Source of the DNA: Platanthera guangdongensis
Lineage: Eukaryota > Streptophyta > Magnoliopsida > Asparagales > Orchidaceae
Assembly (NCBI GenBank): GCA_039583875.1
Contig: CM077167.1
Coordinates: 146,151,010-146,215,009, forward strand
Length of the DNA stretch: 64,000 bases
Direction of reading: 5' to 3'
A model generated the notes under the pieces. The model was not told where the DNA came from and made no database searches. It saw nothing but the letters and a program-made list of their open reading frames with translations. Below are positions 1 through 64,000 of the stretch, one piece after another (position 1 is the stretch's first letter; each line of letters opens with the position of its first letter). The translations under genes and the position numbers were made by a program.

Positions 1-1114
1 TGTATTAATTATCGGGAGCTCAACAAGTTGACGGCAAAGAACAAGTACCCAATACCAAGGATCAATGATCTTTGTGATCAGTTGGTCGGGCCAACGACGT
101 ACTCTAAAGTAGGTAAGAGAGAGTGATATCCCTAAGATAACGTTCAGTACAGGATACGGACGCTACGAGTTTAGGGTCATGCCGTTTGGGCTGACTAATG
201 CGCCGTCAGTGTTCATGGATTTGATGAACAAGACTTTCAGGGAGTACTTGGACCATTTCGTGATCATCTTTATCGACGATATTTTGGTGTACGCGCATAG
301 TGAGGAAGATCACTTCAGGCATCTTCATTTGGTGTTGAAGACGCTAAGGAGAAATCAGTTGTATGCCAAGATCCCGAAGTGCGAGTTTTGGCTATCCTCA
401 GTGGCGTTCCTCGGGCATATAGTAAGTGGAGAGGGTATTGTTGTGGATCCGGCGAAGATTGTTGCGATACGGGAGTGGCCTGAGCTTGTTACGGTAGCAG
501 AAGTCTGGAGCTTTCTGGGGCTTGCCGGCTTTTATAGGCGCTTCGTAGAGAACTTCTCGCGGATAGCGTTACCTCTCACTACTTTGACGAGGAAGGAGCA
601 GAAGTTCTTTTGGACGCCGGAGTGCGCGCGAATTTTTGAGGAGTTGTAATGTCGGTTGACCACGGCGCCAGTGCTGACTTCGCCGAGTGGGACCGAAGGC
701 TATGAGATTTAATAGCGATGCTTCGGGCAGCGGGTTGGGTTACGTACTACTGTAACACGAAAGTGTATTAGCGTATGGCGCGAGACGGCCAAAAGTGCAC
801 GAGAGGAACTATCCGGTCCATGACTTGTTGTTAGTGGCCGTGAGTTTTAGACCTGAAGTTGTGGAGGCATAATTTTGAACGGTGTGAAAATGGATCTAAA
901 TTTGCGGCAGTATAGATGGATGGCATTCTTGGGAGACTATACATTCAAGATCCACTACGCGCCTGATAAAGGGAATGCGGTTGCTGACGCGGTGAGTCGC
1001 CGAGCCCCAGCTCAAGCCAATTGGCTATCGGTGCATGATGCGCGGTTGGTGCGAGAGTTGGAGGCGTTGGAGATTGTTTGTGTGGACAAGCAGCAAGTGC
1101 TGAAGCAGTTCTGA
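1..1114 (+). pseudogene. Gypsy pol remnant: reverse transcriptase and RNase H
   Basis: The first codons give the RT palm approach ([19 protein letters not shown]), then a deletion and frameshift near 110-120 remove the segment with the first catalytic Asp. From 179 the frame is clean: [12 protein letters not shown], the active-site motif FIDDIL at about 270, and LGHIVS and FYRRFV in the thumb/connection. A TAA at 647 ends it. RNase H continues in broken frames (EGYEI near 700, HERNYPVHDL near 800) and reaches the gypsy signature NLRQYRWM and the tail [10 protein letters not shown] near 1000. Part of the RNase H core is also deleted. The enzyme would copy element RNA to DNA in cytoplasmic particles; this copy cannot. 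Confidence 0.88.
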
Positions 1115-1204
1115 ATTGGACTGAAGTCCAATATGACCTGGCTGATCGTATTCGGCAGGCTTAGGATATGGATGCTAATATGAAGCAATTAGTGGTAGAG
1201 GCTT

Positions 1205-2644
1205 TTGATGGGTCAAAATTCCCAATTCGTTGTGGAGGACGGATTGCGTAGGGAAGACGGTCGTCTGTGCATCCCAAGTGTGGGCAATTTACGGGTGGAG
1301 TTGTTGTACGAGGCACACTATAACAAGTACTCGATTCACCCCGGAAGCACAAAGATGTACCGTGATGTTAAGAAACTGTTTTGGTGGTCGGGTTTAAATA
1401 AGGATGTGGCGCTATACGTAGCCAAGTGCCAAACTTGCGCCTTGGTAAAGGCGGAGTGCCAAAAGCCGGGAGGATTTCTTAAGTCCTTGCCTATTCCGGA
1501 GTGGAAATTTGACGACATCTCTATGGAATTTGTGCACGGTTTGCCAAGGTCTCAAAAGGAGAACGAAGCCATTTGGGCGGTCGTAGATCAGTTGTCGAAG
1601 GTGTCGCATTTTATTCCGCATAGGAAGGATGATCCGGTGGAGAAGTTGGCAAAGCTTTAGGTGGATAACATAGTACGACTTCATGGTGTGCCCCACAGTA
1701 TCGTGAGTGACCGAGATGGGCGGTTCGCGTCCAATGATTGGAGGCTGGTGCAACAAATGTTGGGAACAAAGTTGAAATTCAGCACAGCCTTTCACCCGCA
1801 AACGGATGGGCAGACCGAGAGGGTCAATATAACCATGGAAGACATGCTTCGCATGTGTATCTTGGATTTTGGAAAGCAATGGGAAGACCACCTATATTTG
1901 GCGGAGTTCGCATACAATAACAGCTACAAAGCGAGTATTCAGATGGCGCCTTTCGAGACCCTATATGGTAGGAAATGTCGCACGCCGTTGTCTTGATTAG
2001 AGACGGGTGAGTCAAAGTTGTATAAGCGATCGGAAGTGGATGATGCTACTGCTTTGGTGAGAACCATTCGGGAGAGGTTGCTTATCGCTCAGGACCGGCA
2101 AGCAAAGTACTATAATGCCAAGCACAGGAACGTGGAGTTCGCTGTGGGCGATTATGTATACTTAAAGATCAAGCCGTTCAAGGGTGTCTCGCGGGTGCGT
2201 CGATTGAAAAAGCTAAGCCCGAGGTACCTTGGACCGTTTGAGGTTCTGGAGCGAGTTGGTCAAGCGGCCTATCGGTTGAAGCTCTCAGTGGAGCTTAGTG
2301 GTTTACATGATGTATTCCACATTTCGGTGCTTCGGAAGGCAGTGCAAGAGCCTACGTAAGTGATCGCGGTTGATCAAGTGCCGGTGGATAGTGGGCTAAC
2401 GACAAAGGTCAAGCCCGTGCAGATCGAGGACTCGGAGGTCAAGCGGCTACGCAATAAAGAGATCAGGATGGTCAAGGTCCGGTGGGACAATTGCGGTCGT
2501 GAGGAGCTCTCTTGGGAGCGAGAGCAGACTATGCTTGACGAGTATCCGGAGTTGTTCCGCTCAGGTACAAATTTTGGTTTTGTACATGTCTTTCCTTTAC
2601 TTAATTTCGTGGGCGAAATTCTTTTAAGAGGGGGAGAGTTGTAA
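1205..2644 (+). pseudogene. Gypsy integrase with chromodomain-like C-terminus
   Basis: One reading frame runs the whole length, broken only by stops at 1658 (TAG), 1994 (TGA) and 2357 (TAA). It opens with the zinc-binding part (H..H, then KCQTC at about 1427). The catalytic core follows: DDISMEF for the first Asp, SDRDGRF for the second, and GQTERVN for the Glu. The C-terminal domain holds GDYVYLK and LGPFEVLERVG, then VKVRWDN..EELSWERE near 2480-2520, which resembles the chromodomain of Tekay-type elements that bind heterochromatin. The frame ends a few bases into the 3' LTR. Function is lost through the three stops. Confidence 0.88.
2626..2639 (+). promoter_or_regulatory. Polypurine tract of the Tekay-type element
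   Basis: The purine run AAGAGGGGGAGAG abuts the LTR start TGTAACG at 2640. In LTR elements this tract primes plus-strand DNA synthesis. Confidence 0.85.
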
Positions 2645-4947
2645 CGCCCCAAAACTCAAAGGAGCAAAAGGGGGACATTTTGGGCCAGTTTGGGTTCTGG
2701 CAGCAGGCACACGGCCTAGGACACGGGCGTGTCCCAGGGCATGTCAAGCGTGTGTCGACACTTAGCCGCGAAGACGTCGAGATTTACTCGACGATTCGTC
2801 GAGAGTGGGCACACGGCCTGCGACACGGGCGTGTCGCAGGGCGTGTCGACCCGTGTCGACACTTAGCCGCGAAGTCGTCGAGATTTACTCGACGATTCGT
2901 CGAGAGTGGGCACATGGCCTGTGACACGGGCGTGTCGCAGGGCGTGTCGACCCGTGTCGACGATCGTCCCAGGGAGTCGTCGAGATTCGCTCGACGATCG
3001 TCGAGACAAGGCACACGGCCTAGGACACGGGCGTGTCCAAGGCCGTGTCATCAAGTCGTCGATCTTCACTCGACGAAGTGTCCCGTGTACACGGCATGGG
3101 GCCCAGGCGTGTCAAGGTGATACGGGCAAGGTCACGGGCATGTCCTAGAACCCGTGCAGTGCTCGGGTTGATTTTGGGGAAAAATCATGGGGTATACGGC
3201 CGGCCACACGGCCGTGTCAGGTGGAACACGGGCGTGTCAGCTCGAACACGGGCGTGTTCGATACCCGTGTGAGGTTCCAGGTGATTCGATTTTGACGGCG
3301 AATGCGGCACACGGCCCTGGACACGGGCGTGTGCCAGGCCGTGTTCGGTCCAGATTGGGCATTTCAGCCCCGAATCGAAGGCGTTCATTTCTTTAACTGA
3401 AGATCCAACGGGTGGGGGTTGTTCCTGAGAGGATATACCCGTGAGTGGACTTGGAAAACCCTCACTTTTCATACCTTATCATCTTTCTAAATCCTTGGAG
3501 AGAGAGGAGAGCCAAGGGAGGAAGAAGGAGCTAGATCCGCCATTGGAGGAGATTCGGAGCTCCGAATCGCAAGCCGACTCCGGATCCACGGAGGCAATGC
3601 TAGTGCGGTGATTTTCATCCGATTACTTTTCAATGGTGCCAAAGAGGAACGCAAGGGTAACGATCCTCATCTTGAGCATGAATAGCTCTCTTTCTTAGCA
3701 TAGGATGCCCGCTCTCGCGAGTTTGCGGAGAGTTGGAGGTGTTCCTTCGGGTAGATATGTGAAGTCCCCGTTGTTTAGAGTCCGTAAGCGAGAACGGACA
3801 TAGGCATGATGTGTGAAGCCTACCCGGACATGTTGGTCTGGATCGGTGATGTTGCATTGCATAAATGTCGGAGAAGACTCCGTGCTATGGTTTGTTTTTC
3901 GGGTTTTCTACACGGTAGATTGCAGCAGGGAGCCTTGGGGACTAATCCAAAGGTGCACCCGGAAAACTGGGCGGATACGAGATCTTGCCAACATGGAGGC
4001 CTGAGAGCCAACCTAAACATAACCGAGTTATGTGAAATTATGTGACGAAAATTGGACTCGGGAGAAGTTTGACCTGCGCAAATGGCTTAAATTGTCGTTG
4101 CGACGTGAGCACGGGTTAGATGGAACCGTACCCATATCTATGTCGTTCGGGTTAAAGAGACCTAAGGTTACGTGGCACTTGCCGTTGGCATAGATGAGAG
4201 TCTTCGGCGGTCAATGGCTTAAACTGACGTGACCCATGCCGGGAAGACAAATTGCTCATATGTTTGGCCGTCAAAGTGGCGGTGGTGCGTCCGGAATGTC
4301 CATGGCTTTAACTGACGTGACATCGATCGGTTCACCGAGAATGTGCCCTGAGTGCACGGGGTGTGTGGCCTTGTGAGCCTACGCCTGTGATGAATTGAAT
4401 GCTATTATATTGCTCGCTTGTGCTAATAAAACTGCAGGGAAGGAGCATTGCCGCCCCGAGTTGGGGGCGGGATCGTTATAATTTGGTCAGCATTGCTGAC
4501 CGTTACCTTTTTGTTTGCCACCGTGCGGTGGTTATGTTGCTTGCAGGTGCTGCTGGACCATGCAGTCAATAGCGGGCTAAAGCCCAAATGCGAAGCCGGC
4601 CCTTGAAGGCCTATTTGGAAGTGTTTACTGCTTTATTCTTGTGTGACCGCCCTGCGTGCCGTGGTTTGTAAAACATGTAATATGAAGTGAAACATTTTGT
4701 AAGGCCTTAAGGCTTATTTTGGGTATTTTGTATAACATTTCTAATTTGTAATAGTGGACATTTATGCTATAATGCTGGGTTCTTTCGTGCAACTTTATAA
4801 ACTGCTTCCGCTAGAATGCTCTGTGTAGGACATTGAGATTGGTTGGATGGTTTCCATAAGTAACCACCCGGTCTGTCTGTGGCATACGGCGTCGGGCCCC
4901 GACCGGACCTACTGCTATATGCTATGCGACGGATAGGGGGTATTACA
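2640..4947 (+). repeat. 3' LTR of the Tekay-type element
   Basis: About 2.3 kb, from TGTAACGCC directly after the polypurine tract to the terminal TTACA. The 5' third (U3) carries four ~101-bp tandem units and many near-palindromes such as GACACGGGCGTGTC. The middle and right parts are homologous to the second Tekay-type LTR: 3641-3890 matches 5880-6135 and 4325-4560 matches 8385-8640. The right boundary is set by the inverted-end match and the loss of similarity after TTACA; no TSD can be checked because the left end is outside the window. Confidence 0.8.
2709..3110 (+). repeat. Four ~101-bp tandem units in the Tekay LTR U3
   Basis: Units begin at 2709, 2811, 2912 and 3013 with ACACGGCC or ACATGGCC. 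Each contains GACACGGGCGTGTC, and the first three continue with GTGTCGAC-type motifs and TCGTCGAG/CTCGACGA pairs. The fourth diverges in its second half. Such arrays often grow by unequal exchange within LTRs. Confidence 0.85.
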
Positions 4948-5483
4948 GTTCTCGCCCGGCTTGAGGGTCTGGCCCGGCTAGAGGATTCTCACCCGGCTGG
5001 AGTGTTCTCTACCATCTGCATGGTTCTCTCCCGGCTTGAGCAGCTCGCCCGGCTTGAGCAGCTCGTCTTGCTTGAGGATCAGCTATCGTGCCCCTAGAGA
5101 GCTACGAATAACTGTTCAGAATAGTGGAGTTTGACTGTTGGTAGACCAGCCCCGGGGTATTTCAGTTATTTAAGAGCGGCAGGATTGCTCTATTGGCATG
5201 TCATTCCGAAAAATCTATAAATAGACGCTTAGGGTGCCTTGGAGAGAGATCAGTTTTTCATCACTCCTCATCCACTTCCTTCATCCTCCAAGGCACCTAG
5301 CTCAGCATTGGCTAGGGAGGGGGAGATCTCAAAGGTCTTTCGGGTATGTGGTGGGACCTCCATGCTAGAGCCAAGGGTCATTCCCCAAATTCAAGTCTCT
5401 CACCAAGGGACGGCTTGGGAGAAGTAGGTGTGAGCTACACCCTAGGTTCGAACTCTAGGTGGAGCCGAATCTCGTTTCCAACA
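4948..5483 (+). mobile_element. Tat-type LTR piece (solo or truncated)
   Basis: The stretch 5110-5483 is collinear with the 3' part of the Tat 5' LTR at 31350-31675. Both have a TATAAATA box (5216-5223 here, 31409-31416 there), a dyad-like pair around CCAAGGCACC, GGTATGTGGTGGGACCTCC-like sequence, and an end in CAACA. The first ~160 bp are GC-rich with repeated CTCGCCCGGCTTGAG units and do not match the other copy. The right end is set at CAACA (5483); the left end and TSD could not be identified. Confidence 0.6.
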
Positions 5484-8400
5484 GGCCTTTGAGTAGTGGT
5501 TGACTGAGGTCAAAGCGGCTACCGACGATATCGCCCAGGAGATAACGAATATCGCTAGGCGATAGCGTTAATTTTGACTTGTCAGCTAAAATAGTGGTCA
5601 TTGATTTCTCTGGATGAAATGATCCTATGGCTGTGATTAATCCCGAGATAACTTAAGCAGAGGAGTGGAGAAAAGAGAAGTCATTTCTCTTCTTCTCACT
5701 CTCTTTCGTCCCTTTTATCCAAACTCTTGAGATAAAAGAGCTAAGGAAGAAGGCTGAGCTCAGCTTAGTAAGGCTTGGTGAAGGAGATCCAGGAGACAGA
5801 ATCAAGAACCGAGACAAGATCCGTGAAGGAGAAAGTGAGGCGCTCCTTTCCATCCGGATTGAAAGCTCGATCATGGCTTTGAAATGAACTACTAGGGTAA
5901 CGATATTCTTTCTTTTACAAGTGAAGTCCTCTTTTTTGCATATGCATGGAATCCCACACCAAAAAGTGGAGAATCGAGGGAATTCTGATTAGTCGATGCG
6001 TAGTATCCCCGGGTTGGTTTTGCATATAGATCCGAAAATCGTAGTACGGAATAAGGATGTTGTTTGAAGCCCATCTAGATAGGTTGGTCTGGATTGGTGA
6101 TGTTTTATTTTGCGTGCCGGAGAAGACTCCGACTATAAACGAGTAGTTTACGGGGTCTGTGGGCTATACCTATGAAATGAGAGTAGCAGGAAATACTGGA
6201 GCTGTGCTCCAGGAAAATACCCAGAAAGTACCACAGTTTGCATAACTGTTAGATATCTTCGGGCGATTGCGAGTATCACTGGCGATAGCTCTTGGTGAGC
6301 TATGTTTACTGTGAAAGCCCTGTTTCTGGCACTACAGGATGCTGCAGGATTTTCTGGACTGGTGTTCCAGTTGTGGCTAAATCTGGAGACAGAAGAGAGT
6401 TCTATTGCTAACGCCAGGCGATAGTGACTATTGCTGGCGATAGCTTCCATATAGCATTTTATGTATGAAGCTGATGAGTACGATTATGATAGGCTTTTTA
6501 CTATCATAATTGTAATCATGTCTACTATTTCCTGCCCCTTTTTGTATTGATTTCACGATAATAGTAAAGAAATTGTCGTATCATAGATAGAAGAGCTCAT
6601 TTTGAAGTCTTTGGCATTCCTTGTAATAAACTATTTACTGATTCTTTCATTTTTCTATTGCAGGTAATGCCAACCAATGGACCTAAAAGTCTCGGAGCAA
6701 ACAGAGGAGTTCACGGAGTCAACATGGCTGATGGCAGGACAAAAATTTGGTGCACACGGCCAGACACACGACCGTGTGCCTACCCGTGTCATATGCACCT
6801 GGAGCTGAAGAATTTGGGCGCAGGCGATGGAACCTCACACAGGTATGACACACGCCCGTGTGCCTACCCGTATCATATTTGAACACGATTGCCAACCAAC
6901 CCGTGTCTGAGGAACACGGCAGAACACACGGCCGTGTCCCTACCCGTGTCATCTGACACAGACCACTACCAGACACGCCTGCTCGTGGGGAACCGCCTAG
7001 GAACCGTCCACACGGCCTGCCACGCGGCCGTGTTGGAACCCGTGTCCGACCTGTTTGCAATGGGACTATAAATTTCCTGTAGAAAAAATTGTTTAGGACT
7101 TTTGGATCATTTCTAGATTAGAGAACTGCTGGAGGCCGAAGGGGACCATCCAATACAAGGAGGATTGAAGGGTATTTCATATGTATTTTTATTTAATCAT
7201 TAACCCCTTTGAATCCTTCCTTTCTCTTGATGATTCATCTTCAATTTTCGTTTTAATTTGCATGAACCTCTATTTCAATATTCTAGTAATCATGTATCAC
7301 TTTGTTTATGTTAAATTTGTGGTATTTTATTTGTGTTTATGTTTGCAAACAAAGAGTTTAATCTTCCTTATGATCTACTTTTTAGCTTTACATAATTTGC
7401 AATTTGCTAGATTGAGAAATTGGTTCTTTGCAATGATATTTGTATGTTCATATTGTGATGTTAATTCTCTTTATAATTCAAACTCTATGATCGAGAGATA
7501 TTTTGTTCGGAAAATTAGAACACGAGTAAAAGGATTCATGGTAATTTAGAGATAAAATTCATGAATTTATGTAGCAATAAGGGTACTTTACTAAATGCGA
7601 ACTCGAGTGTTGTAAATTGTTCGAGAGAAAATTTAATATCTTAGGTTTAGATTTGGAATTGCTCAAGAGAGAATTTTGATGAAAATTTAACCTTTACATT
7701 GCACAAATTTAACAGTCTTTTCATGTCATGATCACTTAGAATTGAACTAATAAATGAATTCGTTCATGTAATTGTTTAAAAGCTTCATGTCTTTTATCGT
7801 TTTTACTTCTCCAATACCGAATCATCCAAATGGTCATAGTTAGGCTAATGTAGTTTAGATATCACTTTTATTTAGAGGTATGATAATAAAGGGAGGGTGA
7901 GTACGAGTAGTTGAAACGATCCTGTGGAATACGACATGAGATGTAGATTTCTCCTATATTATGATTGATAGGTGCACTTGCCTGAATGCTAATTAAATCT
8001 TGTTTAAGCCCATCTACATAGTTGTATTAGAATGTAGAATGAAATCACATTGAGTTATTACTTGTTAGCAAGCAAAAAAAAATCATCAGAAGCCAGTCTC
8101 TCGGAGACCATTTAGCTAGTGTGAGCTGTGAGCTCTGAAATGCCAGTGAGTCGAACGGGCAAGGGGAAGCCAACCCGTGTCAGTCTTTGCTTGAACTGAT
8201 GAATTGAGAAACGAGAAATGGTTGAACTGTACCTGCATTATGTACGTCTGACTCGAATGCATAAAGTAATGAGTATCGTTGGAGCGCATAATGAGAGTCT
8301 TAGTCCTGCGCGCTAGAGAGATTAGTAATGCTCAAAGTGGACCATCATGTCTCGGACTGCTGAACGGTGGTGGGACCCTGCCAATCTGGTGCACCGATAA

Positions 8401-9013
8401 TGTGCCTTGAGTGCATAGAATGTTTATCCACTGAGGCATTCATTTGTCATATATTTAATGGTGCTTGAGTGTGCCTTCTTGTGATATATCTATATGTTAA
8501 TGCTATGTCTGTAGGGAAGGAATACTGCTGCCCCGGGTATGAGGTAGGGTCGTTATAAATTGGTCAGCTGAAAGCTTACCGTTTCCTTGTTTGTCATCCT
8601 CGTGGTGGATTGTCCCTATACAGGTGCTGGAGAGCAGAGCGGAAAATAACGGGTTGCTGTCCTTATTGATATGCCGACCATCGAATGCCAAGTGAAAAAC
8701 TTTATTGTTTTCATGTGTGCCGGCCTGGGCGCCGATATCTGTAAACCACACTTTTCAAGCATAACTATAAGGAATTAAGGATGCAATATTTTGTGTATTC
8801 TTTAAACATTCCTGATATATATAAAAATATATAGTGGACATTCATATTAATGAGTTCAAGTTAACCCATAAATCTTCCGCTAGAATGCTCTGAGTTAGGA
8901 TTCGTTTGGTCTTTTTATATTAACATGTAACTCCGGCGACTGTCTGTGGGATATGGCGTGGGGACCCGGCCGTACCCTCTATTATATTCTATGTGAGTGA
9001 TGGAGGTGTTACA
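5484..9013 (+). mobile_element. Second Tekay-type LTR, 5'-truncated and split by a solo LTR
   Basis: Two blocks, 5484-6471 and 8094-9013, together resemble the Tekay 3' LTR: GGTAACGAT with following text near 5894, the TTGGTCTGGATTGGTGATG block near 6090, the GTGCCTTGAGTGCA block near 8402, and the GTCGTTATAAATTGGTCAG block near 8551. The right end reads GTGTTACA at 9013. The left part is lost against the Tat-type LTR. Motifs of the GGCGATAGCG kind recur at 5527-5567 and 6265-6447. No coding sequence is present. It is a divergent family, not a recent duplicate of the first LTR. Confidence 0.7.
6472..8088 (+). mobile_element. Solo LTR, Athila/Tat-type, with 5-bp TSD
   Basis: It starts TGATGAGTACGA and ends AATCATCA, so the termini are inverted (TGATGA/TCATCA). 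The flanks are an exact 5-bp duplication, GAAGC, at 6467-6471 and 8089-8093. There is no internal domain, so this is a solo LTR left by LTR-LTR recombination. Its start matches that of the minus-strand Athila LTR ending at 20082 (TGATGAGTAGCA). U3 (6754-7045) contains CACACGG..CCGTGTG-type palindromes; the rest is AT-rich. The CGATCCTGTGGAATACGA..GTGCACTTGCC stretch at 7918-7983 is typical of Athila/Tat LTRs as I recall them. Confidence 0.82.
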
Positions 9014-9271
9014 TGCAGGCAGGCTGTGCGCGGCCGTGCGCCTACTGTGCACGTGCAGGCAGGCCGCGTGGGCCGCGACACTGGTCGCGCTTTCCTGCGC
9101 GCAGGCCGGGAGATCCTACGCGTCCCAACCATGCGTGTGCGCGGCTTCGGCCTCCCTCCTGGGTGTTTTTGGGATTTCCATCTTTGTGCGTGGCTGGATT
9201 TGTCGGGTTTTCTTGTCCCCGTGTCCTTGGCCACAAACTTTTCTGGTTTTATTTAGAAATTTCAGAGGGAA
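9014..9271. other. Unassigned GC-rich stretch
   Basis: About 260 bp between the Tekay-type LTR end and the SIRE#1 breakpoint. It is rich in CpG with repeated GGCAGGC and GCGCGGCC-like motifs. Overlapping open frames exist on both strands, but none resembles a known protein. It may be part of another LTR U3; I cannot place it. Confidence 0.4.
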
Positions 9272-9737
9272 CCTTATCATGAGACCCAGTCTTGCAGATT
9301 AGGGCCTTTCCAACAATATCTACTAGGAATTTCCCTTTCAGGTTCATTTCCTTCCTCAAGATAAATCTAGTGGTGTGCTTCGACAAGCCACACCATTTTA
9401 GAGCTAACTTGACATCCTCAATAAATAGTTCATCTTCTTCATCGGACTGGCTAAACTTGGTCAGTTTCATGGCCTTGTTTAGTTTTCTATAGGTAAGTTT
9501 AATCTTGTTTCCACTTATTAAGGTTTTTATCTTGGAGGAGGAGAAATTAACAAAAGTATTGGAATAAAGCTCTAGCACTTGTCGTTTCCATATAAAGCAT
9601 TGCTCTGACTGCAAATACTCTAGGTCTGCGACATTCAGAAGGTGAGGGAATAATTGAACTTCCTCAGGTGCATCCTTGAATCCATTTCTGACAAGTTCAG
9701 ATCCCTCGAACATAAAATTAACACCTTTGGGAGTCAT
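9272..9737 (-). pseudogene. SIRE#1 third ORF, N-terminal domain, 3'-truncated
   Basis: It starts with ATG at 9737 and has no internal stop for about 155 codons. It contains GSELVRNGFKDA, VLELYSNTFV, KLTYRKLNKAMKL, ALKWCG and then MNLKGKFLVDIVGKALICK followed by GSHD, after which homology ends. The same order of motifs occurs in SIRE#2 (44867 onward) and SIRE#3 (60826 down). No signal peptide or membrane segment is visible, so the usual label 'env-like' is not supported by this part. Function is unknown. The absence of stops in an otherwise decayed copy may be chance. Confidence 0.75.
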
Positions 9738-9859
9738 TAAACTAGTGAATTTTCAAGGAGAAGATGAGAGCGACTCGAGAACACGAAGGCAAGGACGTAG
9801 AGAGACGAAAAGGGTTATGGAAATATATGAATTATCCTAGACACACACTTCTATTTATA
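9738..9859 (-). promoter_or_regulatory. Putative internal promoter of the SIRE#1 third ORF
   Basis: On the minus strand ACTATAAATAGAAG (TATAAATA at 9859-9852) lies 122 bp upstream of the ATG. The leader is pyrimidine-rich. SIRE#2 and SIRE#3 have the same box 108 and 106 bp before the homologous ATG. Confidence 0.5.
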
Positions 9860-10064
9860 GTTACCCTATTTGAAAATGTGGAAAGGCGTGTACCTATAAT
9901 GATTTACATGATGTGATGTGTGGCTATAATTAATCCCATGAATTTTACTTAAACTGGCCCGACAAATTATATGCATTGAGTGCACTCGACGTACTCGATG
10001 CTCTCAAAGCCTGGTCAGTTCAACTTCTTCTTTCTTATTTTCCTACAAGTGGTTAACCTTCAAA

Positions 10065-10068
<4 letters not shown>

Positions 10069-10124
<56 letters not shown>
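10069..10124. repeat. (TA)n microsatellite
   Basis: About 28 uninterrupted TA dinucleotides, located between the end of SIRE#1 pol and its third-ORF promoter. Confidence 0.98.
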
Positions 10125-10127
<3 letters not shown>

Positions 10128-10149
10128 GAAATGCATTACCATAATAATG

Positions 10150-11875
10150 CTACTTCAATTTCAACATACCTAATTCAAATTTGAAGGTGTTGAACTTGGC
10201 TTAATCCAGAGTCTTAATAAAGATGTCTGCCACTTGTTTGTCAGTGGGGACAAACTCAAAGCTGATATCTTCATTCTTAACATACTCTCTTATGAAGTGA
10301 TACATAATTTCAATATGCTTGGTCCTGTTATGTGAAACAGGATTCTTAGCTATTGAAATTGCAATAGAAGAATCATAATACATGTGGATTTTACTTATTT
10401 GGAGATTGTAGACTTGGAGTTAATTTTGAATCCATAGTAGATGTGCACATCAACTGCCACTGATATGGACTCTGATTCTGTAGTGGAGATGGCTACACTG
10501 GTCTACTTCTTGCTGCTCCTGACACTAGCCTTCTTCCTAGAAAATGACAGGTACCTGATGTGCTTTTTCTGTTTTCTTTGCAACCAACAAAATCTGCATC
10601 TGAATGCCATATTAGTTCAAAATCATTATTCATATGGTACCATAGAGCAAGATCAGGTGTGCCCTTAAGAAATCTTAGAATTCTTTTGTCAGTAGAATTG
10701 TGAGACTCTTTAGGGCATGCCTGGTACCTAGCACAAACACATGTAGCAAACATAATGTCTGGCCAACTAGTAGTCAAGTAAAGAAGTGAGCAAATTATTC
10801 CTCTATATAATATTTCATCAACTGGTTTCCCACTCTCATCCTTGTATATAGAAATACTTGACCTCATAGAAGTTTTCATTATAGAGGCACTCTCTATACC
10901 AAACTTCTGGATTTACTCCTTAGTGAACGTAGACTGAGAGATGAATAATCCATCCTCTGACTGTCTAACTTGGAGTCCTAAGAAGTACACGAGTTCACCC
11001 ATACTGGTCATTTTAAATTGCCCTTGCATAAGTTTAGTAAACCTTTTGCATAGGCCATCATTAGTAGGCCCAAAAATTATATTATCTACATAAATTTGGA
11101 CTAGGATTATCGTACCCTTGACTTCCCTTAGGAATAATGTCTTATCTATCTTTCCCTTTGAGAATTTGTTCGCACTAAGAAGGTAGATAGAGTTTCATAC
11201 CAAGCCATAGGTTCCTATTTAAACCCATATAAAGATTTTTTAAAATGAAATAGATAATCAGGGAAAGTAGGATTGACAAAACCTGATGGTTGCTTAACAT
11301 AGACCTCCTCTTTTAGTTCACAATTCAGGAAAGTTGTCTTAACATCCATCTGGTAGACATTAAATCCCGTGTATACATCATATACAAGGAATAACTTTAT
11401 GTCTTCAAGTCTAACAACTGGTGCAAATGTTTGATCAAAATCAATACTTTCATCTTGCATGTATCCTTTGAAAACCAGTCAAGCTTTGTTATTGACGACT
11501 ACATAATTTTCATCAAGCTTGTTAAAATTTATCCATTTTGTTATAATGATATTATGTCCATGAGGTCTGGAAACCAGCTTCCAGGCTTTGCATCTTTTGA
11601 ACTTGTTCAATTCCTCTTATATAGCTACAATTCAGAATTGGTTTATGTTGTCTTCTTCAAACTTCATGGGTTCAATCTGAGACAGAAAGATTGAATACAT
11701 TGCAATGTTATGGCTTCTGCTCTTAGTTGTTACACCGTGGCTTACATGTCCAATGATCAGATTTCTAGGATGATCTCTCAAGTGTCAGACAGCTGCTGGC
11801 ATTCTTTCTTCAACATCTTGACCTTCCACTTCAGGGTCATGAAGATCATCTTTTGTTTATAATCCACCTGAACCT
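10150..11875 (-). pseudogene. SIRE#1 pol remnant: INT-RT linker, RT, RNase H
   Basis: Minus strand. From the linker (HLRDHPRN..IIGHV near 11760) it passes to [35 protein letters not shown], and the active site reading YVDN where YVDD is usual (about 11080). RNase H gives SDADFVGCKENRKS, NPVSHNRTKHIEI and VADIFIKTLD, ending with TAG at 10150. Frames change several times and stops are frequent. The loss of the second catalytic Asp and the frameshifts make it inactive. Confidence 0.85.
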
Positions 11876-12024
11876 TGATAAGTAAAATATAAGATATTTT
11901 TAAATTGAAAATAAGTTGGATTTATAAATTAGGCGTTCTGTGTAATCTATCTCTTTTCATTTATATAATTCTTTTAAGGAAAGCGTACCTATCAAATAAT
12001 AGTATAGTATTTTCAAATATCATG

Positions 12025-13655
12025 TGTTGATTTTTGTGAAGTGGAAGTGGGTGACGGGACAGGCCGCGCGGCCTATGGCGGACAGCCTTGGCGGACTGGG
12101 CGGACTGGGCGGACTGAGGTTTGCGGCCTGGTGAAAAGTCTAGTGGAAGCCGGCTGTGTTCTGAGCGGGTTGTTGCATGGAGTCCGCGGTTTGGTGCGGC
12201 CTGGTATCTGCGGATAGAGAGGCTTGCGGACTGGTGCTTTGCTCAGTGGTCGCGGGTGCAAGCTTGTGCTGAAAGGCGGGTTGGCTCTTGTCCGCGGGAA
12301 GCTTGCGGACTGATGTGTCCGCGGTATTGGCTGTTGCGGACTAAGCTTAGAGCTTGGCTGAGGCCTTATCGAGCTCTGGTGTTACAGCAGGCGATTTACT
12401 GTGGAGACCAGTTGGTGGTCTGGTGTTTGGAGTCCGGGAGGAAGCTGCTGCGTTGGACAAGTGCGAGGAGCTCGCGGACTGGTTGCGGTCTGTGCTAGGG
12501 TGTTTGGCGGACGGGACTTTGTGTCCGCCATGCTCGCACTGGCCCTTGATGGTTTTGGACTTGGTCACACATTGTGCCAAGTTCATGGTGTCTGCCGTAT
12601 CCGCCAAGTCCGCTGTGAACGAGCGGACTGTTGCTGTTTGCCTTTGGTCGTGGACTTGTGGCGGATTGAGGTGTGGGTCTTGCGGACTGCCTCGGGTTGG
12701 TGCGGACAGCCATTGAAGGGGGTTGCTGTCCTGCAGTGGTTGGAGCTTTGCGGGCTGATGCCTTGTCCGCTTAGCTCAGGCGGACTGGAGAGGGTTCGTC
12801 AACGATTGCCGTGCTCCTGGCGGGTTTCCTTGGTATCCGGCTAAGTCCATGCGGACTCAGCGGACGGTGGTTGTATTCGCGCGGACTGAGGGTGGTGTCG
12901 CTATCTCTTGGGCGGTGACCACACTCCTCACCTTGCCTATAAATAGGACCCCCCTGGCACATCTACAGTAACCTAAGTAACTTGAGTGAACAATAAGTTG
13001 GGGTGTGCGAAGTGCTGCGGTCTGTGTTTGTCAGTCCGCGCAGATTGTTTCAGGCTGACGGTTTGTTGTGTGCAGGTCGCGCGGATAACTTCAAGGAGCC
13101 AGGAGTTTGGCTGTGACTTCGGTCAGTGCTTGGAAGTGTGCGGTCTCTGCGGACTCAGCAGGAGGTCGCTCTGCGGCTTGTCAGTTCTGTTTCATCTTTG
13201 CCAGCTTCAATAACCTGTCCGCCGGTTTCAGGCGGGTAGGGGAGTTCCTCAGTTCGGGTTCAGCAGGAGGCGAATAACGGTCTGTCCGCGCGACCTCGCG
13301 GTCTCGGCGGACTCCGTGGTATTCGGCGGATTGCAGCATAGCTTATGCGAGCTCAGCGGTCTCGGCGGTCTCGGCGACCTCGCGGTCTCGGCGGAATCTG
13401 GTGCTGTCCGCCCGGCTTGTTTTTTGGTTCTTTCTGTTTACAGCTGTAATACTAGCGAAATCATGTCTCGCTATGTATGCTTCGGATTGTAAAGAAGTGA
13501 ATGCATAATAAGACCTTCTTGTGCTTCCATTGTTTTGTTGGGTGCAACCTCTAGTCCTTGGGTTTTTTGCAGGTTCAGCGTGCGAACTGGGTAGTTCCGA
13601 AGATATTAATTTGGTGTTTGGGCTATCTTGCTGACGACGTTGAGAAAATTTAACA
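12025..13655 (+). repeat. Copia A 5' LTR
   Basis: 1631 bp, TGTTGA..AACA. U3 is packed with GCGGAC/GTCCGC motifs. A TATAAATA box lies at 12938-12945 (CTTGCCTATAAATAGGACC). The 5' LTR carries one extra GGGCGGACT unit near 12100 compared with the 3' LTR. Confidence 0.93.
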
Positions 13656-13668
13656 TGGTATCAGAGGC
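13656..13668 (+). promoter_or_regulatory. Copia A primer-binding site
   Basis: TGGTATCAGAGGC begins immediately after the LTR. It is complementary to the 3' end of plant initiator tRNA-Met, the usual primer in Ty1/copia elements. Confidence 0.93.
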
Positions 13669-13794
13669 AGGTTTCTGAGGTTGCTGGTTCAGTTGCGTGA
13701 GCAGAAGTCAGCCAGTGTTGTTACTCAGTGATTGAGTGGTGATCAACCTGTGTTGTTGCTCGGAGCTGCTGAAGGGTACCAACAGGTGATTGCA

Positions 13795-16287
13795 ATGGAA
13801 GGAAGCTTAGCAAGAGGTCTGGGCATTGAACTCCTAACGCCGACTAACTACAAGAAGTGGAAGTCGTGCATGAAGAGTTATCTTCTAGGCGAGGAGCTGT
13901 GGGAAGTCATCGGTGGAGACGATAGACAGGAAGTTACTGCTGCTTTCGGTACTGCTGAGCAGGTGAGGCTCTGGAGAAGAACTAATGCTAAGGCAGAGTT
14001 CGTTCTGAAGAGAGCTGTCTCTCCGGAACTGTTTGATCACATCATTGGGTGTGAGTCGGCTGCTGATATTTGGACAACCATTGATGAGTTGTTCAATAGG
14101 AAGAATGTAGCGCGGCTGCAGTTCCTGGAGAATGAGTTGGCCAGGGCAACTCAGGGAGACCTTTCCATCTCCAAGTACTTCTTAAAGATGAAGAGCTTGT
14201 GTGCTGAGCTGTCGGCACTGGATCCTGATGAGCCTATCTCTGAGGCAAAGATGAAAAGGCACATTATCCGCGGCTTGCGGAAGGAGTATGTGGCCTTTGT
14301 TACATCTGTTCAAGGATCGGCTACTCAGCCGTCGCTGCTGGAGCTGGAGAATCTGCTTGCCTCGCAGGAGAGCTTAGCAAGGCAGATGGCTGGAGTGAAT
14401 CTGAATCAGGAAGGCAGCGAGGCTCTCTTCTCAGGCAAGAAGAAGGGATGGGAAGGGAAGAAGAAGAAGAAGGTGCAGGCCGCTGTTGAGAAGGAGACTT
14501 CATCTTCGTATCCGCCGGAGAGGAGCAATGCTCCTAAGGACTGGAAGAAGAACTTGAAGTGCTACCGGTGTCATCAGCGAGGGCACTTCAAGCGGGACTG
14601 CAAGGTCAAACTGCAGCCTGGGCATGCTGCGGGAAAGGAGGAAGCTTGCTCGCGAAGTGAAGAAGCAGAATGGGGAGGAGCTTTCATGACGGGCACTTGT
14701 GTCCGGGCCTTATCTGCTGAGGAATTCAACAGCGAGTGGATCGTCGACTCTGGGTGTGGTCATCACCTCACCGGAGACAAATCGAAGTTCACATCCATGC
14801 AGGCTTACTCAGGTAATGAAGCTATTATCACTGCTGATAATACTGTTTATGCAGTAGAGAAGGAGGGGGTCGTGTCTTTGGGTAGTGATCAGGGGCCACT
14901 CACGTTAAGGAGTGTATATCACGTGCCGGGCATGAAAAAGAACCTCTTCTCGGTGACCAACGCGGTGGACGCTGGGTATCACGTTCTGTTTGGGCCAACA
15001 GACGTGAGGTTCCTTCGCAACGTATCAGCAGTAAAGGCTGATGTTGCTCATGTTGGGAGGAGGGTGAAAAACTTGTTTGTTCTTTCCACCAGTGCCTATG
15101 TTGATAGGATGAGGGCCAATGATAGTGCGGCTATCTGGCATGAGAGGCTGGGGCATGTTGGCATGGACAAGCTGAAGGCAATGGCTAGTAGAAGTCTGGT
15201 GAGGGGGTTGCCGATGTTGTCCTCCTTTGGTGATGGACTTGTTTGTGCGGGCTGTCAATACGGTAAGGCACATCGCCTTCCGTTTGATAAATCTCAAACA
15301 AGGAGCAAGAAACCATTGGAGTATATTCATGGCGACCTGATGGGACCGACTGTTACTGCCAGCCTTGGTGGAAGCAAATACATGCTTGTCTTGGTTGATG
15401 ACTACTCAAGGTATACTTGGGTGTACTTCTTAAAGGAGAAGTCGGAAGCCTTCCGTTTGTTCGTGGAGTTCAAGGAGTTGGTAGAAGGCCGGCTTGGCTT
15501 GTGGGTTAAGAAGTTTAGAACTGATAACGGAGGAGAATTTGTTTCCTCCGAGTTTTCTAACTTCTGCAGGAAGCACGGGATCCAACGAGAGCTTACTTGT
15601 GCTCACACTCCACAACAGAATGGGGTAGCGGAGCGGAAGATCCATCATTTGACGGAAACCTGCAAATGCTGGCTTCATGCGAAAGATATCCCAAGGTCCT
15701 TTTGGGCGGAGGGAATGTCTTGTGCTGCTTATGTTATCAACCGGATGCCACTCAGCCCTATCAACATGAAGACTCCTATTGAGCTGTTGCTGAAGGAGAA
15801 GCCGAGTGTTGAACACCTTAGGGTGTTCGGTTCAACTTGCTATGTGCATGTCCCGGATGCTTCACGGACAAAGCTGGATGCGAAGGCAAGGAAACTTGTC
15901 TTTGTTGGCTACGATGAACGGAAGAAGGGATGGAAATGCATGGACCCTGTGACGAAGAAGTTCGTGGTGTCAAGAGACATTGTCTTTGACGAGCTGACGT
16001 CATATGGAGGTGGCTCGGTGGAGCTTACCGTAAGTAGCAAGGTTGAGGAAGCACCGGTGGAGGCTGCTGAAGGCTTGGAAGAGGAGCTTGCTGTTTCACC
16101 AGCAGCTCCTGTTGCTTCGAACTCCGAGGCTGAGCCTTCTGGCTCAGGAAACAGGGGGAGCACTGCTCAATGCTTGCCCCAGGTAGGAGTGGAGCCTGAA
16201 GAAGCAACGGAAGCCGTGAGCAAGGAGCCATGTCTTCGGAGATCGAAGAGGGTGGTTAAGCCACCGGCTCGGGTACACGGATGCTGA
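13795..16287 (+). CDS. Copia A Gag-protease-integrase polyprotein, RT lost
   Basis: The first ATG of the open frame is at 13795; the frame extends upstream only through non-ATG codons. It encodes 830 residues without a stop. Gag comes first ([18 protein letters not shown] near residue 12; [15 protein letters not shown]), then a zinc knuckle [14 protein letters not shown] at about residue 255. Protease has VDSGCGHH near residue 320. Integrase has WHERLGH and CAGCQYGK (zinc site), [21 protein letters not shown] and [10 protein letters not shown] (catalytic D, D, E). The C-terminal [15 protein letters not shown] normally precedes RT. A deletion then shifts the frame and TGA follows. The intact frame contrasts with all neighbouring elements. 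Confidence 0.92.
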
Positions 16288-16753
16288 CTATGGCGGTGAT
16301 TCGGATGATCGAAGGTCTACTTCAGGTTATGTGTTCACTTGCGGATCAGATAGCATCTCGTGGTGTAGCAAGAAGCAGGACTCAGTGTTGGTTTCAACCA
16401 CGGAGGCGGAGTATAAGGCTTCGGCCTTGGCTGCTCGGGAAGCCGTTTGGTTGAGGAGGCTTATAGAGGATATCCATGAAGAAGTGCAAGGGCCTACTTT
16501 ACTCCGGGGTGACAATGAGAGTGCTCTCAAACTGGTAAACAATCCAGTGTGTCACGCCAGGACCAAGCATATAGAGATTGATCACCATTTCATCAGGGAG
16601 AAGGTGTTGGAAGGATCTCTGCTGGTCGGACATGTTCGGAGTGAAGATAATCTTGCTGACATCTTCACGAAGCCACTGTCGAAGGGGCCTTTTGAACGCT
16701 TGCGCAGCTTGCTGGGCTTGGTCACCACTTCTCACTTCAAGGGGGAGTGTTGA
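16271..16753 (+). pseudogene. Copia A RNase H C-terminal remnant
   Basis: In a different frame from the upstream ORF, sequence resumes with [20 protein letters not shown], continues with [34 protein letters not shown] and [10 protein letters not shown], and stops at TGA 16751-16753. RT and the first part of RNase H, about 1.5 kb in related elements, are missing. The stop lies within the first six bases of the 3' LTR. The last ~160 residues have no stops. There is no own start codon at the junction, so translation is unlikely. Confidence 0.88.
16735..16747 (+). promoter_or_regulatory. Copia A polypurine tract
   Basis: CTTCAAGGGGGAG directly precedes the 3' LTR start TGTTGA at 16748. Confidence 0.9.
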
Positions 16754-18369
16754 TTTTTGTGAAGTGGAAGTGGGTGACGGGACAGGCCGCGCGGCCTATG
16801 GCGGACAGCCTTGGCGGACTGGGCGGACTGAGGTTTGCGGCCTGGTGAAAAGTCTAGTGGAAGCCGGCTGTGTTCTGAGCGGGTTGTTGCATGGAGTCCG
16901 CGGTTTGGTGCGGCCTGGTATCTACGGATAGAGAGGCTTGCGGACCGGTGCTTTGCTCAGTGGTCGCGGGTGCAAGCTTGTGCTGAAAGGCGGGTTGGCT
17001 CTTGTCCGCGGGAAGCTTGCGGACTGATGTGTCCGCGGTATTGGCTGTTGCGGACTAAGCTTAGAGCTTGGCTGAGGCCTTGTCGAGCTCTGGTGTTACA
17101 GCAGGCGATTTGCTATGGAGACCAGTTGGCGGTCTGGTGTTTGGAGTCCGGGAGGAAGCTGCTGCGTTGGACAAGTGCGAGGAGCTCGCGGACTGGTTGC
17201 GGTCTGTGCTAGGGTGTTTGGCGGACGGGACTTTGTGTCCGCCATGTTCGCACTGGCCCTTGATGGTTTTGGACTTGGTCACACATTGTGCCAAGTTCAT
17301 GGTGTCCGCCGTATCCGCCAAGTCCGCTGTGACCGGGCGGACTGTTGCTGTTTGCCTTTGGTCGTGGACTTGTGGCGGATTGAGGTGTGGGTCTTGCGGA
17401 CTGCCTCGGGTTGGTGCGGACAGCCATTGAAGGGGGTTGCTGTCCTGCAGTGGTTGGAGCTTTGCGGGCTGATGCCTTGTCCGCTTAGCTCAGGCGGACT
17501 GGAGAGGGTTCGTCAACGGTTGCCGTGCTCCTGGCGGGTTTCCTTGTTATCCGGCTAAGTCCATGCGGACTCAGCGGACGGTGGTTGTATTCGCGCGGAC
17601 TGAGGGTGGTGTCGCTATCTCTTGGGCGGTGACCACACTCCTCACCTTGCCTATAAATAGGACCCCCCTGGCACATCTACAGTAACCTAAGTAACTTAAG
17701 TGAACAGTAAGTTGGGGTGTGCGAAGTGCTGCGGTCTGTGTTTGTCAGTCCGCGCGGATTGTTTCAGGCTGACGGTTTGCTGTGTGCAGGTCGCGCGGAT
17801 AACTTCAAGGAGCCAGGAGTTTGGCTGTGACTTCGGTCAGTGCTTGGAAGTGTGCGGTCTCTGCGGACTCAGCAGGAGGTCGCTCTGCGGCTTGTCAGTT
17901 CTGTTTCATCTTTGCCAGCTTCAATAACCTGTCCGCCGGTTTCAGGCGGGTAGGGGAGTTCCTCAGTTCGGGTTCAGCAGGAGGCGAATAACGGTCTGTC
18001 CGCGCGGCCTCGCGGTCTCGGCGGACTCCATGGTATTCGGCGGATTGCAGTATAGCTTGGGCGAGCTCAGCGGTCTCGGCGGTCTCGGCGAGCTCGCGGT
18101 CTCGGCGGACTCCGGTGCTGTCCGCCCGGCTTGTTTTTTGGTTCTTTCTGTTTACAGCTGTAATACTAGCGAAATCATGTCTCGCTATGTATGCCTCGGA
18201 TTGTAAAGAAGTGAATACATAATAAGACCTTCTTGTGCTTCCATTGTTTTGTTGGGTGCAACCTCTAGTCCTTGGGTTTTCCGCAGGTTCAGCGTGCGAA
18301 CTGGGTAGTTCCGAAGATATTAATTTGGTGTTTGGGCTATCTTGCTGACCACGTTGAGAAAATTTAACA
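16748..18369 (+). repeat. Copia A 3' LTR
   Basis: 1622 bp and collinear with the 5' LTR; TATAAATA at 17652-17659. It ends TTTAACA followed by the TSD TCATG. Confidence 0.93.
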
Positions 18370-18870
18370 TCATGGTCATATTTTTCCATGGATCTGTGTC
18401 AAGTACTCTACTTTAAGGAAAAGAACTATTATTTTATCGAAAAGATTTATGAGTTTGTTTTGAAAATGAAAATAAAAGTAACACGTAGGGTTTTAAAAAT
18501 ATATGAGGTTGAGAGTCCTTGATTTTGATTTACTTTGGAAAATACTTTTTTTTAATAAGATAAACTCTACTTTTTATTAATTAAAATACTTGACCGTGGA
18601 GGTTCCCTAAATATGAGTGTACCTCTATCAAGGATACATCCAACTGTGATTACATACTTTGACTGAACTTTCATATCTAATCAAAAATACCTTAATTCAC
18701 GCTTTACATTGTGAACCCCGCTATTGACCTCCTACTAGTTTTCGAAGGTTCAACCTGTGAGGCTTACATTCTTCTCTTTCGAGAATGAGACACTGTTTCT
18801 CTTTAACTGTGAATGATCAATTTCTTGGTAAATCTTAAGTTTTTAATTTAGAAAATAGGGTTTTTCAAAC

Positions 18871-19175
18871 GCAGAACTAATATCTTTCCCAAAGCTCATC
18901 TCAATCGAGTGCTAAAAGGTTATTAGCCTCTCATTGGGATGAGGGTGGTGGTAGAAAATTAAAAGACTTATAATAAAAGTGCAGAAATAATATCCGTCCC
19001 AAAGTATCTCAGTTGATGCTAATAAGTTATTAGCCTCTCAATTGGGATAAAAGTGGTAGTAATAAAATTAAAAGACTTATAAAAGTGCAGAAATAGTATC
19101 CATCCCAACCATCTTAATCAAGCGCTAAAAAGATTTTACCCTCTCATTCGGGATGGGGGTGGTAGTAAAAAGAAA
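18871..19175 (+). repeat. Three ~107-bp tandem units in the Athila LTR
   Basis: Units start at about 18871, 18981 and 19086 with GCAGAA followed by ATATC or GTATC. Each contains TATTAGCCTCTCA or a variant and GGGATG/GGGATAA..GGTGGTAGTA, separated by AAATTAAAAGACTTATAA. There is no coding potential. Confidence 0.85.
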
Positions 19176-20227
19176 GAAAAAAAAATGAAAAGTAATTACG
19201 CACACACCCTTTCTCAACAAAAATGAAAGCTAAGTTAAAAGCAATAAGAGATGAAGAAGTACATGAAAACTGTAATTTTATTACTTAAAAAGTGTTACAT
19301 ACGAGGAAACCCAAACTAAGGTTAGGATAATATCACTCAAAAGCTACATATAAACACTATATAGAACTATTCAGAACTCTATAATTTATTCCTTAACCTC
19401 TGCCTTGGCCCTCCTTTTATAGCCGAAATTCTGAGGTACACGCCCCCTTACACGCCCTCCTAGGGTGTGTCGCCTGGGCATGACGCTGATGTGGCTGGTT
19501 TGGATAGAATTTCCGACGATTTCTGGATTGGATTGAAAGTACACAGGCATGACTTGAAGGTCATGGGCTTGTATGCCGGGCGTGACTGCATGGCGTGGCA
19601 GCTTAGCTTCTTTTGGGCATGACAACTAGCTTCTTGCTTGGTCACAGCTGAGGTCACAAGGGTGACACCAAGCATACGAGCAGGTAAGTCGTGCAAGACT
19701 CGAGCTTGCTTGCTTTAAACTTCGATATAAGGCGACAACTTGCCTTCTGCTTGGTCACGGGTGATGTCACAATTGTGACACCTGACACACGGGCGTATAA
19801 CCCGGTAGTTTCACTTGATGCCCGAAATTTGTCGAACTACTGGAATTGCAGGATTTAAAGTTACACGCCCTAGATCACGGGCATGACCTAGGGGCGTGAC
19901 TTATGCATTTTTGTCGAATTCCCCCAAATCTCCAGAAATACCTGTAGGGTACAAAACAGATTAAGTTAGAACTAAAAATCAAAAAGAAACTATTTATTTA
20001 GATATGTATATAATATAATTACATTTTTTATTAAAATAAAACAAAAAATACAATTAAAAAATATATATTTTGCTACTCATCAAATACCTTCATACTTAAG
20101 CTTTGTTGTTCTAGAGCAAAAGTATAAGTTTATTATACAAACAATTATAAAATTTCTAATTCCACTATCAATTTATTAAATCAAGGGAAAATAGACATAA
20201 AGATCCAGAATATAAAGCATTAAGTTC

Positions 20228-21399
20228 TGTTGGAGTTACCATGGTGATCTGGAAGTGGTCAAACATATAATCTCACTGCCAACGCGATATGAGCCTGCAG
20301 GGTCGCACATAAGAGATGTGGAGAAGTTGGATGATTGACTGTGTTGGTAAAGGTTACCAATCACCGACCTGAATGGGGTTATGGGCAAAGTGTTGCCTTA
20401 AAGAATCATCGGGTTGGACAAATGTTGCCTTGAAGGACTGGTAAGAATAGTCGACCGAGGGTCGACGAGAATCGTCGAGAATGGTTCTCTGATTTTCGCC
20501 GATCGACGAGAATCGTCGAGAATGGTTCTCTGATTCTCGCCGATCGACGAGAATCGTTACTATGATTCTCGACGATCGACGAGGATCGTCGACCGCAGGT
20601 CGACGGTCGACGAGTATAGTCCACCCCGCGTTTGGCGAGAATTGTCGAGTAGTGTACTCTGATTCTCGCCGATCCTAGGTGTTACTCGTCGACTGATTCT
20701 CGAAGTATCTGTTTGTGATTCTCGCCGACTGATTCTCGCCGATCCTTACTGATTCTCGCCGATTGATTCTCACCGAATCTGCTTGGTGATTCTCGCCGAT
20801 TCTGGAACCCTAATTTTCTGGGTGGTCTGCGGATAGCGATTGACCTAAGTCTATTTATGCCTTCGGTATAAAAGGGACACTTAGGGTTTTCGGGTATTAT
20901 GCTTAAGTTTTTTGACAGCCGATCGAACCGAACCCGCGACGGAAGCGTTCCGCCCTTTCGTTCGCTCCGCCGATCCCGAATCCCGCCGACGGAAGGGTTC
21001 CGCCGCCGTGATCGCTTCGTTGACCTCCTCTTCTCCGGCGACTGTCGCTGGTGTTGCGTTTCCTGGCGCGGACCTAGCAGTCCGTGGAATAGCAAGGTGC
21101 GGTCTTTCTCCTTCCCGATTTTCCGTGCGACGGAAAGATCGGTGTTCTCCCGCTCGTGTGGACCTCTGTAGAGACGTGGATATTATTCCACGTAGAACTC
21201 GCCACCAGCAAGAACCGGAAGCTAGGAGCATCTCCGTTGAGTTGTGACTCAACGCCACCGAGGTAATTTTTGCCTAGTTGTTTGTTAACTTCTTGATTCA
21301 ACTACCATGGCCCGATCCCATTTCTTTTGGGTTTTCTTGATGTTTTATTCTTCCGCTGCATGCACAAGTGTTGTGCCATCCTCATAGAGAAACCCATCA
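20228..21399 (+). repeat. Copia B 5' LTR
   Basis: 1172 bp. U3 has GTCGACGAGAATCGTCGAG-type repeats at 20450-20640 and many GATTCTCGCCGAT units at 20640-20800. TATAAAAG lies at 20867-20874. Downstream is a GC-rich leader (20890-21240) that gives long but meaningless open frames on both strands. Confidence 0.93.
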
Positions 21400-21400
21400 G

Positions 21401-21413
21401 TGGTATCAGAGCC
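21401..21413 (+). promoter_or_regulatory. Copia B primer-binding site
   Basis: TGGTATCAGAGCC, one base after the LTR end; initiator tRNA-Met type. Confidence 0.93.
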
Positions 21414-22382
21414 AGGTTGCGGCCATGATCATTGTATTGGAAGTTTTTATTATTCCAGTACGTGTAAACCTAGAGATTTAGAATTGTTCTAAATGTCTAG
21501 ATTTAGTCTTGGTACCCTGCCAAGAACGTCTGGGATTTCGTGGAAATTTCTAATTGTTAGAAATTGTAGTCTCCTTAGCAGTAACCATCCCTCGAGTTTG
21601 TTTTGGATTTTGAATCCAACATAGAGAGATGAGCTTGTCTACTGTTTTAAGTTGAGTTGTCTTTGCCTTTGTCCAATGCATGTAAATCTGAGGATTTGGA
21701 AGTTTCCGGATGTTCAGATTTAGCCCTTCCTTCTATCAATTGTTGATGGTGTCAGGTTGTGCACATAAGGGATGCATGTGGTTTTAGAAATATTGCTTTT
21801 CTTTGGATGTGCACATTGATCAAATGTTGATCATGGTTAACTGTTAACCTATAATCAAAATCCCTTCATCAAATATTAAGTGTTCGGATGCCTTCCGATG
21901 GATGACACTCTTCCTGCCTCGATCGATGAAGTGTGGGCTTGCCAAAGCAAGGTGCATTAATCTATCTTGGTAATGGTGCGAGCGGATAATTGTGATATCC
22001 CACTGTCGACATCGGGTCCAACTTAACTAGGTGACCTCAAAGGTTAAGTTCCTAGAGGCATAGGGTTGGCATGCACCATATGATGGATGCGAGTAAGGAG
22101 TTATTCACCAACCATACAAGAATTGCATGAGGATGCAATTGGCAAGCGTTGTCTACCTAAATAACCGCATCGTGAGAGGAAAGCCAAAGCTGACTCATTG
22201 TGTTGGTGAAATACGGATCTTGTCCACTAAGAGAGTAGCTCGCATGAACTCTCTGAATTGTTAGTGAGGGCTATCATTTCAAATAAAATAGTGGGAGTGT
22301 TTTAATTGAAGTCCAAATTAAAATAAATTGTATTTGAAATTTTGGTACTGATTTTATTCTGCATAAATTCTTGTAGAATTCC
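21414..22382 (+). other. Copia B untranslated leader
   Basis: About 970 bp between the PBS and the gag ATG with no coding similarity. It probably holds packaging and dimerisation signals, but none can be named from sequence. A repeated GATTTAG/CAGATTTAGTC-like phrase occurs near 21470-21510 and 21690-21730. Confidence 0.6.
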
Positions 22383-23204
22383 ATGGCAAGTGTTTCACAC
22401 TCCACTTTGTCTCTGAGAACCATCCTTGAGAAGGATAAGCTCAGTGGGACAAATTACATGGACTGGTATAGGAACCTGAGAATTGTTCTCAGGCAAGAGC
22501 GAAAGCTCTATGTCTTGGAAGAAGAAGCCCCTGAGGTGCCGACCGGGAACTCTTCCCGTGCTGAGAAGGATACTTATAAGAAGTATACTGATGATGATTT
22601 AGATGTCGAATGCCTTATGCTTGCCACTATGAACTCTGAGCTTCAGAAGCAACATGAGAGCATGGGGTGCAAGGAGATTGACGAGCATCTCAAGAAAATG
22701 TTTCAAGGTCAGGCTCGTCAAGAGAGGTTCGACATCACAAAAGCGTTGTTTCAGTGCAAGATGGGAGTTCGAGACTCAGTAGGGACTCACGTACTCAAGA
22801 TGATTGGGTATATAGAGAACCTTGAAAGGCTGGGTTTTCCTCTTGGTCAAGAGTTGGCCACAGATCTGATCCTGCAATCGTTGCCGGACAGTTATGAGCA
22901 GTTTGTCTTGAACTACAACATGAATGAAATAGACAAGACACTGCCCGAGCTCCTAGGCATGTTGAGAACTGCCGAAATCAATATGAAGAAGGCCAAGCCT
23001 CCCAGCCCCATACTGATGGTGCATAAGGGCATGGGCAAGGCCAAGGGCTCTAAGAAGACGAAGGTGGGACCTAAGTCACATCTTGAGCCCAAGTCTTCGG
23101 CACTGATGAAAAAGAAAAGTACGGTGAAGGAAGGGAAATGCCACCACTGTGGCAAGGCTGGTCATTGGAGGAGGAACTGTCCTTCGTACATTGAAGGTCT
23201 GTAA
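22383..23204 (+). pseudogene. Copia B Gag (ends at an in-frame stop)
   Basis: ATG at 22383 gives 273 residues. SGTNYMDWYRNLRIVLRQER near residue 20, ERFDITKALFQCKMG, and FVLNYNMNEIDKTLPELLG are typical of the plant copia gag (UBN2-like) fold. A zinc knuckle CHHCGKAGHWRRNC near residue 255 would bind RNA in the particle. TAA at 23202 is in the same frame as the downstream pol, so Gag and Pol would be one polyprotein without this single stop. It could be a mutation, or less likely a readthrough stop. Confidence 0.88.
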
Positions 23205-23219
23205 AAAAAGAAGGGAGGT

Positions 23220-26200
23220 ATGACTTCCGCTTCAAATATTCACGTTATAGAGATAAACCTTTCTGCTCCTTCATCTTGGGTATTGGATACCGGATGTGGT
23301 TCTCACATTTGTACAAATGTGCAGGAACTGGAAAGGAGAAGATTGCTGAGTAAAGGGGAGGTGGACCTCCGCGTCGGCAATGGAGCAAGAGTTGCTGCTG
23401 TAGCCGTAGGGGTTTACCGTCTTTCTTTGCCCAGTGGGCTTGTAATAGAACTAGATAATTGTTATTTTGTTCCGGCCATAACTAGAAACATTATATCTAT
23501 TTCATGTTTGGACATGATTGGATTTTCTTTTATAATTAAGAACAACTGTTGTTCTATATTTAAGAATGATGTTTGTTATGCTGTAGCCCAATTGTTCAAT
23601 GGTCTTTATGTTTTGAACCTGGACCATCTGATCTGTAATGTTGAAAATAATAAAAGACTAAGAACAAATGACTCGAACCCTACATTTCTCTGGCATTGTC
23701 GTTTGGGCCATATCAACGAGAAGCGCATATCCAAACTCCATAGAGATGGACTTTTGGACTCATTTGATTATGAATCATTTGAGCGATGCAAATCTTGTTT
23801 GTTAGGCAAAATGACTAAAGCACCTTTCACTGGTTATACTGAGAGGGCTGAGGATTTCTTGGGTGTTGTACATAGTGATGTATGCGAACCCATGAGTTCC
23901 ATGGCTAGAGGTGGGTATTTCTACTTTGTTACATTTACTGATGATTTCAGTAGATACGGATATGTGTATCTTATGAAGTGCAAATTCGAGACCTTTGAAA
24001 GGTTCAAAGAGTTCAAGAATGAAGTAGAAAACCAGTTGGGTAAAAGGGTTAAAGCACTCCGATCTGATCGAGGTGGCGAATACCTGAGTCATGAGTTCCG
24101 TGATCATCTGAAAGAGTGTGGTATTGTATCACAGCTCACTCCACCTAGAACACCACAACATAATTGTGTGTCTGAGAGGAGAAATCGTACTCTGTTAGAC
24201 ATGGTACATTCGATGATGAGTCATGCAGACTTGCCTGTTTCCTTTTGGGGTTTTGCTTTAGAGACTGCTGCAATGACATTGAATCGCGCTCCAACAAAAA
24301 TGGTTCTGAAGACACCATATGAGATATGGACTGGGAAGCGTCCTAGTATGTCGTTCATTAAAATTTGGAGCTGTGAGGCATACGTGAGACGTCAAATGCC
24401 TGACAAGCTGGAACCCAAATCGGATAATTGTTATCTGGTGGGATATCCTAAGGAAACGAAAGGGTATTACTTTTACCTACCGTCTGAGGGCAAAGTGTTT
24501 GTCGCAAGGACTGGTGTCTTCTTGGAGAAAGAGTTCTTATCAAGAAAGACTGAAAAGGTAGAGCTTGAAGAAGTTCAAGAACCACATGTAGTGAATGAAC
24601 CAGAATTGGATTCTGAGACAGGACTACAAGATGTTGTAGCTAGAGAACCTGCTCAAGGAACACAAGTCCTACGTAGATCTGGTAGACCGAGGTTTGAGCC
24701 GAAGAGATATGGATTTCTCGTGTCTCAAATAGGTAATGTGTTGCTTATGGATCATGATGATGAACCAGCAACCTACCAAGAGGCTATGAATGGACCGGAC
24801 TCCGACAAATGGCTTGAGGCTATGAAATCCGAAATGGACTCCATGTATGCAAACCAAGTTTGGAACTTGGTGGAACCACTTGAAGGGGTACGACCCATAG
24901 GGTGCAAATGGGTCTTCAAGAAGAAGACCGACATGGATGGGAATTTACAGAAATTCAAAGGGCGACTGGTGGCTAAGGGTTTCAAGCAAATTCATGGTAT
25001 TGACTATGATGAGACTTTTTCCCCTGTTGTCATGGTAAAGTCCATAAGGATATTGCTTGCTGTTGCTGCGTATTATGACTACGAGATCTGGCAGATGGAT
25101 GTCAAAACGGCTTTCCTTAATGGAAACCTTCTTGAGGAAGTGTATATGACACAACCCGAGGGTTTTGTATCCCCAGATGAAGCCACTAAAATATGCAAGC
25201 TGAATAAGTCCATCTATGGACTGAAACAGGCTTCTCGAAGTTGGAATCTTTGTTTTGATGAGAAAATCAAAGAGTTTGGTTTCATCAAGAATGAAGATGA
25301 GCCTTGTGTTTACAAGCGAATCAGTGAGATCATTGTTGTCTTCCTGATATTGTATGTAGATGACATACTATTGATTGGGAATGACATTCCTACCCTGAAA
25401 GTTGTTAAGAACAACCTAGGGAACTGCTTTTCAATGAAGGATTTGGGTGAAGCGACTTATATACTCGGTATTAAGATCTATAGAGATAGATCGAAGAAGT
25501 TGCTGGGTTTGACCCAGAGTACATACATCGAAAAGGTGTTGAAGCGGTTCAACATGCTTGAGTCCAAGAAAGGATTTTTGCCCATGTCTCATGGTGTGAA
25601 TCTCTCCAAGGGCCAGTGTCTAAAGTCTTGTGAAGATAAGGACCGCATGAAGTTGATTCCATATGCTTCGGCAATTGGATCAATCATGTACGCGATGTTA
25701 TGTACTCGACCCGACGTCTCCTTTGCTTTGAGCATGACTAGCAGGTATCAGTCAGACCCTGGTGAGTGTCACTGGATTGCAGTCAAGAATGTCCTGAAGT
25801 ACTTGAGAAGGACTAAGGATGTGTTCTTGGTGTATGGTGGAGAGGAAGAGCTCGTTGTAAGTGGTTACACGGATGCTAGCTTCCAAACTGATAGAGATGA
25901 CTCCAAGTCTCAGTCAGGTTTTGTGTTTGCCTGAATGGAGGAGCTGTGAGCTGGAAGAGTTCCAAGCAAGAGACAGTTGCTAATTCTACAACAGAGGCCG
26001 AGTATATCGCCGCAGCTAATACGGCGAAGGAGGCTGTATGGATTAGGAAATTCATCGGCGAGCTTGATGTAGTTCCTAGCATTGTTGGTCCCGTAGTTCT
26101 CTATTGTGATAACAATGGTGCAATTGCACAATCTAAGGAACCTAGATCCCATCAGCGCTCCAAGCATATACTTCGGCGGTTTCATCTTATTCATGAGATT

Positions 26201-26341
26201 GTCGAACGAGGAGATGTGAACATTTGCAGAGTGCCGACTGAGGAGAATATTGCGGATCCACTGACAAAGCCTCTCGCGCAGAGAAAGCATGATGGTCATA
26301 CTAGATCAATGGGTATACGATACCTAAATGATCAAGTCTAG
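23220..26341 (+). pseudogene. Copia B Pol: protease, integrase, RT, RNase H
   Basis: In frame with gag after the stop. Protease: LDTGCGSHI near 23285. Integrase: WHCRLGHI..CKSCLLGK zinc site, HSDVCEPM, FTDDFSRY, RSDRGGEYL and VSERRNRTL for the catalytic acids. RT: CKWVFKKKTD, QMDVKTAFLNGN, and the intact active site LYVDDILLIG near 25355. RNase H: GYTDASF, then a one-base loss near 25930 shifts the frame; it resumes as SWKSSKQETVANSTTEAEY and ends ADPLTKPL and RYLNDQV with TAG at 26339. Apart from this frameshift and the upstream stop, the catalytic residues I can see are conserved. Confidence 0.93.
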
Positions 26342-27308
26342 CGAGAATCTTGTGGATTGCATGTATACATGTATTTTGTTGGCTATTTGTTCATATGATG
26401 AACTGTGTACCTAGTTTTTCTCTTACAATTAATGGCAAGTTCTTTTATTATGAATTTTTCTATATGATAGTTAAATGTTAACATAATAGATACCCTTAGA
26501 ATGTTCGCTTCCATGGGACATCAAGTACGTGACTTGAATGTGAGAGCCTATGATTTATTTGAAGCTTCATTCTTAAAGGTCCCTGGTCAAGTATCATCAT
26601 AGAATCTAAGGGTGATGATGGTACATGAAGGCTAGCACGTGTGTTGACTGATGACCGGTTCTCACAGGTCATGATATTGTGATATCAAGTCATCACGTGG
26701 GTACTTGTTAGTGAACAAGTTGTACTGGACAGACCCAACCTGAGACTACTCTGTGGATTGTCATCCAATCGTGTCACGAGTAGGTCTCAATTGACAATGG
26801 TGTTGTGGTCCTTTAACCTGAAGTCACAGCATTCATCGAGTGAGGAAGAGCGTGCTTTGATGCCATCTAAAGTCTTCCTTGAGAAAGGTTGATGATAAGG
26901 GTGGTTGTTGGGCATGCTACGAATTATTTGGGTGTTTGTGTGTGAGCAGATATGAGATTTGTCCTTCTGTATGACAGGAGTTGCATCCATGGGCCCCTTG
27001 ATGGAACTGGACTGAGAAATGCATGGCCATGCTTGGTTGAGTCAATATGTGATATTGGACTCACCATTCCTTGGAAGTCCGTCCTGGATCAAGAAACTTG
27101 GATTGAGCTATTACGAGGGTGACACGGTCCATGCCTCTAGTTCTTTCCGGATGTAAGGGACAAAGGGACAAAGACAACGCTGATACATTGGTCATAAAGG
27201 CTTATGAGTTATAAACTCTTATTGCTTAGGGAGCAATGATGCATTGCTAGATGCCGCTCATTGTTTGTGAGGTTTTTGGTTTGATACTTTCGAGATCAAG
27301 TGGGAGTC
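26342..27308 (+). other. Copia B 3' untranslated region and polypurine tract
   Basis: About 970 bp without coding similarity between the pol stop and the 3' LTR. The polypurine tract is ATCAAGTGGGAGTC at about 27295-27308, abutting TGTTGGAG. Nothing else could be recognised. Confidence 0.75.
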
Positions 27309-28496
27309 TGTTGGAGTTACCATGGTGATCTGGAAGTGGTCAAACATATAATCTCACTGCCAACGCGATATGAGCCTGCAGGGTCGCACATAAGAGATGT
27401 GGAGAAGTTGGATGATTGACTGTGTTGGTAAAGGTTGCCAATCACCGACCTGAATGGGGTTATGGGCAAAGTGTTGCCTTAAAGAATCATCGGGTTGGGC
27501 AAATGTTGCCTTGAAGGACTGGTAAGAATAGTCGACCGAGGGTCGACGAGAATCGTCGAGAATGGTTCTCTGATTTTTACCGATCGACGAAAATCGTCGA
27601 GAATGGTTCTCTGATTCTCGCCGATCGACGAGAATCGTTACTATGATTCTCGACGATCGACGAGGATCGTCGACTGCAGGTCGACGGTCGACGTGTATAG
27701 TCCACCCCGCGTTCGGCGAGAATCGTCGAGTAGTGTACTCTGATTCTCGCCGATCCTAGGTGTTACTCGCCGACTGATTCTCGCCGAATCTGTTTGTGAT
27801 TCTCGCCGATTGTGACTCTCGCCGACTGATTCTCGCCGATCCTTACTGATTCTCGCCGATTGATTCTCACCGAATCTGCTTGGTGATTCTCGTCGATTCT
27901 GGAACCCTAATTTTCTGGGTGGTCTGCAGATAGCGATTGACCTAAGTCTATTTATGCCTTCGGTATAAAAGGGACACTTAGGGTTTTCGGGTATTATGCT
28001 TAAGATTTTTGACAGCCGATCGAACCGAACTCGCGACGGAAGCGTTCCGCCGTTTCGTTCGCTCCGCCGATCCCGAATCCCGCCGACGGAAGGGTTCCGC
28101 CGCCGTGATCGCTTCGTTGACCTCCTCTTCTCCGGCGACTGTCGCTGGTGTTTCTTTTCCTGGCGCGGACCTAGCAGTCCGTGGAATAGCAAGGTGCGGT
28201 CTTTCTCCTTCCCGATTTTCCGTGCGACGGAAAGATCGGTGTTCTCCCGCTCGTGTGGACCTCCGTAGAGACGTGGATATTATTCCACGTAGAACTCGCC
28301 ACCAGCAAGAACCGGAAGCTAGGAGCATCTCCGTTGAGTTGTGACTCAATGCCACCGAGGTAATTTTTGCCTAGTTGTTTGTTAACTTCTTGATTCAACT
28401 ACCATGTCCCGATCCCATTTCTTTTGGATTTTCTTGATGTTTTATTCTTCCGCTGCGTGCATAAGTGTTGTGCTATCCTCATAGAGAAACCCATCA
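27309..28496 (+). repeat. Copia B 3' LTR
   Basis: 1188 bp, collinear with the 5' LTR; TATAAAAG at 27964-27971. The extra length is mainly a 16-bp unit near 27800. It ends AACCCATCA before the TSD AGTTC. Confidence 0.93.
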
Positions 28497-28501
28497 AGTT
28501 C

Positions 28502-29889
28502 TACATTATGCAAATAATTTATCCAGGAAAAAAATGTTCGTTGCTATAAAAATTCTTGGGAAAACCAAATAGCAAGTAACATTGCAATCATTAGTAACAT
28601 GTTAGATTGGAATTATAAAAACCGTACTTCGAATGAGATATGATGGAAAATAAGCAGCCTATTAAATATGCTCTCTCAAAATTTTAAGCAAAATTAGATC
28701 AAGTTGTAGTGGTTTTATGGATACAAACATGGTGTTTTCCTATAAAGCAGGCAATGATGTAGGAGGCGATGAATTTTATCCTCTCACCTTATTCTTGCTT
28801 TGTTCCAACTGCTTATGAAAATATTTTCCAAGGCAGAAAAAACATAGCAGAATTAAATTTTATTTTAATCCAATGTATATGTTTAGGAGCACATACTCAA
28901 TTTCATATAGTCTTTTATTAATTATTGGATGCCTATGTTTACAGAACGAAATCTTATTCCAATTGACATATGATCTTTTCTTTTTTAGGAGAAAATACTC
29001 CTAGATGCTTGCTTGCGTAAGAAAACATGTCAAATAAAAAGAAAATATGTAGGGGGTTTAAAATAATATTCGAATTTTGATAAACATTTTTTGAGAGCAA
29101 CTATAATAGCCTGAAAATTCCTATATTTCAATAAGAGTGGTGTTCAGATAATTACTGTCTACAGATATTTAGCTAACATAATGCACATACTTCTATTTAT
29201 CGTAAACCAGAAGTAGTGCTCAAAACAAATCTTCTACTTTAAATTAAATACACAAGATATTTTTTAAAACTTAACCCCAGATATTTAGATCTTTCTATTT
29301 ATGATAAATAAATGATTAGCAAATTGAAAAATTAGATAACTATTTATATATCAACTCAAAAATTATGTTTTTGGTTTTGGAAAAGAGACAAATGAAGTGG
29401 GGGTTTTAAATTTATTTTTGGATGATTGATTAAGAAAAATTATATATTTTCAGGCAGATGTTTTTGTTTCTAAGTAAATATATACATGAGCATTAAAGGG
29501 GAAACATTGAGTATATACACAAGATTGTAAAATCAATTTTGGAAACTATTTATATGTTTGACAGCAAAGAAATACATCCCCATACTTATGTTGCGCATAA
29601 GTAGAAATAAAAAGAAACTATATACAAAACGTTTAAAGGACAAGAACATAAAGAGACTTTCCTGATTGGAGATCGGGGAAGTCGTAAGCAAAAACATGCA
29701 TATTTAGTAAAATAAAATGGATAAAGCAGATAACTATGGGGTGCCTCCCATAAGCACTTTGTTTATTTGTCATGTAGCTTGACTTATTTAGTGATTATTT
29801 ATATGTTTTGAAGGACGTGAGATTCCTTTGGTTTATTTAAAGAGTCCCCTGTAAGATAAAAGTTTTAAGTGGTGTTCGTTTACTTTAAA
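28502..29889 (-). other. Athila-type element, region downstream of integrase
   Basis: AT-rich sequence with no ORF that resembles a known protein; an env-like gene, present in some Athila elements, is not recognisable. GGGGTGCCTCCCATAAGCAC at 29739-29758 resembles a phrase found downstream of pol in Athila/Ogre-type elements as I recall. Confidence 0.5.
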
Positions 29890-30753
29890 AGAGCCTAGTT
29901 CAGGGTGAGAAATAAGAACAGTCACATATGGCCAAACCTCTTTAACAGTAAAGGGACCGGACCATCGAGATTTTAATTTCCCCGGAAAAGTCTAAGGCGT
30001 GAGTTATATAGAAGGACGAGATAGCCCGGTGAAAAAGATTTTGGAAATTTTATTGTTCTATCATGATAAAACTTAGAACGCTCCTTATAAAATTTATTAT
30101 TTTCATAGGCGTTGGCACGCCATTCATCAAGCTCATTTAGTTTAAATTTTCTTTGTTCGGTGGCTAAGTTTATATCTAAGTTTAAAACCTTTAGCGCCTA
30201 GTATACGCGATGTTTTAATTCTACCGGAAGATGACATGTTTTTCTGTATACTAAACGATAAGGCGTACACCCAATATCGGTTTTGTATGCCATGCGATAA
30301 GCCCAAAGTGCGTCATCAAGCTTAAGCGACCAATCTTTTCGATTGGTGGCTACCATTTTCTTAAGAATACGCTTCAGTTCCCTATTAACTACCTCCACTT
30401 GGCCTCTCGTTTGCGGGTGATAAGCGGTGTCGAGTTTGTGATTGACTCCATATTTAGCAAAAATTTAGCTAACTGGGTATTAATGAAATGTGTGTCGCGA
30501 TCTCTCACAATTACACGAGGCATGCCAAAATGAGAAAATAAGTTTTTCAGAAATTTTACGACAACTCTCATGTCATTTGTGGGTAGAGCTTGCGCTTCTG
30601 CCCACCTTGAAATGTAGTCAACCGCTACTAAAATATAAAATTTTTTATAAGATGGAGGTAGAGAGCCTATAAAATCTATTCCCCAAAGATCAAATATTTT
30701 ACATTCAATAAATAAGTTCTGGAGCATTTCATCCCAGTGAGAAATATTAGCGG
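29890..30753 (-). pseudogene. Athila-type integrase fragment
   Basis: Minus strand, entering at 30753 where the Tat element interrupts it. Core motifs: FDLWGIDFIGSLPPS (first Asp), AVDYISRWAEA, VRDRDTHF (at the second Asp), [12 protein letters not shown] near the Glu (Glu-containing stretch frameshifted), then [32 protein letters not shown]. The C-terminal part continues with [13 protein letters not shown] near 30000 and ends in stops. A frameshift near 30395 and later TAG/TAA codons inactivate it. The zinc-binding part, RT and gag are not in the window. Confidence 0.85.
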
Positions 30754-31675
30754 TGTACAACCCCGTGTTCGCTGTGTGGGTCCTATAGATAGGGAGAGCG
30801 GACCAAGATGACCTGTTTGCGCCAGAACAGCATGCGGGCGAACTCAGAAGTGCCAGCTCGCTCCCGCCAAAGCTAGGCACACAAGATGGGCAGGCTGGCC
30901 CACCCAGCATGCGTCCTCCCGGGGTTCGTCGAATGGGGCTCGCCATTTGTCGAGCAGAGCTCGACCTCCTTCAAGCTGACCTCGTGGGTTAGAATCCTAG
31001 GTTCGTGAAACTAAGCTCGACAAGATCATTGCCTTTGGAATTCCTTCTGTAGTAACAGTCCAAGACCGGACATCCCGCTCTCCCATAGGCGACCTGGCAT
31101 CCAGCTCGCCTCAGAGCGAGGGTTAGTGGGCTGCGACATCCTGACTCGCACTCGCCCAAGGAGGGAAGGTGAGATGTGGGAGCCAGGTCGCTTTCGCCTC
31201 AGCGAGGTGGAGAGTTGTGGCGAGCCGACCTCCAGATCCTTGGAACCTGCCCAGTGGGGCCCAAGGGTAGAATTACCTGGGTGCCCTTGCCAAGGGTGCA
31301 AATAGATTGTTAGAACAATGGTGTTGTGCTATTGGCAGACCCAGTTGGGATGCACATAGCTGTTCAAAATAGCGAAGGTTGACTATTTGCACGGCATCTT
31401 CAGAAAACTATAAATAAGACCCAAGGGGCACCTCAGAAGGTAGGCTTACGAGTGTTCAGATCTTCTTGCGCTTTCTGAGGTAGCCTTAGCTCAGCCTTTG
31501 GCTAAGGAGGGGAAGCGCTCTAAGATCTTCCAGGTATGTGGTTGGACCTCCATGCCGAGCCCTTGTGTCAGTTCCCGTTTCTTTTTGCTATTTGGCTTGA
31601 AGGAGAGAAGTAGGTGTGCGATCACCCATTTCCCAAGGGTGAACTCCACAAGAGACCGAGTTTTAGGTTTCAACA
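30754..31675 (+). repeat. Tat 5' LTR
   Basis: TGTACAACCCCG..GGTTTCAACA, about 922 bp. 30754-31300 is collinear with 55182-55716, which defines the LTR pair. TATAAATA lies at 31409-31416. Repeated phrases around GAGCGAGGG, GGCGAGC and GCTCGAC give it a GC-rich character. The following TTTTGGTGCAGTGATCGTGG (31676-31695) is the presumed primer-binding region; I could not match it to a tRNA. Confidence 0.82.
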
Positions 31676-31709
31676 TTTTGGTGCAGTGATCGTGGAGAGT
31701 GGTCAGCAC

Positions 31710-33070
31710 AAAAAATCTTCAGCATGCTAGATGACAAGAGGAGAAGGACAAGTCCCGAACAGGTCCGCCTCGCCATCCCCACCCCCTCTAGCCACGGTGG
31801 GGATGTTCGAAGACTTCAGGTAGGAGGTGCTCAACCTCGTCAACTTTGCACTTGACGCGTGGGTTGAGTGCTCGAATCCACCTGTTCCAATCAAACCGCC
31901 CCGTCTCTGGGTGAGGATGCTCCCGGCAGGCGAGCTGGGAAGGAGGTCACCGAGGAAGGAAGGGTATGCGAGCTCCCCGGGCGCGTGCTCTTCCCCGGTT
32001 CGGCAAGCGGAGGGCGGTTCGGCGAGATGGGGTGGCGAGATCCTCCGGCTCGCCAAGCAGGGGGAGGCAGCCCCTTCAACAAGCGGTTTCTTCTGCCCTA
32101 GTTCTAGAGGGGTTCAGGGAACCCGAGATGTCTTACTACACCAGGAAGGAGGACCCAGTCCAGCACGTCCAGTGGTTCGAGGACGTGGTCTTAATCTGGC
32201 AGATGCTAGACAACTTCAAGTGCAGGCTCTTCACCATCACTCTCAAGGAGAAGGCGAGAGAATGGTTCCATCAACTACCGACCATCTCTATTTACTGCTT
32301 CGAGGATCAACGCTGGGGGTTCATGTTGAGGTTCACCACCTCCAAGAGGAGGAAGAAGGAGTCAGAGTCCCTGTTCCACATGAAGCAATGAGTGAACGAG
32401 ATGTTGGGGAGTTACGTTGACCGGTTTCAGGAGGAGGTCACCCAGGTCCAGGAGATGTCAAGCCATATCCTAATGATGGCCTTCACCCCGGGGCTGCAAT
32501 AGGGTTTCTTCAGGATGGAACTGAAGAGTGTCGCCCCTCTCCTATGAAGAACTGATGGAGAGGGAGGCAAGGGAAGTCGACGGGGAGGCGTCAAATCTTG
32601 AGTTTGCAAAGAAACTAGCCAGGTGGGCCACGAAGTAGGAGAAGGAGCCAAGATGCGGCAGAGGTCAGGAGGAAATGAGAGTTGAACCCCGACAGAGGGA
32701 ACAACGATAATTGCAGCAACAACCCAAGTGGGGGCTTCAGGAGCCGGACTGTCGGTTGGGCTGGAGGCTTGAGTGGCAAGACCAGGGGCTACGGAGAGGT
32801 TACTAGGGAAGGGACAACCACCAGGGGTGCCAGGATCAGTTCCACCCCCCAGGTTAGAGGAAGGAGCAAAGACCTCCCCTCCCCAATCAAAATCAGGCTT
32901 TGGCTATATCCATGGGGGAGAGGAGGAGAGTTGTACGGAGAAGGAAGGGCACGGCACGACCACGTGCCTGGAGTTTCTCGAGATGAGAGGAAACATGGAG
33001 CAGTATCAGCAGCAGGGTCGCCAGGAGGTGAGGATTGAGGAGGTCCTGCCTCAGGCGGAGGAGGATTGAT
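31710..33070 (+). pseudogene. Tat Gag, degenerate
   Basis: Broken in several frames. 31739-31860 suggests VGMFEDFR and VLNLVNFALDA. 32120-32390 gives the retrotransposon-gag signature YTRKEDPVQHVQWFEDVVLI, then LKEKAREWFHQLP and FTTSKRRKKESESLF, followed by stop codons and GSYVDRFQEEVTQVQ. A zinc-knuckle-like remnant (ESCTEK..HGTTTCLEFLEMRG) lies near 32920-33000. Gag would form the particle. The exact start is not clear because the N-terminal frame is broken. Confidence 0.75.
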
Positions 33071-33125
33071 GTGAAGGCCGGGCATATGTTGGAACTCGAA
33101 GAGGGATCCGAGTGATCCATGGTGA

Positions 33126-33692
33126 GTGGGCATTGAGGCTTCCCGAAAGGGAAGCCTCCACACCATGTACCATCAGAGAGTTGGCTCCACATCTCAGACC
33201 CCACCCCCGGAGGAGAAGATCACCTTCTCGAGGAAGGATATACCGGATCATGAGGATCCCTTCTGCGATGCACTTGTCATCCAGACAGTCATCGAGCATT
33301 TCACCATCTCTAGGATCCTCATTGATAATGGAAGCTCTGTCAACGTCAACTTCAAGAAGGCGTTCGACGCGATGAAGGTGGAGGCGAATAGGGTATTGGC
33401 TTAAGAAGGTCCCCTTTTTGGGTTTTCGGGGGAGAGAATGGAAGTAGGAGTGGGCCTCCACGTCATTCTAGGGGGGGGGGGGCAGTCCTAGAATTGCAGA
33501 TTTGTCATCATAGATGCCCCCAGCAGCTACAACGCCATCTTTGGGTAGCCCCTCATCAGCGCCTTTCGTTGCGTCCCCTTGTCCTTCCACGAATGCCTGA
33601 AGTTTAATGCCGAGGGGATCCAGGTCCGGGTTCAGGGTGACCACAAAGTAGCAAGGGAGTGCTACGTCACCGCCGTGAACTCTATCTCCTAG
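33126..33692 (+). pseudogene. Tat protease remnant
   Basis: ITFSRKDIPDHEDP leads to the active-site motif ILIDNGSSVNV at about 33318 (normally an Asp-Ser/Asn-Gly triad). GPLFGFSGERMEV follows after a stop at 33402. Then, in another frame after a poly-G run at 33471-33482, comes FVIIDAPSSYNAIFG, FHECLKFNAEGIQV and VARECYVTAVNS, the standard Tat protease-RT linker. An aspartic protease that would process Gag-Pol; broken by a frameshift and stops. Confidence 0.8.
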
Positions 33693-33710
33693 TAGGAAGG
33701 GGCCGAGGAT

Positions 33711-35410
33711 ATGGAGCTGAGAATGGAGGAGGCAGAACATGAGGCAGGAGGAGAAGAGATGGAGGTGGAGAGCTGCACCGAGGTGGAGGTGGCAGGAGGA
33801 TCCCGGAAGGAGTCGGGCGAGGCAATGGCCATGGAGGAAGATGCAGCAGCCGAGGAGGTTATTGTACCGGAGGAGAGGGACTTCGGGGAATGGGGGGAGC
33901 AGTCCAGGCTAGAGATTGCAGAATAGGTGGTGGAGATGGAGGTTCTCACCCTTGGAGGTAGGGTGGAGAAGGTTCACATCAGCGGGGGGCTGACACCGGA
34001 GGATCAGGTCAGGATGCTGGCATGCATCCAGAAGAATGTGGACATCTTCATATGGAATGCAGCGAAGATGTCGGGGATTGACGCGGACATGGCCTGTCAT
34101 CACCTCAACCTGGAACCGAGAGCTCGCCCCATCCAACAGAAGAAAAGGTCCACGGCGGACAAGCTGGCCAAGCCCATCAGAGAGGAGGTGGCCAAACTCC
34201 TCAAGGCCGGCTTTTTATCCGAAATACATTACCACGGCTGGGTCTCCAATGTAGTTATGGTTAAAAAAGGAGACAACCGGTGGCATATGTATGTTAATTT
34301 TTCCTTAGTTAATAAATCATGCCCTAAGGACTGTTATCTCTTGCCTTGGATCAACGCGCTGGTTGACTTAGTTGTCGGATTTCCTATAATGAGCTTCTTA
34401 GATGCGTTTTCAGGTTATCACCAGATTAGTATGCACCGCCCGGACATCAAAGATGTCTCGTTCATCACGGGGGATGGGTGCTACTGCTACAAGATGATGC
34501 CCTTTGGGCTGAAGAATGTAGGGGCGACATGCTAGAAGATGATGGATAGGGCCTTCCGGGAACAGATGGGGAGGAACCTGGATGTGTACGTAGATGACCT
34601 CAAGATCAAGAGTCGAGACGTGGTCTCTTACCTCTAAAACCTAGAGGAAACCTTCACCACCCTGCACAAATACAAGATGCGGCTGAACCTCCTGAAGTGC
34701 ATTTTCGGTGCCAGCAGGGGAAAGTTCTTGGGACACCTCCTCACCCCCGTGGGGGTTGAGCTGAATCCCGACAAGGTCAAAGCCATCATGGAGCTGGGGT
34801 CACCCCAGAGTGCCAAAGAGGTGCAGCGATTGACAGGGAAGCTGGCAGGATTGAGCAGGTTCCTCTCTCGGGCCGGGGAGAAGTGCTCCCCCTTCTTCAA
34901 GACATTGAGGGGTGGCCAAACATTCGAGTGGACACAAGAGTGCGAGGAGGCATTTCAGGCCCTGAAGAGGCAGTTGACCCAGGCTCTACTGCTCCAAGGG
35001 CTGATGGAAGGGGAGGACCTATACTTGTATTTCAGGGTCGGAACAGAGGCCCTGAGCTCCGTCTTGGTTCGAGAAGAGTGGAAGAGGAAGCTCCCCATAT
35101 ACTATGTGAGTCAAATCCTAAGGAAGGTCGAGCTTCGATATCCGATCTTTGAAAAGTTGGCCTTCGCTCTAGTGATCTCAACCTGGAGGCTACAACCCTA
35201 CTTATAGGCACACTCCATCTGAGTGGTGACTGACCACCCCCTCCGCAACATCTTTGATGGGGTGGAGCATTCAGTCAGGATAGCTAAGTGGTCGGTGGAA
35301 CTGAGCGAGTTTGACATCTCCTTCGTCCCCTCGATCAAGGCCCAAGCAATGCCCGACTTTTTGGCTGACTACATGGTCGAGGTAGCGTCGGAAGAGCTCA
35401 CTCGTCCGGC
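33711..35410 (+). pseudogene. Tat reverse transcriptase and RNase H
   Basis: An acidic linker (33711-33925, Glu-rich) precedes RT. From 33927 a single frame with stops carries AKLLKAGFLSEIHY, GWVSNVVMVKKG, FLDAFSGYHQI (first catalytic Asp), MMPFGLKNVGATC and YVDDLKIKS (active site, about 34590), FLGHLLTP. RNase H shows PIYYVSQILRKVELRYP and VTDHPLRNI, ending DFLADYMVE near 35375. Stops occur at about 34533, 34636, 35205 and 35221, mostly TAG or TGA. Both RT aspartate motifs are intact. Confidence 0.87.
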
Positions 35411-35417
35411 CTCGTGG

Positions 35418-35767
35418 AAGGTGAAGGTAGACGGTACTTCGGGGAAACATTCCTTAGGGGTGGGGGTAATCTTGGAAAGCCCCTAGGGGACAAGAATTGA
35501 GCAAATAGTGGTGGTGCACTTTCCCATCACTAACAACCAGGCCGAATACGAGGCCATAATAGCAGGGCTGCGCCTGGCTAGGGAGCTGGGGGTGCTCGAC
35601 GTGAAGGTCCTCACTAACTCCATAGTGGTGGCTTCCCAGATCAATGGGGAGTTTGAGATGAGAGAGCCTACACTCTGGCTTTACTTAGCAAAAGTAAAGG
35701 GGGTCATCGGCACGTTTCATACCTTCTCCATCCGACACGTGCCCAGGGAGGATAACGAGTAGGTCAA
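35418..35767 (+). pseudogene. Tat second (archaeal-type) RNase H
   Basis: In frame with RT. WKVKVDGTSG carries the first acidic residue, NNQAEYEAIIAGLRLARELG the second, and VLTNSIVVASQINGEF covers the site where TDS is usual; here the Asp reads Asn. HVPREDN at the end is the fourth-site region. A duplicate RNase H placed between RNase H and integrase is a known Tat-lineage trait. Stops at about 35484 and 35760. Confidence 0.82.
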
Positions 35768-35789
35768 TTAGCTGGCAAAGTACGGTCCC

Positions 35790-37110
35790 GGGTGGGGGTT
35801 ATTATTACGGATCTATTCCTCCCCTCCATAGAAGAGGGGGAGTTGATGGAGGTGCATCAACACCCCTCCTGTATGGATCCGTTCACAACCTTCCTTTCAA
35901 CAGGGGAGGATCCGGAGGGGATGGACAAGAAGAACTTCAGATACAAGTCGGCGTACTATCTCCTCCGGGATGGGCATTTGTATCAGAAAACTCTTTCAGG
36001 GATGCTGGCCCGTTGCATAAGTGCTGAGAATCTTGGAAGAAGTCCACTCCGGGGAGTGTGGGAGCCACTCCGGGAGCCAGACCGTGGAAGGGAGGATCGT
36101 GAGACAGGGGTACTTCTGGCCAACCTTAGGCCACAATGTTGCGGTGTTCACAAAGAGGTGCCACAAATGCCAGTTATTTGCCCCCCTCCAACTACAACCG
36201 GCTCAACGCCTCAAGAGCATCATGGCCCCCATGGCCCTTTGCAATTTATGGAATGGATTTGGTTGTACCATTCCCCCAGGCCAGCGGGCAGAGGAGTTTC
36301 CTATTGGTAATGATAGATTATTTTTCTAACTGGCTGGAGGTGAAGACACTGGCAAAGGTGACCTCCCAGGTTATCAGGAATTTTATTTGGGGGGAGATCA
36401 TCTGTCGGCATGGGCTACCCAAGGCCATTGTCACGGACAATAGGCCACAGTTCGCCAGTGCGAAATTCATCAGCTTTTGTGAGCAGCTTGGAATTGACCT
36501 CAAATTTTCCTCGATCCACCACCCCAGGAGCAACGGGCAGGTGGAGGAGGCAAACAAGATTATTGTGAATCTCCTGAAGAAGAAGGTTGAAAACCTGAAG
36601 GGGAGCTGGGTGGAGCAGCTTCCCTCGGTCCACTAGGCCATGACGACCACCCCCAACACAGCCACATGGGAGACCACCTTCAAGCTCTCCAATGGATGTG
36701 AGACAGTACTCCACAGAGAATTTGAAGTCCAGACGCCTCGGGTGGTCATGACACAGGAAGGAAGAAAAGAATGGCCGACTAAAAATTAGGAGGAGCTACG
36801 ACTCTCCCTTGATATGGTGGAGGAGCTGCGTGACCTCTCCGCCATCCGACAGGAAGAGGTAAAGAGGAGAATGTCTAAGTACTTTGACAAGCACGTCAGA
36901 ATCAAACAATTTATGGAGGGGGACTTGGTCTTGAAGAAGGTAGATGTAGCCGGAAGATCAGCAGTAGTGGGGAAGCTCAACCCCAACTGGGCGAGTCCAT
37001 ACATTGTGAAAGAGGCCTTGAAATCAGAAGTGTATCACCTTCAGAATTTGGAGGGCAAGACTCTGAGTATTACCTGGAGTGGTGATGAATTGAAGCGCTT
37101 TTATCTATAA
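35790..37110 (+). pseudogene. Tat integrase
   Basis: A linker (ITDLFLPSIEEGELMEV; FRYKSAYYLLRDGHLYQKTL) leads to the zinc site HSGECGSHSG..CHKCQLFAP near 36035-36180. The frame shifts near 36240. The core reads VMIDYFSNWLEVK, VTDNRPQFAS and NGQVEEANK, with stops at 36634 and 36787. The C-terminal part VRIKQFMEGDLVLKKV and ASPYIVKEAL ends with TAA at 37108. It would insert element cDNA into chromosomes; it is inactive here. Confidence 0.87.
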
Positions 37111-37195
37111 AGTATGTAATTGGTGCCCTCTTTCCTAATGAAGCTTCTTCATATGCTGAGTCTCTTGCGATGATTCACATGAGTAGGTAGAGATT

Positions 37196-37250
37196 ACACT
37201 CAGCAGATCCCGAGAAGATCCCGCTGCCAGGCTCTCACCTAGCTGACAGG
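37196..37250 (+). repeat. First partial unit of the Tat 74-bp array
   Basis: GATCCCGCTGCCAGGCTCTC and CACCTAGCTGACAGG at the left of SIRE#2 belong to the same repeat as 49773-50945. The five bases ACAGG (37246-37250) are the SIRE#2 target-site duplication. Confidence 0.88.
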
Positions 37251-37395
37251 TGTTGGGTACATTGGAATATATGTACCAGATTTGAAGAAGCCTCACCCTT
37301 CTCAATGATATACATCAAGGTGTATTTGATGTGCTTTGAGTTTATGTGTGCAGGTTAAGTAATTGCAGGGAAAGCATAAAAGTTTCTAAGTCCAT

Positions 37396-38066
37396 GTGTC
37401 GACACCTAGAGGTGAAGTGTCGACACTTATGATGGCTAGTGTCGATACCCATTGAAGCTGTGTCGACACTTGGAGTAATTGTGTCGACCCCAGGAAGGCA
37501 GAGTCGACACCAGAAGAAAAGTGTCGACACATACATGCAGTGTCGACACACAGTGAAGAATTGTCAACATTATCTGTGTCGACACTTAGAGGCAGTGTCG
37601 ACACCCAGAGAAACTTTGTTGACATCAAAGTGTCGACACCATGAGGCTGTGTCGACACTCAGCAAACTTCAACAAAGTTAAAGTACATGTCTCGACACAA
37701 AGGAGATGTGTCGACACTCAGCAAAGTTTCAACACATGAAGGCATGTGTCGACACAAAGGAGATGTGTCGACACTCAGCAAGTTTCAACACAAGAAGATG
37801 TGTCGACACACAGCAGAAATCAACTAAGTATTGAAGAAGAAGTATTTGTGTCGACACACACAACCAGTGTCGACACATTCAACAGAAGGCTTGTGTCGAC
37901 ACACAGGATCAGTGTCGACACATTCTGAAGAAGCAGTGTCGAGAAGCTGTTACAACAACACAAGGAGTTGTGTCGACACCATTAAGGCTAGTGTCGACAC
38001 TTAGTCCACTTGTGTCGACACTTGGTCTATTTGTGTCGACACATAATGACTATCTGTCTCGACACT
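37396..38066 (+). promoter_or_regulatory. GTGTCGACAC palindrome array in SIRE#2 U3
   Basis: About twenty exact copies and several one-base variants (for example GTGTCGATAC, GTGTCGAGAA, TGTCTCGACAC), spaced irregularly at about 15-45 bp. The same array occurs at 48106-48775 in the 3' LTR and, with about nine exact copies, at 44396-44830 near the third-ORF promoter. Perfect 10-bp dyads of this kind look like binding sites for a dimeric factor or like hairpin-forming elements; which one is unknown. Confidence 0.8.
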
Positions 38067-38568
38067 TTCAGACAGTGACAGTGATTTCAAGAAGTGACTG
38101 GATGACTTGACAGCTGCCATTTCAACCAGTCAACTGCAACTGTCAGAGCTGTCAGAAGGTTGTTAGAAACCGGATCAGTCGGTTACCTTGGAGGAAGACT
38201 ATTTAAAGACCTTTCTCCTTCGACAGAAAGGATGAAGTAATCAATTGAAAAACAACACAAAAAAAGAAGAAGACCTTCAAGAGAAGATCTAAGAAGTTGG
38301 AGAGAGAGAGCTCCTTCTAAGAAGACCATCTGTTGAACCAGGCTGATAAGTAAGATTCAGATTGAGATCTGATTCACAAGACAGAAGTTGATTGAAGATC
38401 ATCTTCAGGAGATTCAACCCTACTGTGTTCTAATTCAAGAAGCTTTGAAGAAAGCCAAGGTAGGTTGATCTCTACCAAGTTCATCCAAGAACTCATCAAG
38501 AAGCCAGTCAACTCATCTCTCTCTTTCAGAGTTGTGGTTATTTACCTTGTAAACTTTATTTTCTATAG

Positions 38569-38819
38569 GATCCTAAGGGATCTGAGTTGTAAGCCTATTT
38601 TATAAAGGCTGAGTGTAGGAGACTGTGTGCTCTGAGTGTAGGTCTTGTTGAAGACTGAGGTAGGGCCTTGTGCCTGAGTTGTAGGAGACTTTGCTCTCTG
38701 AGTGTAGGTCTTGTTGAAGACTGAGTGGTAGGGCTTTGTGCCTGAGTTGTAGGAGTGGGGACACTCTGAGCTGTAGGAACCTATTTAGGGTTCTGAGTTG
38801 TAAGATTTGAGGATCTGAG
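38569..38819 (+). repeat. Tandem mini-hairpin array in SIRE#2 5' LTR
   Basis: Eleven units, each a short inverted repeat followed by CTGAG or TGAG and a TTGTAG-like linker. Examples (stem-loop-stem): GATCC-TAAG-GGATC, AGCCT-ATTTTATAA-AGGCT, GTCTT-GTTG-AAGAC, GGAGTG-GGGA-CACTCT, GGAACC-TATTTAG-GGTTCT, AGAT-TTGAGG-ATCT. Stems differ from unit to unit but pair. It lies about 370-620 bp downstream of the TATA element, so it should be transcribed. Confidence 0.85.
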
Positions 38820-39073
38820 AAGAAGTGGAGAAGTTAGGCCGAATCTAGTACACTACTAGATAGGCGAAGGGGGAAAGTGGATGTACCCAGACCTTGGGGA
38901 ACCACTATAAATCCTGTGTGCACTCTGTGTATGTTTGATTGTATGGTTGCTGTGTTGTGAAAATTATAAAATTGCATTTACTGTACAGTATTTCTGCCTT
39001 AAAATTAAAAAGACAAAGGTCACCTATTCACCCCCCCTCCCCCTCTAGGTGATTAGACATTATTTCTTTCAAG

Positions 39074-39084
39074 TGGTATCAGAG
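39074..39084 (+). promoter_or_regulatory. SIRE#2 primer-binding site
   Basis: TGGTATCAGAG, two bases after the LTR end; initiator tRNA-Met type. Confidence 0.93.
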
Positions 39085-39160
39085 GGAGGTTCCTCAAAAA
39101 GTACATAACAGTCTGAGTAGGATCCTGTAGGCAGAAATAGAATAAACAAGAATCAAGAAA

Positions 39161-41199
39161 ATGGGTTCTAGTGAGAATCACAAAGAGCTGGGGTCCATGA
39201 AATTGCCAATCTGTAGAAAAGAGATTTTTGGCATTTGGAAATAGAGGGTTAGACTCTTTATGGAAGCATCTGACCCAAGAATATACATCACAGTCAAAGA
39301 AGGGCCATATGTGCCAATGAAGATATCCATTCTAGATGCAAATCAGAAAACTCCTAAGCACTATTCAGAAATGACCAAAGATGAAATCATTCTGGCCACT
39401 ATGGACAAGAGGGCACATAATATTATTGTTAGTGCAATTGATGATGCAACATTTCAGAATTTAATTCACTGTAAAACTTCAAAGAAATGTGGGACACATT
39501 AACATTCTATATGGAGGGATCAGAAGAAGTAAGACAAGACAAGAAGTCTTTGTTAAATCAGGAATATGAAAGCTTCAGACAAGGAAAGTCTAATAGCATT
39601 ACTGAATGCTACAAGAAGTTCTATAGGATAGTAAATGAATTGATGTCGTATGGAAGAGAATTCAACAACTATGAGCTGAATGACAAGTTCTTAAGATCCC
39701 TGACTAAGGACAGGGATACCAAAATTTGTGCCATTAGGGAAATGGCCAAATTAGCAGATATACCTCCTCCAACTTTGTTTGGAAAACTGTTATCTTATGA
39801 GATGCAGTTAATGGTTAGAAAGGAGGAAGAGAAGACTACTAGAGTGGAGCACAAGGAAAGATCTATGGCCTTCAAGACTGAAGCCACTAGGAAGTATATA
39901 AGCAAGTCTCCATCTCCACCTCAAATAGTTGCTGAGGCTGTGACAGATAATTCAGAAAGCAAGAATTCAGATAGCAGTGAAAGTGATGAAGATTTTGCAG
40001 CTTTCACTAGGCATTTTCAAAAGTTTCTGAAGAAGAAGCAGTGGAGGTCTAAGCCTTCCACTTCTCAGCCAAAAGATGGCTATTATCAAAAAAGAAAGTC
40101 ATCAAGGAATGAAAGAAGCAGATCCAAGCCAAGCAAAGCTACATCTTCAAAGATTGTGTGCTATTGCTGCAATAGACAAGGACATGTAGTGGCTGACTGT
40201 CCTGAAAAGAGGAAGGAGTCAACTGAAAGAAAGAAGACACAGTTTAAGGGCAAAAAGGAAAAGTCCTTTGTTGCCAAGAAAGACAAAAGTTTGACTGATC
40301 AGTCATCTTCAGAAACAGATTCAGAAGCTGAAGCCTATATTGGATTGTTTGCTGAAGAGGAAGAAGATGAGTTCATGCAGTTAATGAATTCAATTTATGA
40401 GCATGAGGACAATCAGTGCAAAGGGCTGATGGCCTTATCTGAAGGAGACAAAATCCATGATCAGCTTGGACCAAGTAAGGTACAAAGTTGTTCTTCCAGT
40501 TCAATTTCTAGTACTGAGTCAGAATCAGATACATCTGCATCAAGTGATGTGGGTGGGTCTGAATCTGAAGGAGATAATCATCAGTTAATTGATGAATATA
40601 GGGACTTGTTGCAGGCCTTGAAGAAAAGCAAAACCTTAGCCAAAACTCAGGAAAAGGAGATTGCTAGTCTTAAATTGGCTGCTGCTGATTCAGACAAGTT
40701 GTTTGATCAGAAACTGAATGAAATAGACAGGATGAAGAACATTACTGTTATTCAGATGGGTACTATTACATTTAAGAATGATCAAATTAGAAATCTGGAG
40801 GCTAGACTTCAGAAGGAGAGAGAAATTGTTGCAAGTTTTTCTAAATCAAAATATGTTTTACCTTTGATACATGAGTTTGTACCTCATAAGGGTAAAACTG
40901 GATTGAGGTTTACAGAACCTGCCTAGACAGTTAAGTCCAAATCTAAGTGCAAAGCCCCAACACTAAACAAGAAGGCTGCAGTAGAAAATCCAGCTAGGGT
41001 GGTACCTAAACAAAGGTACAACAGGTTTGAGTGTTGGTGTTGTGGAAAGATAGACCACTTTGCCATAGATTGTTGGCACAATTCAAGTGTCAAGAAGAGT
41101 AGAAAACTACCTGCTAGAAGAGCTACAGGTAGTTTTGTTAAAAGTCAAACTAACCTGCACCAAGGACCCAAGAATTATTTGGGTTCTAAGGTTAAGTAA
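39161..41199 (+). pseudogene. SIRE#2 Gag
   Basis: ATG at 39161 (MGSSENHKELGSMKLPICRK) is shared with SIRE#3. TAG at 39242 and a one-base loss near 39484 break it; the rest is open to TAG at 40924. Gag core: FQNLIHCKTSK, YMEGSEEVRQDKKSLLNQEY, YELNDKFLRSLT. Zinc knuckle CYCCNRQGHVVADC near 40160, then a Ser/Glu-rich acidic stretch and a coiled coil (YRDLLQALKKSKTLAKTQEK). A second zinc knuckle CWCCGKIDHFAIDC near 41035. Two knuckles and a long coiled-coil tail are usual for the SIRE lineage. Confidence 0.9.
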
Positions 41200-41205
41200 T
41201 CTGTT

Positions 41206-44200
41206 TTGCAGGTGAGTCCAAGTGGCCATGCCCCTATATGGTACTTGGACAGTGGATGTTCCAGACACATGACTGGAACAAGGGGGTTGCTGAAGGACTA
41301 TACACTAATCAAGGATGGCCCTAAAGTTACCTTTGGTGGTTCAGAAAAAGGAATCATCAAAGGCTTTGGTAACATTTCTAGTAACCAAATTATAATTACT
41401 CAAGTAGCTTATGTAAAGGGTTTGAGACATAACCTCATTAGCATAAGTCAGCTGAGTGATTTAGGATATGACATCTCATTTGTCAAGGATGGTTGTCATA
41501 TCAAAAGGTCAAGTGATCAAAAGATCATTCTGACAGGATATAGGAAGAAAAATGTCTATTGTCTAGACATTATGTGTGAGAACATTGTTTCTCCTATTTG
41601 TCTTGTAGCTGATGAGAAAGTCTCACATTGTGTTAAATGGCACAAGAGGCTGGCTCATCTTAACTATAAGACAATTGGCCAACTCTTTAGCAAAGAGTTA
41701 GTGAGGAATGGTTCTCAGGTTAAGTGTATAAAGGATGGGATATGCTCAGCTTGTCAAAAAGGCAAGCAGACCAAATCCACCTTTCATAGCCTTGAGAACA
41801 AAGATGCTGTGAGGTGTCTATACCTCTTGCATATGGATCTTTTTGGTCCTATGCTAGTTCACAGCCTAGGTAGGAAGGTCTACACATTTATGGTTGTAGA
41901 TGACTATTCAAGGTATTCCTGCGTGTTCTTCCTTAGACAAAAATCTGAAACCCCAAGTATCTTATATAGTTTTGTTAAACAAATTTAGAATGAATTGGAC
42001 AGTATAGTGGTCAAAATTAGAAGTGACAATGGTACTGAATTTCAGTCTAAAAGTATGACAAAACTGTGTGAAGAATTTGAAATTTTTCAGGAATTTTCTT
42101 CACCAAGAACACCTCAGCAAAATGGTATTGCTAAAAGGAAAAATAGAACCTTGATAGAGGCTGGTAGAACCCTATTGAGTGACACATCTCTCCCAGAATA
42201 TTTCTAGGCTGAGGCAGTAAACACTGCTTGTCATGTGATCAATAGGGCTACTATCACCAAGAGCCACAAGAAGGCCCCCTATGAGATTGTGAAGGGCAGA
42301 AAACCAAATTTATCCTATTTCAGGATCTTTGGTTGCAAGTGTTATATCCTTAACAATGGTAAGTCTTATCTAACCAAGTTTGCTGCCAAATCCCAAGAGG
42401 GGATCTTTGTTGGGTACAGTAATAATAGTAAGGCTTATAGGGTCTACAACTTGATTACTCAAGTTGTAGAAGAGTCTGTTCATGTAGTTTTTGATGAAGC
42501 TAGACTTATTAACAATGAATTGCCAAGAAGTATTTGCAGCTCTACAGGTGTAACTGAGAAGATGGACAAGCTTACCTTAATAGAAGGTTCTTCTGCAAGT
42601 CAGCAAGTGGAAGATGGTGGATGTTGTCCAGGGGGAGTTCAAGATACTCCTGATGCTGAAGAAGACCAAGAGATGCAGCTAAATGAAGAGACTGAAGGTG
42701 TACAACCTGAAGACAGGCTGCCTCCAGCAAATAGGCACTTAAAGGATCATCCAGCTAATCAAATAATTGGAGATCCCAGACAAGGGGTGCAAACAAGGAG
42801 CAGGAATATAAGTACAGTTCTTTACTCCAGTTTTCTATCCCAAGTAGAGCCAAAGAAGTTTGAAGAAGCAATCCTAGACCCTCATTGGATTGAGGCCATG
42901 CAAGAGGAGCTGAATCAATTCAAAAGATGCAAGGTCTGGGAGCTAGTTCCTACACCCAAGGACCATAACATTATTGGAACTAAGTGGATCTTTAGGAACA
43001 AGTTGGATGAGAATGGAATCATCATAAAGAATAAAGCTAGACTTGTTGCAAAGGGATATAGGCAGGAAGAAGGTATTGATTTTGATCAAACCTTTGCTCC
43101 AGTAGCAAGACTGGAAGCAATAAGGATGTTCCTTGCCTATGCAACATATCAAGGATTTAAGGTATATCAAATGGATGTTAAGTCAGCTTTTCTGAATGGA
43201 AATCTGAAGGAAGAAGTCTATGTAGAGCAGCCATCAGGTTTTGTTGATTCTCTTAAACCTGATTATGTTTATAGACTTAGGAAGGCTTTGTATGGGTTAA
43301 AACAAGCCCCAAGGTCTTGGTATGAAACCCTGTCTAGTTTCCTCATTGAGAACAAATTCTCAAGGGGGAAAATAGACAAGACTCTATTCCTTAGGGAATC
43401 CAGAGGCAAGATTATCTTAGTCCAAATATATGTAGATGACAAAATATTTGGGCCTACAGAAAGTAGTCTTTGCAGAAAGTTTGCAAAACTCATGCAAGAA
43501 CAATTTGAAATGAGCAGTATGGGGGAACTTAAGTTCTTCTTGGGTCTCCAAGTTAGACAGACTGAGGATGGTTTATCCATATGCCAGTCTAAGTTCACCC
43601 TAGAGTTGATAAGGAAGTATGGTATGGAATCATCCACTACCATGAAAACTCCTATGGGGTCAAACATGTCTCTAAGCAAAGATGATGCAGGGAAACCTGT
43701 AGATGAAACTTTGTATAGAGGGATAGTTGGCTCCCTACTGTATTTGACTGCTAGTAGACCAGATATCATGTATGCTACATGTGTCTGTGCTACGTACCAA
43801 GCTTGCCCTATAGAATCTCATTTGACAGCAGCCAAAAGAATTTTGAGATATCTTAAGAGCACACCTTATCTAGGCCTTTGGTACCCTAGGGATGGAGATT
43901 TTGTACTGACAGGTTATTCAGATGCAGATTTTGCGGGCTACAAGGAAGATAGGAAGAGTACTATAGGAACATGTCAATTTCTAGGTGGAAGGCTGGTGTC
44001 ATGGAGTAGCAAGAAGCAGACCAGTGTGGCCATCTCCACAGCTGAGTCAGAGTATGTTGCTGCAGTAAGCTGCTGTGCACAACTACTATGGATACAACAC
44101 CATCTAGAAGATTATGGTATTCAAGTAAGTAGAACACCTTTATTTTGTGATTCTACTAGTGTCATTTCTATTACAAATAATCCTGTCTCCCATAGTAGGA

Positions 44201-44373
44201 CTAAGCACATAAAAATTAAATACTATTTTCTAAGAGAACATGTAGAAAAAGAAGACATTTCCCTAGAATATGTTAAGATAGATAATCAGTTAGCTGATAT
44301 GTTTACTAAGCCCCTAGATGAAACCAAATTCAATAAGTTTAAAATTGAATTAGGTATGATAAACTTAGAATAG
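41206..44373 (+). pseudogene. SIRE#2 Pol: protease, integrase, RT, RNase H
   Basis: In frame with gag. Protease: LDSGCSRHMTG near 41250. Integrase: HKRLAHLN..CSACQKGK zinc site; MDLFGPM, VDDYSRY, IRSDNGTEF, PQQNGIAKRKNRT with Lys where the catalytic Glu is usual; stops at 41986 and 42205 (both TAG). RT from about 42880: [33 protein letters not shown], and YVDDKIFGP at about 43430. RNase [58 protein letters not shown] at 44371. The RT-RNase H part (42235-44373) is open for 712 residues. Confidence 0.92.
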
Positions 44374-44395
44374 TTTAAATTGGCTAAGTAAAATA

Positions 44396-44866
44396 GTGTC
44401 GACACACAGAGTTGTATGTGTCGACACATAGAAGTGGTGTCGACATTTCAAAAAAATGGTGTCGACACATCTAGGAAGTCTGTGTCGACACTTCAGAGAA
44501 TTAGTGTCGACACATGCGGTGTAGGTGTCGACACATCCAGGGTGGTGTCGACACTTAGGATTTACACAGAATTCGTCTAGTAGGGTCTCGACTAAGTGTC
44601 GAGCTGAGATATATAAGTGTCGACACATATATTCTGTCAACTATATTTGTGTCAACACATAGTTGTCGAGACATTAGAAGTAACTGTCGACACTTTTCAA
44701 CAGTGTCGACACATTTCAAGTATTTTGACGCGCCTTTTCACTTTCAATTATAGAAAGGTATAAATAGGTCATCACCATTGTTTGTCGACACACTCACCTT
44801 AGTTTCGAGACCAAACTTGTGTGTCGACATCTCTCTTCTCTAAATTCAAAATTTATTCAAACCCTA
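44396..44866 (+). promoter_or_regulatory. Putative internal promoter of the SIRE#2 third ORF
   Basis: Between pol and the third ORF. A TATAAATA box at 44759-44766 (AAAGGTATAAATAGG) lies 108 bp before the ATG. About nine exact GTGTCGACAC palindromes and several variants fill 44396-44830, the same motif as in the LTR U3. The leader contains TCGAGACCAAAC (44805-44816), close to TCGAGACCGAAAC in SIRE#3. These features suggest separate transcription of the third ORF; no transcript evidence is available. Confidence 0.55.
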
Positions 44867-47689
44867 ATGGCGCCCAAGCTAGAAGAGAACATTAATGAAG
44901 GTTATGAGCTCGTGCGACATGCCTTTGATGACGCGAAACCAGAAATCCAAGGTGTGGTAACCCTAGTTGCTGAGACTGGGTTAGAGTATCTTGTTTATGA
45001 ACCAATCAAGATATGGAAGAAGGAGGTCCTTGAATTCTTGAGTGCAGCTACTCTTGATGAATCTAAACTCAAGATTAAGTCCAAAGTTCATGGGGCAAAA
45101 GTCAAGATTACCCTGAAAAATCTAAGAAAGATTCTACATCTCCCTAGAACTACAGAAGAGGAAGATGTACCTGCTTCAAAGACAAGGGAGGCACTGGCAT
45201 GGTGTGGACTTGATTCAAGCCTGAAGATTAGATCAGTGTTCAACAGGAAAGGCATGAACATGCAGGGCAAGTTATTATCTGAAGTAGTGGGCAAGGTGAT
45301 GCTGAGCAAGCCTGGTGGGCATGATAGGATATTAGCTCACATGTTCAGTTTGATGACAAGGATTATTTTCAAACTTAAAACTGATTGGTCAATAGTCATG
45401 TTTGATAAGATAAAGGAAAGTTTGAAGAAGCCAAATCTGGGTAGGATTATGAGTTTATACTTAGCTGGAAGTATCCCTGAAGTGATGAACCAAGCTGCAG
45501 GTTCAAAGATAAACCACATGAGGAGAATGGATGTAAGAATTTTCTCAAGGTGGGATAGAGTGTTGACAAACGAAATGCCAACTCCAGAAAAGGAAACCCC
45601 ATAGAATTAGAGGAAGACAGTCATTATGGCACAAGAATCCTCAAGTAGCTCAGAGGAACTAGTGGTTTTTAGTTCTGATGATGGAGAAGATGACCATGCT
45701 GGACAGTCACCAGAAAGACAGGAAGATGCTCAGAGGCAGGGGGAGCTACCATCAGCTAGCCCTATTCACCTGGTTCGACACCAGGGGGAGCCTCTACATG
45801 TGGATGAGTCAACTCATTTAGAGAGTGAAAGGGCTACTCAAACCATTCTAGAGGTAATCACTGAAGTTAATCAATTAAATTTCAATATTGAGGATGAAGT
45901 TCTGACTGAATCATTACTTGATGTTGATCAGCATAAACAGTCGCATAGTCAACCACAAGATGCTGTCATGGAGGACACATCAGTTGCTGATAAAGTAGAC
46001 TCAGTTGCTCCTGAGATCAGAGATTCTCCAGTTCAACCTCAACATGTGTTTACACTAGAAGAGCTGTTCCTTGATCTTTTACAGACTGACTTTGAGGGAG
46101 AGAAAGCAGCTGTTGAGGGGAGAAGGTCAATCTGGAGGGGGAGCATGTAGAGGAGACTGCTAGAAAAGAGACTGAAGAGCAAAGAAATGCTGAGGAGCTA
46201 CCAAGGACTGAGATGGATTTACATCCTAGTCCTAAGGACAGAGTATACATTGCCAGTACTTCTGCTTCAGAGGATGAAAAGGCTGCTAGAGCCAAGAAAA
46301 GAAAGTTCCAGGTCTTCAAGAGAAGAAGCCAGACCTACAAGAAAGCACTGTAAACTATAGTTCCACAACAAGCCCCAACAGCTGATTATAGTTCATTGAT
46401 GGTGGCTTTGCAGATTAAGCTAGATGAGCAAAGGAAGGCTTTACAAACTTATATGGATGAAGGCCATAAATCACTTCAATTTGATCTGGCTCAAGACATA
46501 AAATCTATAAGATTTGAAGTGAATCAAAACAAGAAGGAAATGATTGATTGTTTCCATAAAGGAGGGAATGCAGTGGTCTATCTGGCTACTCATCAAGAGA
46601 ACTTAAAGAAACAGATTGATGACTTGGCAGTGAAACAAGGATATGTCCTGGAAAACCAAATTAGAATGAATGACAATTTAACTGAATCACATAATGTGAT
46701 AGTCACTGAAATGCAGAATCTAGCTGCTGCTCAAACTACAGCAAGGACTGCTGCCAAGGCTGAATTTGATAAGCAATTACAAGAAAGCCTAACTGCTGTT
46801 AAAACTGCAATTGAAGATTCTCATAAGGCAATTACTGAAAAGCTACAAAGGTTAAAACCTTTTTATAAAGATGGAGTTAATTATTTAAATGCTCAAATCA
46901 GATTCCAAAAGGATGATCTTAGGGATCATATAGAAAGAGTAGTCATAAAGGGGGAGAGGGTGTTAGTCAAAGCAGGCTCTGATCATGCAAAAATGGATTT
47001 CAAACTCCATCAGAGCTACCCTTGGATATCCACCCTTGTGTGATGATGATAATGTGGCAGAGTCTGGAATTAATCCTGCATATTTCGGAGGAGAACAAGC
47101 TGAAGTGGCTCAAGTGATATATCCTCCTGTAGATTTTGACATGATACATCAGGAGGTACAATCTATGTATAGTCCTCCTGAGGGTAATCAGAATGTTATT
47201 CTTGAGAAAGTAATACAGCCTGTAGCAGAGGCAATATTAAAAGAGCAAGAGGCTTTATTAAAGGAACAAGAGGCCCAATTATCTAAGAAAAGGTTCAGAG
47301 AGCAGGCTGAATTAAGGCCAGACTTTGAGCAATGGAGCCCAACCTCTAGGAATATCATATTAACTGCTTGGAAGGCTGCAAAGGATAATTTCCTAGAGAG
47401 GGGCAAATGGTATTCTGACCAGGAATGGAAAAAGCATGAAGCTAGGCAAGAGGCCATAGTTCAATACAGAAGGAAGGCTAAATTAGGGAAGCTACCTCCT
47501 AATGCACAGGAGCCTAGCAAGTATTTCCCTAAGCCTTATCACTATTTTGAAAGATAGAAGATAAGGGCTGAAGAACAGAAAAAGAAAGATCTTAAGGGTA
47601 AGAAGCCTGCTGATGACAATGATGCTCCTGTTCAAGCAAAGATTCAATCTAGAAAGGGCATTGTTATCAAGGAACCAGAGCAGCCATAG
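44867..47689 (+). pseudogene. SIRE#2 third ORF (extra gene after pol)
   Basis: ATG at 44867. The first 245 residues are open: YELVRHAFDDA, VLEFLSAATLDESK, KVKITLKNLRKILHLPR, ALAWCGLD, GMNMQGKLLSEVVGKVMLSK, GGHDR, LGRIMSLYLAGS. Stops at 45602 and 45608, then an acidic Ser/Glu-rich linker (to about 46110), a frameshift, a Lys/Arg-rich patch (AKKRKFQVFKRRSQ), a coiled coil (46396-47000), another frameshift, and a C-terminal module with ALLKEQEAQLSKK, WSPTSRNIILTAWKAAK, KYFPKPYHYFE. The frame ends at TAG 47687. SIRE elements are often said to carry an env-like gene here, but I see no signal peptide or membrane segment. The N-terminal part may resemble a 'putative plant transposon protein' domain; this is a guess from layout. 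Confidence 0.8.
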
Positions 47690-47960
47690 GATAGAATTTT
47701 CTTAAGTTTACAATTTGTAATCATTTGCATTAAACTCTATGTAAACTTTTGATTAATGAAAATGTTTGAAGTTGTAAGAACAATGTTATATGTTCAATCT
47801 ATTACATTATTGTTCTGAGATAATTATTTATACATGTTCTATTTATACATGTTTAGTTCTTACCCTGTCATATAATACTGTTATACATCATATTGAGTAT
47901 TTGTTATGTATGGTGTATATCATTGACTAAGGGTTATGACTTCTCCAAATAAGGGGAGAT
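47690..47960 (+). other. SIRE#2 3' untranslated region and polypurine tract
   Basis: AT-rich, no gene. The polypurine tract AAATAAGGGGAGAT (47947-47960) abuts the 3' LTR. Confidence 0.85.
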
Positions 47961-49772
47961 TGTTGGGTACATTGGAATATATGTACCTGATTTGAAGAAG
48001 CCTCACCCTTCTCAATGATATACATCAAGGTGTATTTGATGTGCTTTGAGTTTATGTCTGCAGGTTAAGTAATTGCAGGGAAAGCATAAAAGTTTCTAAG
48101 TCCATGTGTCGACACCGAGAGGTGAAGTGTCGACACTTATGATGGCTAGTGTCAACACCCAGAGAAGCTGTGTCGACACTTGGAGTAATTGTGTCGACAC
48201 CAGAAAGGCAGAGTCAACACCAGAAGAAAAGTGTCGACACATACAAGCAGTGTCGACACACAGTGAAGAATTGTCAACATTATCTGTGTCGACACTTAGA
48301 GGTAGTGTCGACACCCAGAGAAACTTTGTCGACATCAAAGTATCGACACCAGGAGGCTGTGTCGACACTCAGCAAACTTCAACAAAGTTAAAGTACATGT
48401 GTCGACACAAAGCAGATGTGTCGACACTCAGCAAAGTTTCAACACATGAAAGCATGTGTCGACACAAAGGAGATGTGTCGACACTCATCAAGTTTCAACA
48501 CAAGAAGATGTGTCGACACACAGCAGAAATCCACCAAGTATTGAAGAAGAAGTATTTGTGTCGACACACTCAACCAGTGTCGACACATTCAACAGAAGGC
48601 TTGTGTCAACACACAGGATCAGTGTCGACACATTCTGAAGAAGCAGTGTAGAGAAGCTGTTACAACAACACAAGGAGTTGTGTCGACACCATCAAGGCTA
48701 GTGTCGACACTTAATTCACTTGTGTCGACACTTGGTCTATTTGTGTCGACACATAATGACTATCTGTCTCGACACTTTCAGACAGTGACAGTGATTTCAA
48801 AAAGTGACTGGATGACTTGACAGCTGCCATTTCAACCGGTCAACTACAACTGTCAGAGCTGTCAGAAGGTTGTTAGAAACCAGATCAGCCGGTTACCTTA
48901 GAGGAAGACTATTTAAAGACCTTTCTCCTTCGACAGAAAGGATGAAGTAATCAATTGAAAAACAACAAAAAGAAGAAGAAGACCTTCAAGAGAAGATCTA
49001 AGAAGTTGGAGAAAGAGAGCTCCTTCTAAGAAGACCAGCTTGAACCAGGCTGATATGTAAGATTCATATTGAGATCTGATTCACAAGACAAAAGTTGATT
49101 GAAGATCATCTTCAGGAGATTCAACCCTACTGTGTTCTAATTCAAGAAGCTTTGAAGAAAGCCAAGGGAGGTTGATCTCTGTCAAGTTCATCCAAGAACT
49201 CATCAAGAAGCCAGTCAACTCATCTCTCTCTTTCAGAGTTGTGGTTATTTACCTTGTAAACTTTATTTTCTGTAGGATCCTAAGGGATCTGAGTTGTAAG
49301 CCTATTTTATAAAGGCTGAGTGTAGGAGACTGTGTGCTCTGAGTGTAGGTCTTGTTGAAGACTGAGGTAGGGCCTTGTGCCTGAGTTGTAGGAGACTTTG
49401 CTCTCTGAGTGTAGGTCTTGTTGAAGACTGAGTTGTAGGGCTTTGTGCCTGAGTTGTAGGAGTGGGGACACTCTGAGCTGTAGGAACCTGTTTAGGGTTC
49501 TGAGTTGTAAGATCTGAGGATCTGAGAAGAAGTGGAGGAGTTAGGCCGAATCTAGTACACAACTAGATAGGCGAAGGGGGAAAGTGGATGTACCCAGACC
49601 TTGGGGAACCACTATAAATCCTGTGTGCACTCTATGTATGTTTGATTGTATGGTTGCTGTGTTGTGAAAATTGTAGAATTTCATTTACTGTACAGTATTT
49701 CTGCCTTAAAATTAAAAAGGCAAAGGTCAATTATTCACCCCCCCTCTAGGTGATTAGGCATTATTTCTTTCA
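47961..49772 (+). repeat. SIRE#2 3' LTR
   Basis: 1812 bp, collinear with the 5' LTR: GTGTCGACAC array 48106-48775, TATTTAAAG at 48910-48918, hairpin array 49276-49526. Several palindromes differ from their 5' partners by C-to-T or G-to-A changes inside the CpG. Confidence 0.94.
49276..49526 (+). repeat. Tandem mini-hairpin array in SIRE#2 3' LTR
   Basis: Eleven units as in the 5' LTR. Differences between the two LTR copies here fall in loops or linkers (for example AACC-TATTTAG-GGTT versus AACC-TGTTTAG-GGTT, and AGAT-TTGAGG-ATCT versus AGAT-CTGAGG-ATCT); I noticed none that breaks a stem. Confidence 0.85.
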
Positions 49773-50945
49773 ACAGGGCTGGATGTCACTTGTGTGTGTC
49801 TACCCAGACCCCAAGCAGATCCCGCTTCCAGACTCTCACCTAGCTAGCAGGGCTGGATGTCACTCGTGTGCGTCTACCCGGACCCCGAGCAGATCCCGCT
49901 GCCAGACTCTCACCTAGCTGGAAGGGCTGCATGTCACTCATGTGTGTCAACTTAGACCCCGAGCAGATCCCACTGTCAGGCTTTCACCTAGCTGGCAGGG
50001 CTGGATATCACTCGTGTGTATCTACCAGGACCCTGAGCAGATCCCGCTATCAGGCTATCACCTAACTGGCAGGACTGGATCTCACTCATGTGTGTCTACC
50101 TGGATCCCGAGCAGATCCTGCTTCTAGGCTCTCACCTAGCTGACAGGGCTGGATGTCACTCGTGTGTGTCTACTCGGACCCCGAACAGATCCCGTTGTCA
50201 TGCTCTCACCTAGCTGGCAAGGCTGGATATCACTCATGTTTGTTAACTCATACCCCGAGCAAATCCCGCTGTCAGTCTCTCACCTAGCTGGCAGGGCTGG
50301 TTCTCACTCGTGTGCGTCTACCCGGACCCCGAGCAGATCCCACTAACAGGATCTCACCTAGCTTGTAGGACTGGTTGTCACTTGTGTGCATCTACCAGGA
50401 CCCCGAGAAGATCCCGCTGCCAGGCACTCACCTAGTTGGAATGGCCATGTCACTCATGTGCGTCTAACCGGACCCCGAGAAGATCTCGCTGCCAGGCTCT
50501 CACCTAGCTGGCAGGGCTGGATGTCACTCGTGTGCGTCTACTCAGACCCCAAGTAGATCTCACTGCCAGGTTCTCACGTAGCGGGCATGGATAGATGTCA
50601 CTCATGTGCGTCTACCCGGACCATGAGCAAATCCCACTATCATGCTCTCACCTAGCTGGCAGGGCTAGTTGTCACTCGTGTGTCTTCCCGGACCCCAAGC
50701 AGATCCCGCTTCCAGGCTCTTACTTAGCTAGCAGTGCTGGATGTCACTCCTCTGCGCCTACCCGGACCCCGAGCAAATCCCACTGGCAGGCTCTCACCTA
50801 GCTGACAGGGATGGATGTCACTCGTGTGTGTCAACCCGAACCCCGAGCAGATTCCGCTGTCAGGCTCTCACATATCTGGCAGGGCTGGATGACATGCGTA
50901 AGAGTCTACTCCGTTTGTTAACTGGCTGGCAAGACAGGTCTCAAT
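49773..50945 (+). repeat. 74-bp tandem array in the Tat element (about 16 units)
   Basis: The unit begins CAGGGCTGGATGTCACTC and includes ACCCGGACCCCGAGCAGATC. Starts at 49774 and 49848 give the 74-bp period. Each unit holds an inverted repeat CTGCCAG-(12)-CTGGCAG around CTCTCACCTAG. The units are 80-95% alike by eye. The array lies just downstream of integrase, a place where Tat elements often carry tandem repeats that can seed satellites. Short open frames through it are artefacts of the period. Confidence 0.93.
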
Positions 50946-51671
50946 GAACAAAATAATGTTAGAAGTCGAGGGCCCAGACATCCAAATTACCAAGGAAGAA
51001 GTCTCAAAGTCAACGAAATGGGTCCAACAGTCGCCCATCACCCAAGATAATTGCCAAGGCGGCGAGAACCAAGGCCGCGCCGCATGAGGATCAGCTAGCA
51101 CGGAACCCGGCGGCTCGGTTGCCCGCCGAGTCATCTTCCCTACTCTAGCGAGCAGGCGGCATAGAGGACCTGGACTAAGAAGGCGGGTCTCCACTCGCCA
51201 GTCGGCTAACCAAGCTCCTAAGTTCCCTAAGCTAAGTCCTCAGGGGATGCGCGATCTCGCTGGCGGGACGCGAAATAAGGTACTGCAAACGGGAGGACCA
51301 AAATAAGCTGCAAACACAAAAGAAGAGAGGATCCAAATAGCACAGAAGCATTGTAAGTAGCAGTAACTTATACATATATATGAGAGTCGTGTACAGAACA
51401 GTTCATTGATGGAAAAAAATACAAGATCGGGACTCAGCCCGCGTTTACATTATAATAAAAGTAACATACATAAGAAGCGAGGCGCGGGAATTCGGCGAGG
51501 TGAGCTCTTGAGCGACAAGCCCTAGATGGGCTGGTAGGACTTGTCTCCTGGCCTGGGTACCGGAAGGAATAATGTCGGTGCCACGTCACTCGCAGAAAGG
51601 CCCGCGCCCTTGCTCTTAATGATATCGGCCCGCCGTAGAGTCTTTAGGCTATACTTCCCCGTACTGGCAAC
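50946..51671. other. Tat non-coding region after the tandem array
   Basis: About 730 bp of mixed composition. A minus-strand open frame crosses 50868-51194 but resembles nothing. This probably contains the 3' end of the antisense gene's transcript. Confidence 0.5.
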
Positions 51672-53245
51672 GTTCTTCTACATCATTTCCTCCAGCTCAT
51701 ACTCGGTATAGTGCCCGAGTTGGAAGCTGCTGCTGGAGAGCGGTGGGAGAGCCGCTGCGGCCTCCAGCACTCGCACCCGTGCCTGTAACACTTCTTTTTC
51801 TTTCTCTAAAATGGCGACGGCGGCATCAGCTGCGTCCTCCCTCTCTCTCTGTCGCTCCGCCTCCTCCTGGGCGAGGTGGCGAGACTCCTCCTTCTCGTCC
51901 ACCTGCCTCTTGAGCGAGGGGGCGTTCTACTCTATTTGTGTGCACCACCAGCCAACCATGTGGTCCAGCTCCAGGCTATAGAGCTGGGCCCACACGCTCT
52001 CGTGGATCAACACCCGTGTGGCCTCCTCGTCGTAAATGGCGGCGTCCTCCCGCGAGTAGAGGCTGAACGAGAAGTTGTCGTCCTCCCCGCTAATGGTTTC
52101 CTGTTCTAGCCAGCTCGGCAGCAGGGTGGAGATGATCGCCTGGTTCGACTCCTTGTCCCACAACAGGAGGGGGACATCGAGCTTGTCTAGGCACTTCTCG
52201 CCGTAGCTGAAGTTACGGTGCCCTCTTGGCACCGGATTCACGGTGGACCGCGTCTCTTCTTACGTCTTGGAGGTGCCAGCTGCCTCACTAGGGGCGCCGC
52301 TGGCTGATGCAGTCGCGGGGGCGGGGTCCTTGGTCGGCTGGGCTGTCGGGGCCTTGCCTTTCCTTTGGGCCGCAGTAGTCACATCGCCTGTGGTCTTCAC
52401 CTTTTTGGGCTGCGACGGTGGAGGTTGTTCGTGGCTGGGCCACTTTTGGGCGACAGATGTCGGGGTCTCGCGGTTTGGGGCGGTTGCGGCTTCGGCATAG
52501 GCGAGCTCGCTGGAAGTGAGCTGCGCGCTCTCGTAAGGAGGATGCAGGGGGATGTACCGCTCGCATGCAAGAGGAAAGTTAAAGCAGAAAAAAATATCAA
52601 AGTAGAAAGGAGAAGCGCGAGTAGATTACATTCCCCAAGCGGGACGGGGGCGAGGTTGTCCAGATTCTGATGCTGGAAGGCAACCTCAAAGTTCTTCCCG
52701 GCAAAGAACCCGCACAGCTACGCTTTATGGCCCCCAAGCTAGGGGTGGTAGCTCGCATCACTGAGCTGTACCGGCGAGAAGGGGACGTTGCCGAAGTCCC
52801 CCTTGACAAACATGAATTTCTTGAGCCAATTATGGCTCTTAATGACGGTCTCCCGCACCTTGACGCGGCTGCTGGAGAAGTAGGTGGTCCCGTCCTTGTT
52901 CGCACAGAAAGAGAACAGCTTGCAGAAAACTGCGAGGCTGAACTAAACCCGCTCTTCCCATAGGAAGCGGGTGAATCCGACCATAACAGCTATGGAATTT
53001 AGGGTCATCTGTCCTGGGATAACCCCGGAGTATTTCAATACCTGGCGAACCTCCGACCATAGTGGAAGCCGAAGGCCCGCCTCGAAGTGCGCCAAGGGGA
53101 TAGCGAGCTCCCCTCCAGAAAGGTTGTTCATCTTTTCCCCCTCTCCAGCTCGCCTCGCCACGAAACCTGGCGGAACATAGTCGTCTATACCGTCGAAGAA
53201 TTCACCTTCAGAAATGGAGGCGAGGGGAACTCTTGCTCAGAGAAA
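51672..53245 (-). pseudogene. Tat antisense gene 1, gypsy-associated plant domain plus coiled coil
   Basis: Minus strand, opposite to gag-pol. One consistent frame with a few stops: FFDGIDDYVPPGFVARR, LAIPLAHFEAGLRLPLW, VLKYSGVIPGQMTLNSIAVM, then FCKLFSFCANKDGTTYFSSS. This pattern resembles the 'putative gypsy type transposon' domain (Transposase_28 family as I recall it) encoded antisense in Tat elements. After a possible 70-bp intron (GT at 52629, AG at 52560) comes a Pro/Thr/Ala-rich linker, a block with SYGEKCLDKLDVPLLLWDK, and a C-terminal coiled coil (EEAERQREREDAADAAVA). Stops are mainly TAG/TAA. The true start is not resolved. Confidence 0.65.
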
Positions 53246-54116
53246 TTCCAAGTACACATGCTCCGCCCATCTGCATTGCCGCTACCACCACCCATCTCGC
53301 AGGAAGTTTACTGAGTGGGACAAAGTTGTTCTCGCAGGTGGCGGATGAGTCGAAGGTCATAGGAAGCAAGGGATAAGGGTAAATATTAAATACGGTGTGT
53401 AAGAAAGGGCCGGCAGGGCCTATTTATAGAAAGAAAAAGGGCGGGAAAAATGTTCCGCCGGCGGGAAAAGTGCGGATAGCAAAATACGTCGCAACGCTTC
53501 GGCTTCCGTGCCCACCGCAGATTTATACAAGCTCGCGGGACTGCTGCGAAGATTATTCGATAGCAAGCTACGTTCCCCACGACCGCCCAAGAGGTGAGCG
53601 AGCTGTGACTCACGCCCTCCTGAGAGGCGAGCGAGCTGCGACTCACGCCCGCCTAGAACAGTAGGTGAGCCGAGCAGACTCGTAATCTACGATCTTCCGG
53701 CCCGCTCCCGCCAACATTAAACTGGCTGGTTGGGCGAGCCGATTCAACAAGCTTGCGCCCACTTAAAGAAGTGATAGGCTAGTAAGAGCGCTTCATTCGC
53801 ATTCCCCACCAGAGAACTAAACGGAAACACAATAAAAGCAACAGAGGACGAGCATTAAGCCCATTGCCGGGTGAGAGAAGTCTCAGATTATTATAGACAT
53901 TAAAAAATGTTCTTAGATAGCCCTCCTAAATAAGTTGGTCTAGAATGCGGATGCGGTCCTGGATCGGTGATCGGTATCGAGGAAGGGGTTGGTGGCTCAA
54001 TACTGGATCCATTTCCACCAGCCCCGCACTTGAGTCCCAGATCGAGGGGGGGGGGGGGGCATGCGAGGACAGTGATACTCGTGAACCGCCACCAACTCCT
54101 GCTGGGCCAGGCCGAA
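53246..54116. other. Tat region between the two antisense genes
   Basis: GC-rich, with a poly-G run at 54046-54058. Open frames exist on both strands, but none is recognisable. A TATTTATA-like box on the plus strand at 53419-53426 reads TATAAATA on the minus strand and lies about 175 bp upstream of antisense gene 1, a possible promoter for it. Confidence 0.45.
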
Positions 54117-55090
54117 TTACTCCATATCGTGCCTGAACCGCTCCTCGGCCCGCGTTATCTGCACCTTGGGAGAAGTAACCTTGTCTCCGTCAGCTGGGCA
54201 CCTCGCTCCCTCGAGGACCGCAAGTCGCTCCTCTACTTCAGCCTTGTCCTTATCAACCCTTTTGAAGACCTCCTGAAGCAACAGTGTGAGTTTCTGAAAC
54301 AGCTGCGTCACCTGCCTCTTCATCCCCTCCGCATCCATCGGGTCGCTTAGATACTTTGACATGTGATCTGTATAAGGGGGAGGAGAATATCACTCGCTCA
54401 TTTCAACATCAGAGGAGGAGATCGTGTTGAAACCTGCAAAGGGGGTGGGGGGGTGGGGGTCAGAGGGAATGAGCGATAACAAGCAGGCACATGTACGAGC
54501 TCACCGGGTGTCGGCATGTCGCACGTACTAGCTGATGGCCGAAAGGAGCCCGGCTGGCCCTGGAAGAGTCCTCCCTCAAGAACTGCAAAGGATTTCCCCA
54601 GCCCAGGGGGAATCGGCAACTGGGAAATCTCCGGAGGGGGTTGCCTCTGGCCCGAAGGGCTGGCGGCCCGCTCAGTTGACAGCGGGAGGGAATGGCCCCG
54701 TTCCCCTCCATCACCTCCATCCTCGCGAGGCGGCACCTGCGGAAAGAGAAGCCAGAGGCAAAGTGGCGAATCAAGCGGGATGCTCACATACCTAATGGGT
54801 AACCTCGGCGCCGCCCGCCGAGATGGATCCCGAGAGGTCATTCGCTGGAGATCGCCTGACAATTTTCCCTTTCACTGGTCAGAACAGGGGGCCGGGCGAT
54901 CCATGCGCCAACCAGGGGCGGCCTCGAGAGCCTCAGCCCTAGTCCCCTCCCTTGCGGCTGCTGGTCGAGCTCGCATCTCCTCGGACACAGGCATCGTGCA
55001 GCTGCAGCTCACAGAGAAGGCTAAAAGAAGGCGGGATTTTTCCAAAGGGTCTGATAGCGTGTTTATAGAGTGATGGTAGGACCCACCAAA
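54117..55090 (-). pseudogene. Tat antisense gene 2 remnant, possibly spliced
   Basis: Minus strand. An N-terminal piece (MPVSEEMRARPAAAREGTRA, start about 55000) leads to a Pro/Gly-rich part (PPREDGGDGGER; PPPEISQLPIPPGLGK) and a coiled-coil end (MKRQVTQLFQKLTLLLQEVF; DKAEVEERLAVLEG), stop at 54117. Two candidate introns have good plant splice signals: 54738-54791 (GTATGTGAG..TTTCCGCAG) and 54434-54504 (GTGAGCTCG..CCCCTTTGCAG). Removing the second keeps the reading frame. I know no family for it. It may be part of the same transcription unit as antisense gene 1. Confidence 0.4.
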
Positions 55091-55162
55091 AGATTCCTTC
55101 CAGCGCAACAAAGCACTCACCGAACACGTGGGTTGGATCATTCTTTCCGAGCTTGGTCAAGC

Positions 55163-55181
55163 ACAAAAAGAGCGGGGATTG
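55163..55181 (+). promoter_or_regulatory. Tat polypurine tract
   Basis: CACAAAAAGAGCGGGGATTG just before the 3' LTR start TGTAAAACC at 55182. Confidence 0.65.
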
Positions 55182-55716
55182 TGTAAAACCCTGTGTTCAC
55201 CAAGTGGGTCCACTAGACAGGGAGAGCGGACCAAGACGACCAGTCTACTCCAGAATAGTATGCGGGCAAACTCAGAATAGCCAGCCCGCTCCCACCAAAG
55301 ATAGGCACACAAGCTGCACGGGCTGGCCCACCCAGCCCACGTCTGCCCGGGGTTCGTCGAATGAAGCTCGTCATTTGTTGAGCGGAGCTCAGCCTCCTTC
55401 AAGCTAACCTTGTGAGTTAGAATCCTGGGTTCGTCAAACTAAGCTCGACAAGATCAATGCCTATGGAATTCCTTCTATAGTAATAGTCCCAGACCGGCCA
55501 GCCCGCTCTCCCATAGGTGACCTAGCTGCCAGCCCGCCTCAGAGCGAGGGTCGGCAGGCTACTGCGACCTGGCTCGTGCTCGCCCAAGGAGGGAAGGAGA
55601 GCTGCGGGAGCCAGGTCGTGTCTGCTTCAGCGAGGTGGAGAGTTGTGGCGAGCCGACCTCCAAATCCTTGAAACCTGCCCAGTGGGTCCCGGAGGTAAAA
55701 TTGACTAGATGCCCTT
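55182..55716 (+). repeat. Tat 3' LTR, cut by SIRE#3
   Basis: Collinear with 30754-31300 of the 5' LTR. The match stops at GATGCCCTT (55716), where SIRE#3 begins. The missing part, homologous to about 31300-31675, should lie beyond SIRE#3. Confidence 0.85.
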
Positions 55717-55975
55717 TGAAAGTTGTTTAACTAAAGGCTAGTTAATCACTTAGAGGGGGGGGGGGGGTGAATAGGTCATTGAAAATTTTATTGGTTCTTT
55801 GCAGATTTCAACTTAAACTATCTAGAGCTTGTCCTTAGATCCTACAATAAGAAATAAAACAAGCAACACAACAAACACAAAGATTTATAGTGGTTCCCCA
55901 ATTGGGTACATTCACTTTCCCTCTCACCTATCCAACAGATTTGTTGGACTATGCAAAAACTCCACCAATATGCTT

Positions 55976-56532
55976 CTCAGAGCTTACACCTCAGGCCCTC
56001 AGCCTTTTACACAGATTCTTCACAGAATACAAACTCAGAACCACAAGGGTTCCTACCTCAGAGCATTGTAGAGCTCCTACAGCTTAGTGATCCACTAATC
56101 ACCTACCTCCGCCTTATTTCTAAGGCCTACAACTTAGGCTCTTCATCCCTACAGCTTCAGGAACATAGCCCTACTCTCAAAGTGCTGCAGCACTCCTACA
56201 ACTTTGTACCCTTCCAGGTACCTACAACTCAGCGTCCTCCAAGGTCTACAACTCAGTGACACACTTGTCACCTATAGCTCAGTGACTCTCCAGTCACCTA
56301 CCACAGGCACAAGGCCCTACAATCAGGTGGGGAGGACAACCCTGCCTCAGATCCACACTTAGATCCTACCTCAGAGAGCAGCACTCTCCTACCTCAGGTA
56401 ATTAATCCATACAGCTCAGATTAACACTTGGATCCTACCTTAGTACCCCAACAAGGCACCTACCTCAGTGACTAATTAGTCACCTATCTCAGGCACAAAG
56501 TGTCCTACAATCAGATTCAGATAAACTGAATC
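55976..56532 (-). repeat. Tandem mini-hairpin array in SIRE#3 LTR
   Basis: About 22 units separated by CTACNNCTCAG (reverse complement CTGAGNNGTAG). Examples, written on the plus strand as stem-loop-stem: GATTCAG-ATAAA-CTGAATC, GTGACT-AATT-AGTCAC, GTGACT-CTCC-AGTCAC, GTGACA-CACT-TGTCAC, GAGAG-CAGCA-CTCTC, GCCTTA-TTTC-TAAGGC, GTGAT-CCACTA-ATCAC, GTACC-CTTCCA-GGTAC, AGTGC-TGCA-GCACT, AACC-ACAAG-GGTT. About 16 units have an unbroken stem of at least 4 bp (G-T allowed); a few are weak. It lies about 410-970 bp downstream of the TATA box. Confidence 0.85.
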
Positions 56533-57224
56533 CTACAAGAAGTAAATTAGAATGTTTAAGAGAAATAACACAATTGACTTAGAGATAAGTCTCTAAGTCT
56601 ACCTTGCTGTACTGAGCAGATATCCGTTCAGCACACTTGTTGTACAAGGAATTAGTCCTCTTCTACAGCTAACACTTTTCTGTTGCACATATGAGCAGCT
56701 ACCAGCTTGTTGAATGGATGAATCAGCTTCTCTGTTCTGGAGAGAACTATCTTGCTGAGCTTGAAGAGCTTCAGCTATCTTTCTTTTCCTTTCAGACTAT
56801 CTCTGCTAGACTTGAGCTTTCAAGCTTGATAGAGAAGAAGATGTTCAGCCGCCTCTAATTTTCTTTCTGTATTTTCTTCGTTTGTTCTCTGTTTGTTTGT
56901 TCGATCTTTTTTTCGTTGCCCTAATCCCTTTTCATTTTCCTTTTTATATGCGTTGATTTGAATCAACGACACACTTGTATGTTGGCCCAGCCAAGGATTG
57001 GTGAGCTCCACCTTTTTTAGAAAAGGACATGGCAGCTTTCGGTGCTACTGCAGCTTTCCCGCAACGGCTACATGTAAGTTGACTTTGATGACGTCAGCAA
57101 AGGTCATCACCATCTGGACCTAGAAAATATTCCAGAAATCCATAAAGCGTTGAGTAATGTTAAGTCACTCAACGTCATTTGTCTTGGCTCTCAATGCTTC
57201 TGAACTTGTGAATTTTCTCTGGAT

Positions 57225-57805
57225 TTGTCTCAGCGGTTCTGTCTCAGTGGTCTCAATGGTTTCTTCTTAATAACTATGACAGACCTTTATCTCAATGCTT
57301 TCTTCTTATCAGTTGAGACAAGTTTCTATCTCAGCGGTATCTTCACAGCGGTCTCAGCGGTTTTTGCTTCACAGTTGAGACTATCTTCTGTCTCAGTAGT
57401 TTTCCTCTTAACCGTCTCAGTGCTTCCTTATTCATTAGAAGCGTTGAGTGAACCTGCTTCACTCAATGCTTCTGGACTTAGAGAAATCCAGCTAGTTTTG
57501 TCTCAGCAGTTAAGCTGACACATTCTTCTTAGTTATTTTAGCTGTCTCAGCAGTCTCAATGCCTTCTTCTCAGCTATCTCAGTTGTCTCATCGCTTTTTT
57601 GCCTTAGTCAATTTTCTGGCTTTAGCTGTGTTTGATGATCTGATCTCGACGAACTCTGATCTTCTCAGCAGTCTCAGCACTTTTTGCCTTAGTCAATTTT
57701 TCTGGCTTTAGCTTGATAGTTGTTGAGCTGAGCACGACGATTTGCAAGCTGAGCTCGACGAACTGTAAACTGAGCTTGATGAACTGCGAGCTGAGCTCGA
57801 CGAAT
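57225..57805 (-). repeat. Two short-motif arrays in SIRE#3 U3
   Basis: 57225-57700 has a dozen or more TCTCAGCGGT/TCTCAGTGGT/CTCAATGCTT variants. 57720-57805 has about four ~21-bp units of the GAGCTGAGCTCGACGAACTG type. They occupy the U3 position that the GTGTCGACAC array holds in SIRE#2. Confidence 0.75.
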
Positions 57806-57976
57806 TTTGAGTTTGCCACCAAACTCATTTTATTCACTTGTCCAACCATGGACTACCTGCATGTAAGAACTAGAGCACACATAAAATACATTATGCTACT
57901 TAGCATGATTGGTGATGGCTCTTCAAATCCTGAGGATCATTGTAGGGCACACTTCCCAACAATCTCCCCCTATTTG

Positions 57977-58472
57977 AAGAAGGCAGAACACCCATCCATG
58001 CTAAGGTGCATCAACACAAGAAATATCATGATAGGTCTAATGATAACATTATCATGACAACTAGCCATCCCAGTACAGGACAACTCCCCCTAGATGAGTT
58101 GGCTTACCACTATGATTGAAAGATCCAGTATATGTGAATTATCAATCATTGACAATGTGATAGTATGATTAATCAACAAAAACTTTATTAATCATTTACA
58201 AGGTACACAGTTTGATTAAGATCTACCTAAACATTAACTTAGCCAAACAACAGTAGCAAACTTGTGATTACAGGATTTCTATGAAAAAAATAACATATTT
58301 ACCAAACACAGATATGTAAGTGAAAATTTCATGCACATTTGTCACATTAATGTAGTCATGGCCAAAACATATTCATTTCCTTGATAGAGATTTGAAATTT
58401 TCACTGTTGATATTCATTACAAAATATAGATTAGACAATTTTTTAAATAAGCTTAAGTCTTGCAGTCTTCTA
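57977..58472. other. SIRE#3 3' untranslated region
   Basis: AT-rich, no gene seen; corresponds to 47690-47946 of SIRE#2. Confidence 0.7.
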
Positions 58473-60826
58473 TCAGCTATTCTGTGATGAACTTGGACCA
58501 GCATCCTTGGTTGCAGCAGTATTCTTCAAGTTTTCAGCTTTGCTCTTCTGCCACTTGAAGTAGAGGAATGGCTTTGGAATATATCTGGGAGACATTTTCT
58601 TGGGGTTGATCTTCCTTACCAGATTTTCTTTGAATACTCTTTCCCTTAGGGAATTTCTTTCTAGATGATTTATCCATTCCTCGGAAGGATATACACTATC
58701 AATATTCTTTAAGATTTGTCCATGGCTTACCCACACATTGATAATGATGGATTCAGAGGCATCACTTAGCTGTTCATAGTCTGGATCATCTCTATTCTCA
58801 GCTCTCCTCTTTGACATGAACTCTTCAGCCATTTGAGTTCCTTCCCTCTTTCTTCTGGTATCAAGCTGTGCATCCTGTGCAATTCTAGCTTGTGCAGGGA
58901 AGTCTAGGTCCTCTGGCCTCTTTCTATCCAGGAGGGCAGGTGTAGTGCCACCTTGGTGCCTTGAATTACATTGAAGGCTTGATCTTCAATGAGTGTTGCT
59001 GCCTTAGCATGGCTGCTCTCCTCATTTATGCCTTCTTCAGAGATGGTCTTTTGCAGTAAGGTGGTGTTGGCTTCATTATTGCTTGATATAGAATTGAATA
59101 TTCTCTCATTGTCAGCAAGCAGCTCATCTTTCAGAAGTATTGCCTCCTTCATATATTGGAAGGCAACATTGGTGACATGCTGATTTACATGATCATCTGC
59201 ACCCTTGATCACCTCATCATTTGCACTCACATAATTCTTTATATATCCCATGTCAGCTGCAGAGAGTTTCTGACTTGTGTCTAAGGATTTCATGAGGGTG
59301 GTAGTTTGATGCCAGCAGTTCCAGCACAATCAAACCAGGTTATGACCTGTTTGTTTAAGTGAGAGATTTCTTCTTTATTTTCATTGACTTTGGTTGTCAA
59401 GTCATCCCTCAGTTTGGCAACTGATTGATCAACATACTCCTTGTGGGTTGTTGTCTAAGCATCCAAGAGTGCTTTGATTTTGTTTAGAAATTCATCATTG
59501 GAGATGGGGGTAGATGAAGTATGGCTCATAGGAGGAGGTACAACATTCTAAGCATGGATCAGAGAAGGCTCCCCCTCAACTACAACACCTATAGTAGGAA
59601 ACATTTCCTTAGCTAAAGCTGTATTACCACTACTAATTAAGATGGTATGGGTATTACCTGTAGAGGGTGTAGACTAAACTATCTGTTTATAACTTGATCC
59701 AAGTTTGTCAGATCCATCTGATCATGCTCCCCCTCAGACTGAGCATCCTTCTCTGGGCTTGACCTATCAAGATAAGTATCTAAAGCCTCAGGAGGCTCAT
59801 GGTTATTTTCAATAGTAGGCATATCATCAATTACACCTATATCATCAGTATCTGTCATATCTGCCTCATCTTTTGCAGCAACTTCTTCTTCATTGCCAAT
59901 CTTTGCACTTGTCCTAACCTAGGGCTGGCATGGATTTTATCAGCATGCATAACAGTGCCCTGGGGTTGAATGTTTGCGGAGGATTGAATGAGTGATAAGT
60001 CAACCTGCAGAACAATATCAGCTGGAGAGGATCATCCAAGCTCTAGTTCAGGGCTAGAAGTTCTTCCTTCCTGAGTAGGTTTCTTCCTTATACCCTTAGA
60101 GGAGTCCTCTATTCCTGAAGGTTGGCTCATTGGTAGGACCCTAGTGAATCTGTCCAAAGTCTTTATGTCCATTCTTTTTAGGTAGTGAATCTTCACCCCA
60201 TGATCCTATTTGAAAGTATTAGGATAGGTGTTCACTAGGTATAAGAAAAGAATTCTGCCCATGTTTGGAGAGGGTATACAGTCTACTACTCTTTGATAGA
60301 TGAGAGATGACCATGAGGTCATTCTATTCAGGATAATTCTGGCCATGCCATCAAACATGGACTTGGAGATAGTGTCATGTGATCCAGGTTTGCAGATAAA
60401 GACTTTCACTACAATATCTGCTAGCAGTTTGCCTCTCTGATTGAAGAATTTCCTTTTAAGAGACCCAGATTTGGCCTTATTGTATTCACACCATCTGAGA
60501 GCACTGTCTCTGTCCATGATGGCGGGCTCTTCTTCCTCACTAGGGTTGACAGAGGGTATATGAATGGCCTTTCCTGGTCTCTTAGGGTTTACCTTTATTT
60601 TAATATCTTCAATCTTAGACTTAAGAGAGTTTTGAGAGGAGGACACTTTAATGTTCAAGAAGAATTATACTAACTCCTTTTTAAGAATGGTGGAGGGTTC
60701 GGACAGGGTGTACTCCAGGCCTGTGATTTCAATCATCCTTGCTTTAATCTCTAGGGAGGCTTGACTGAATCCATCCCTCCCAATTTCGTATCCTTCCTGG
60801 AGCTCCTTGATGACATTTGGCACCAT
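58473..60826 (-). pseudogene. SIRE#3 third ORF (extra gene)
   Basis: ATG at 60826. The N-terminal domain aligns with SIRE#2 and SIRE#1: ELQEGYEIGRDGF, GLEYTLSEPS, a TAA about residue 54, then ALRWCEYNKAK, GKLLADIVVKVFICK, GSHD, ARIILNRMTSWSSL, MGRILFLYLVNTYP. TAA-type stop near 60206. The acidic linker and coiled coil (59330-60200; 58904-59329) are frameshifted. The C-terminal module (58473-58832) is open: MAEEFMSKRRAENRDD, SESIIINVWVSHG, PRYIPKPFLYFKW, matching PKPYHYFE in SIRE#2. Shorter than in SIRE#2 (about 780 versus 940 codons of span). Role unknown. Confidence 0.8.
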
Positions 60827-60932
60827 TGAAATAGTGCGGCAAGACGCTGAGAGGGTTTCGGTCTCGACAGCTAGGGTTAAGGCTTTTAAAGAGTGGAGTG
60901 GCTATTCATTTCTTGTCGCCTTTCTATTTATA
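60827..60932 (-). promoter_or_regulatory. Putative internal promoter of the SIRE#3 third ORF
   Basis: Minus strand TTGGTATAAATAGAAAGG (TATAAATA at 60932-60925), 106 bp before the ATG. The leader has TCGAGACCGAAAC (60867-60855), nearly the same as in the SIRE#2 leader. Confidence 0.55.
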
Positions 60933-61479
60933 CCAAAAGGGTTCAATTATCAATTAAGCATTTTTTTAGCCTAAAACTTATACATTTCATTTTAACGGGT
61001 TGTGTTACGCTTCCTGTTATGAAACAGGAGATTTAGTTCTTTGAATTTTCTACCCTCGACTTTTCTTCTACTTATTCAATGCATATTTAATTTGTGGCTT
61101 CCCTTACAGATTGGATGTACAATCTATTTGACTTAAAAAACATTTTATTAGTTTTAAATATAAGGGGACCTAACATGTTAATGAGCCAGTTCTATTGGCA
61201 CTCCAATTATGCATTGGTTTACCTTAAAGCTTGCTAATAAGTTATTTGAAATTTTAGAATAATGCCTACAAAAATTAATAGTGTAGATAATTGAATCACT
61301 GTTTTCTATATGGTGTGTGCTTGATTAGGTTCAGCCTGACCACATCTAACATAACTAATAATTAGCAAACTTAATCTCTATACAGGAGAGAGACTTACCT
61401 TGAGGCTTGCTTCCTCTAGTTTTTGAGGATTACATTATTGACAGCCTCAACCGTAATTTGTTGCTTTTCCTAGAGCATA
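60933..61479 (-). other. SIRE#3 pol deletion scar and upstream gap
   Basis: Only ~550 bp separate the protease stump from the third-ORF TATA box, where SIRE#2 has about 3.5 kb. AT-rich with no coding similarity. It contains a donor-like CAAG-GTAAGT (61398) and an acceptor-like TTTTTGTAG (61266) on the minus strand, enclosing 133 bp. Whether this is an intron is unknown. Confidence 0.5.
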
Positions 61480-63993
61480 TTTCTAGAGCAACTATCCTAT
61501 CCCAGACATTTGTCTGGAACACCAATTGTCCAAATACCAAGTCCTAATTAGACAGGTACTTGGACTATCCTGCAAAACAGAATTCATTTACCCTTAGGCA
61601 CCCAATGATAATTGGGTACTAAGTTCTTATTAGCATTATAAAATATCTACCCAAATCTCTGCCTGGGCTGAACACCTTTCTGTCCACTAGCCATATTCAG
61701 GTTGTGTCAACAATCAATGGAAAGATGGCCCACCTTCCCACAGAACCAACATCTATGAATGTTGTACCTTCTCCTCAGGACAACACAGAATTGTTGTCCA
61801 TGAGAGAAGTGAGCAGCTCTAGATTTTGCTGGATGAGCATATCATGATGCTTCTTCCTTCTTCCTGAGTGAAGGTGCTGAAGATTTAAATACATCTGGTC
61901 TAGAATGGGCCAATTGTATTTTTGGAGCCTGCCATTTAGTGGACTCTTTCATCTCTTTAGATAAAGGATACTTATATCCAAATCTAAAGAACTTATTCTG
62001 AGAATTCTGGCTAGAGTGGATAGCATCACTCCTTCTGAGATCATGTGTCATTACCCCACTGGTAGAGCACACATTAGATTGCTCCTTGAGAGAAGATCCA
62101 ACCTTGATAGTTCTAGAAGGTGAATTTACCTTTTGAAACACTGTCCTCTTATCAGGGAATTCAGATTTGAATTGATGATTGATGTGATTAATTCCCAGCT
62201 TCTTAGGGACTTGGCAAGTTGCAACTTTTGTCAATTGACCCTGTGACTGAGAAGGGTTAATCACAATCCCCAACCTCTCTTTGAACTTTTGTTCCAGATA
62301 TCTGATATGCTTTTTCTTCTCTTCTAGAAGCAAAATTTGACACTCAAGACTTTTCTTGAGTTCAGACACCTCATGACTTTTCTTATAGAACTTAATAGAT
62401 TTATTATTATAAAGAGTTTTATAAGGCATTAGGACTTCTATCTCCTTGGTTTGCCATTTGGCAAGAATTCTGCTCTTCTTTAGAGCATCTAGGAGTAGTC
62501 CATACTTGTCAATCAATTGATTGACATCAGTCTCAGATTCTGAGCAATCTTTATCATAGGATGAAGATGCACCAGTATCTGGACTGGTCTCATAGTCAGA
62601 GGAAGATACAGAATTGAAAATAGGTTGTACTCTGATTGATTCTGAATCTGGCTGACTTCTTTCTTCTTCAGTCATTTCCATCATACCATGGCATCCATAG
62701 TCTTCTTCATCCTCCTCATTTTCACTGTCTGAGTGTGACAGAGGGGCCCTGATTCCTATCCTAGCAGCATGATATTCCTCTTCTTCTGGATCAGCAGCAA
62801 CAGATATCGGCCCTATATAGGCTTCTTCCACTTCATCTTCAGATTCTGAGGAGGAAGAATCTGTCCAGCTTCTCTCATTCTTAGTTACAAAGGGCTTCTA
62901 CTTCTTCTTATCCTTGTTATGATGGTGATGATTTTTCTTCTTCTTCTCATCTTCTTCCTTTCTTTTGACTAGGCAGTTGGCAATGACATGCCCATCGTTG
63001 CTGCAAGAATAACAGATAACATTAGAAGTAATCTGTTTACTAGTTTTAGTGACATACCTGTCATTCTTAGATGACCTCCTGTGATAAGAGGATAAAGATG
63101 GCCTGCTCCTCCAGTCCTTCTTCTTTATGAACTTCTGAAATTGCATGGAGAAGGCAGCTAGATCTTTATTAGACATGTGGTTGTCTGATGAGCTTAGCTC
63201 AGAATTTTCTAAGCTAGATTCAGCTTCCCTCCTTGGTGATGAGGGAGACTTTCTTCTGCTTCTTCTTGGGTCTTCTGCCTTGAATGCCATAGACTTGTCC
63301 TTGGACTTGAATTGGCAGCACTTCTCCTCTTCTTGTCTAGCATCCAGCTGCATTTCATAGGACTGCAACTTTCCAAAGTGTGTTGGTTGAGAGGTGTCTG
63401 CTAACTTAGCCATTTCCATAATGACACAAATCTTGGTATCCCAATCTCTAGTGAGAGATCTAAGGAACTTGTCATTCAGCTCATAGTTACTGAAGACCCT
63501 ACCATAGGTTCTTAGTTCATTGACTGTCCTAAAGAACCTTTCAAAACAGTCAGCAACATTTTCAGACTTGCTTAGCCTAAAGGCCTCATACTCTTGATTG
63601 AGCATGGACTTTCTATCATATCTAACTTCATCAAAGCCTTCCATGTAGACCAGAAGGGTGTCCCACATTTCCTTAGAGGTCTTGCAGTGTACAAGATTTT
63701 GGAAAGTTGAGTCATCAATGGCACTGGCTATAATATTTTGTGCTCTTTTATCCATGGTGGACAAAATCACTTCATCTCTGTCCATTCTAAATATGGCTTA
63801 GGCACTCTCACAGTTGGATCTATGGTGGAAGCCTTTGTGGGGACAAAACACCTTCCACTACTGTTACATAGATCCTAGGGTCAGATGCTTCCATGAGCAG
63901 TCTGACCCTTTTCTTCCAAAGGCCAAATCCTTCCTTCCTGCATATGGGCAACTTCATGGTCCCTAACTCCTTGTAGTTCATTCCTGACCCCAT
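61480..63993 (-). pseudogene. SIRE#3 Gag and protease stump
   Basis: Minus strand. ATG at 63993: MGSGMNYKELGTMKLPICRK, WKKRVRLLMEASDPRIYV. A frameshift near 63800 leads to the gag core (VILSTMDKRAQNIIASAIDD, YMEGFDEVRYDRKSMLNQEY, YELNDKFLRSLTRD). Zinc knuckle CYSCSNDGHVIANC near 63000; TAG at 62898; then a frame open to 61842 with the acidic stretch and coiled coil (LDALKKSRILAKWQTKEI). A second knuckle CWFCGKVGHLSIDC near 61730, followed by TGA. The protease motif survives as WYLDNWCSRQMSG (61541-61503), with the active-site triad altered. Gag is fairly well kept for a pol-less copy. Confidence 0.87.
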
Positions 63994-64000
63994 AATTTTA

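Follow-up and report, generated by a model that had tools for sequence, protein, structure and literature searches.

A long terminal repeat (LTR) of a retrotransposon in the orchid Platanthera guangdongensis carries a row of short inverted repeats whose arms differ from unit to unit and still pair, each set between spacers that are conserved in sequence. This arrangement raises the question of what keeps the pairing while the stems vary, and in which molecule, RNA or DNA, the pairing matters. A sequence-only reading of the locus had described about 22 mini-hairpins at positions 55976-56532. We confirmed them, on the minus strand, as 23 inserts at 55994-56532, and found a second array, beyond the single one of that reading, in another element of the same window (the whole 64-kb stretch of DNA analyzed). 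The comparisons below draw on two element families and three LTRs in this one window.

Two Sirevirus-type elements

The first array lies in the 3' LTR of an element designated A (55717-57961, minus strand; 2245 bp, TGTTGGG...CA). Its polypurine tract, GGGGGAGAT, is located immediately upstream and adjoins the LTR (57962-57970, minus strand); the complete element of the window, B, has AAGGGGAGAT at the equivalent place. The outer end of the LTR was set by a repeat copy: 30753-31288 matches 55181-55716 at 84%, and the match ends at 55716, one base before the TG. The LTR adjoins the second copy of this pair, and the first copy continues past that point. Because the 5' LTR of element A lies outside the window, its target duplication is not visible. 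Within the LTR are a TATA-like box identified by its sequence, TATAAAAA (56941-56948, minus strand), a 10-bp hairpin, GACTTAGAGA/TCTCTAAGTC, upstream of the array (56576-56599, minus strand), and a pattern match to the polyC-rich, putative integrase signal of Sireviruses (55749-55774, minus strand).

The internal part of element A (57961-64000, minus strand) includes a gag ORF with a CCHC zinc knuckle and Retrotran_gag_2 (62898-63797, minus strand). Over 39 residues it also matches the beginning of the element B ORF that contains Pol_BBD and gag_pre-integrs, and it matches the ORF that comes after the reverse transcriptase (RT) in element B. A tblastn search at E values up to 1e-3 gave no match to the element B RT ORF. 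Since gag and the post-RT ORF are matched and the RT ORF is not, element A looks like a pol-deleted Sirevirus-type element that has kept its leader and gag.

Element B (37251-49772, plus strand) is complete in outline, with a 5' LTR (37251-39071), a 3' LTR (47961-49772), a 5-bp target duplication (ACAGG), gag, RVT_2 and CCHC; its ORFs are interrupted. It is inserted within a 74-bp tandem array (49774-50891, with an edge at 37206-37250).

The 5' LTR/PBS junction of Sireviruses is defined in the relevant section of PMC2829016 as CA, A(T/G)TGG and TATCAGAGC. Element B has TTTCA-AGTGG-TATCAGAGG, with 8 of 9 PBS bases, giving the Sirevirus-type junction CA-AGTGG-TATCAGAG. The same source lists a polyC-rich signal close to the LTR 3' end and a TATA box near the LTR middle as features of the family, and describes an inverted repeat flanking the polypurine tract. 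The polyC-rich pattern is present in element A and in the 5' LTR of element B; in the B 3' LTR, the run is shorter and does not fit the pattern. With regard to gag and RVT_2, element A shows gag and CCHC only. On these sequence features, A and B are Sirevirus-type (Ty1/copia) retrotransposons.

The window also contains long direct repeats at 12024-13656 and 16747-18370 (97.7%) and at 20226-21399 and 27307-28496 (96.5%), which are probably LTRs of other elements, as well as a long TA dinucleotide run at 10063-10137.

Anatomy of the arrays and pairing of their arms

The 23 inserts of element A are 11-19 nt long and are bounded by linkers of 8-11 nt with the form TGAG(N0-3)GTAG. In element B, the array of the 5' LTR has 11 hairpin units (38569-38815, plus strand), and that of the 3' LTR (49276-49522, plus strand) differs from it at 3 positions in 247 nt. 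With A and B pooled, linkers start with TGAG in 22 of 32 cases and end with GTAG in 24 of 32. Inserts tend to begin with G, finish with C and pair inward. The commonest length, 16 nt, corresponds to a 6-bp stem with a tetraloop, and 3 of the 11 units listed have tetraloops of the GNRA type.

The proposal that each repeat carries a regular stem held for most units of element A, with contiguous terminal stems (Watson-Crick and G.U) of at least 3 bp in 16 of the 23 inserts, at least 4 bp in 13 and at least 5 bp in 12. It did not hold for the other 7, whose terminal stems are shorter than 3 bp (decayed, bulged or shifted); no terminal pair or a single one is present in 4/23. Stems of at least 4 bp occur in 8 of the 11 element B units.

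The stems of element B are mostly other than those of element A, at an equivalent LTR position. Certain loops (CTTGTG, CTTGTTG) are seen on more than one stem, and A and B have one insert exactly in common, so the two arrays probably share ancestry. There are also signs of kinship within arrays: three of the 23 element A units share the arm GTGAC and one more has GTGAT, and element B contains a block duplication (38609-38687 with 38674-38755, 91%). TRF reported no tandem array at 55976-56532 because the arms are unrelated. At the array 3' end is a closing hairpin, TCCAACA/TGTTGGA in element A (55931-55948, minus strand) and ATCTAGTA/TACTAGAT at the same place in element B. As wholes, its arms are not the same in the two elements, and the pairing is offset by one column from A to B; of the 8 columns of the 3' arm, 5 agree between A and the copy designated B1. 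Right after the array, the block GGGAAAGTGRATGTACCC...GGGGAACCACTATAAATC (55875-55932, minus strand) is conserved between the two elements.

It had also been claimed that spacers are conserved in sequence and stems mainly in pairing, and this was borne out. Between units of element A, linker ends are 80% alike and arms (positions 2-5) 27-30%. As a control, arms were exchanged between units, which keeps everything except the match between arms. The Watson-Crick fraction at positions 2-5 was 0.782 in A versus 0.298 after swapping, and 0.829 versus 0.335 in B; in neither element did any of 20,000 swaps reach the observed value. All four Watson-Crick types occur at positions 2 and 3.

Because kinship among units could inflate this result, A and B units were pooled and only one was kept for each distinct arm. 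Collapse to 3-nt arms left about 10 units (0.795 versus 0.301; worst of 20 draws, 0/2000), and collapse to 4-nt arms about 16 (0.764 versus 0.293; also 0). At 2-nt arms, 4 units remained and power was lost (worst draw, 97/2000). Moving the frame of element A by 1-8 bases in either direction lowered the fraction from 0.78 in register to 0.15-0.29, a scan that guards only partly against the choice of unit edges, which were set at linkers after the stems had been seen. Among the eleven 16-nt units of element A, 90.9% of cells pair versus 53.5% in shuffled sets, and the covariation score is 0.952 versus 0.239 shuffled and at most 0.215 slid. Both sides change in 5 of 6 pairs of these units, a count that taken alone is no higher than in shuffles (5 versus 4.4; 269/500).

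Comparison with dinucleotide shuffles, the check suggested for the locus, agreed with these results. Hairpins with a stem of at least 5 bp numbered 12 in A versus 2.8 in shuffles, and 6 in B versus 0.9 (0/300 each); with at least 6 bp, the A array had 6 versus 0.75 and the B array none. This count is not specific to the arrays. It is high in the B U3 (15 versus 7.4; 0/300), where palindromes of the known type lie, and leans high in the A U3 (10 versus 6.4; 24/300) and in the stretch between the TATA-like box and the array of B (7 versus 3.6; 9/300). Folded as whole-array RNA, element A gave z-scores of -3.2 (sense) and -3.7 (antisense). With the span limited to 40 nt, z-scores were -5.0 and -3.8 for A and -2.0 and -3.4 for B, sense and antisense, respectively. 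Together, these data point to a chain of hairpins that is maintained as structure as such.

Searches for the array or its relatives elsewhere gave little. Sequence patterns in viral contigs yielded either two loci (L001, L002) without Sirevirus features or nothing, and a pattern run on a genome contig collection found nothing. The element B RT domain had 9 pattern matches in viral contigs and 125 in genome contigs, none of them confirmed. The single Rfam match in 55700-57000 at E values up to 1 was below the gathering score and outside the array.

Transcription and the folding molecule

The array was thought to lie downstream of the TATA box of a SIRE LTR, in the transcribed part. Indeed, the distance from the TATA-like box down to the array start is about 410 nt in the Sirevirus-type LTR of element A and about 360 nt in element B. 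Summed over three segments, the leader contains 7 sense ATG triplets in A versus 18.7 expected and 3 versus 11.8 in B, and where the two arrays contain NTGTAG (14 words in all), N is never A. Sense ATG is not clearly low in U3 (A, 16 versus 19.1; B, 17 versus 17.2). In the part of the leader that precedes the array, antisense CAT shows no shortage (5 versus 4.4 and 4.3). Antisense CAT is low within the element A array as well (0 versus 2.5; 24/500), so base composition may account for some of the ATG deficit in that array. The ATG-poor leader supports transcription and scanning of this stretch, and the two arrays, placed downstream of a TATA-like box in such a leader, are probably transcribed. 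R has been estimated at about 10 bp in Sire LTRs (PMC3601003); on that estimate the array would be in U5, present once per genomic RNA, between the cap and the PBS.

The departures from Watson-Crick pairing bear on which molecule folds. At interior positions 2-4, pairs are Watson-Crick in 79 of 96 cells, and G.U and A.C occur equally often among the departures (2 and 2). Positions 5-7 lean to the sense RNA (G.U 9 versus A.C 1; 171 of 3000 swaps as extreme), as do departures overall (12 versus 5; 2/3000), and this lean comes largely from T.G pairs beside loops.

When RNA was folded with a span of 24 nt, stems of at least 4 bp formed in 12/13 cases in A and 7/8 in B (sense), and in 11/13 and 7/7 (antisense). 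In unrestricted folds, 8 of the 13 element A stems formed in RNA and DNA of both strands. Element B stems above 0.5 numbered 2/8 in sense RNA, 5/7 in antisense RNA, 7/8 in sense DNA and 6/7 in antisense DNA. In element A, swapping the arms makes the linkers less open (0.508 before, 0.438 after; 0/60). In element B sense it does not (0.456 before, 0.488 after, with 45 of 60 swapped arrays at least as open), and the B sense minimum free energy is unexceptional (11 of 60 swapped arrays as low). The most open linkers are antisense. Because G.U and A.C are balanced at positions 2-4 and DNA folds are at least as good as RNA folds, we keep both an RNA function and a process at the level of DNA or cDNA under consideration.

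Competing explanations and a proposed role

We tentatively propose, as our preferred reading, that the array is a cis-acting structured leader region, predicted to serve as a multi-site Gag-binding platform for packaging or dimerization, and we would not call this reading probable as yet. The LTR promoter, with a transcription start that we infer, would produce RNA whose leader folds in cells into about twenty short hairpins with conserved G/U-rich linkers (UGAG..GUAG) between them. Recognition would be of the linker sequence, and perhaps of the loops, and the stems would space and present the linkers; since this is their proposed role, stems would be free to change while pairing. The likeliest reader is the element's own Gag, whose CCHC zinc knuckles would bind many linkers at once, leading to packaging of genomic RNA and possibly to its dimerization.

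The proposal builds on the anatomy of the arrays, the pairing with varying stems in two families, the position downstream of the TATA-like box, the ATG depletion and the CCHC knuckles in the gag regions of both elements. An apparently pol-deleted element A that retained its leader and gag fits with Gag as the reader of the linkers. Predicted linker accessibility supports such a platform in A and does not in B sense. Against it, the equal numbers of G.U and A.C at positions 2-4 do not indicate that selection acts on the sense RNA. Between the cap and the PBS, retroviral leaders carry packaging and dimerization signals made up of short hairpins and unpaired G-rich stretches that are read by Gag zinc knuckles. 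The array, whose function is putative, resembles them in its predicted series of short hairpins and G-rich single strands, but retroviral leaders have a handful of distinct stem-loops, and the array has one linker repeated some 20 times between stems that vary. In the HIV-1 work of PMC7395439, the passage on the leader reports binding of about two dozen NC copies.

A mutational origin is a serious but somewhat doubtful alternative. Template switching during reverse transcription or replication in imperfect inverted repeats would copy one arm into the other, so that both arms change at once, and the direct repeats formed by the linkers would allow block duplication; little or no selection would be needed. 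As described in sections of PMC8794818, such switching can make perfect stems in a single event, with multi-base compensatory changes, and the array is similar in that perfect stems could be made or repaired by arm-to-arm copying. The nearly uniform Watson-Crick interior with its balanced G.U and A.C, the duplicated block in B and the closing hairpin whose arms differ as wholes between A and B all agree with this origin. By itself, however, it leaves unexplained both the likeness of linker ends relative to arms and the ATG depletion. The same sections call the part of switching in the maintenance of short stems less clear, and concern RNA genes and DNA replication, with no mention of a tandem array in a retroelement leader. 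The earlier suggestion offered selection or an inverted-repeat mechanism, and the data did not separate the two.

It is unlikely that the array acts at the DNA level, either as palindromic boxes for host factors or as hairpins in minus-strand strong-stop cDNA, with the pairing being dyad symmetry. Sireviruses are known to carry palindromic boxes on the upstream side of the TATA box, and the pertinent part of PMC2829016 (Bousios et al. 2010) proposes them as cis-regulators; in addition, DNA folds recover the element B stems better than sense RNA folds do, and antisense linkers are the most open. Factor sites, however, would be expected to keep the box constant and let the linker vary, the reverse of what is seen, and the array is downstream of the TATA-like box. 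The known RM boxes are 66.5-100% alike within an element (Table 3 of that study), have a CGG-CCG core in 12 of 13 cases, lie upstream of the TATA box and have divergent flanks. Both they and the array are high-copy palindromic units in Sirevirus LTRs, but the array has conserved flanks around varying palindromes and a downstream location. We therefore rejected membership of the array among RM boxes, given the low likeness of the element A arms and the distances of both arrays from the TATA-like box. The U3 of element B (37390-38060) contains many GTGTCGACAC palindromes with variable spacers, which are RM-box-like and a mirror image of the downstream array.

The main text of PMC2829016 contains neither "hairpin" nor "stem-loop", and the sections consulted mention no downstream array. 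Clusters of palindromes that give rise to secondary structure in LTRs were reported in a 2016 work, as cited in passages of PMC10760457 and PMC5311732. The array is similar in that structure arises from clustered palindromes, but those passages quote a single palindrome that is repeated within the regulatory region. The claim that arrays of this type are undescribed in SIRE LTRs is upheld within the open-licence literature searched; we found no such description there, and the RM palindromes known from it are near-identical and upstream of the TATA box.

Translation control, by hairpins in the leader that adjust scanning or cause ribosomal shunting to gag, appears improbable. The leader is long and has few sense ATG triplets, but ATG depletion tells only that ribosomes pass, and stems as short as 5-7 bp would impede scanning little. 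More remote still is a barcoded zipper, in which each near-palindrome would unfold and hybridize with its own counterpart on another genomic RNA or cDNA molecule. With stems that vary among units, matching would require a partner that is in register and belongs to the same family; homodimers would thus be selected for packaging and strand transfer, and RT template switching would renew the code. Chance, or plain tandem duplication without upkeep of pairing, has a negligible likelihood and was rejected: some A units do share arms, but the arm swaps (also after collapse to 3-nt arms), hairpin counts, covariation and register scan all stand against it.

A Gag-binding platform and template switching need not compete, since a linker-reading protein and switching could act together. 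To our knowledge, the packaging and dimerization signals of plant LTR retrotransposons are hardly known. Sireviruses account for about a fifth of the maize genome (PMC10760457). An array of 250-550 nt with built-in internal replicates would offer a test system for Gag recognition in plant retroelements, and for whether covariation of short stems comes from selection or from template switching.
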